From NCBI GenBank assembly GCA_020848455.1, contig JADLAB010000075.1, positions 1-39,054 of the forward strand: a stretch of DNA of 39,054 nt, read 5' to 3'. A program made the translations under genes and the position numbers. Under the pieces are notes generated by a model. The model did no database searches. It was given only the letters and a program-made list of their open reading frames with translations, and was not told the DNA's origin. The stretch's first letter is position 1. Every line of letters starts with the position of its first letter. This document shows positions 1-39,054 of this stretch, one piece after another. The DNA comes from Polyangiaceae bacterium. GTDB lineage: Bacteria; Myxococcota_A; Polyangia; Polyangiales; Polyangiaceae.

Positions 1-67
1 GCGCACGTCGTGGCCGCGACGAGGCTCGCGTACCCGAGCGGTCGGGTCACGGCGACGCAGACGACGC

Positions 68-322
68 TCAGCTGTCGGCGTAGAGCATGAGCTGCTCGGA
101 GACTACCTGCTCGTTCACGCCCGTCGTCACGTACTCGCGCAGGCAGTCCGCCAGCGTGATCAGCATCTCGTCGACGCCCTTGTCCTCGATCAGCCGGCCG
201 AGCAGCCGACGCGCCTCGCGACTGTCGTCCTCGCGCAGGAAGGCACGCACCGTGTCCAACGTGATGTCGCCCTGGAAATCCAGGCAGATGTGCTCCAACA
301 GGTAGCGGATGAGTTCCTTCAC
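68..322 (-). CDS. Small hypothetical protein, 84 aa
   Basis: I do not recognise this protein. It is a short, acidic, probably alpha-helical polypeptide with no signal peptide or membrane segment, so it is likely cytoplasmic. It has two Cys (C13 and C60) that do not form a CxxC or haem motif. The GTG at 322 is preferred because GAGGG lies six bases upstream. An in-frame ATG at 349 would add nine residues but has a weaker ribosome site. The open frame continues far upstream only because GC-rich DNA lacks stops. It is 146 bases downstream of the multihaem cytochrome gene on the same strand, so it may be the last gene of that operon. Function unknown. Confidence 0.6.
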   Translation of the reverse strand: MKELIRYLLEHICLDFQGDITLDTVRAFLREDDSREARRLLGRLIEDKGVDEMLITLADCLREYVTTGVNEQVVSEQLMLYADS

Positions 323-468
323 GGTGTTCCCTCGACGGTCGGTCCGCATGGCTATACCCGCCGCCGACGCAAGCGCGCAAGCAGAATGGTGACCGCTCCG
401 CGACATCGCGGGCTTCGGCGGTTTCGCTGGGGGGGGGACGCATGGGTGGCTCCGGGACGGGGCTCGGC

Positions 469-1830
469 TCACCGGCAGCGGCCGAGCACCGCGGACCGCG
501 ATTCGTGGCACACGAGGCAGGGGCGGGGATTGCGGCGCAGGGCGCTCGCGCAGCTCGACTCGAAGCCGAGGGGGTGGGGGCTCGTGCCGCCGGCGCCGGG
601 CAGGCCCTTGCTCGCGTGGCACGAGGCGCAGTCGCGCTCCGTGTGGCACGAGACGCACGCGTTGAGGTTGCGCATCGCCTCGAAGGAGTGATGGCGCGCA
701 CCGCGGGTCGCACGGCTCCACTCCGCCTCCGGCGGATGGAAGCGCCGCCCGGCGCCACGGTTCGCGGCCGGGGCGTCCCGCGCGACGCCCACCCTGCGGT
801 GGCAGTCGCCGCAGAACGACTGGAGCTGGTGACAGCTCACGCAGCGCGGGCTGTCCTGGCGCGCCGCCTGGGCGTGCATCGAGAGCCAGTCGTTCGGGTG
901 CACCTGGCGAGGCCGCACCTTGCCGTCATGGCAGTCCGTGCAGAACGGGCTCGCGTGACAGCTGCCGCACATCGCGCTGTTCGCGGCGGCCACGGGCTGG
1001 TGTCGCGCGATCCAGTCGGGGCCGTGATCGGCGCCGTGCAGCCAGTGCGGCGGCTCGAGCTTGCCCGTCGGGAAGGCCGTGCGCAGCAGGCCGTTCGGCT
1101 CCGTGAGGTGGCACACCGTGCAGTCGCCGCGCGCGTCGCCGGCCGCGGCGCCGCTGAGGGCGTGGCAGGTGAAGCAGCCCGCCATGCGGGGCAGCTGGTC
1201 GCGCGTCGCGAGCTCGAGCTCGTCCACGGCGCCGTGGCACTGCGGGCAGCCGATGTTGCGGGCCAGGTGCTTCTTGTGGGGGAAGCGCAGGTTGGGCTCG
1301 GGCCACACGCTGAGCGCGACGACCCCCTCCACGCCGGCGTCCTCGCCGAGGTGGCAGAAGGCGCACTGGCCGTTCGGATCGGTGCCCGCCTTCACCGCGG
1401 CGAGATTCGAGTGGTTGCAGTCGTGGCAGCCGTCGCAGGTCTCGGGGCTCGGTAGATTGCGATCCTTCGCGGCCTCGCTCTCGTAGACGCCGGCGTGGCA
1501 GGCACGGCAGCTCAGCTTCAGCTGCTTGACGTGCCAGCCGTGATTGAAGCGGATCGCGATCGTCTGGGGCGGGAAGACCTCGTCGCTCGGCACCGGCGTG
1601 GCCGCCACGCCCGGGGGCATCCACGCCGCCGGGACCTCCGCGTCCTCGAACAGGGGGTAGAGCCCGTGCCCGGCCCCGCGCGGGCTCGCGTCCGACGGCG
1701 CCGGCGCCGGCGCGGCGCTCGCAGCGGGCTCGGTCGGCTCGCCCGCGCGCGCGCTCGCCAGCGCGCCGGCGAGCGCCGCCAAGCAGACGGCGAGCGCGAT
1801 CCAGCCGGGGAGCAGGCTCCGACTCCTCAT
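469..1830 (-). CDS. Exported multihaem c-type cytochrome, 13 CxxCH motifs
   Basis: This 453-residue protein begins with a signal peptide (charged MRSRS, hydrophobic core about 10-27), then an Ala/Pro-rich linker to about residue 50. It carries thirteen CxxCH haem c sites, with first Cys at about 108, 132, 156, 195, 219, 237, 288, 297, 330, 340, 392, 401 and 438. Many extra His residues could serve as distal ligands. It is predicted to be a periplasmic electron-transfer protein. Its ATG overlaps the TGA of the upstream beta-barrel gene (ATGA, four bases), which implies translational coupling. A secreted multihaem cytochrome paired with an outer-membrane barrel is the arrangement of porin-cytochrome conduits such as MtrAB, although MtrA has ten haems. 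The haem count and export signal are clear. The conduit role is inferred, and a role in nitrogen or sulfur oxyanion reduction cannot be excluded. Confidence 0.93.
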   Translation of the reverse strand: MRSRSLLPGWIALAVCLAALAGALASARAGEPTEPAASAAPAPAPSDASPRGAGHGLYPLFEDAEVPAAWMPPGVAATPVPSDEVFPPQTIAIRFNHGWHVKQLKLSCRACHAGVYESEAAKDRNLPSPETCDGCHDCNHSNLAAVKAGTDPNGQCAFCHLGEDAGVEGVVALSVWPEPNLRFPHKKHLARNIGCPQCHGAVDELELATRDQLPRMAGCFTCHALSGAAAGDARGDCTVCHLTEPNGLLRTAFPTGKLEPPHWLHGADHGPDWIARHQPVAAANSAMCGSCHASPFCTDCHDGKVRPRQVHPNDWLSMHAQAARQDSPRCVSCHQLQSFCGDCHRRVGVARDAPAANRGAGRRFHPPEAEWSRATRGARHHSFEAMRNLNACVSCHTERDCASCHASKGLPGAGGTSPHPLGFESSCASALRRNPRPCLVCHESRSAVLGRCR

Positions 1831-3392
1831 GGCGACACCTCGGCGCGGAAGCTCAGCGAGCCGAGCAACCGGAACCGCTGGCCCACGAGTCGGTTCAGGT
1901 CGTGCTCCCACTCGACGCGCGCTCGCACGAAATCGGCGGGTGCGAGCTCGGGCGCGACCACGTAGCCGAAGCTCGTCGCGTCGCGGTGCGTGCGCAACGG
2001 ATCGCTCCAGCCGTACACCGACGTGCCTGCGGCCAGCCAGACGTGGTCGGGGACGAGCTCCTGCGCCACGGTCACGTCCGCTCCGCCGCGGCGGCCGCGG
2101 TTCTGCGCCACCTCGCCGAAGCCGGTCTCGACGCCGCCGTGCACGCGCACCTGTCCGGTACCCCACGCGTAGCGCGCGCCCACGTCGGTGACCAGATCGG
2201 GCGCGATGCTCGTGCTGTCGGCGCCGCGATACGCGGCCGGATCGCCCTCCGCCATCCACAGCCGCGCGCCCCCGGACACGGTCACGTCCAGATGCTCCAC
2301 CGGGCGCAACGCCACGCGGGCGAGCGTCGTCGTGATGCCGTCGTGGGTGAACCAGTTCCAGATCGAGTCGAGGTCGAAGGTCGGAACGAAGTAATCGACC
2401 TCGGCTCCGAGCGTGACCGGCTCGCCGACGTGGAACTCGAGGGCGCCGTAGGCCCGGCTCACGACGCCGGTGCCCACGTCGTAGACGAAGCCGCCCTTGG
2501 CGCCGCCGATCTCGGGAAGGAACGCCGAGCCCGCGTAGCCGAGGCGCTCCGAAGACAGGCGCAGTCCCTCGACCTGTGGGTAGCCGCCGCCCTCGTGCGC
2601 CGGGAACTGCCGCGTGAAAGCCGCGCCCGTCGACCAGACGCGGCGGTAGTCGAAGCGCCCGTGGATCCAGTTCGGTCCCGCGCTCTCGACGGCGAAGCCG
2701 ACGGCCGGTGCCGGGGCCGCGTACTGGTACGACGGGAAATCCGCGGCGAGATCGCCTTCGAGATCGCCGTGGGAGCCGCGCCAGACGCCGGGGCGCTCGA
2801 AGCGCGGGCTCGACAGCGGCAGTCCGCCGCGCTGCTCGAGCCCACCGTAGACCTCTGCCTGAACGTAGAACGGCGTCGTGAGCCGCAGCAGCGCGCCGTC
2901 GAAGGACCACCACCCGAGCACGTCGGTCACGTACTGCCGCCCGACGCGGAAGCCGAACCACCCGCCCCCGAGATCGCGCCCCTCGACGTAGCCGTACATG
3001 AGATCGACCGGCGCGTACGCCATACCCGGGACGTAGAGCGTCGGGTCGTCGGCGTAGTCGGTCTCACCCGCTCGATACCCGAAGTCGGTGTCCACCCGCA
3101 TGCGCAGCGCGACCGAGTAGTCGGCCTCGAGCGGCCGGGCCTCGCCCTGCAGGTTGTAGGCCGCGAACCCGAGCACGGCACCGAAGCGCTTGCGCCCGAG
3201 CAGGACGTCGCCCCACGGGCCGGCCACGTCGTACCCCTGTGCAAACACGTCGCCGTCGATCTCGAAGTCCACGCCGAGCGCCATCCGCGGCGTGCTCGCG
3301 AGCGCGAGTGCGGCGACGGTCGCCCACGGCCGCACGCTTCGCCAGGCGCTGCTCCGCGCCGCCGCTCGCTCGCGCGAGGCCTCTCCCAGCAT
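1827..3392 (-). CDS. Outer-membrane beta-barrel, probable porin partner of the multihaem cytochrome
   Basis: This is a 521-residue protein. An Arg-rich start and a hydrophobic stretch at about 22-33 form a signal peptide ending near residue 40. The mature part is dominated by alternating aromatic and polar strands, many Gly/Tyr/Trp turns, and repeated pairs of the 'RVGRQYV' and 'LGAEVDYF' kind, typical of a large transmembrane barrel. The ATG at 3392 has AGGAT about nine bases upstream. An internal GTG at residue 20 would also leave a signal peptide. No haem motif and no CxxC are visible. It is shorter than I recall for MtrB-type porins, and the last residues (AEVSP) lack the usual terminal Phe. 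The four-base overlap with the 13-haem cytochrome gene is the main reason to see it as the sheath of an electron conduit. The barrel call is firm; the pairing is inferred. Confidence 0.82.
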   Translation of the reverse strand: MLGEASRERAAARSSAWRSVRPWATVAALALASTPRMALGVDFEIDGDVFAQGYDVAGPWGDVLLGRKRFGAVLGFAAYNLQGEARPLEADYSVALRMRVDTDFGYRAGETDYADDPTLYVPGMAYAPVDLMYGYVEGRDLGGGWFGFRVGRQYVTDVLGWWSFDGALLRLTTPFYVQAEVYGGLEQRGGLPLSSPRFERPGVWRGSHGDLEGDLAADFPSYQYAAPAPAVGFAVESAGPNWIHGRFDYRRVWSTGAAFTRQFPAHEGGGYPQVEGLRLSSERLGYAGSAFLPEIGGAKGGFVYDVGTGVVSRAYGALEFHVGEPVTLGAEVDYFVPTFDLDSIWNWFTHDGITTTLARVALRPVEHLDVTVSGGARLWMAEGDPAAYRGADSTSIAPDLVTDVGARYAWGTGQVRVHGGVETGFGEVAQNRGRRGGADVTVAQELVPDHVWLAAGTSVYGWSDPLRTHRDATSFGYVVAPELAPADFVRARVEWEHDLNRLVGQRFRLLGSLSFRAEVSP

Positions 3393-3445
3393 CGGCGGCA
3401 ATCCTAGAGGCGCGCGCGGGGCACCGCAACACGCTTGGCTGCCGC

Positions 3446-4279
3446 TCACTCGAAGGGCGAGCGCGGGCTCCGCACGACCTTGCCGTCGGCGCCGAGGCGG
3501 AAATCGCGCGAATCGCCGAGCGCCGCCGCGAAGGCACGGCGCAGGGGCTCCGGCACCACCCAGCCGAGGCGCATGAACCCCTCGGCGATCTTGTTCTTGA
3601 TGCGGACGCTCTCCTCGCGCACGGCGAGCTCGACCAGCGCGGCGAGCGAGGTCGTGCTCGCCTGCTTGAAGATGGTGTCGACCGCGTGGAAGCGCACGGT
3701 CTCGTTGGAGTCGTCGAGGTAGACGCCGACCGCCTCCCGAACCGCGTCGCTCTTCAGCTCCTCGAGGGCGGTGATGAGGTTCACCTTCGGCTCGACGTTG
3801 CGTGTGTACTCGGTGTCGAAGGAGGACAGCATGCCGAGCAGCTCCGCCTCGTAGGCGGCGTCGTCGAGCAGCTCGCGCAGGACCCGCAACGGCGAGTTCA
3901 GACTCTCCGCCCGCTTGCAGAACTCGCGCACGACGCTCACCACGGCCGCGCGCTGCGCCTCGCGCTCTTCGTCGCTCAGGCTCCCGCCGTTCGGACCACC
4001 GCGGCCGACGTCGACGATGCCGTCGAACGCGATGGCCCGCTCCTCCTGGTCCGTGATCGAAGGGTCGATGGTGAACGTGAAGCGCTTCAGCAGCGCGGCG
4101 GCGGCCTCCGGCGTGCCGATGGCGCACAGCTGGCGGATGGCTTGCTCGCGGTCGTACGCCTGCGCGCGCTTGTCCGTCGCGGTCTTGGCCGCGGAGGCGA
4201 GCTTCTTGTCGACGGGCGCTGCATCGTCCGCCCTGGGCGGCGGCGTGCTCTTCTTGCGAAACAGGTCGAAGACACCCAC
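3446..4279 (-). CDS. HEAT-repeat-like protein, 277 aa
   Basis: The protein starts 'MGVFDLFRKK', has a short Pro/Lys-rich linker to about residue 35, and then a series of amphipathic helical pairs. In this part, phrases such as 'REQAIRQLCAIGTPEAAAALLKR' (written here as a pattern: paired helices around Gly-Thr-Pro) and 'SNETVRFHAVDTIF' resemble HEAT or PBS-lyase-type repeats. There is no signal peptide or membrane segment, so it is likely a cytoplasmic scaffold. The start is GTG at 4279, with only a weak GAGA upstream. It ends 53 bases before the outer-membrane barrel gene on the same strand, so it may head the operon that carries the barrel and the cytochrome. The fold class is fairly sure; the binding partner is unknown. 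Confidence 0.72.
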   Translation of the reverse strand: MGVFDLFRKKSTPPPRADDAAPVDKKLASAAKTATDKRAQAYDREQAIRQLCAIGTPEAAAALLKRFTFTIDPSITDQEERAIAFDGIVDVGRGGPNGGSLSDEEREAQRAAVVSVVREFCKRAESLNSPLRVLRELLDDAAYEAELLGMLSSFDTEYTRNVEPKVNLITALEELKSDAVREAVGVYLDDSNETVRFHAVDTIFKQASTTSLAALVELAVREESVRIKNKIAEGFMRLGWVVPEPLRRAFAAALGDSRDFRLGADGKVVRSPRSPFE

Positions 4280-4435
4280 GGAAGGTCTCTGCTTGCGCGC
4301 CGCGCGCGCGGTTCACTCATCGCGTCGAGGAGCGCCGCGCGCCCTTCGGCCAGCCAGGAACCGTCGAGCGCGGGCGGTCATTCCCGCGCGCGGCCGGCGT
4401 GGCCTGCGGATCGGCGTTCGCGTGCAGGCGACCGC

Positions 4436-5302
4436 TCAATCCGAGATCTCGATCTCCGGCGGCAGCTGCACGCTCACGTAGATGCTGACCATGCTCGTCA
4501 TGTGCCACTTGCGGTCGTTGCTGTCGACCTTGTTGTCCGGGAAGTTGTCTTCCTCGCTCGCCACGTCGAAGCCCGACGTGTTGTAGGACAGCGGCGTCAC
4601 GCGGAACTCGGTCCCGAAGCCGACCATGTCGGCCGGGTAGAAGTTGAGCCCGATCCCGAAGCTCGGCGCCGCGGTGACACGCGAGGCCAGCTCGAAGCTG
4701 GCGGCATCGCTGCACAGGATCTGGCCGTCGCCACCGCACTCCTGCCGCTCCTGGACGCCGACGATGGCGGGACCGAGGAAGAGGTTGATGTCGGTGTCCA
4801 TGAACAGCGCGGAGAACAGCGACACCTTGCCGCGGAAGGGCACGAAGGTGAGCTGCGGCACGAGCATCCACTGGACGCGACCGAGTTGCTTGTCGGCCAG
4901 GCAATCCTCGCCGCGGCAGAGGTTGACGGCCGTGAGGCGGCAGGCGGGGGAGTAGGGATTGTCGGCGCAGCTGCGGCCGTCGATCGCCTTCTCTTGGAGC
5001 TCGTCCGAGAGTCCCGCGTTGTACGAGAACGACGGACCACCGAACAGCCCGAGCCCGAACCAATCCGTGAAGTGGTAGGTGGCGCGCAGCGACGGCATGA
5101 TGTGCCGGCGGTACTCGTCGAGCAGCGTGAAGGACGCGGTCGGAGCGAGCTCGAAGCGCGAGTCGCGGTGCAAGCGCAGGCGGCGATAGGCCGGCGCTCC
5201 GGCGAGCGGTCCGGTGATCTGAACTTCCTGGGCCTGCGCCTCCGTGGAGAGTGCAGCCACTGCAGCGAGCGCAGCCAAGCCTACCGTAACAACTCGTCGC
5301 AT
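4436..5302 (-). CDS. Small outer-membrane beta-barrel, GltA/GltB-like
   Basis: This 288-residue protein has a clear signal peptide cleaved after about residue 24 (...TEAQA|QEV). Barrel strands follow, with phrases such as 'YHFTDWFGLGLFGG', 'LTFVPFRGKVSLF' and 'DINLFLGPAIVG'. It contains several Cys in extracellular-loop-like stretches ('SCADN', 'ACRLTAVNLCRGEDC', 'ECGGDGQILC'), probably disulphide-linked. The ATG at 5302 is chosen over upstream starts because it opens the signal peptide and has GGGGA eight bases before it. It lies 62 bases downstream of a related barrel gene. Myxobacteria carry families of such 'outer membrane beta-barrel domain' proteins, and GltA and GltB are a tandem pair of about this size. 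The Glt assignment rests on the pair and on the glt-like genes elsewhere in the window. Confidence 0.8.
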   Translation of the reverse strand: MRRVVTVGLAALAAVAALSTEAQAQEVQITGPLAGAPAYRRLRLHRDSRFELAPTASFTLLDEYRRHIMPSLRATYHFTDWFGLGLFGGPSFSYNAGLSDELQEKAIDGRSCADNPYSPACRLTAVNLCRGEDCLADKQLGRVQWMLVPQLTFVPFRGKVSLFSALFMDTDINLFLGPAIVGVQERQECGGDGQILCSDAASFELASRVTAAPSFGIGLNFYPADMVGFGTEFRVTPLSYNTSGFDVASEEDNFPDNKVDSNDRKWHMTSMVSIYVSVQLPPEIEISD

Positions 5303-5364
5303 CGTGTGCGTCCCCGTCTTATGGCCGAGAGAGTTCGAGGCGTGTGGGGTAGTCATGCGTGCGC

Positions 5365-6351
5365 TCACTTGGGCTGCGTGTAGTCCCACGTGGGCGGGAG
5401 GAAGAGCGACAGGCCGAGCTGCGCCTGCACGTTGTTCGTGAACTGGCGGCTGTCCTGGAGCCAGGTCGTGTCGTCCTGGGACCGCGGCTTGCCCGCCGCG
5501 TCGAAGCCCGTGGCGATGGTGGGATTCTCGATACGATCGAAGAAGATGTAGTCACGAATCTCGAGGACGACAGCGAGGAACCGCGTGAACGCGATGCGCG
5601 TGCCGATGCCCGCGCCGAACGTGACCGTCGGCTCGAAGCTGAAGACGCGGTTGTCCGGGTCGATGACCGCGCGCGGTCGGGTCGAGATGGCGCCGACCCC
5701 GGCGGTCACGTAGAGGTCGTAGTGGAAGATGAACTCGCTGCCGCCCGCGAACTTGCCGTAGGCAGGCACGTACGTGAAGTTGGCGTTGGCGTTCCACTGG
5801 TACTCGGTGAGCGGCAGGCCGATGCGCGCGGCAGCGCCGGTCTCGAAGTTGAAATCGCTCTCCGAGTTGAGGCCAGCGTACACGTTGGCGTTGGCGCCGA
5901 CCGCGATGGCGTTCGTGATGTAGTAGTTGAACGCCACGCCGGGGCCGGGGTGCGCCACGAACTGGTCGTTCATGGTGAGCCCCCAGTACGGGTTGATCTC
6001 GAAGCGGCCGGCGCGCAGGAAGTAGATCTGCTGCACCGCGTACTTCTCTTCGTCGACCTCGCGCTCGGCCTGGGTCTTCGGGTCGAACTTGGGGCACGCG
6101 TCGGGATCGATCTTGCAGATCTCCGCCAGCCCTCCGCCGTCGTCGGGCTCCGTCGGGCCCTCGGGGCCTTCGCCCTCGCCCTCGCCCTCGCCCCCCTCGC
6201 CCTCGCCTTCACCGGCGGCGGCCTTGGGATCGCCCTTTTCGTCCGACGAAGCGCCCTTGGGATCCCCCTTCGGCTGCGCGTGGGCCGCTAGCGGAGCACA
6301 GATGAGTGCCAATCCCAGGAGCAGCCCTGCCGTCGCGTGGTGTCTCGCCAT
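5365..6351 (-). CDS. Small outer-membrane beta-barrel with acidic Gly-Glu linker, GltA/GltB-like
   Basis: This 328-residue protein has a signal peptide (...LAAHAQ, about residue 25) and then a low-complexity Lys/Gly/Glu region of about 50 residues containing a run of Gly-Glu dipeptides. A two-Cys segment (CKIDPDAC) precedes the barrel of roughly 220 residues. It aligns by eye with its downstream neighbour: 'FTYVPAYGKF' matches 'LTFVPFRGKV', each followed by a D-x-x-x-x-x-G-x-G-strand. The two are therefore diverged tandem paralogues, as GltA and GltB are in M. xanthus. A sigma70-like promoter lies about 90 bases upstream. No strong ribosome site is visible at ATG 6351; the nearest is a GGAG twelve bases before it. 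It is predicted to be an integral outer-membrane protein of a Glt-like complex. The barrel is sure; the Glt role is probable. Confidence 0.8.
   Translation of the reverse strand: MARHHATAGLLLGLALICAPLAAHAQPKGDPKGASSDEKGDPKAAAGEGEGEGGEGEGEGEGPEGPTEPDDGGGLAEICKIDPDACPKFDPKTQAEREVDEEKYAVQQIYFLRAGRFEINPYWGLTMNDQFVAHPGPGVAFNYYITNAIAVGANANVYAGLNSESDFNFETGAAARIGLPLTEYQWNANANFTYVPAYGKFAGGSEFIFHYDLYVTAGVGAISTRPRAVIDPDNRVFSFEPTVTFGAGIGTRIAFTRFLAVVLEIRDYIFFDRIENPTIATGFDAAGKPRSQDDTTWLQDSRQFTNNVQAQLGLSLFLPPTWDYTQPK
6168..6210 (-). repeat. Hexanucleotide microsatellite encoding Gly-Glu repeats
   Basis: On the coding (minus) strand a GGCGAG unit is repeated about seven times with small interruptions. It encodes the Gly-Glu run in the linker of the upstream GltA/B-like barrel. 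Length changes would stay in frame, so linker length could vary without inactivating the protein. Confidence 0.8.
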
Positions 6352-6440
6352 CGTGATTTGCAGCTCCGTCTATTCTTCGCGTGGAGTTCGCCAAGACCCG
6401 GTTTTTACTCAGGAAAATGGCGTTCCCCGGAAGTCGGTGG

Positions 6441-6470
6441 ACTATAACATGCACGATTTCGGCTTATCAA
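6441..6470 (-). promoter_or_regulatory. Sigma70-type promoter for the tandem barrel genes
   Basis: Read on the minus strand there is TTGATA (6470-6465), an 18-base spacer, and TATAGT (6446-6441). Each hexamer is five of six to consensus. It sits in a locally AT-rich stretch (about 6400-6480) of an otherwise GC-rich window, between the ftsY stop and the first barrel gene. Predicted initiation is near 6434, giving a leader of roughly 80 bases. Confidence 0.6.
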
Positions 6471-6511
6471 CCGAATTCCAGTGAAGCGTCCAGCCCCGTC
6501 AAGGACGGCAC

Positions 6512-7999
6512 TCAGGCGGCCGCGGCGGCGTCGTCGCCTTGACCGAGCATCGCCTCGACGAATTCCTCGGCGTCGAAGTCCCGCAGATCCTCGGGGCGCT
6601 CGCCCACGCCAATGTAGCGCACGGCCAGATCGTGCTCGGCCGCGATCGCCAGAACGACCCCGCCCTTCGCGGTCCCGTCGAGCTTGGTCAGCACGATGCC
6701 GGAGAGCGGCAGCGCCTCCTTGAACATCGCTGCCTGCTGCAGCGCGTTCTGGCCGTTGGTGCCGTCGACGACCAGCAGCGTCTCGTGGGGTGCTCCGGGA
6801 AGCGCCTTCGTGACGGTGCGCGCCACCTTCTTCAGCTCGTCCATCAGGTTGGATTTCGTGTGGAGCCGGCCCGCCGTGTCGACGAGCACCACGTCGGCGC
6901 CGCTCTTGACGGCGTGCGAGACCGCGTCGAAGGCGACCGCCGCCGGGTCCGCGCCGTCCTTGCCCGCGAACACCTCGCAGCCGACGCGCTCGCCCCAGAT
7001 CTTGAGCTGGTCGACGGCAGCCGCGCGGAACGTGTCTCCGGCCACCAGCATCACCTTGCGGCCCTGGGCCGTGAGCTTGGTGGCGAGCTTGCCGATCGTC
7101 GTCGTCTTGCCGCTGCCGTTGACGCCCACCATGAGCACCACGGTCGGGCGCCCGTGGTGGCGGATGCCGCCCTCGCCGCTGCGCACCACCTCGGTCGCGC
7201 GCTCGCGGAGGGCCCCCCAGACGCGGTCCGGATCGCGGAACTCGTTCTTCTCGAGCCGTTCGCGCAGGTCGCCGATGAGGAGCGCGCTCGTCTTGACACC
7301 GACGTCCGAGGTGAGGAGCACCTCTTCCATCTGCTCGACCAGGGCCGGATCGATCTCGCGCTTGCCGACGAACAAGGCCTTCAGGCGCCCGAACAAGCCG
7401 GTGCTCTGGCGCACCTTGGCGAGGCCCTTGCGCAGGCCGGCCACGTCGCGCTCGCGCTTGCGAGCCGGTGCCGGTGGCGGCCTCGGCGTGCTCGGAGGCG
7501 CGGGCGCTTCCTCGATCGATACCTCGCTCTCGGCCTCCTCGACCTCGGCGGGTCTTCGTCCGGACGCTGGCGTGGGCGCGACCTCGACGGAGGGGGCCTC
7601 TTTCTTCGGCTCCGCAGGCGCGCCGAGACCGAGCACGGTCCTCTGGACCTTGGCCGGCCCCTTGCCCTCTTCGTCTGCCTCGGGCTTGCGCGCGGCCCGC
7701 TCGCCGGCCTTCCCCTCGCCGCGAGGCTTGTCGCCCGCGCGGCCGGCCGCCTCGGCCTTCTCGCCCGCGGCCTCGCGCGCCGCTGGGAGCTTGTCCTTCT
7801 TCGGTGCTGCGCGGCCGCCCGCTTCGTCCCGATCCTCCGGCAGCTCGGGGAGCTGCGGCTTGGACCGCATGACGAAGTAGAGCAGGGCGAGCAGCACCAC
7901 CCCTACGATGACAGCGATAGCGATTCCCACGGTCCCGTTCTCGTCGCCCGTCGGAGCGGCGCCCGCGTCTCGCGCGGCCAGCCATCGCCCTGCGAGCAT
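6512..7999 (-). CDS. ftsY: Signal recognition particle receptor FtsY
   Basis: FtsY is the SRP receptor GTPase that docks ribosome-SRP complexes at the inner membrane. This 495-residue copy has an N-terminal transmembrane helix (about 23-43), then a Lys/Glu/Ala/Pro-rich linker of roughly 140 residues, then the NG domain. GTPase motifs are complete: P-loop GVNGSGKTTT at about 290, DTFRAAA, DTAGR at about 374, TKLDG at about 438, and GVGERPEDLRDF near the C-terminus. The helical N domain ('LFGRLKALF', 'LLTSDVGVKT') precedes the P-loop. The transmembrane anchor differs from E. coli FtsY, which binds the membrane through amphipathic segments. ATG 7999 has GGAGGA about ten bases upstream. The gene follows three same-strand genes and precedes the barrel pair, which has its own promoter. 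Confidence 0.98.
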   Translation of the reverse strand: MLAGRWLAARDAGAAPTGDENGTVGIAIAVIVGVVLLALLYFVMRSKPQLPELPEDRDEAGGRAAPKKDKLPAAREAAGEKAEAAGRAGDKPRGEGKAGERAARKPEADEEGKGPAKVQRTVLGLGAPAEPKKEAPSVEVAPTPASGRRPAEVEEAESEVSIEEAPAPPSTPRPPPAPARKRERDVAGLRKGLAKVRQSTGLFGRLKALFVGKREIDPALVEQMEEVLLTSDVGVKTSALLIGDLRERLEKNEFRDPDRVWGALRERATEVVRSGEGGIRHHGRPTVVLMVGVNGSGKTTTIGKLATKLTAQGRKVMLVAGDTFRAAAVDQLKIWGERVGCEVFAGKDGADPAAVAFDAVSHAVKSGADVVLVDTAGRLHTKSNLMDELKKVARTVTKALPGAPHETLLVVDGTNGQNALQQAAMFKEALPLSGIVLTKLDGTAKGGVVLAIAAEHDLAVRYIGVGERPEDLRDFDAEEFVEAMLGQGDDAAAAA

Positions 8000-8121
8000 T
8001 GCCGCGCCGTCCTCCGAGGACGGCGGGAGGCCAGTCGTCTACCGGGGATGGCCTTCAGAGTCAAAGGCCATGATGCGCACCACGGCCCGCGTGGGCAAGC
8101 CACGGCGCCGGCCGCGGCAGC

Positions 8122-9831
8122 TCAGGGGCGCGGCTCGAGATCCGTGAGCTTGCGCTCCGCCTCTTCACCGACGGCCTCCGGTCCGAAGGCGGCCTGCTCG
8201 ACCGCCGCCGCCCACGCAGCGACCTCGGCCTGCCCTCGCGCCGCGTCCCGGACCTGGCCCGGGGTGGGCTCGGGCGGTACGTCGAACGGCCCGCCCCGGC
8301 GCTGCGCCCAGGCCACGAGCCGCGCGAGCACCGCTCGCCGCCGTGTCACGAGGCCGACCCGCAGCTCGCCGCAGGGGGGCAGGGGCTTGTCCTCCCGGCT
8401 GAAGAGCGCCGCGCGGATCACGAGCCGGGCCGCGCTCGGGAAGGTCGGCAACGCGTCGAGCGCGAAGCGACCCTCGGCGTCGGAGCGCGCCTCGCGGAGC
8501 GTGCTGCTCGCCTCACCATGCAGGCTGGGCGCTGCGATGCGCAGCAGGGCCCCCGCGATGGGCTTGCCGTCGTGGGCGTCGTACACCGCGCCCCGCCAGC
8601 CGTCGGCCGCGGCTCGCGTCGCGACGACGTGGACGCCCGGCGCGTGCGGGGTCCCCGGCGTCTCGGTGAGCGGGGGTTTGCGCGCTCGCCGCCAGCTCAC
8701 GCCGACCCAGGCGGCCGCCGCCAGGACCACCGCGCTGAGCAGCGCATGCCACGCCCGGTTCGGTGGCGCGACGGGGATGGTCACCTCGAGGGCACGCCCC
8801 GCACGCCACCACGGCGACTGGGGCAGGTAGCGCACGATCAGGCGCGCGTCACCGCGCGGGCTGAACACGGCCAGCAGCTCGGCCCGGCCCGCCACGACCG
8901 GCGCCGAGGCGATGCTCTGCCCGCCGCGCACCGCCTCGACCACGCCGTCCGCGACCTCGCCGCGCGCCGCGCTCGCCCGCACGAGCACGCGTGCGCCGTC
9001 GCTCGGGTCCGTCGGCTCGAGCTCCTCGGCGAGCGCGAGCCCGACGCTGGCGCGCCGGATCACCTGCTGGACGTCGTTCGCGGGCGCGAGCGCGTCGTTG
9101 CCGGCGAAGCGCAGCTCGAGCGTGCCGAGCCCGGGATCACCGAGCGCCGCGCTCGGCACGTGGAGCTCGGCGCGGCCGTCACCGCCCGTGAGCGCGCCGG
9201 AGACGCGACCGCGGGTGTCGTCCCACAGCTCGACGAGCAGGCCCTGGCGCGAAGGACCCATGTCCTGCCGCGCGCCCGGCACCAGCGTCGCGGTGAGCGT
9301 GATCTCGGCCTTGTCGAGGTCGAGCATGCTCGGGCGCGGGTCGAAGCGCAGCTCCGTCGCCACGCGCTGCGGGCCGTCGCGGTCGAAGGCGAACGATCGT
9401 TCGGCGGCACCGTGGAACGCGTCGCCGCCGAAGGCGACCACGAGCTGTCCCGCGGCAGGTGCGCGCCGCCAGCGTACGCAGAAGCCGCCCGAGGCGTCCG
9501 TCTCGATCCGGGTGCCGCCGCCGTCGACGTTCGGCACGTTGCTGCTCGCGCAAGCCTCGGGCTCGCCGAGGGACTGTCCGGCGCGGGCGCGGACCCGCAG
9601 CACCGCGCGCCCGAGCGCGGAGCGCCCGTCGTCGCTGAGCTGCCCGCGCAGCTCGAGCCACTGCTCGTGGAAACGCAGGTGCCCGTCGATGATCGCGCCG
9701 CCGCGCACACGCAGCTTGTAGGCGTCGGACGGCGCGGCCCCGAGCCACACGACCACGGCGGCGACGCAGAAGGCGACCGCCCGGCGCAGCGCTGTGCGGC
9801 GGTGGTCGGGGTGGCGGAGCGAGCGTGACAT
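8122..9831 (-). CDS. Exported, membrane-anchored protein with carboxypeptidase-regulatory-like domain
   Basis: This 569-residue protein has a signal peptide (basic start, hydrophobic core about 18-32, cleavage near SDA|YKL). A long region with immunoglobulin-like beta-strand patterns follows; it includes 'LRVRGGAIIDGHLRF' and repeated Gly/Asp turns with phrases such as 'GDGRAELHVPSAALG'. A single membrane helix sits at about 362-382, then basic 'RRARK'. A segment after it at about 418-480 ('VYDAHDGKPIAGALLRI ... SDAEGRFAL') matches the carboxypeptidase-regulatory-like beta-sandwich pattern. The last 80 residues are charged and probably helical. I see no catalytic residues. Orientation is puzzling: with a cleaved signal and one helix, the C-terminal sandwich would be cytoplasmic. 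It sits between yraN and ftsY on the same strand. No strong ribosome site is visible. Function unknown. Confidence 0.8.
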   Translation of the reverse strand: MSRSLRHPDHRRTALRRAVAFCVAAVVVWLGAAPSDAYKLRVRGGAIIDGHLRFHEQWLELRGQLSDDGRSALGRAVLRVRARAGQSLGEPEACASSNVPNVDGGGTRIETDASGGFCVRWRRAPAAGQLVVAFGGDAFHGAAERSFAFDRDGPQRVATELRFDPRPSMLDLDKAEITLTATLVPGARQDMGPSRQGLLVELWDDTRGRVSGALTGGDGRAELHVPSAALGDPGLGTLELRFAGNDALAPANDVQQVIRRASVGLALAEELEPTDPSDGARVLVRASAARGEVADGVVEAVRGGQSIASAPVVAGRAELLAVFSPRGDARLIVRYLPQSPWWRAGRALEVTIPVAPPNRAWHALLSAVVLAAAAWVGVSWRRARKPPLTETPGTPHAPGVHVVATRAAADGWRGAVYDAHDGKPIAGALLRIAAPSLHGEASSTLREARSDAEGRFALDALPTFPSAARLVIRAALFSREDKPLPPCGELRVGLVTRRRAVLARLVAWAQRRGGPFDVPPEPTPGQVRDAARGQAEVAAWAAAVEQAAFGPEAVGEEAERKLTDLEPRP

Positions 9832-9932
9832 GTTCGCGCGTCGGGCAGGGTCGCGCACCGGCGCGACCCCTCTAGGTTGCAGAACCTGCCCCCAGGGGCA
9901 AGCGCTCTCGTGGCCACGCCCGGCGCGACCGC

Positions 9933-10355
9933 TCAGAACGCCGCGCGCAGGTGCTCGACGCTCGGCTCCTCGCCCGCGAGATCGACGCACACGACGTCGA
10001 AGCGCATCCGCTCGACGCCGGTCAGGCGCGCGTACGTCCTCGCCCAGAGCTGCGTCGCCGCCCGCTCGAGGCGGGCGCGCTTGCGGCCGTCCACCGAGGC
10101 GAGCGCGCCCTGCCACGAGGCGACCCCGCGCGTGCGCACCTCGATGACGGCTACGACCGCGCCCTCGCGCGCCACGACGTCGACCTCGACCGACCCCACG
10201 CGCACGTTGCGCCCGAGGATCTCGAGCCCGGCGCCCTCGAGGTGCCGCACGGCGAGGTCCTCGGCGCGGCGGCCGCGCTCGGCGCGCGCCCGGTTGCGCG
10301 CGCGCTCGGCCGCGCGGCGTGGGTCATCCGGGCCCGCAGGCGCACCGCGGGCCAC
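9933..10355 (-). CDS. yraN: YraN/UPF0102 family nuclease-like protein
   Basis: This 140-residue protein has the YraN (UPF0102) layout. A basic N-terminus leads to 'RGRRAEDLAVRHLEGAG', then 'ILGRNVRVGSVEVDVVAREGAVVAVIEVRTRG', quoted here in pieces: the Glu-x-Asp and Glu-x-(Arg/Lys) pair matches the restriction-endonuclease-like core (E/D...ExK-type, with Arg in place of the usual Lys). The family is Holliday-junction-resolvase-like, with a poorly defined role in DNA metabolism. The usual length is about 115-130 residues; the extra length is the basic N-terminal extension. The GTG at 10355 begins eight bases after the stop of the Cys-rich lipoprotein gene, so the two are probably cotranscribed. 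The family call is confident; the exact start is less so. Confidence 0.88.
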   Translation of the reverse strand: MARGAPAGPDDPRRAAERARNRARAERGRRAEDLAVRHLEGAGLEILGRNVRVGSVEVDVVAREGAVVAVIEVRTRGVASWQGALASVDGRKRARLERAATQLWARTYARLTGVERMRFDVVCVDLAGEEPSVEHLRAAF

Positions 10356-10363
10356 GGCTCAGC

Positions 10364-11236
10364 TCACGGGTTGCCGGCGCACTGCGGTGCGTAGTGGCCC
10401 TGCACCTTGCCGCACTGGGACTCGTTGTCCCACTTCGTGCCTTCCTTGATGCAGAACTTGCCGGTGATCTGCTTGTCGCCGAGACCGACGTTCTTCCGGA
10501 TCTCCTCGCACACGAAGCCCGAGGGGCAGTCACAGAAATTGAAGTCCTCGTCCGTTTCCTCGCCCTCGGCGACGCCGCAGCGGCACGAGCAGTACACGGC
10601 GTTCTCCGCGTCGCGCGTCGCTGCCCCGCCGACCGGAGCGGTGCACTGGCCGCACACTTCGACGTTGACCGGGATGTCGCTGCCCGGGAGGTAGCACCTG
10701 TCCGCCTGGCCCGGCTTCGAGCAGACCTTGGTCTTGCAGAGGCCGGTGCCCGCCTCGCACGAGTACTCGCCGATCGCGGGGCAGTCGGTGATCTGCGCGC
10801 ACTTGCAGTAGCGGCCCTGCTGATCGCAGACGCGCCCGCCGCAAGCGGGATTCGTGCCGTCCGTCAGGTTGCAGTTGTTGGCGTCGACGCCGTCGCCGCA
10901 CGGCGTGGGGTCGCACGGAGGCGCGACGACGCCGGCGTCTTCACAATGCTCGCCGAGCGCGGTCTGACACTGGGCGTCCGAATCGCAGTGGTGGGGCGCA
11001 TCTTGGCCCGCCGGGCAGCTCACGCGACCCTGGAAGTGGTTCACCAGGCAGATGCGTGATCGGCACTGGAACGACCGGGACTCGATGTTCTCCTCCGTGA
11101 GCGAGAAGCCTGCGAAATTCTCGCGGTACTCCTCCTCTGGCGTGCACGGGTCGCCGATGCCGCCGCTCGGACAGCCGAGTTGCGTGGCTGCGAGCGCGAT
11201 CATCGAGGCGAGGCCGAGGGTGCTGGAGATCTTCAT
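10364..11236 (-). CDS. Cys-rich secreted lipoprotein-like protein, 290 aa
   Basis: The protein starts MKISSTLGLA with a hydrophobic signal ending in TQLGC, a non-ideal lipobox (Gln at -3) with C22 as the probable lipidated Cys. The mature part contains thirty further Cys spread over about 265 residues, in patterns such as CSKPGQADRC, CGQC, CSCRC and CDCPSGFVC that resemble small disulphide-knotted EGF- or dickkopf-like modules. There is no von Willebrand A domain, so it is not a CglB match. AGGAG eight bases before ATG 11236 fixes the start. It is divergent from the gltC-like gene across a 500-base shared promoter region. It is predicted to be a cell-surface or outer-membrane-attached protein. 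Its relation to the Glt-like complex is only positional. Confidence 0.82.
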   Translation of the reverse strand: MKISSTLGLASMIALAATQLGCPSGGIGDPCTPEEEYRENFAGFSLTEENIESRSFQCRSRICLVNHFQGRVSCPAGQDAPHHCDSDAQCQTALGEHCEDAGVVAPPCDPTPCGDGVDANNCNLTDGTNPACGGRVCDQQGRYCKCAQITDCPAIGEYSCEAGTGLCKTKVCSKPGQADRCYLPGSDIPVNVEVCGQCTAPVGGAATRDAENAVYCSCRCGVAEGEETDEDFNFCDCPSGFVCEEIRKNVGLGDKQITGKFCIKEGTKWDNESQCGKVQGHYAPQCAGNP

Positions 11237-11328
11237 CCGCAGTGCTCCTGAGAATCTGAGTTCCCGACGCCTCCCGCCGCGCGGACGGTGGCGCCGCCCG
11301 GCGCGTGGCCGAGCCGACAGTTCATTGC

Positions 11329-11358
11329 ACGCTACCCGATGCTGGTCGGAAGCGTCAA
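11329..11358 (-). promoter_or_regulatory. Candidate promoter for the Cys-rich lipoprotein gene
   Basis: On the minus strand TTGACG (11358-11353) is followed by 18 bases and TAGCGT (11334-11329). The -35 box is strong and the -10 box weak (three of six). It lies about 95 bases upstream of ATG 11236. Confidence 0.35.
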
Positions 11359-11607
11359 CCCGCACGACGAGACACCCGCACGCGCCCGCAGTCGTGCTAT
11401 GGCTGTCGAGGGTCGATGGGAGAAGCGGGAGCAGCCAGGTACGGGGCGCGGAGCGCCTCGTCGAGCGTCGGAAGCGCGCTCGGAAGACCGGCACGGGTGG
11501 CGCGCGTGAGCCGCTTTGGTTCCTCGGGCGTCCACCTGAAGGTGTGGGGCAAGCACGCAGGGCGCGCGGCGGGCAAAAAAATAGCGGCCCCTGCCTGTCG
11601 GCGTCCC

Positions 11608-11637
11608 TTGACAAGGCGCGCTACAGCCCGGTAGGAT
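11608..11637 (+). promoter_or_regulatory. Sigma70-type promoter for the gltC-like gene
   Basis: A perfect TTGACA (11608-11613) is followed by an 18-base spacer and TAGGAT (11632-11637, four of six). An A-tract at 11575-11583 lies upstream. Predicted initiation is near 11644, about 93 bases before ATG 11737. It may drive the plus-strand glt-like run, at least through the first gene. Confidence 0.6.
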
Positions 11638-11736
11638 TTTTTACTAGGGCGTCGTATTTTTACGATGTGGTTGAAAACGGCCCTCGGCGCTCGTTTTGCC
11701 GGGGCCACGAGAGAGACGCACGGAGGACGGTCGAGC

Positions 11737-13401
11737 ATGCGGACAGCGATTACCTGCGGGCTACTCGCGGCGGCCCTGGCGTACACGGGCATCGCCGGAG
11801 CGCAACAGCCGAAGGTCATCAACCTCGACGATCCGGGCGAGCAGCAGCCCGCCGACGAGCCGGCGGTGGCCGCCGGGCAGATGACCGAGGAGGCGGCACA
11901 AGCCAAGCGGCTGTTCGACGCCGAGCGGTGGAGCGAAGCCGCGCTCCTGTTGAAGCGCGTCGTCGACGGCGACACGAAGGACGACGAGGGCAACAAGCAG
12001 ATCGCCCAGTACCACCTGGCGATCTCGCTCTACCGCCTGCAGTTCTTCCAGGCCAGCTACGCGCTGTTCCAGCAGATCTCGGCCAAGAAGAACCACCTCA
12101 AGTACGGCGACACGCTCATCTGGTTGACGAAGCTCGCGACGCAGCTCCCCGAGCCGGCCGACATCATCAAGCACGTCGGCAACTACAGCGAGGAGCAGAT
12201 CGAGCGCTTCAACAACAACGAGCAGCGCACGTACTACTGGCAGCTCAACTACATGTACGGCGTCTTCAAGTACCGGCGCCGCGACTACGAGAACGCCATC
12301 GCGCTCTTCGAGAAGGTCGGCCAGAGCAGCCCGTGGTTCGTCAAGGCCCAGTTCTACATGGGCATCTCCTACGTGCAGCTCAAGCAGTCGGTCCCGGCCG
12401 TGCGCTCGTTCACGCGCATCGTCGACGCCATCAAGGAAGGGACCGAGGGCGTGGACGAGCCGGAACGCATGCGCGATCTGGCCAACCTGTCGATGGCCCG
12501 CACGTACTACTCCGCCTCGATCCAGCTCGGCGAGAGCGGCGTGCCGCGCATCGACGAGAAGAAGCTGAGCGCGGCGGTCAAGTACTGGAACCTGGTCGAG
12601 ACCGCGAGCGAGTACTGGCTCGACGCCCTGTTCGAGGAGTCGTGGGCGTACTTCATGGCCGGCGACTACCCGCACGCGCTCGGCAACATCCACACGATCC
12701 AGTCGCCGTATTTCCCGAACTCGTTCTATCCGGAGGCGGAGATCCTGAAGGCGGTCGTGGCGTTCACCCTGTGCCGCTACGACGACGCGATGACCTACGT
12801 CGCGCGCTTCCAGCTCAAGTACGAGCCGATCAAGAAGGAGCTCGAGGCGATCCTCAATCGCTTCAAGGGCGAGGGCGGCGAGGAGAAGTTCTTCGAGTTC
12901 CTGACGCAGGTGCAGGGAGGCGAGGCGAACCTCTCGGACGAGATCCGCCCGATCGTCGAGGCCGCGCTGAGCGACCGCGAGCTCCTGCGCAACATCGAGT
13001 ACGTCAAGGTGCTCGAGGCCGAGAAGAAGCGCGGCGAGCAGGCCCCGCCGTCCTTCCGCGAGTCGCCGGTCGGCGCCGAGGTGGACGACAACGTGAACAT
13101 CGCGCGCACCGACGCCGTGCGGCGCGCCGGCGATCTGGCGCGCAAGCGCTACGAGCGCAACCTCGAGGAGCTGCGCGAGCAGCTGCGCAACGGGCAGAAG
13201 ATCCTCATCGACATCACCAACGCCCAGCGCAACAAGCTCGATCAGGAGATCCAGAGCGGTCAGTTCAGCGCCGAAGAGGCGCTCGAGTTCGGTCAGATCA
13301 CGCCCGACGAGGAGCACGTGATCTGGCCGTTCGACGGCGAGTATTGGCGCGACGAGCTCGGTTTCTACCGGCAGGTCGTGACCGCGCTTTGCGGCCAGTA
13401 G
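11737..13401 (+). CDS. gltC: Periplasmic TPR protein, GltC-like
   Basis: This 554-residue protein has a signal peptide (MRTAITCGLLAAALAYTGIAGA, quoted in pieces below the limit: charged start, core about 7-20, cleavage near AGA|QQP). Its TPR-like helical pairs include 'AQAKRLFDAERWSEAALLLKR', written as a pattern of A..LF...RW.EAA, and 'YLAISLYRLQFFQASYALF'-type repeats. A charged helical tail ('LARKRYERNLEELREQL') follows, then an aromatic C-terminus ending in 'VTALCGQ'. In M. xanthus GltC is a periplasmic TPR protein that works with the GltA and GltB barrels, and NfsC is its sporulation paralogue. ATG 11737 has GGAGG ten bases upstream and opens the signal peptide; an in-frame start at 11665 lacks both. 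The next gene is 406 bases downstream. TPR and export are firm; GltC is inferred from size and from being first in a gltC-D-E-F-G order. Confidence 0.72.
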   Translation: MRTAITCGLLAAALAYTGIAGAQQPKVINLDDPGEQQPADEPAVAAGQMTEEAAQAKRLFDAERWSEAALLLKRVVDGDTKDDEGNKQIAQYHLAISLYRLQFFQASYALFQQISAKKNHLKYGDTLIWLTKLATQLPEPADIIKHVGNYSEEQIERFNNNEQRTYYWQLNYMYGVFKYRRRDYENAIALFEKVGQSSPWFVKAQFYMGISYVQLKQSVPAVRSFTRIVDAIKEGTEGVDEPERMRDLANLSMARTYYSASIQLGESGVPRIDEKKLSAAVKYWNLVETASEYWLDALFEESWAYFMAGDYPHALGNIHTIQSPYFPNSFYPEAEILKAVVAFTLCRYDDAMTYVARFQLKYEPIKKELEAILNRFKGEGGEEKFFEFLTQVQGGEANLSDEIRPIVEAALSDRELLRNIEYVKVLEAEKKRGEQAPPSFRESPVGAEVDDNVNIARTDAVRRAGDLARKRYERNLEELREQLRNGQKILIDITNAQRNKLDQEIQSGQFSAEEALEFGQITPDEEHVIWPFDGEYWRDELGFYRQVVTALCGQ

Positions 13402-13477
13402 TGCCGCTTGCACTGGATGGCGCCTGCCCGCGACGGAGCAGCGCCGAGGGCCGAGCGGCCCGCTTAGCTTGGCGCAA

Positions 13478-13499
13478 CGGGCGACGCGAGGGTCGCCCG
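13478..13499. repeat. GC-rich hairpin in the 406-base gltC-gltD gap
   Basis: An eight-base perfect stem (13478-13485 with 13492-13499) with a six-base loop lies about 76 bases after the gltC-like stop. No T-run follows, so it is not a classic intrinsic terminator; it could slow transcription or protect a processed end. The rest of 13402-13807 holds no gene I can support. A TACACT at 13576-13581 resembles a -10 box but has no acceptable -35 partner. Confidence 0.4.
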
Positions 13500-13807
13500 C
13501 ACGAGACCTCGCGCCAGGCATGACGGCTTCGAAGGGCACTCGGCCGACGGTCCGTGCCCGGACGGTGACATTGGCTACACTGGCACGGTGAGCGAGCGAG
13601 CCGGCACGCGAGGACGTGGGCCGGGCTCCGGCCGACTCGGGCCGGACGCCGCGAGGCGACATTGGATCAGGGCAGGGCAGGACAGAGCTCGGGAGCGCAG
13701 CGCGCCGCAGTGTGGGCGGGCGCGGCGGCTCGCGAGCGGCGGCCGATCGGAAAGCGGCGGGCCGAGCAGGGCTCGCACACGCACGTCGAGTTGAAGGGAC
13801 CGTAGCG

Positions 13808-16800
13808 ATGAGCAAGTCAAAGGTGTTTCTAGGACGCGCGCTCAGCGTCGTGGCGACGGCAGCGCTTGCGCTGACGGCAATGCCGGCGCGTGCCGGGGAC
13901 GAGTGCATCACGCCTCAGGTCAAGTCCGAGGTGTGGGAGTGCCCCGAAGGTGTCTTCCAGGCGAGCGTGACCAAGCGCCCCCAGGTGAGCTTCAACACGG
14001 CTCCCGAGGAGATCAAGCTCAAGAGCAAGGAGGACATGAAGAAGCCGGTGAACCCGGAGGAGATCACGAAGACCGCGGATCGTGATCAGCGCCGGGAGCG
14101 CCTGAAGCCGAAGGTCAAGGAGCTGCTTCTCACCGAGCTCTCGAACCTCGACTCGCTCTTCAAGAGCACGCCCAAGAACTCCAAGGACCGGCCGAAGCTG
14201 ATGCGCCGCCTCGCGGAGGGCTACGTCGAGCTCGAGTCGTCCGCCTTCCTCGAGAAGACGCAAGCGGAGATCGACGCGCAGAACCTCAAGAGCTCGAATC
14301 CGGACGGCGCCGCGGCCGCGAAGGAGAAGGCGCGCAAGGCGGGCGACATCCTCAAGCTCGCGCGCGGCAACGCCATCAAGTACTACGGCATGCTGAAGGA
14401 CAAGTACCCGCAGTGGTGCCAGGATCCCAACGACTCGGATCCGAAGAAGAGCACCGGCTGCGGCGACGAGGTCCTCTACTACCTCGCCTACGAGCACGAG
14501 CAGGCCGGCGAGTACGAGAAGGCGCGCGACGTCTACCTCGAGCTCATCGACAACTGGAAGGAGTCGAAATACATCCCCAACGCGTTCCTCGCGTTCGGCG
14601 AGCTGTTCTTCCAGGAGGCCCAGGGCGACCCGCAGAAGTGGGGCCTCGCCGAGCAGGCCTACAAGAACGTGCTCAAGTACGACCCACCCGAGAACAAGCT
14701 CTGGGGCTATGCCCAGTACAAGCTCGCGTACGTGCTCTGGAACCAGGGCAAATTCAAGGACGCCGTCGTCGGCTTCAAGTCGGTCATCGAGTTCGGCACC
14801 AAGTATGCGAGCCTCCCGAACGCGAGCGGGCTCGCGACCTCCGCGCGACGCGACATCATCCCGGTGTACGCGCTCGCGGAGGATCCGGCGCGGGCCTACG
14901 GCGACTTCAAGCCGATCTCCGGCGACGCGGGCGCTGCCAACGAGAAGACCTTCAAGATGATGGAGGACCTCGGCGCCACGCTGCTCGACACCGGCCACTA
15001 CCCCGAGGCCATCGTCCTCTACAAGGACCTGATGAAGCGCAACGTCGGGGACAACTACTGCATCTACCAGGCCAACATCGCCAAGGCGACGATGGCCATG
15101 GAGTCGGGCAACAAGGTCCGGATCCGCGGTGAGCTCGACGAGCAGGTCAAGGTCTACACGAGCTTCCTGAAGGCGACGCACTCCGACAAGTCGAAGCTCG
15201 AGTGCGCGAACGAGACCGCGGGCCTCGTGACCGAGACCGCGATGGCGTGGCACCTCGAGGCGGTTGGCTCGGGCGGCGTCCGCGGCACCGGCGACCTCAA
15301 GACGATGCAGCAGGCGGCGCAGCTCTACGAGCTCGTCGTGTCGAACTTCACGAACGAGCAGTTCAAGGCCTTCAAGTTCCCGCGCATCATCAAGGAGGAC
15401 TGGCCGTCGGTCCCGAAGATCCGCTACGCGATGGCGGACCTCCTGTACTTCCAGAAGGACTGGGCCAAGTGCGGTCCGGCGTTCGACGCGGTCGTCGCCG
15501 AGGACCCGAACGGGCCGAACGCCGCCGAGGCCGCGTACGCGTCGGTGCTCTGCTACCAGAACATCTACGCCACGCAGCACGCCGACGGCTCGGACCGCAA
15601 GGGCGGCGGCAACCTGCCGGGCGGCAAGGAAGACAAGAAGGGCCAGAAGGACAGCGAGAAGCTCAAGAGCAAGGAGTTCTCGAAGGAGCAGCAGGGCATG
15701 GTGGTGGCGTTCAAGCGCTACCTCTGCCACATCAAGCCCTCGGACACCGACAAGGACGCCCGCGAGCAGTACGTCGAGGTCATGTTCGCCCTCGGGCGCA
15801 CGTACTTCGAGGCGTACCACTGGGAGCAGGCGGCCGAGGTGTTCCGCAAGGTCGCGCTCGAGTACCCGGCGATGGACGCCTCCGTCTACGCCGCGAACCT
15901 CTACCTCGAGGCTGCCAACATCATGGGTAGCAAGCTCGAGCCCGCGCGCTCGAGCTGTTACGACATCATGAGCCAGGACGTCCCGGCGTTCACGGCGAGC
16001 TTCTGCACCGACGCCAAGAAGAAGGACAACGAGGAGCAGTGCGACGTGCTCTTCCGCGTGCAGCGCGACTTCGAGCGCCTCAAGGCCGAGGCGGTCGTCA
16101 AGGAGTGCGACAAGGGCGCAGACGCGAAGAGCGGCGCCCGCACGCCCGAGGCGCTGAAGAAGTGCGAAGAGGGTGGCAACCTCTACATGGACCTCTGGAA
16201 GAAGTACGCGAAGGACGCGTGCGAGGACAAGAAGGAGGGCTGCGCCCGCGCGGAGGAAATCCTCTACAACGCGGCCCGCGCCTACCAGGCCGCCCGACTC
16301 GTGGCGAAGTCGATCAGCGTGCGCAAGCTGCTGCTCGACCCGAAGTACCACCTCGAGGGCACCGACCTCGCCAAGCAGTCGGTGTACGAGATCGGCGGCA
16401 ACTACCAGGCCATCGCGGTCTACGACCTCGCGGCCGAGTGGTACGAGAAGTTCGCCGCGGCGAACCCGGGCAACGACAAGGCCTCGGACGCGCTGTCGGA
16501 CGCCGTCGTTCTGCGACTCGGGCTCGGCGAGGCCGACCAGGCCATCCGCAATGCCGACACGTTCCAGAAGCTCTTCGCCAACAAGAAGGCCGCGCAAGCC
16601 GCGCAGATCGGCTACGCGATCGCCGAGTACTACGCGCAGAAGGAGGACTGGAACGCCGCCTACAAGCGCCTGAACGCGGTCATCGCCAACATCGACGCCC
16701 AGGCCACCCTCGACATCAAGATGCAGGCCCACGCGCTGCTCGGCCGCATCGGAGCCAAGACGAAGAAGGGCCCCTCGGCCGACACCGACTACGGCAAGGT

Positions 16801-17620
16801 CAAGGACAGCTGGAAGGACCCGGCCAAGGCGATCGAGGCCCTGAAGGCCATCGGCGGCGACGACAGCGTCGTGGCGCGCCGCGTCGGCAAGGTGCTGAAC
16901 GCCGTCGGCGAGGCGCTGTTCTACTTCGGCGAGAAGAAGCGCCTCGAGGTCGAGAAGGTGAAGTTCCCCGAGTACAAGGGGTCCGGCGAGGCCAAGGACG
17001 TCGACAAGTTCGTCAAGGACAAGGTCAAGGAGTGGATGGAGAAGAAGAAGCCACTCATCAACGAGGCCGGCCGGGAGTACTTCCAGATCAAGGAGCTCAA
17101 GCCCGATGCGCCCCCGATGTGGGTCATCAAGGGCGCCGCGGCCGTCGGCAAGATGTGGGGCGACTACGTAGCCTTGTTCCGCGCAGCTCCTTATCCGAAG
17201 GACTGGAACAAGTGCGAGAAGGAAAAGAACCCGACCCCCGAGACGACGAAGCAGTGCTACGTGCCGTTCTCGCTCGTCGATCCGGATGGTGACGAAGGAC
17301 CGCTCTTCGCCGAGCCGCTGCTCTGGATCGACCTGCGCGCCACCTACCTCGCCAACCTCGACGCGGTGAGCGAGCCCGAGAAGAACATCGCCAAGAAGGC
17401 GTACGCCGCGTGCATGGACGAGTCGGTGAAGTTCCAGTACTTCGACGAGGACTCGCGCTCCTGCGAGCAGTGGCTGTCGAAGAACTACCCCGGCGAGTAC
17501 CACCTCATCGACGAGTTCCGGCCGGCGCCGACGCGCGCCAACTCCGGTCTCGACGAGCGCTCTCCGCTGCTCGACGCGGACGGCACCCCCCTCATCGAGG
17601 ACACGCGCGCACTGCAGTGA
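13808..17620 (+). CDS. gltD: Large periplasmic TPR protein, GltD/AgmU-like
   Basis: This 1270-residue protein has a signal peptide (core about 11-25, cleavage near ARA|GDE), then a Cys-containing N-terminal segment. A long solenoid of TPR-type helical pairs follows, for example 'LYYLAYEHEQAGEYEKARDVY' (pattern Y..AGEYEKA..VY), 'AQYKLAYVLWNQGKFKDAVVGF' and 'VMFALGRTYFEAYHWEQAAEVF'. A Lys-rich insert occupies about residues 595-635. Its length is close to the roughly 1200 residues I recall for M. xanthus AgmU/GltD, a periplasmic TPR protein of the gliding complex. ATG 13808 follows GAAGGGA at good spacing. Its stop is seven bases from the next start, a gltE-like lipoprotein gene, so the two are surely cotranscribed. 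The sporulation paralogue NfsD is the main alternative name. Confidence 0.85.
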   Translation: MSKSKVFLGRALSVVATAALALTAMPARAGDECITPQVKSEVWECPEGVFQASVTKRPQVSFNTAPEEIKLKSKEDMKKPVNPEEITKTADRDQRRERLKPKVKELLLTELSNLDSLFKSTPKNSKDRPKLMRRLAEGYVELESSAFLEKTQAEIDAQNLKSSNPDGAAAAKEKARKAGDILKLARGNAIKYYGMLKDKYPQWCQDPNDSDPKKSTGCGDEVLYYLAYEHEQAGEYEKARDVYLELIDNWKESKYIPNAFLAFGELFFQEAQGDPQKWGLAEQAYKNVLKYDPPENKLWGYAQYKLAYVLWNQGKFKDAVVGFKSVIEFGTKYASLPNASGLATSARRDIIPVYALAEDPARAYGDFKPISGDAGAANEKTFKMMEDLGATLLDTGHYPEAIVLYKDLMKRNVGDNYCIYQANIAKATMAMESGNKVRIRGELDEQVKVYTSFLKATHSDKSKLECANETAGLVTETAMAWHLEAVGSGGVRGTGDLKTMQQAAQLYELVVSNFTNEQFKAFKFPRIIKEDWPSVPKIRYAMADLLYFQKDWAKCGPAFDAVVAEDPNGPNAAEAAYASVLCYQNIYATQHADGSDRKGGGNLPGGKEDKKGQKDSEKLKSKEFSKEQQGMVVAFKRYLCHIKPSDTDKDAREQYVEVMFALGRTYFEAYHWEQAAEVFRKVALEYPAMDASVYAANLYLEAANIMGSKLEPARSSCYDIMSQDVPAFTASFCTDAKKKDNEEQCDVLFRVQRDFERLKAEAVVKECDKGADAKSGARTPEALKKCEEGGNLYMDLWKKYAKDACEDKKEGCARAEEILYNAARAYQAARLVAKSISVRKLLLDPKYHLEGTDLAKQSVYEIGGNYQAIAVYDLAAEWYEKFAAANPGNDKASDALSDAVVLRLGLGEADQAIRNADTFQKLFANKKAAQAAQIGYAIAEYYAQKEDWNAAYKRLNAVIANIDAQATLDIKMQAHALLGRIGAKTKKGPSADTDYGKVKDSWKDPAKAIEALKAIGGDDSVVARRVGKVLNAVGEALFYFGEKKRLEVEKVKFPEYKGSGEAKDVDKFVKDKVKEWMEKKKPLINEAGREYFQIKELKPDAPPMWVIKGAAAVGKMWGDYVALFRAAPYPKDWNKCEKEKNPTPETTKQCYVPFSLVDPDGDEGPLFAEPLLWIDLRATYLANLDAVSEPEKNIAKKAYAACMDESVKFQYFDEDSRSCEQWLSKNYPGEYHLIDEFRPAPTRANSGLDERSPLLDADGTPLIEDTRALQ

Positions 17621-17627
17621 GGCAGCC

Positions 17628-19076
17628 ATGAAGCGAAGCATTTGGAGCAAGGTTCTTTTCGCGGGCGCCGCGTTCGCGCTGGCGCTGCCGGCCATGAGCG
17701 GCTGCAAGGATCCGGAGGTGCAGGGGGGCTCCGGGGGCTCCGACCCGAACAAGCCTCCGCCCGAGGTGACGCAAGCGCTCGCCACCGCCCGCGAGCTCAT
17801 CACCAAGTTCGACGCCGAGGGGTGGACGGACGCCGCCTGCGCCGAGGCGTCGACGGCGTTCCGCAACGCCTCGGACAAGAACCAGGAGATCAAGGGAGAG
17901 CCGCTCTGGACCGCGCTCTACAACGCGGGGCTCTCCTACGAGCGCTGCAAGAACGACGCGGAGGCGAAGGCGATCTTCACCGACATCCTCGGCAAGAAGC
18001 CCGAGTTCCACCGCGCACGCGTGAAGGTGGCGCTCTACGCCTTCAAGGAGTCGGGCGAGAAGGAGGTCGACAAGGCCATCGCCGAGATCGAGCGCGCCAT
18101 CAAGGATGCCGAGTACAAGAACGAGGAGGCGCTCGTGAACCTCGGCATCCTGCAGATGCGCCGGCGCAACGCCGTCAAGGACGACGACGGTGACAGCGAC
18201 ATGGCGCGTGCCAAGACGAACCTGCAGCGCGCCCTGGCCATCAACGACGGCTTCATGCCCGCGTTCAACCAGCTGGCCGTCTACTACATGGAGAAGGCGC
18301 GCGAGCAGGCGGGGCGCAAGGACAGCAAGATCGCGAGCGACGTCGGCAAGAAGAAGCAGGTGAGCACGCAGGCGCTCGACATGGCGGCGCTCGTCGTGTC
18401 GCAGGCCATGCGCCGCAACCCGAAGTACGCCCCGGTGCACAACACCCGCGGACTCATCTCGCGCGAGCTCGGCGACCTGTCGGGCGCCGCCCGGTCGTTC
18501 AAGTCGGCGCGCGAGCTCGACCCGAAGTTCTTCGAGGCGCAGATGAACTACGCGAGCGTCAACCTCGAGTTCCGCGGCTTCAAGGCCGCCGAGGAGGGGT
18601 ATCGCGCCGCGCTCGGACTGCGCCCGCAGGACTTCGAGGCGCACCTCGGGCTCGCCCTGGCCTTGCGCGGCCAGCTCTCGGACCCGGCCGTGAACTACCC
18701 CGTGGTCCTCGCCGAGGTCGACAAGGAGCTCGAGGCCGCCAAGGCGATCGACCCGGCGCGGGCCGAGACCTATTACAACCAGGCGATCCTCACCCAGGAG
18801 TTCAAGGCGCGCGACGCGGGCGAGAACAACGAGGCCGTGCTCCTGCAAGCCAAGGCGCTCTTCGGCGAGTTCACGAACAAGGTCGGCAAGGCCGCCGAGT
18901 TCGCGGACGCGGCCAAGCGCGCCAAGGAGCGCATGGAGGAGATCGACCAGATCATCCTCTTCGCCAAGCAGTCGAAGGAGGATCAGAAGCGGATGGCGGA
19001 GGAGCAGAAGCAGCGCGAGGCGCAGCAGCAGCTCAATCCCGATCAGGTGCCGCCGACCGAGCCGCCCCCTCCGTGA
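17628..19076 (+). CDS. gltE: TPR lipoprotein, GltE/AglT-like
   Basis: This 482-residue protein has a lipoprotein signal peptide ending in AMSGC (lipidated C26), followed by a Gly/Ser/Pro spacer. TPR hairpins span about residues 85-430, including 'LYNAGLSYERCKNDAEAKAIF', 'ALVNLGILQMRRRNAVKDDDG' and 'HLGLALALRGQL' (partial quotes). A Gln/Pro-rich tail ends in a run of prolines. AglT/GltE of M. xanthus is a TPR outer-membrane lipoprotein of this size that partners with GltD. It is predicted to sit on the periplasmic face of the outer membrane, as no Asp follows the lipid Cys. It starts seven bases after the gltD-like stop with the leader AGGCAGCC. NfsE is the paralogous alternative. Confidence 0.85.
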   Translation: MKRSIWSKVLFAGAAFALALPAMSGCKDPEVQGGSGGSDPNKPPPEVTQALATARELITKFDAEGWTDAACAEASTAFRNASDKNQEIKGEPLWTALYNAGLSYERCKNDAEAKAIFTDILGKKPEFHRARVKVALYAFKESGEKEVDKAIAEIERAIKDAEYKNEEALVNLGILQMRRRNAVKDDDGDSDMARAKTNLQRALAINDGFMPAFNQLAVYYMEKAREQAGRKDSKIASDVGKKKQVSTQALDMAALVVSQAMRRNPKYAPVHNTRGLISRELGDLSGAARSFKSARELDPKFFEAQMNYASVNLEFRGFKAAEEGYRAALGLRPQDFEAHLGLALALRGQLSDPAVNYPVVLAEVDKELEAAKAIDPARAETYYNQAILTQEFKARDAGENNEAVLLQAKALFGEFTNKVGKAAEFADAAKRAKERMEEIDQIILFAKQSKEDQKRMAEEQKQREAQQQLNPDQVPPTEPPPP

Positions 19077-19189
19077 GCGGCACTTTCGCGACGTAACGCG
19101 AGGCCCGACTTTTTTTTCGCTCCCGGCGGAACTTATCGCGCACGGTGCTGTCTCTTCAGACGTCACCGGCGAGCGTGAACCGAATGGAG

Positions 19190-19219
19190 TTGACGAACGA
19201 AGTTGGGCCTCGTTACAAT
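19190..19219 (+). promoter_or_regulatory. Sigma70-type promoter for the gltF-gltG-like genes
   Basis: TTGACG (19190-19195), an 18-base spacer and TACAAT (19214-19219) lie 38 bases before ATG 19258, in an AT-rich island within the 181-base gap after the gltE-like gene. Both boxes are five of six to consensus. It would let the small exported protein and the FHA/TonB-like gene be expressed apart from gltD-E. Confidence 0.55.
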
Positions 19220-19257
19220 TTAGCTGTAATTTGGTGCAACATTTCAGGGAGAGTGAA

Positions 19258-19530
19258 ATGAAGGTTCGCAAGCTGGTGGGCATCGCGGCGGCCGCGACGA
19301 CGCTCTTGGTCGCGGGTGCTGCGGCGGCGCAGCCCGGAGGCGCAGGCGCCAAGGAGACCTCCGCGGACGGTGGCTACGGCTACGAGTTCTCGGACGACCC
19401 CTTGACGGCAGGCGGCTTCGGGCCGAACGACGCGACCATCCGGGTTCGCCCGGGGCCGGTGAGGCGCACGCTGATCCGTCCGCGCACGTCGTTCGTCCCC
19501 GAGATGCTCAAGTCGGTGGAGAACATCTGA
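19258..19530 (+). CDS. gltF: Small exported protein, GltF-like by position
   Basis: This 90-residue protein has a signal peptide (MKVRK, core about 7-20, cleavage near AAAA|QPG). The mature peptide of about 65 residues has an aromatic/acidic patch (GYGYEFSDDPL), then a basic, Pro-rich half ('RVRPGPVRRTLIRPR') and a hydrophilic end (SVENI). The charge split suggests a linker or docking peptide rather than an enzyme. AGGGAGAG before ATG 19258 gives a strong start. It lies between gltE-like and gltG-like genes, where M. xanthus has a small gltF. The name rests on position, size and export; I have no sequence motif to confirm it. The coding call itself is strong, with its own promoter and ribosome site. 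Confidence 0.7.
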   Translation: MKVRKLVGIAAAATTLLVAGAAAAQPGGAGAKETSADGGYGYEFSDDPLTAGGFGPNDATIRVRPGPVRRTLIRPRTSFVPEMLKSVENI

Positions 19531-19712
19531 CAGCGGCTCTCCCGGCAGCGGACCCATGCCGTCCTGGCTCGGCAGGGTGCTGAGGTCTGGTCCACCAACA
19601 GCAGGAGCGGCACGGCAGCGTCCCTAGCTCTTTCGCGCCTCGCCGCGTGGGCAGCGCGGGTCGAGTGGACGAAACGGCGTCGATCGCGGGCGCAGAAAAT
19701 TCGGGTACATCG

Positions 19713-21713
19713 ATGGAAGGCAAGCAGAAAGTTGCACTGACGTTCGCGTTCTACCGCGGTGACCAGCTCATCCGTCGCGAGACGGTCGCGCAGGACATCG
19801 TCAAGGTCGGCAAGGATCCCAAGAGCCACCTGCGCGTCGACGACGAGCAGGCGGCGCGGATGCACGCCGTCATCGAGGTGGCGTCCACGACGGACGTGAC
19901 CCTCATCGATCTCGGCAACGAGGCCGGGACGATCGTGAACGGCGCGCGCGTCAACAAGTGCAAGCTGAACGCGGGCGACCAGATCCAGATCGGCTCGACG
20001 ATCATCAACGTCGAGAAGATCGAGAACGCCGCGGCCGTGGCCGCCGCCATGCCGGCCGAGCCGGCGTCGCCGAAGCTCGCGGACAATCCGTTCGCGGCGC
20101 CGAAGGCGAGCCCGATGGCGAACCCGTTCGCGCTGCCGGTCAACCCGTTCGCCGCCGTCGATCCGTTCGCCACGAAGAAGCAGTCGGGTGTGCCCGACGA
20201 CGCGCCCGAGGGCAGCTACGAGTACCAGATCATCAAGAGCGGGCCCGAGGTCGCCGATGCGGAGGTCGACGACCCGCGTCTGAGCGGCGTCGAGGTGCGC
20301 GTGCTCTGGGGCCGCAACCTCCTGCACGCTGCGGTGCTGACGCCGCCGCGGCCGTTCTACGTCGGCGAGGACGAGAGCAAGACCTTCCGCTGCGACTACT
20401 TCGTGCCTGCGGAGAAGCTCGGCGCGACCCGTGCGCCCGTCGTGCTGGTCTCGGGCAACACGGCCTCGGCCGTGATCCTGCCGGGGTCGAAGGGCACGCT
20501 CCAGGTTCCGGGGCAGCCGAAGTTCACGCTTCAAGACGTCATCTCGAACGGCATGGCGCAGCCGTGCGCGCAGCTGCAGGGCGCCTACCAGATCGCGCTG
20601 ACCAACGGGTCGGCGGTGCACATGGAGGTGAACGACCTCGTCTTCGAGGTGACGGCGACGCAGGCTGGCCGCAAGGCGGTCGGCGCCTTCACGCTCGCGG
20701 CGCTCCTCGGTGGCGCCATGCTGTACGTGCTCGGCTCGGGCGTGGCGCACGGCGGCCTCATCGGCGCCATGGCCATGTTCATGCCCGACACCTCGAGCGT
20801 CGGCGACGACACCGTGAGCGAGGATCAGCGCATCCTCATGAAGCAGTACCTCGACTCCGTCGCCGAAAAGGAGATGGAAGAGAAGGAGACCGAGCAGGTC
20901 GCCGAGACCCAGGCCGACAACAAGGAAGGCGGCACGGGCACCCGGGCACGCGGCGAAGAGGGGTCGATGGGCAACCCGAACTCGACCGCCCAGGGCAATC
21001 GCTACGGCGTGCAGGGGCCGCAGGACAACCCCGATCCGCACATCGCCCGTCAGGCGGCGCTGCGCGATGCCGCAGAGTTCGGCATGATCGGCCTCCTGAA
21101 CGCGGGCGCCGGCGGCGACCCCGACGCGCCGACCGCCGAGTGGGGACGCGACGACTCGAGCGGTACCGACCCGCTGTCGGCGCGCGGCAACATGTGGGGT
21201 GATCAGATCGGCGAGTCCTTCGGCGCCGGCGGTCTCGGCCTCACGGGCATCGGCGAAGGTGGCGGCGGGCGCGGCGAGGGCATCGGCCTCGGCTCCGTCG
21301 GCACCCTCGGGCACGGAGCCGGCACCGGCACCGGCCAGGGCTTCGGCTCCGGGCACGGCCGTCTCGGCGGCTCGCACCGCGCCAAGCCGCCGCAGGTCCG
21401 CATGGGCGCCACGAACGTCAGCGGTCGCCTGCCGCCGGAGGTCATCCAGCGCATCGTCCGCCAGAACTTCGGACGCTTCCGCATGTGCTACGAGGCGGCG
21501 CTGCGCAACAACCCGAACCTCCAGGGCCGCGTGTCGGTCAACTTCGTCATCGGTCGCGACGGCCGCGTGTCGAACGTGAGCGCCGGTGGCGACATCCCGG
21601 ATCCCAGCGTGCCGTCGTGCGTGTCGCGGCAGTTCTACGGGCTGTCGTTCCCGCAGCCGGAGGGTGGCATCGTCACGGTCGCCTACCCGATCGTGTTCAC
21701 GCCGGGCGGCTGA
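19713..21713 (+). CDS. gltG: FHA / transmembrane / AgmX-PglI C-terminal domain protein, GltG-like
   Basis: This 666-residue inner-membrane spanner has a cytoplasmic FHA domain at about 27-100 (VGK..SHL, ARMH at 48-51, NG at 76-77). A linker with three NPF and one DPF motifs (125-152) follows, then a second beta-rich region (about 190-315). One membrane helix lies at about 323-345. After it come an acidic coiled segment (365-405), a Gly-rich spacer (505-556) and a C-terminal TonB-like domain (about 572-666: 'IVRQNFGRFRMCYE', 'VNFVIGRDGRVS') of the AgmX/PglI type. GltG/PglI of M. xanthus has this FHA-TM-TonB layout. It is thought to carry motor force through the periplasm to outer-membrane parts. 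ATG 19713 is preferred over the upstream in-frame GTG 19647, although its ribosome site is weak. NfsG is the paralogous alternative. Confidence 0.87.
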   Translation: MEGKQKVALTFAFYRGDQLIRRETVAQDIVKVGKDPKSHLRVDDEQAARMHAVIEVASTTDVTLIDLGNEAGTIVNGARVNKCKLNAGDQIQIGSTIINVEKIENAAAVAAAMPAEPASPKLADNPFAAPKASPMANPFALPVNPFAAVDPFATKKQSGVPDDAPEGSYEYQIIKSGPEVADAEVDDPRLSGVEVRVLWGRNLLHAAVLTPPRPFYVGEDESKTFRCDYFVPAEKLGATRAPVVLVSGNTASAVILPGSKGTLQVPGQPKFTLQDVISNGMAQPCAQLQGAYQIALTNGSAVHMEVNDLVFEVTATQAGRKAVGAFTLAALLGGAMLYVLGSGVAHGGLIGAMAMFMPDTSSVGDDTVSEDQRILMKQYLDSVAEKEMEEKETEQVAETQADNKEGGTGTRARGEEGSMGNPNSTAQGNRYGVQGPQDNPDPHIARQAALRDAAEFGMIGLLNAGAGGDPDAPTAEWGRDDSSGTDPLSARGNMWGDQIGESFGAGGLGLTGIGEGGGGRGEGIGLGSVGTLGHGAGTGTGQGFGSGHGRLGGSHRAKPPQVRMGATNVSGRLPPEVIQRIVRQNFGRFRMCYEAALRNNPNLQGRVSVNFVIGRDGRVSNVSAGGDIPDPSVPSCVSRQFYGLSFPQPEGGIVTVAYPIVFTPGG

Positions 21714-22375
21714 CCGCCGGCAGAGAAGCGCCCGCGACGTCGCGGGCGGCGGAGTGGAGGCCTCGTCGAGCAGTCGGCGGGGCCTTCGCCGTTTGTGCTG
21801 GGCCCGGGATGCGACGGTGGGTGATCCGGCGCTCGAGACCACCGCCGGCCGGAGCCCTTTCCGAGACGGACGCCGCTCGGGTGCCCGTGGGCCGATTCCG
21901 TGTTCTGCCAGATCGCGGCGGGCGGGGTCGAGCGGCGCCTGGCCCGGCGAGCGGCGACGGTCGCGCTCGGGCCGCCGGCGCGCGGGCCGCGCGGGAGCTC
22001 CGGGATAGCTCTCGCGCCCGGCCTCGCCGCACGCGTCGAGCGCCGCGCCGGAGCAGGAGCGCGGGCGCCGCCCGTCCGGCGTTCGCTGCCTCGAACGGGG
22101 CCGCAGCGGCACTTTGTGCCTGGACTTTCGCGACCCCGTACGCCTATTCTCGCCCGGCCCGGATTCGATCAGCACTTGCTGAAGATGGTTCGACTATCTC
22201 GTCGCGAGCAGCCACACGGCCCGCGCTTTGCGCGAGCGCAAACGCGGGGACGAGGGCGTGGGGCGCCGCACTTTCTCAAACGGCGTGCTCGCGGGGCGGC
22301 GGCGGGTGGTTTTGTGAGTGGGTGCGCATAGATGCGCAGCGTCTGGTCGCTCGAGGCAGCGATAAGGGTGTTCCG
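21714..22375. other. 662-base gap between gltG-like and TPR lipoprotein genes
   Basis: I see no supported gene. The gap begins with a perfect 20-base palindrome at 21729-21748, fifteen bases after the gltG-like stop and able to form a very stable hairpin, but with no T-run. A second possible stem pairs AGGCC near 21757 with GGCCT near 21779. A weak promoter-like pair, TGGACT 22121-22126 and TATTCT 22145-22150 (18-base spacer, four of six each), could serve the downstream gene. The middle is GC-rich and featureless by eye. Confidence 0.5.
21729..21748. repeat. Perfect 20-base palindrome after the gltG-like gene
   Basis: The two ten-base halves are exact reverse complements with no spacer bases. 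It could be a transcript-end hairpin or a dimeric-regulator site. No poly-T follows, so a classic intrinsic terminator is unlikely. Confidence 0.6.
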
Positions 22376-23290
22376 ATGAAGATGCGTGCGGTGTTTCTCG
22401 GGGCGTGCGCGGTCGTGCTGGTGCTCGGTTGCAGTCGCCACAAGCAGGAGGCGGCGAAGCGGTTCGAAGAGGGGCAGCAGACCGTCAAGCTCGACCCTGG
22501 CGCGGCCATCAAGAAATACCAGGAGGCCGCCGAGCTGGACCCCACCCAGCACAAGTACCTCAAGGGTCTCGCGGAGGCCTACAAGAAGAAGGAAGAGTGG
22601 GACAAGGTCGTCGCGACGATGGGCAAGGCCGTCGAGCTCGCGCCGACCTACGCGAACTACTGGTTCCTGCGTGGCTACGCCTTCGAGCAGCTCGCCAAGA
22701 AGGCCAAGGGCGGGCAGGCCTACAAGGACGCCGACGAGGCGTACAAGAAGTGCATCGACGCCGACCCGAACTACGACGAGTGCCGGTGGCGTCGCGGCAT
22801 GGTGAGCTTGTGGCTCGACCAGGCCGACAGCGAGCAGAAGGCGCTGCAGTACTTCACCGAGGCCGTGGACGTGCGCCCCGATCGCATCGACTACTACCAG
22901 TGGCCCGCGAGCCTGTACCTGCAGCTGAAGTACTACAAGGAAGCCGCCCAGGTGCTCGACGCGGCGAAATCCGTGGCGAAGCCGAACGACCCGGAGCTGT
23001 TCAACGTGCACCAGCTCCTGGCGCGCGTGTACCAGCAGGACGGCAAGCTCGACAAGGCGGTCGAGGAGCTGCGCGCGGCCAAGGCGCTCGGCGCCGAGGA
23101 CCACCCCGAGATCCTCTTCAACCTCGGCGGAGCGCTGGCCAAGCAGGGCGAGTCGCACAAGACCGAGGCCGTACAGATGCTGAAGGACTTCTGCCGCCGC
23201 GCATGCAAGGCGAAGGGCGCCGAGAAGTACAAGTCGGAGTGCGAGCAGGCCACGGACCTCGCACAGCAGTTCGGCGAGAGCTGTGGCTGA
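22376..23290 (+). CDS. TPR lipoprotein, 304 aa
   Basis: The signal peptide ends in LVLGC (lipidated C19, next residue Ser, so probably outer-membrane sorted), and TPR hairpins fill the rest. Examples are 'AAIKKYQEAAELDP', 'WDKVVATMGKAVELAPTYANYWFLRGYAF' (quoted partly; pattern YWFLRGYAF), 'ADEAYKKCIDADPNYDECRW' and 'LDKAVEELRAAKALG'. A Cys-containing C-terminal helix region carries four of the Cys. ATG 22376 has AAGGGT eight bases upstream. It lies between gltG-like and gltI-like genes. I recall gltH, an outer-membrane barrel, near this place in M. xanthus; this protein is clearly not a barrel. It may be an extra periplasmic adaptor of the complex. TPR and lipoprotein nature are firm; the specific function is unknown. 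Confidence 0.85.
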   Translation: MKMRAVFLGACAVVLVLGCSRHKQEAAKRFEEGQQTVKLDPGAAIKKYQEAAELDPTQHKYLKGLAEAYKKKEEWDKVVATMGKAVELAPTYANYWFLRGYAFEQLAKKAKGGQAYKDADEAYKKCIDADPNYDECRWRRGMVSLWLDQADSEQKALQYFTEAVDVRPDRIDYYQWPASLYLQLKYYKEAAQVLDAAKSVAKPNDPELFNVHQLLARVYQQDGKLDKAVEELRAAKALGAEDHPEILFNLGGALAKQGESHKTEAVQMLKDFCRRACKAKGAEKYKSECEQATDLAQQFGESCG

Positions 23291-23385
23291 GTGTGTGCGG
23301 CGCTTGTCTTGACGTCACTGGACGGGTCGGCGCGCGGCGCCGACTCGACGCGATGAACGGCGGTCGACGAGGTCCCTGAAGAGCG

Positions 23386-26300
23386 ATGGAAGTCTCGCAA
23401 ACGTTGCAGGCGTTGGAACTGGCTCAGGATTGGGCGGCGCTCGCCGAGGCGCTCGAGCGCGCCGCGGGCGACGAGGCAGATGCGACCCTGAAGGCAGCGC
23501 ACTACCTCAAGCTCGGTCGCATCCTGAACGAGAAGCTCTTGCAGGGGCCTCGGGCGCTCAAGGTCTTCCAGAACGCGTGGAAGGCCGAGCCTTCGAACCT
23601 CGAGCCGCTGCACGAGGCGCGCAACGTGTACTGGGAGCTCGGCAAGCTCAACACCGTCGAGACCGTGTTGAAGCGGAGCCTGGAGGCTTCCGAGGGAGCC
23701 GTCCGCGCGGCGCTGCTGCGTGAGCTCGGCGACGTGAGCGCCGACATCGGCAACTACGACGCCGCCGAGCAGGCCTACGCGCAGGCGAGCGAGCTCGGCG
23801 ACCGCGAGGCCGCCGAGCGCCGCGCCGATCTGACGGACGGCGACGCGGCGGCGCGCATCGCGTCGCTCGTGGAGCTGGCCCGCGCGGCCGGGAACGTGGA
23901 CGAGCGCGTGGCCCTGCTCCTGCGCGCGGCGCGGCTGGCGCGGCGCAGCGCCGTGGCCGAGTACGAGCCGCTGCTGCTCGAGGCCTACCGCGCCTCGCCG
24001 GCCAATCACGAGGCGGCGGCCCTGTACGAGGAGCTGCTCGTGTCCGAGGGCAAGCTGCAGGCCGTGCTCGACACGCAGCGCCAGATGCTGGAGCACGCGT
24101 CCGAGACCGAGGGGCCCGCGCTGGCGTTCCGGTTCGGCTCGCGCTGGGCGGTGCGTCACGGCAACGTCGAGCTCGGCGCCAAGCTCCTCGAGCAGGCGCT
24201 GCTCGGCGATCCATCGAACGACGCCGCCTTCACGTTCCTGCGTGAGCTGTGGGGCACGCAAGGCAAGGACTGGGACCGCGTCCTCGGCATCGCCACGCGC
24301 CTCGGCGACAGCGACAAGGCGACGCCCTTCATCTTGTCGCAGGCCGGGCGCCTGTGCTGGCACCAGGTCGGGGACCTCATGCGGGCCAAGCAGTGGTTCC
24401 AGCGCCTGGCCGCGCTCGCGCCCGCGCACCCGGACATCGCTGCCTTCGAGAAGCAGATCGGCGAGAAGCTCGCGGCGGCGGCGCGACCGTCGGCCGCGCC
24501 CGCCGCGCGGATCGAGGCCAAGGCCGTGACGAGCGCGCCGCCCGCGGCGGAGGCCGCCGACGAGGACGTGGCGGTGGATCTGGGCAGCGACGACGTGGAG
24601 GTGGCCGAGGCCGCCCCCGAGCCCCCAGCACCGGTGTCGGCGCCGGTGTCGGCGCCGGTGTCGACGCCCGCCGTGACGAGCACGGCGAAGCCGGCGGAGC
24701 CCGCCGCGGCGGACCCCGACAAGGTCGCCCGCCTCATCGCGGACGCCGAGAAGTACAAGAACGCTCGCAAGAACCACGAGTACGTCAAGACGCTCGTCGA
24801 GCTCGCGCAGACGGTCACGGACGAGAACGAGAAGGTCCTCTATTTCTCCCAGGCGGCCGACGTCTACCAGAAGTTCTCGAACGCCGCCGAGGCGGCGAAG
24901 TGCTTCGAGTCGATCCTCACGATCGACCGCGGCCACCCGGAGGCCATCGAGTTCCTGCGCGGCTACTACGAGAAGCGCCGCGACTGGGAGCACCTCATCG
25001 AGCTGCTCCGCGGCGAGGCGGATCTGCAGCCCGATCAGGACCTCCGGCTCGCGCGCTACATCGAGATCGCACAGCTCGCGACGCAGCAGGTCAAGAAGCC
25101 GCAGATCTGCATCGACCTGTGGCAGATGGTCCGCGAACAGGACCCCCAGAATCCCGACGCGCTCAACGCGCTCGCCGGCTTCTACGAGCGCTCGCGCGAG
25201 TTCGACAAGCTCGCCGAGGTGCTGAGCGCGCAGGCCGAGTCCACCAGCGACACCGCCGAGCGACTCAAGATCCTCGAGAAGCTCGGTCAGATCTACGGCG
25301 AGCGCATCAACAACGACGAGCTCGCGGCCGAGGCCTGGCGCCAGGTGCTGGAGCTCAGCCCCGGGGACCGGCGCGCCCAGGAGAACCTCAAGAAGAAGTA
25401 CCTGGCGCTCAAGCGCTGGGACGACCTCGAGGTGCTCTACGAGGAGAGCGGCAAGTGGGACGAGTTCATCCGCGTCCTCGAGTCGCAAGAGACGCGCGAG
25501 ACCGAGCCCGAGGTGAAGATCGGCCTCTTGCTCAAGTGCGCGGAGCTCTGGGAGCACAAGAAGGAGAAGGTCGACCGGGCCGCGCGCGCCTACGAGAAGA
25601 TTCTGTCCATCGACGAGAATCACCTCGGTGCGGCCGAGGCCCTGATCCCGATCTACCAGGCCGCCGGCAACGCCAAGGGTCTGGCGAGCTCGATCGAGGT
25701 GAAGCTCAAGCACTCGACCGACCCCGAAGAGCAGCTGGGCCTGCTGCGCGAGGTCGCGGCGCTCTACGAGAGCAAGCTGAAGCGCCTGGACCTCGCGCTC
25801 GAGCGCTATCTGGCGGCGCTCGCGATCGCCCCCGGTGACGAGGAGTGCGCGACCGAGGTGGAGCGGGTCGCGCGCGCCACGCACAGCTGGGACGCAGCGG
25901 TGAAGGCCTACCGGGAGGCGCTCGCCAGCCTCGCCGATCCGGCAGCCGAGGGTGCGTTGCGTCTGCGGCTCGGGCGCGTCCTGCTCGACGAGCAGAAAGA
26001 GGTCGACCAGGCCCTCGAGCAGTACCGGGCCGTCTACGAGCTCGACCCCGAGAACGGCGATGCGCTCGGCGCGCTCGAGCGCCTGTACCGCGAGACCAAG
26101 CGCTTCGGTGAGCTGCTCGAGGTCTACGAGAAGCAGCGCGAGCTCGCCACGGAGCCGGAGCAGCTGCGGCGCGTGCTCTACGCCATCGCCGCGCTGCAGG
26201 AGACCGAACAGGGCGACTCCCTGGCGGCGATCAAGACCTACTGGCAGGTGCTCGATGCCGAGGCGGCCGACGCCCAGGCACTCGCGGCCCTCGATCGGCT

Positions 26301-29300
26301 CTACCTGGCGCAACAGGACTGGCAGCCCTACGCCGACGTGCTGCGCCGTCGCCTCGAGACGGACCTCGACGAGCCGACGGTCATCGACCTCAAGTACCGC
26401 CTCGGCCAGACGCTCGAGAAGCACCTCCAGGACCCGGCCGGTGCGCTCGAGAACTACCGCGAGATCCTGCTGCTCGACCCGCTGAACGACGGCGGGCGCG
26501 TGGCGCTCGAAGGCCTGCTCCATCAGCCCGAGCTCGCGCCCGAGATCGCGCGCATCCTGAGCGAGGTCTACGAGGGGCGCGAGGAGTGGGAGAAGCTCAT
26601 CGGCGTGCTCGAGATCCTCGTCACCGCCGAGCAGGAGGTGGAGCCGCGCGTCGCGCTCTTGCGCAAGATCGCGCTCACCGCCGCCGAGCAGCTCAGCGAC
26701 CTCAAGCGCGCCTTCGACGCCGAGAGCCGCGCGCTCGCGGACGCGCCCGACAACCCCCAGGTGCGCAAGGAGCTCGAGATGTTCGCCGAGCAGGCGAACG
26801 ATCACGCGCGCCTCGCGGAGGTGTTCAGCCGCATCGCCGAGGGGCTCGCGGACCAGACCCTGGCGCGCGAGTACTGGATGCGGCTCGCCGCCATCCAGCA
26901 GCAGCTGGGCGAGGTCGACGCCGGGGCCAAGAGCTACGGGCGCGTGCTCGAGATCGACCCGGCGGACGCCGAGGCGCTCGACGCGATGGAGGGCCTCTTC
27001 GGCAAGAACGAGCGCTGGAGCGACCTCATCGGCGTCATCCGCCGGCGCATCGACCTCGAGGGCGACATGCAGGCCCGCGAGGCGCTCTACGCCAGCATGG
27101 CGAGCGTGTACGAGGACAAGCTCCAGAAGCCGGAGGAGGCGATCGCGGCCTACCGCGAGGTGCTCGCGTCCGACGACACGAGCCTCCTGGCGCTGCGTGC
27201 GCTCGACGGCCTCTACAGCCGCCAGAAGATGTTCCAGGAGCTCGGTGAGAACCTGGAGGCGCAGCTGCGCCTCGCCGAGACCGAGGAGGCCGAGATCGGG
27301 CTCATGCTGCGCCTCGCGGCGTTGCAGGAGACGGAGCTCGACCTGCGACCCGCGTCCATCGAGACCTACCGCCAGGTGCTGGAGCGGCAGCCGCAGAACC
27401 CGGCGGCGCTCGCGGCCCTCGAGCGGCTCGGCAAGCTGCCCGAGCACGAGGTCGAGATCGCCGACATCCTCGGCCCGCTCTACCGCGCGAGCTCCGACTA
27501 CCAGAAGCTGCTCGGCGTCTACGAGGTGCAGGTCCGCACGAGCGACGATCCGTCGCGCAAGGTGGAGCTCCTGCACGAGATGGCGGCCTTGCACGAGGAC
27601 GCCGCGGGCGACCTCAACGCCGGCTTCGACACCTTCGCGCGGGCGCTCGAGGTCGACGCCTCGAGCACCGACACGCAGCAGGGGCTCGAGCGCCTGGCGC
27701 GCGCCACCGAGCGCTTCGCCGACCTCGCGCGCGTGTACCGCACGCTCGCGGCCAAGCAGCAGGACACCGAGCTGGCGATCAGCCTCTACACGACCGCGGC
27801 GAGCGTCTACGAGAACGAGCTCCAGTCGGTCGACAGCGCCATCGAGCTCTACCGCACCATTCTCGAGCTCGACAGCCAGCGCCTCGAGGCGGCCGAGGCG
27901 CTCGAGCGCATCTTCCGCGGTGCCGACCGCTTCGAGGAGCTGTCGGCGATCCTGCAGCGCCGCGCCGAGCTGCTCACGGATCTGGACGCTCAGAAGACGG
28001 CCCTGATGCAGGCGGCGCAGATCGAGGAGGAGATCCTCGAGCGCAAGGAGAACGCCGTCGCGGTCTTCCGCAAGGTGCTCGAGATCGACGCCGAGGACGT
28101 GCGCGCCCTCGACGCGCTCATCAAGCTCTACGTCGGGATGGCGCGCTGGGCGGATCTGCTCGGCGCCTACAACCAGAAGGTCGAGCTCGTGCTCGACCCC
28201 GACGAGCGCAAGCGCATCTACTACCAGGCCGGCGCCGTGCACGAGCGCGAGCTCGGCGACGTGCGCAACGCCATCGACACCTACCAGCGCGTCCTCGAGA
28301 TCGACCCCGACGACCTCGAGGCGCTCGGGCGCCTCGACGTCCTCTACCAGCAGGCCGAGGACTGGAGCGAGCTGCTCACCGTGCTGCAGCGCGAGGCGGA
28401 CCTCGCCGGCGACCCGGCCGAGTCGATCAGCTACCAGTACCGAATCGCCGAGCTCTACGACAAGCGCCTCGACGACGTGGCGCGGGCCATCGAGCTCTAC
28501 CGCGACCTGTTGCAGCAGCAGCCCGATCACGCGCCCACGCTCGGCGCGCTCGAGGCGCTCACCGAGACGACGCGCGACCCGGTCGGCGCGGCGCTCGTGC
28601 TCGAGCCCATCTACGACGCGGCGGGTGAGTGGGCGAAGCTCATCCGCGTGCTCGAGGTCCAGGTCAAGCACCAGGAGGACGTCTTCCAGCGGGTCGAGCT
28701 CCTGCACCGCGTGGCCCGGCTCTACGAGGAGATGCTCAACGACCCGCAGCGGGCGTTCGACACCTACGCGCGCGCGGTGCAGTGCGACATCACGAACGAG
28801 CAGTCGCTGGCGCAGTTCGAACGGCTGGCCGGGATGGTGTCGCGCTGGCTCGAGCTCGCGGAGCTCTACGACGCGGAGCTCGGCAAGCTCGCCGAGGATC
28901 CGCAGCGCTTCGCCGAGCTCGGCCTGCGCGTGGCGCGCATCTACGAAGAGCAGATCGAGAACTTCGATCAGGCCATCCAGCGCTTCCAGCGCGTGCTCGA
29001 GATCGAGCCCGAGAACGCGACGGCCATCGCGTCGCTCGACCGCCTGTACGGTCACACCGAGCGCTGGGCCGAGCTCGCGCAGATCCTGCTGCGCGAGGCC
29101 GAGCTCGCGGCCTCGGCCGACGAGGCCCTGCAGTTCCGCTTCCGCCTCGCCCTCGTCCGTCAGACGCGCCTCAACGACATCGACGCGGCCATCCAGGCCT
29201 ACGGCGAGGTGCTCCGCGAGATGCCCGAGCACGCGGACGCGCTCGCGGCCCTCGAGGGGCTGTTCGCGTCCGGCGTGCAGCCCACGCGCGTCGCCGAGAT

Positions 29301-32300
29301 TCTCGAGCCGCACTACGAGAGCCAGAGCAACTTCGAGAGCCTGGGGCGCATCTTCGAGGCGACGCTCGCGTATCGCGAGACGCGCGAGGAGCGCCTGGCG
29401 CACTACTACAAGCTCGCGGAGCTCTACGAGGAGAAGCTCATCGCGCCCGATCTCGCGCTCGGCGCGTTCGTGCGCGGGCTCAAGGACTACCCGACGGACG
29501 AGCGCTGCCTGGAAGAGGTGGAGCGGCTCGGCGGCATGTGCGACGGCGGCTGGGAGCAGGTCGCCAACTGCTACGCCGACATCCTCGGCAGCCAGGAGGA
29601 CAAAGAGCTGCAGCGCATGATCGGCAAGCGCCTGGCGCGCGTGTTCGAGGAGGAGCTCGCCGACGTCACCAAGGCGGAGGAGACCTACCGCTACGTGCTC
29701 GGCGTGATCCCGCTCGAGAACGACTGCCTCGAGAACCTCGACCGCATCTACAGCTCGCTCGAGCAAGCGGCGGAGCTCGCCGGCATCCTCGAGCAGCGCG
29801 TCCAGACGACCGAGGACACCTTCCAGCTGGTGGAGTTCTACACGCGCCTCGGCGACGTGTACGAGCAGCGCCTCGCCCAGTACGACGACGCGATCCGCGC
29901 CTACCGCAAGATCTTCGACCAGCTCGAGCCCGCCAACGAGCAGGCCCAGCAGGTGCTGGAGCGACTCTACACGCACAAGCAGGCGTGGCCGGAGCTGCTC
30001 GGCGTCTACGAGCGCCAGCTCGAGAGCTCGACCGTCAGCGACGCCGAGCGCGGCGACATCGCCGCGAAGATGGGCAGGCTGCTCTCCGATCACCTCGGCG
30101 ACCTGCCGCGCTCGATCGACACGTGGAAGCGCGTGCTCGATCTCCGCGGCGAGGACGGCGAGGCGCTCACGGCCCTCGGCGACCTCTACGAGCGCACCCA
30201 GGCATGGACCGAGCTCACCGAGGTCCTCGAGCGCCACATGGGCCTGCCCATGGAGGACAGCGAGCAGGTCGCCGTGCTGCTGCGGCGCGCGAGGCTGGTC
30301 TCCCAGCAGCTCGGGCGCGACGATGCGGCCCTCGACGACTACAACCGCGTGCTCGACATCGACTACGCGAACGTCGACGCCCTGTACGCCATCGCGGACA
30401 TCTGGCGGCGGCGCCAGAGCACCCAGGACCTGTGCTTCGCGCTCCACCAGACCGTGGACCGCGCGGGGTCGACGCTCCCGGCCGAGAACCTCATCGCGCT
30501 CTACCGCGAGCTCGGCACCATCTACCAGCAGGTGCCGGACCAGGCCGTCGACGCGATCGACGCATGGCGCAAGCTCCTGGCGGTCGACCCGCGCGACTTC
30601 GCAGCCATGGTGGCGCTCGAGCACCTGCTGCGCAACGAGAGTCGCTGGGAGGAGGTCGTCGAGGTCAAGATGATGCGCGCCCGGGCCTACGAGGACTCGG
30701 CGGAGAAGATCCGCGAGTACCTCGAGGTGGCCGACATGTGGGCGCACCAGATCGCCCACGAGGACGGCGCCACGCCGGCGCTCGAGGCCGTGCTCGCGAT
30801 CGACGCGAACCACGACGACGCGTTCAAGCAGCTCGAGAAGCTGCATGCGGCAGCCGGCCGCAGCGAGCAGCTCGTCGAGATGTACATGGCGCGCTTCGAG
30901 ATGTACACGGAGCGCGAGGACGCGGCCCAGATCATCCCGCAGCGCACCCTGCTGCTGCGCAAGGTGGCGCGCGTCTGCGACGAGCAGGTGAGCGATCAGG
31001 AGCAGGCCTACGAGGCCCTGCTCACGGCCTTCGAGCTCGACTGGAGCGACAAGGAGACGACCGCCTACCTCGAGAAGATGGCCCACGCGACCAAGCGCTG
31101 GGCCCAGCTCGTGCAGATCGTGCAGGGCTGGCTCGAGGCCGAGAAGGAGCCGCTGCAGCAGATCACGCTCTGCCTGCACCTGGCCAAGTGGTACGGCGAA
31201 GACCTCGGGCGGCCCGACTACGCGCAGCCCTTCTACCAGAAGGTCATCGCGCTCGACCCGACGAACGTCGCGGCCAAGCTCCAGATGGCGAGCTTCTTGA
31301 AGAAGAACGCGCGCTGGCAGGAGCAGGGGCAGCAGCTCACCCAGGCCCTGGCCGTCGCGGCCCTCGACAGCGACCGCGCGGTCATCCAGTCGGAGCTCGC
31401 CGAGGTCTACGAGCGGCACCTGAACGACCTCGAGGGCGCCATCACGCGCTACAAGCAGGCGCTCGAGGCCATCGGCACGCACCTGCCGGCCCTCGACGCG
31501 CTCGAGCGCATCTACGAGCAGAAGAACCAGATCCCCGAGCTCGTCGACATCCTGGGGCGGAAGTCGAAGGCGCTCAAGGACCCCGAGCAGATCGCCTCGG
31601 TGAAGCTGCGGCAGGCGGGCCTGCTCGAGACGACCATCGGCGACGCCGAGCGCGCCGTCGAGGTGTACCGCGAGGTGCTGGACGTCGACGCCTCGAGCCT
31701 GCTCGCGATGCGCGGCCTCGAGCGCGTGTACGGTGCGATGCAGCGCTGGCGCGAGCTGCTCGAGGTGCTCGACATGCACCTCGACGTGGCCGCGACGGAG
31801 CGCGAGCGCATCGACGTGTTGATGCAGATTGCCCGCCTGCAGGAGGAGCAGTTCCTCAAGCCCGACCTCGCCGCGGTGCGCCTCGAGCAGGTGGTCGAGA
31901 TCGACACCACGCACATCGGCGCCTACGAGGCCCTGGCGCGCTGCTACCAGCGCCTGCGCCAGTGGCGCGACCTCATCGGCTGCTACGAGCGGCACATCAA
32001 CGCCACCGACGACCGCGCCAAGAAGATCGAGCTCCTGTGGCTCATCGCGGACGTGCAGGCGACGCAGCTCCAGGATCAGGAGCGGGCGCTCGACGCCTAC
32101 CTCAACATCGTCGACATCGACCCGAACCACGTCCCCGCACTCGAGGCGCTATCCAAGCTCTACGAGCGGATGGACGACCCGTCCAACGCCATCCACTACA
32201 TGGGGCGCGTCGCCGAGCTGACGGACGTGGGCGCCCAGCGCGTGGAGGCGTTCTACCGCATCGGCAAGCAGCTCGACGAGAAGCTCAACGACCGCGTCCA

Positions 32301-34749
32301 GGCGCGGGAGCGCTACGAGCAGGCGCTCGATCTCGATCCCAAGCACCTGCTCACCCTCGCGGCGCTGCGAGCCATCGCCATCGACGAGGGCGACTGGCCG
32401 CTCGCCGCACGCTACCTCGAGGCCGAGCAGAGCTACACCGAGGCGCCGCGCGCCCGCGCCAAGCTCCTCGTGGAGCTCGGCCGCCTGCGCCGCGACATGC
32501 TCGACATGCCCGACCAGGCGGTCGAGTCCTTCGAGCTCGCGCAGCAGAGCGACCCGGACAACGAGGAGGCGGCGCTGCCGCTGCTCAAGGAGTACGTGGC
32601 GCGCAGCCGCTGGCAGGAGGCCGAGCCCCTGGCCGACATGCTGGTGCGCAAGGCCGGCAAGCGCGAGCGCGACGAGCAGCTCGAGCTCTACATGCTGCAA
32701 GGCAAGGTGCTGGCCTCGCTCGGCAAGAGCGAGCCGGCGCTGCGGGCGTACCAGGCGGCGCACAAGCTCGACCTCACGAACCAGGAGGCGATCCGCGGCC
32801 TCGCCGAGGTGAACTTCGCGCTCGGCGACTGGGCCGGCGCGCTCACCAACTACCAGAAGGTGCTCACGTCGCTCGGGGACGACGACCACGAGCAACGCGC
32901 CGAGGTGTACTACCGTCTCGGGTGCGTCAAGCGCGAGCAGGGCCAGGTCAAGCAGGCCATCAACAACTTCGAGAAGGGCCTGCAGCTCGTCCCGACCCAC
33001 CGCCCGACGCTCGAGGCGCTGGTCAAGGTCTACGAGGGCTTGAACGACTGGGCACAGGCGTGCGGCTACCGCCGGCAGATCCTCGACAACGTCATCGACG
33101 GCGACGAGCGCTACGCGCTGCTGAACGACCTCGCCGACATCTGGCAAGACAAGGTCGGCGACCCGATCCAGGCGATTGTCTGCTTCGAGCAGGCGGCCGA
33201 GCTGCGCCCCGACGACCACCAGCTGCTGCACAAGATGCTGGTGCTCTACCAGAAGACCAAGACCTGGGACAAAGTCGTCCAGACCATCCAGCGCATCGCG
33301 GAGGGCGACGCCGTTCCGGAACGCCGGGCGCGCTACCTGTTCACGATGGCGCAGGTCTACCGCGACAAGCTCGAGGATCCGTACCAGGCGGCCGAGCTCT
33401 TCAGCGAGGCGCTCGACCTCAACCCGACCTACCTCGACGCGTTCCAGCGCATCGACAAGATCTTCACGCAGCTCAAGGACTGGAACAAGCTCGAGCGCGC
33501 CTACCGCAAGATGATCCACCGCGTGGGCGGGCGCGGGAACAACGAGCTCGAGTTCAAGCTCTGGCACTCGCTCGGGCTCATCTACCGCGACCGCATCGGC
33601 GACAAGGCGCACGCGAGCGAGGCCTTCCGGATGGCCTCGACGCTGAACCCCGAGGATCAGCAGGTGCACGTGATCCTCGCCGAGCTCGCCGAGCAACAGG
33701 GCAAGTTCGACGAGGCCCAGGCCGGGTACCGGCAGCTCTTGAAGATCGACCCGACGAATGCCGACGCGTACCGCGCGCTCTACGCCGTGTACCTGCAGCA
33801 GCAGGCCTACGACCCGGCGTGGTGCTGCGCGTCCGTGCTCGCGTTCCTCGGCAAGGCCAACGAGGAGGAGCAGCGCTTCTACGACGACTGGAAGCCCGAG
33901 GACATGCCGAAGCCGACGGGCAGGCTCACGCCCGACCTCTGGTACGAGCACCTCTTCCACGAGGACGAGGACATGTACATCGGCAAGATCTTCGAGCAGA
34001 TCGCCTGGGCGGCGCTCAAGGCGAAGATCGAGGATCTCACGGCGAAAAAGCAGCTCCCGGTGCTGCCGGATCAGTACCGGCAGGATCCGGCGTCCTCGAC
34101 GCAGACGTTCGCGCGCACGTTCTGGTGGGCGGCGGAGGTGCTCGGCATCCAGCCCCCGCAGCTCTTCACGCGCGGCGACATTCCGGGCGGCCTCGCGGCC
34201 GTGGCGGCGAGCCCGCCGGCGACCGTCGCCGCGTCGGGCGTGCTCACCGGCATCTCGCCGCTCGAGCGCGCCTTCTTCGTCGGGCGGCACCTCGCGATGT
34301 ACCGTGCGGAGCACTACATCAAGAACCTGTTCCCGACGGTGACGGAGCTGCAGATCCTGCTGTTCGCGGCGCTGCAGATCGCCGTGCCGGAGACGCCGGC
34401 CCCGGCGGAGATCGCGGCCCACGTGCGCGCCACGGCGCAGCAGCTCATCAAGCACGTGCAGCCGATCCAGCGCGAGCACCTGCGCGCCGCCGTCAAGAAG
34501 TTCCTCGACGCCGGCGCCCGGAGCAACCTCAAGCGCTGGACCCAGTGCGTCGAGACGACGGCGGCACGCGCGGGCCTGTTGCTGTGTGGGGACCTCGAGG
34601 TTGCGCGACGCGTGATCGAGGCGCAGCCGGCGCTGCCCGGTGACCTCACGCCGCAGGAGCGCATCCGCGAGCTCATGACCTGGGTCGCGAGCGATTCCTA
34701 CGCGTACCTGCGCCAGTCGCTCGGCATGGCGATCAAGCCCGAGGGCTGA
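23386..34749 (+). CDS. gltI: Giant cytoplasmic TPR protein, GltI/AgmK-like
   Basis: This 3787-residue protein has no signal peptide or membrane helix, so it is predicted cytoplasmic. Residues 1-362 are helical repeats. Residues about 363-444 are an Ala/Pro/Val-rich linker with an acidic patch. From about 445 to 3515 runs a TPR solenoid with a two-hairpin period of roughly 75-80 residues; I can pick out about 40 blocks of the kind W..L..VLE....L......LL..A.LYE..L.D...AIE.Y..VLE.DP. The last 270 residues (about 3518-3787) leave the TPR pattern and look globular. M. xanthus AgmK/GltI is a TPR protein of about 3800 residues needed for adventurous gliding, so length, location and architecture agree. 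ATG 23386 has only a weak GAAGAG upstream. The long ORF on the opposite strand is a coding shadow. Confidence 0.9.
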   Translation: MEVSQTLQALELAQDWAALAEALERAAGDEADATLKAAHYLKLGRILNEKLLQGPRALKVFQNAWKAEPSNLEPLHEARNVYWELGKLNTVETVLKRSLEASEGAVRAALLRELGDVSADIGNYDAAEQAYAQASELGDREAAERRADLTDGDAAARIASLVELARAAGNVDERVALLLRAARLARRSAVAEYEPLLLEAYRASPANHEAAALYEELLVSEGKLQAVLDTQRQMLEHASETEGPALAFRFGSRWAVRHGNVELGAKLLEQALLGDPSNDAAFTFLRELWGTQGKDWDRVLGIATRLGDSDKATPFILSQAGRLCWHQVGDLMRAKQWFQRLAALAPAHPDIAAFEKQIGEKLAAAARPSAAPAARIEAKAVTSAPPAAEAADEDVAVDLGSDDVEVAEAAPEPPAPVSAPVSAPVSTPAVTSTAKPAEPAAADPDKVARLIADAEKYKNARKNHEYVKTLVELAQTVTDENEKVLYFSQAADVYQKFSNAAEAAKCFESILTIDRGHPEAIEFLRGYYEKRRDWEHLIELLRGEADLQPDQDLRLARYIEIAQLATQQVKKPQICIDLWQMVREQDPQNPDALNALAGFYERSREFDKLAEVLSAQAESTSDTAERLKILEKLGQIYGERINNDELAAEAWRQVLELSPGDRRAQENLKKKYLALKRWDDLEVLYEESGKWDEFIRVLESQETRETEPEVKIGLLLKCAELWEHKKEKVDRAARAYEKILSIDENHLGAAEALIPIYQAAGNAKGLASSIEVKLKHSTDPEEQLGLLREVAALYESKLKRLDLALERYLAALAIAPGDEECATEVERVARATHSWDAAVKAYREALASLADPAAEGALRLRLGRVLLDEQKEVDQALEQYRAVYELDPENGDALGALERLYRETKRFGELLEVYEKQRELATEPEQLRRVLYAIAALQETEQGDSLAAIKTYWQVLDAEAADAQALAALDRLYLAQQDWQPYADVLRRRLETDLDEPTVIDLKYRLGQTLEKHLQDPAGALENYREILLLDPLNDGGRVALEGLLHQPELAPEIARILSEVYEGREEWEKLIGVLEILVTAEQEVEPRVALLRKIALTAAEQLSDLKRAFDAESRALADAPDNPQVRKELEMFAEQANDHARLAEVFSRIAEGLADQTLAREYWMRLAAIQQQLGEVDAGAKSYGRVLEIDPADAEALDAMEGLFGKNERWSDLIGVIRRRIDLEGDMQAREALYASMASVYEDKLQKPEEAIAAYREVLASDDTSLLALRALDGLYSRQKMFQELGENLEAQLRLAETEEAEIGLMLRLAALQETELDLRPASIETYRQVLERQPQNPAALAALERLGKLPEHEVEIADILGPLYRASSDYQKLLGVYEVQVRTSDDPSRKVELLHEMAALHEDAAGDLNAGFDTFARALEVDASSTDTQQGLERLARATERFADLARVYRTLAAKQQDTELAISLYTTAASVYENELQSVDSAIELYRTILELDSQRLEAAEALERIFRGADRFEELSAILQRRAELLTDLDAQKTALMQAAQIEEEILERKENAVAVFRKVLEIDAEDVRALDALIKLYVGMARWADLLGAYNQKVELVLDPDERKRIYYQAGAVHERELGDVRNAIDTYQRVLEIDPDDLEALGRLDVLYQQAEDWSELLTVLQREADLAGDPAESISYQYRIAELYDKRLDDVARAIELYRDLLQQQPDHAPTLGALEALTETTRDPVGAALVLEPIYDAAGEWAKLIRVLEVQVKHQEDVFQRVELLHRVARLYEEMLNDPQRAFDTYARAVQCDITNEQSLAQFERLAGMVSRWLELAELYDAELGKLAEDPQRFAELGLRVARIYEEQIENFDQAIQRFQRVLEIEPENATAIASLDRLYGHTERWAELAQILLREAELAASADEALQFRFRLALVRQTRLNDIDAAIQAYGEVLREMPEHADALAALEGLFASGVQPTRVAEILEPHYESQSNFESLGRIFEATLAYRETREERLAHYYKLAELYEEKLIAPDLALGAFVRGLKDYPTDERCLEEVERLGGMCDGGWEQVANCYADILGSQEDKELQRMIGKRLARVFEEELADVTKAEETYRYVLGVIPLENDCLENLDRIYSSLEQAAELAGILEQRVQTTEDTFQLVEFYTRLGDVYEQRLAQYDDAIRAYRKIFDQLEPANEQAQQVLERLYTHKQAWPELLGVYERQLESSTVSDAERGDIAAKMGRLLSDHLGDLPRSIDTWKRVLDLRGEDGEALTALGDLYERTQAWTELTEVLERHMGLPMEDSEQVAVLLRRARLVSQQLGRDDAALDDYNRVLDIDYANVDALYAIADIWRRRQSTQDLCFALHQTVDRAGSTLPAENLIALYRELGTIYQQVPDQAVDAIDAWRKLLAVDPRDFAAMVALEHLLRNESRWEEVVEVKMMRARAYEDSAEKIREYLEVADMWAHQIAHEDGATPALEAVLAIDANHDDAFKQLEKLHAAAGRSEQLVEMYMARFEMYTEREDAAQIIPQRTLLLRKVARVCDEQVSDQEQAYEALLTAFELDWSDKETTAYLEKMAHATKRWAQLVQIVQGWLEAEKEPLQQITLCLHLAKWYGEDLGRPDYAQPFYQKVIALDPTNVAAKLQMASFLKKNARWQEQGQQLTQALAVAALDSDRAVIQSELAEVYERHLNDLEGAITRYKQALEAIGTHLPALDALERIYEQKNQIPELVDILGRKSKALKDPEQIASVKLRQAGLLETTIGDAERAVEVYREVLDVDASSLLAMRGLERVYGAMQRWRELLEVLDMHLDVAATERERIDVLMQIARLQEEQFLKPDLAAVRLEQVVEIDTTHIGAYEALARCYQRLRQWRDLIGCYERHINATDDRAKKIELLWLIADVQATQLQDQERALDAYLNIVDIDPNHVPALEALSKLYERMDDPSNAIHYMGRVAELTDVGAQRVEAFYRIGKQLDEKLNDRVQARERYEQALDLDPKHLLTLAALRAIAIDEGDWPLAARYLEAEQSYTEAPRARAKLLVELGRLRRDMLDMPDQAVESFELAQQSDPDNEEAALPLLKEYVARSRWQEAEPLADMLVRKAGKRERDEQLELYMLQGKVLASLGKSEPALRAYQAAHKLDLTNQEAIRGLAEVNFALGDWAGALTNYQKVLTSLGDDDHEQRAEVYYRLGCVKREQGQVKQAINNFEKGLQLVPTHRPTLEALVKVYEGLNDWAQACGYRRQILDNVIDGDERYALLNDLADIWQDKVGDPIQAIVCFEQAAELRPDDHQLLHKMLVLYQKTKTWDKVVQTIQRIAEGDAVPERRARYLFTMAQVYRDKLEDPYQAAELFSEALDLNPTYLDAFQRIDKIFTQLKDWNKLERAYRKMIHRVGGRGNNELEFKLWHSLGLIYRDRIGDKAHASEAFRMASTLNPEDQQVHVILAELAEQQGKFDEAQAGYRQLLKIDPTNADAYRALYAVYLQQQAYDPAWCCASVLAFLGKANEEEQRFYDDWKPEDMPKPTGRLTPDLWYEHLFHEDEDMYIGKIFEQIAWAALKAKIEDLTAKKQLPVLPDQYRQDPASSTQTFARTFWWAAEVLGIQPPQLFTRGDIPGGLAAVAASPPATVAASGVLTGISPLERAFFVGRHLAMYRAEHYIKNLFPTVTELQILLFAALQIAVPETPAPAEIAAHVRATAQQLIKHVQPIQREHLRAAVKKFLDAGARSNLKRWTQCVETTAARAGLLLCGDLEVARRVIEAQPALPGDLTPQERIRELMTWVASDSYAYLRQSLGMAIKPEG
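24628..24663 (+). repeat. Three in-frame 12-base tandem units in the gltI linker
   Basis: Three copies of a 12-base unit, identical except for one base in the first, encode Ala-Pro-Val-Ser three times inside the Ala/Pro-rich linker. Slippage would change linker length in frame. Confidence 0.85.
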
Positions 34750-34829
34750 GCCGGGCCTTGGGCCCACGGCGGACACGGTTCGAGCCCGAGGGCTGAGCCG
34801 GGGCGTCGGCGCACGTCGGACACGGTTCA
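34736..34829 (+). repeat. 47-base tandem duplication over the gltI-like stop codon
   Basis: Copy 1 (34736-34782) and copy 2 (34783-34829) share an identical 20-base start that includes the codons for Pro-Glu-Gly and the TGA stop. They also share an 11-base end and differ in the middle fifteen bases. Because 47 is not a multiple of three, and because copy 1 already ends the protein, copy 2 is non-coding. Confidence 0.85.
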
Positions 34830-34832
34830 CGA

Positions 34833-34854
34833 CCGCGGGCGGGCCTGCCCGCGG
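34833..34854. terminator. GC hairpin between convergent genes, possible terminator
   Basis: An eight-base perfect GC stem (34833-34840 with 34847-34854) and a six-base loop lie 83 bases after the gltI-like stop and 70 bases before the stop of the convergent outer-membrane protein gene. No T-run is present, so it would be a non-classic, possibly two-way terminator. Confidence 0.35.
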
Positions 34855-34923
34855 CCGTGCCGGGGCCGGCCCTCGGTGCTCCGCGGTGCCCTGCGCGTGG
34901 GCGGGGCACGTGACGCCGGGCGC

Positions 34924-35763
34924 TCAGCGCGCGGCGGTCGCGCCGGTCCCGCCGGTCCCGCCGGGGGCGAGCGACAGCCCAGCGCGCATCGGGTCGAAGG
35001 CGACGCGCACACCCGCGGAGAACAGGGCGTACACCGACGCGTCGGCGCCGGTGCGCACCCCGATGTCGGTCTCGATGAACGGCCCGAGGCCCACGGTCGG
35101 TGCGGGGTAGAAGTCGGCACCGACCCCCAGCCGCGCGAAGTCGAGCGCGTGGTAGCGCTCGGTCGAGTCGGGCAGGGTGAGCAGCAGGTGGCGGTAGCCG
35201 GCGGCGTAGCCGATCCACGGGTCGAAGGCGATGCCCTGCACGACGTGGTAGGTGACCCCTAGACCCGCGTCGAAGGCGTAGGAACGGCAGTCCTCGCACA
35301 GATCGCCGCCACCGAGCCACGCGAAGCCACCGAGCAGATCGAGCGACACGGAGCGCGCGACCCCGACGCCGAGGCGCAGGCCCGCGCCGGCGCCGACCTT
35401 CGGGTGTCCGACGCCGTCGAGGTCGGGCAGGAGGTCCGAAGAGGGCGCCACCACGCCGGCGCCGACGTCGATGAGGACGTGCCCGCTCAGGAGATCCTCG
35501 GCGGCCGGACGCGGGATGCCCTCGTCGGGATCGATCACCGCCTCAGCGGGCGCCTCTTCGTGCGTGGCGGCCTCACGGCCAGGGGCAGGATCCGCCGGGG
35601 CGGCCTTCGGCTTCGCGGGCGGGGGCTTGTCGGTGCTGGGCGGGGCAGGGGCAGCCGTGGGTGCCGGCGCGTCGCCAGGCTCGGGCTCACCCGCCCCGAG
35701 CGGACCGGCCCAGGCGAGGCTGGCCACGAGGGCTCCGAGAGCGATGCACGGTCGGCGTGACAT
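34924..35763 (-). CDS. Outer-membrane beta-barrel-like protein with Pro-rich N-terminus, 279 aa
   Basis: A signal peptide (MSRRPC, core about 7-20, cleavage near GAG|EPE) is followed by about 60 residues rich in Pro/Ala/Lys. A predicted barrel of roughly 170 residues comes next, with alternating strands such as 'LRLGVGVARSVSLDLLGGFAW', 'FDAGLGVTYHVV' and 'FIETDIGVRTGADASVYALFSAG' (partial quotes). Two Cys (CEDC) sit in a loop. The tail is Gly/Thr/Ala-rich. The architecture (signal, Pro-rich linker, small barrel) resembles the GltA/B-like pair, but I see no convincing alignment. It is divergent from the FHA-sigma54 activator gene across 268 bases that contain a long inverted repeat, so that activator may regulate it. 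Function is unknown beyond outer-membrane location. Confidence 0.78.
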   Translation of the reverse strand: MSRRPCIALGALVASLAWAGPLGAGEPEPGDAPAPTAAPAPPSTDKPPPAKPKAAPADPAPGREAATHEEAPAEAVIDPDEGIPRPAAEDLLSGHVLIDVGAGVVAPSSDLLPDLDGVGHPKVGAGAGLRLGVGVARSVSLDLLGGFAWLGGGDLCEDCRSYAFDAGLGVTYHVVQGIAFDPWIGYAAGYRHLLLTLPDSTERYHALDFARLGVGADFYPAPTVGLGPFIETDIGVRTGADASVYALFSAGVRVAFDPMRAGLSLAPGGTGGTGATAAR

Positions 35764-35785
35764 GGGGCGGGGTCCGGCTGCGGCT

Positions 35786-35960
35786 CGGGCCTGGCCCTCC
35801 GCGCAGTGCGCGAACACGTAGAGCGGAATGGCGGTTGGCGCAACCGACAACGCAGGGCCCCGAGCCGGGGGCGGCGAGGCCCCCGGATCCTGCGTCGAGC
35901 CAGGGGTGGTGCCACGCATGCAGCGACCGTGGGCGCGCACTGCGCAGAGGGCCAGGCCCG
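35786..35960. repeat. 27-base inverted repeat between divergent genes
   Basis: The left arm (35786-35812) is the reverse complement of the right arm (35934-35960) at 26 of 27 positions; the arms are 121 bases apart. With one gap the match extends several bases outward. Each arm reads in the same sense relative to its nearer gene, 23 bases before ATG 35763 and 71 bases before ATG 36032, so it looks like one regulatory element placed before both genes. I saw no clear -24/-12 sigma54 promoter. Confidence 0.8.
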
Positions 35961-36031
35961 CGACCGCCTCGTGGCGCGCAACTGGCGCCCGCGGCGCGCC
36001 GACAGGGAAGAGCGCAGGCGAGGAGGCCCCC

Positions 36032-37438
36032 ATGACGATTCCCCCACGGCTCATTCCACACCCCGATGCGACCGCGGAGCTCACCCCCAGCCACGGCTTC
36101 GAGGCGGCCGTGCGCGCCGACCTCACGACCCGACGCGACGGCTGTGTCGAGCGGCGGCTCGAGCCCCGGCTGCTGCGGCCCGGGGAGGCCTGGGTGGTGG
36201 GCTCGCGCCCGTCGGTGGATCTCCGCCTGGCCGACACGGCCGTGAGCCGCCGCCACTGTCGCATCGAGCACCACGGGGCGGCACTCGAGGTGCTCGATCT
36301 GGAGTCGCGCAACGGCGTCTACGTGGGCGGAGCCAGGGTGGCGCGCGCGCGCCTGCCGCTCGATGCGACCTTCACGGTGGGGCGCACCACCATCGCACTG
36401 CAGCCGGACACACCGCGCGCCGCGGAGCTTCTGCCGGGCATGGTCGGCGCCTCGGCCGCGCTCGGCAGTCTCGGCGCGCTCGTGCGCCGCTGCGCGCCGC
36501 TGCGCATCCCCGCGCTCATCCGCGGCGAGAGCGGCAGCGGCAAGGAGCTCGTGGCGCGCGCGCTGCACCTCTGCAGCCCGCGCGCCAAGGCGCCCTTCGT
36601 CGCGCTGAACGCCGCCTCGCTCGCGCCGGGGCTGGCGGAGAGCGAGCTGTTCGGGCACCGCCGCGGAGCCTTCACGGGGGCCGACGCGGACCGGCTCGGC
36701 GCGTTTCGCCGCGCCCACGGCGGCACGCTGTTCCTCGACGAGCTCGGCTCGCTACCCCCGGCGCTGCAGGCCAAGCTGCTGCGGGTGGTGGAGGAGGAGT
36801 GCGTGGTGCCGCTCGGGTCCGACAAGAGCGAGTCCTTCGACGTGCGCATCGTGACGGCGACCTGCGAGCCGCTCGAGGAGCGCGTCGCGGCGGGTCACTT
36901 CCGGGCCGACCTCTACGAGCGGCTCGCGAGCTGCATCGTCTGCGTGCCGCCGCTGCGCGAGCGCCCGGAGGACATCGCGCCGCTGGCGCGGCACCTCGTC
37001 CGCCACGCGGAGCTCGGGGTCGCGAGCCTCGGAGTGGGGGTCGTGGAGCTGCTCGCGCGCCAGCCCTGGCCCGGCAACGTCCGCGAGCTGCGCAACGTGC
37101 TCGTGCAGGCGGCGCTGCTCGAGCCGGGCAACGAGATCACGCGCGGAGCGGTGGAGGCGGCGCTCGAGGCGCGGGCGCGCACGCGGCTCGGCACACCGGC
37201 CGGCCCGCGCCGCCTGCTCAGCGTCGCCGAGGCGGTGGCGCTCGTGGCCGACACGGCCGGGAACGTGAGCGCCGCCTCACGTCGCTCGGGCGTGCCGCGC
37301 TCGACGCTGCGCGATCGGCTGCGCGCCGCTCAGAACGAACCGACGACGCCGAGCCCGCGCTCGGTCGGCGACAGGACCGGGACGATGCCGAAGGTCGCGG
37401 GCGGCGGCGAGTCGCTCGGGGTCGAGTCGACGAAGTAG
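36032..37438 (+). CDS. FHA-domain sigma54-dependent transcriptional activator
   Basis: This 468-residue enhancer-binding protein has an N-terminal FHA domain at about 53-118 (VGSRPS, SRRHC at 72-76, SRNGVYVGG). A sigma54-interacting AAA+ domain follows, with Walker A GESGSGKE at 165, GAFTGA at 212-217, Walker [11 protein letters not shown] at 230, the DLYERL segment at 293, and [10 protein letters not shown] near 346. A Fis-type helix-turn-helix spans about 395-432. It would activate sigma54 promoters in response to a phospho-Thr partner, usually a Ser/Thr kinase or its target. AGGAGG six bases before ATG 36032 fixes the start. After the helix-turn-helix, a 35-residue low-complexity tail (434-468) overlaps the 3' end of the convergent gene and is probably not functional. 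FHA-type activators are abundant in myxobacteria. Confidence 0.96.
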
Positions 37439-38592
37439 TAGATGACGGTCCCGGCCGCGGCCGCGACCATCACCGCGATGCTGGTGCCGAGCAGCGCCAT
37501 GTCGACGTGGTAGGCGTCGATGTTGCTGCGCAGCTTGTCGCAAGCGTCGGCGTAGTACCCGAACGCGGTCGCGGGGTCGTCGATGTCGCCGCAGGGCTGT
37601 GGCTGCCCGGTCGCCTGGTCGTAGTAGCTCGCCGGCAGGTTGTGCGTGCGGTTCACCTCGGCCAGGATCTGATCGGTGACATCGTTCGAGGCGCTGCTGG
37701 CCTTGCCCGCGAGCGCGCCGAACGCGATGGTGCCGACGAGCCCGAGCCCCGTCACGCCCGTCAGGGCCCAGGCGCCCGGCTTCTGCGTGTACCACTCGCC
37801 GAAGCCCATGCGGCCGGTGCCACCGCTGTCGGGCGGCACGTACGGGCCGGGGGTGTAGCCGGTGCCGGGATCGGGGAAAGGAGTCGGAGCGGGCGGAACG
37901 TAGGTCGGGACGGGCGTGGGCGCCGGCGCGGGCCCGGGCCCGGTGGGCGCGGGCGTGGGCACCGGAGTCGGCAGCGGAGCGGGGATCGGCGCCGGGGCGC
38001 CGCCGCGCACCGTCACCGAGACGGCCGTCGCCGTCCCCTTCTTCGCGTCGGCCTTGGCAGTGCCGCGCGTGCCTCCGCCCGCGGCGGCGACCTCGTGCAT
38101 GCCGGGCTCGACGAAGTACGGGTCGAGCAGGGGCGAGCGCCCCACCACCGTGCCGTCGATGGTGACCTCGGAGCCGTCGAGGTCGACGATGACGATGATG
38201 TACGCGGCCTTCTTCTGCGCCTCGGCGATGTACGTCTTGGCCGTCGCGCGCTGATCGTTCGTCGCCTCGGGGTACTCGCGCAGGAACTGCTGCATGTGGT
38301 TGCCGCCGTCGACGTTGTAGCCGGCGCGGATCTCGGCCTGCGCGAGGTTCAGCAGCGTGACCGGATGGCGCTTGAGGGCGTAGGCCTGCAGGAACAGCGT
38401 CCGCGCCTCCTCGAAACGCTTCGCGTCGAAGGCGTTCACGCCCTCGATGAACTTCTGCCGGGCGAGCTCGGTGAGATCGGGCTGCTGCGCCGACGCGCTC
38501 GGTGGCGCGAGCAGGCCGATCGCCCAGGCGCCCGCGGCGCACGGCAGGAGCCCCGAAACCAGTACGCCAAGAAGAGAGGTGCGGATGTGCAT
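37330..38592 (-). CDS. TPR-PEGA membrane protein, 420 aa
   Basis: An N-terminal signal or anchor segment (core about 7-30, SASAQ near 35) is followed by a TPR-like unit ('[26 protein letters not shown]', quoted as pattern F..G...F..KRFEEAR.LF) at about 45-85. A second helical region comes next, then a PEGA-like beta domain at about 130-172 ('VEVTIDG..VGRSP', 'VEPGMHEV'). A Pro/Ala-rich stretch (about 195-255) and two hydrophobic helices (about 273-293 and 368-390) follow. PEGA domains are thought to bind surface or cell-wall components. Its final 109 bases overlap the 3' end of the activator gene on the other strand. GAGG only three bases before ATG 38592 is a tight ribosome site. This architecture is common in myxobacterial envelope proteins; the exact function is unknown. 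Confidence 0.85.
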
Positions 38593-38734
38593 GTGCCTCG
38601 ATACCCCGTCCGCGTCGGCCCCAGGTCGCGGGTCGCGCCGACTCCGGGGGCATGCATATCCCGTCGAGGCACGCGCTGCAAAGTGTGGCGACGAAGAGGG
38701 ACGAAGAGGCGTGCGCTCCGTCGCGAGCGACCTC

Positions 38735-39054
38735 TCAGAACGGCACTTGGCGCACGATGCCGCCCGTGCCCTTCGGCGGCGGCTTGGTCTGCGTCGGCAC
38801 CGGAGCCGGTCCCGTCGGCACCGGCTCGGCGGTGGGCCGGGGGGGCTCGGCGCTCGCGACCGGCTTGGCGCTCGCGGAGGCGGTGGTCCCTGCGCTCGCG
38901 CTCGTGACGGCGCTCGCGCTCGGCTTCGCCGGCTCTGGCGCGGTCGCAGGCGCCGTGGCCGTCGCGGGTGGGGGCACGGTCGGCTTCGCCGTGGTCGCGG
39001 CGGCGGTCTGGGTGGGCGTCGTCGTGCTCGGGGCCGTGCCGCCGGAGGTCGCGA
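38735..39054 (-). CDS. C-terminal part of a Pro/Ala/Ser/Thr-rich protein, truncated by the window edge
   Basis: The frame is open to the window edge and its start lies beyond 39054. The visible 106 residues are almost wholly Pro, Ala, Thr and Ser, and end with a more ordered 'KGTGGIVRQVPF'. Linkers of this kind often follow the kinase or membrane part of myxobacterial Ser/Thr protein kinases and end in a short conserved peptide, but no kinase motif is inside the window. It is probably a real coding region because the composition is coherent and the end is well formed. It should be read as a partial gene of unknown function. Confidence 0.5.
   Translation of the reverse strand, partial: ATSGGTAPSTTTPTQTAAATTAKPTVPPPATATAPATAPEPAKPSASAVTSASAGTTASASAKPVASAEPPRPTAEPVPTGPAPVPTQTKPPPKGTGGIVRQVPF

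Follow-up and report, generated by a model that had tools for sequence, protein, structure and literature searches.

A barrel gene overlapping a thirteen-haem cytochrome gene in Myxococcota: a probable conduit for electrons across the outer membrane

Myxobacteria, which live in soil, probably possess a hitherto undescribed protein cable that moves electrons through the outer membrane. In the window, the whole stretch of 39,054 nucleotides from a Polyangiaceae bacterium analysed here, the gene of a putative outer-membrane barrel precedes that of a 13-haem c-type cytochrome, both on the minus strand (Table 1). We give a probability of about three in four to the reading that the two proteins form a porin–cytochrome conduit which would carry electrons across the outer membrane, probably outward to extracellular acceptors. 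This is the best reading of the pair because the two genes were never found apart, the predicted haem ligands are wire-like and close homologues adjoin large multihaem cytochromes. Myxococcota are known for predation, fruiting bodies and antibiotics and, to our knowledge, not for metal or extracellular respiration; the surprise lies in the reach of the family through a phylum without such a reputation. If the reading is correct, a large part of Myxococcota would have extracellular electron transfer as an old trait, and cultured species should carry the conduit.

The gene pair and its conservation

A sequence-only reading of the window had described a secreted protein with thirteen CxxCH motifs whose ATG overlaps the stop of a 521-aa gene. 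Open reading frames and translations showed this description to be exact, as was the interval of 469–3392 given for the pair. The source genome is 9.2 Mb long in 742 contigs, and among its relatives with a name a Myxococcales MAG from Lake Baikal comes closest.

Table 1. Features at and around the gene pair, in window positions.
Feature	Position	Strand	Description	Basis
Monohaem lipoprotein gene, first 16 codons, cut by the contig end	3..50	-	LGAC|D lipobox	Continues at G000:C207:78-1277
Gene of conserved cytoplasmic protein of 84 aa	68..322	-	Neighbour, not a component
13-haem c-type cytochrome gene	469..1830	-	453 aa, Sec signal peptide, no lipobox	ORF, CxxCH count
C-terminal seven-haem module	505..1026	-	Residues 269-442	7 CxxCH and 7 conserved likely distal His; kept by itself next to the barrel in six 7-haem homologues
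N-terminal six-haem module, c7 / ActA-QrcA-like	1108..1542	-	Residues 97-241	PDB profile matches; missing from the 7-haem class
ATGA shared by barrel TGA stop and cytochrome ATG start	1827..1830	-	Putative translational coupling	Sequence; same -4 overlap in nearly all relatives
Barrel gene of the putative conduit	1827..3392	-	521 aa, signal peptide about 3273-3392	ORF and translation
HEAT-repeat protein gene	3446..4279	-	Local neighbour	PF13646 1.3e-8

The profile of the barrel matched 87 of the 284 genomes of the phylum. Loci were fetched from these matches for a check of the neighbouring gene (L114–L146), and in 33 of 33 the next gene downstream, on the strand of the barrel gene, proved to encode a homologous multihaem cytochrome, usually of 13 haems and in most cases with the -4 overlap. 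The sequence-only reading had pointed to other genomes as the place to look for the pair, and there it recurs. Among 59 relatives, cytochrome and barrel matches were neighbours on one contig in most genomes of the family. Within the order of the source genome, the cytochrome start preceded the end of the barrel stop by 4 bases in nearly all pairs with a readable barrel and by 1 base in the remaining two, a count biased by taking the candidate start nearest to the expected spot, such a start being present in nearly every genome. Thirteen haems were usual among the pairs of the order, with 12 in 2 of 34. The genes around the pair, in contrast to the pair itself, varied by lineage. Judging from this gene order, the pair is ancient and indivisible. 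The distances among barrels and among cytochromes were also correlated (r 0.88; 0.86 when controlling for the 84-aa protein), which would agree with contact between the two proteins, although shared ancestry confounds the correlation and the 84-aa protein is a short and noisy control.

The label of a barrel had originally been guessed from the sequence. It gained support from the general model PF13505 (OMP_b-brl), which was matched by 6 of 30 members of the barrel family (best 3.5e-4), and none from direct comparison, as the window barrel had no match in Pfam, NCBIfam or PDB. A profile of the 30 members likewise found no match in PDB, none of the 30 barrels matched MtrB_PioB in Pfam or NCBIfam, and no link of these barrels to any named porin was detected in the two collections. 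A crude count from the sequence gave approximately 21–23 amphipathic strands.

Haem sites, modules and homologous classes of the cytochrome

The CxxCH motifs of the cytochrome are located at residues 108, 132, 156, 195, 219, 237, 288, 297, 330, 340, 392, 401 and 438. Shuffling of its residues gave a mean of 0.13 and a maximum of 3 motifs in 5000 shuffles, compared to the 13 observed, and the protein matched PF14522 (Cytochrome_C7) at 3.7e-17. When 65 window-class proteins were aligned, the number of motifs was 13 in 59 proteins, 12 in five and 11 in one. All 13 motif histidines were conserved in at least 80% of the aligned proteins, and so were 11 likely distal histidines, at residues 97, 100, 185, 188, 269, 277, 311, 319, 365, 381 and 419. 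All 13 haem sites in the window protein are thus of the CxxCH type and 11, perhaps 12, of them have a conserved distal histidine; one or two haems could be without one. Multihaem oxidoreductases of the nitrite or hydroxylamine type are marked by an open catalytic haem that has no distal histidine, or by a CxxCK site. Since thirteen conserved haems with 11 likely distal ligands leave little room for a catalytic haem, the cytochrome looks like a bis-His wire and not like an enzyme.

The best solved relatives of the N-terminal module in a PDB profile search were ActA-like (6lod_A, 9.8e-18; 6btm_A, subunit A of Alternative Complex III, 2.4e-13). QrcA and other periplasmic cytochromes gave weak profile matches to the cytochrome, and decahem_SO of the DmsE family was weakly matched by 10 of 33 cytochromes.

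Six homologues with seven motifs were found (L133, L138, L142, L165, L166 and L167), each following a homologous barrel. They correspond exactly to haems 7–13 of the 13-haem protein and have lost none of the seven distal histidines of its C-terminal half. The tree placed these 7-haem forms among the 13-haem forms, which suggests that they arose by loss of the N-terminal module. By this comparison the 13-haem protein is made up of six plus seven haems, and its C-terminal seven-haem module is the minimal barrel-associated unit, because the 7-haem class retains just haems 7–13 beside the barrel; we infer that this module is the part sitting inside the barrel. The natural 7-, 12- and 13-haem versions beside one family of barrels form a series that may show which part of the wire must sit in the barrel.

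A homologous class, here called Q, has cytochromes of 340–372 aa with 12–13 haems, mostly with a lipobox, encoded behind a barrel. Its pairs matched the profiles of the window pair at E 2e-31 to 2e-43 for the cytochrome and, weakly, at 1e-6 to 5e-11 for the barrel. The Q and window classes are separate clades (support 100/99) and have all 11 conserved distal histidines in common. At four Q loci (L155–L158), the neighbours include proteins with 10, 16, 26 and 34 haems, with the 16-haem neighbour matching the GSu CxxxxCH/CxxCH type at 1.8e-58. The GSu_C4xC type of large CX4CH cytochromes, known from Geobacter, is found in metal reducers. The position of the Q class beside large multihaem cytochromes is the strongest argument that the window pair, its homologue, would work at the outer membrane and form a conduit across it. 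The source genome itself carries a second, paralogous pair of the Q class at the end of a contig (G000:C10:29895-32527, equal to L153:7896-10528), in which the barrel has 522 aa, the cytochrome is a 12-haem lipoprotein of 355 aa and the two genes overlap by ATGA.

Known conduits and the probable function of the pair

Two-gene pcc clusters are already known (Shi et al. 2014), and by layout and homology the window pair would be a conduit of this kind, from a distinct family. The sequence-only reading had placed haem number and barrel size outside known conduits. That contrast does not hold for haem number and probably not for barrel size: 18–22 strands are predicted for published Pcc porins, and the Pcc periplasmic cytochromes carry 5–14 haems, two-gene clusters included (PMC4245776). 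The crude count for the window barrel lies near this strand range. In the window, a porin-like gene adjoins the gene of a periplasmic multihaem cytochrome with 13 CxxCH, a number kept in 59 of 65 homologues. An outer-membrane multihaem cytochrome, usual but not universal in Pcc clusters, is absent beside the window-class pair, and two-gene clusters without it have been published (PMC4245776). The conduit inference of the sequence-only reading was strengthened by the inseparable pair, the wire-like ligands and the Q homologues beside large cytochromes, and lost the claimed mismatch with known conduits and the significance given to the 84-aa and HEAT neighbours.

The nearest published parallels are from Anaeromyxobacter, in which Shi et al. 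2014 reported two-gene Pcc clusters with 12-haem cytochromes of 338–344 aa (PMC4245776). Judged by size and haem number only, we infer that the Q class corresponds to their Group IV. In both the Anaeromyxobacter Group IV cluster (Adeh_3392 and its porin, PMC4245776) and the Q class, as in the window pair, the barrel gene stands beside a 12-13-haem cytochrome and a large partner is not required. The Q cytochromes differ from those of the window class in being shorter, mostly lipoproteins and often encoded beside CX4CH cytochromes of 10-34 haems. MtrAB, MtoAB and PioAB likewise combine an outer-membrane barrel with a multihaem periplasmic cytochrome of similar haem density, but they have 10 haems and a 28-strand barrel (PMC4245776), compared to 13 haems and the approximately 21–23 strands counted here. 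Membership in the MtrAB/PioAB group was rejected on sequence, as none of 30 barrels matched MtrB_PioB and the cytochrome had no significant match to MtrA (6r2q_A, E 0.4). The Geobacter systems OmbB-OmaB-OmcB, ExtABCD and ExtEFG combine a barrel of 18-22 strands with a periplasmic cytochrome of 5-15 haems (PMC4245776, PMC6148476); their outer-membrane lipoprotein cytochromes carry 5-12 haems, whereas the partner of the window pair would be a monohaem lipoprotein, and no family-level match to the Geobacter conduits was found for the window pair. The likeness to ActA of Alternative Complex III and to QrcA is limited to the N-terminal six-haem module; unlike ActA, the window protein carries seven further haems in a fused module and is coupled to an outer-membrane barrel. 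No genes for the membrane subunits ActB-F were recognised in the neighbourhood of the pair, and membership in Alternative Complex III was set aside. In the literature searched, neither the window family, its architecture of six plus seven haems nor the monohaem lipoprotein partner was found, and no named myxobacterial conduit of this type other than that of Shi 2014.

Translational coupling of the overlapping genes would yield matched amounts of barrel and wire. The C-terminal seven-haem module, as the 7-haem class suggests, would sit in or against the barrel, and the N-terminal c7/ActA-like module would reach into the periplasm and take electrons from periplasmic or inner-membrane donors. The monohaem lipoprotein, with an Ig-like domain and one class-I-type haem, would be a separate partner carrier that passes electrons on. 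A likely use is the disposal of electrons at low oxygen to extracellular Fe(III), Mn(IV), humics or the redox metabolites of the cell itself. More tentatively, and at somewhat less than even odds, one polypeptide may constitute the whole wire, its seven-haem module threaded through a 20–24-strand barrel and its six-haem ActA-like module docking on the periplasmic side; the pair would then be a core, not an accessory, route of extracellular electron transfer throughout the phylum, in which the monohaem lipoprotein replaces a large surface cytochrome.

Several observations count against a conduit. The pair has no detectable link to MtrA, MtrB/PioB or named porins, and no large surface cytochrome was found encoded near the window-class pair in the neighbourhoods examined, nor a quinol-oxidising inner-membrane partner in the window and the neighbourhoods of its relatives. 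Two cultured carriers, which we take to be aerobes without known extracellular respiration, also speak against it. In the corresponding alternative, the cytochrome would act in the periplasm as a redox protein or reductase, and its soluble substrate would enter through the barrel, a porin. This is consistent with a Sec signal without lipobox and with the weak matches to QrcA and other periplasmic cytochromes. Structure prediction leaves space for it as well, since AlphaFold2 runs with two-row alignments (window and L062 sequences) gave models of barrel and cytochrome with pLDDT of only 29 and 30, both of which were discarded. We nevertheless regard a periplasmic enzyme as improbable, as 13 of 13 CxxCH sites and at least 11 conserved distal histidines leave little room for an open catalytic haem, a partner never apart from its cytochrome at 33 loci would be unusual for a general porin, and the homologous Q class is tied to large multihaem cytochromes.

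If the pair is a conduit, its direction and its acceptor may still differ from those preferred here. Electrons from Fe(II), minerals or another cell could run inward via the barrel and the ActA-like module to the respiratory chain, as in MtoAB/PioAB. Pairs of that type are similarly without an outer-surface decahaem protein (PMC4245776), and there is the likeness of the N-terminal module to ActA of Alternative Complex III; on the other hand, a non-exhaustive annotation of the neighbourhoods brought up no genes recognisable as serving iron oxidation or carbon fixation, and the Q class adjoins large CX4CH cytochromes of the Geobacter GSu_C4xC type, which makes inward transport doubtful. Outward delivery to a specific surface or secreted enzyme or a redox metabolite instead of to minerals, perhaps during predation or the development of fruiting bodies, would suit a pair that occurs widely among the social and mostly aerobic bacteria of this phylum and has no large metal-reductase cytochrome attached to its window class. 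It is rather unlikely, given that no secreted enzyme gene is conserved beside the pair across lineages.

Neighbouring genes

Read in reverse, the first 127 bases of the window agree exactly with the beginning of contig C207, and the gene following the 84-aa gene is thereby known. It encodes a lipoprotein of 399 aa that starts at window position 50 and matches the profile of its family at 5.9e-78. This family combines an Ig-like domain, recognised as Big_5 in 4 of 18 members, with a monohaem domain of planctomycete type, recognised as PSCyt1 in 4 of 18. The haem is of class-I type, bound at CxxCH or CX4CH, and a Met-Pro is invariant. The haem motif switches between CxxCH and CX4CH inside this one orthologous family (L063, L066 and other loci). 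Among the sampled genomes of the order, the lipoprotein was present in all 15 with the pair and in none of the 8 without it, counts that are not independent, as the genomes are related; one family (f5), however, has members both with and without the pair. The 84-aa protein, which had no Pfam or NCBIfam match, occurred in 7 of the 8 genomes without the pair. Because the lipoprotein tracks the pair and the 84-aa protein also occurs without it, the former is likely a partner of the pair in the order of the source genome and the latter a bystander. Other lineages (L123, L126 and L144) have a PSCyt-like protein with CxxCH or CX4CH just upstream of the barrel.

The residue after the lipobox Cys is Asp in 17 of the 23 lipoproteins of the family called by a regular expression, some of the others being evident miscalls, compared to 0 of 15 other lipoproteins. 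In E. coli, Asp at position +2 is the signal of inner-membrane lipoproteins. The inner-membrane lipoproteins of Myxococcus xanthus mostly have Lys at +2 (PMC3222651), and an assignment of location from Asp+2 was for this reason set aside despite its strong conservation. Either the outer membrane or the periplasmic face of the inner membrane may carry the lipoprotein.

The 84-aa and HEAT genes had been put forward as unusual neighbours of a conduit. Neither was retained as a part of it: the former is present in seven genomes of the order without the barrel, and the latter is syntenic with the pair only in the nearest relatives. The 84-aa protein is highly conserved in the order (48-69%). Two adjacent outer-membrane proteins are encoded at 4436-6351, of which the one at 5365-6351 passes the cut-off of TIGR04565 (OMP_myx_plus) and the other matches it weakly; they are syntenic with the pair only in the nearest relatives. 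Another lineage (L129, L131, L139 and L143) has type IV pilin-like genes next to the pair and, after the pair, genes of a conserved lipoprotein that contains cysteine but no haem and of an outer-membrane-like protein. Further along the window, a run of TPR proteins on the plus strand (11737-34749) includes an FHA-domain protein (19713-21713) and a giant TPR protein of 3787 aa (23386-34749), and may belong to a gliding-type or envelope-spanning machine.
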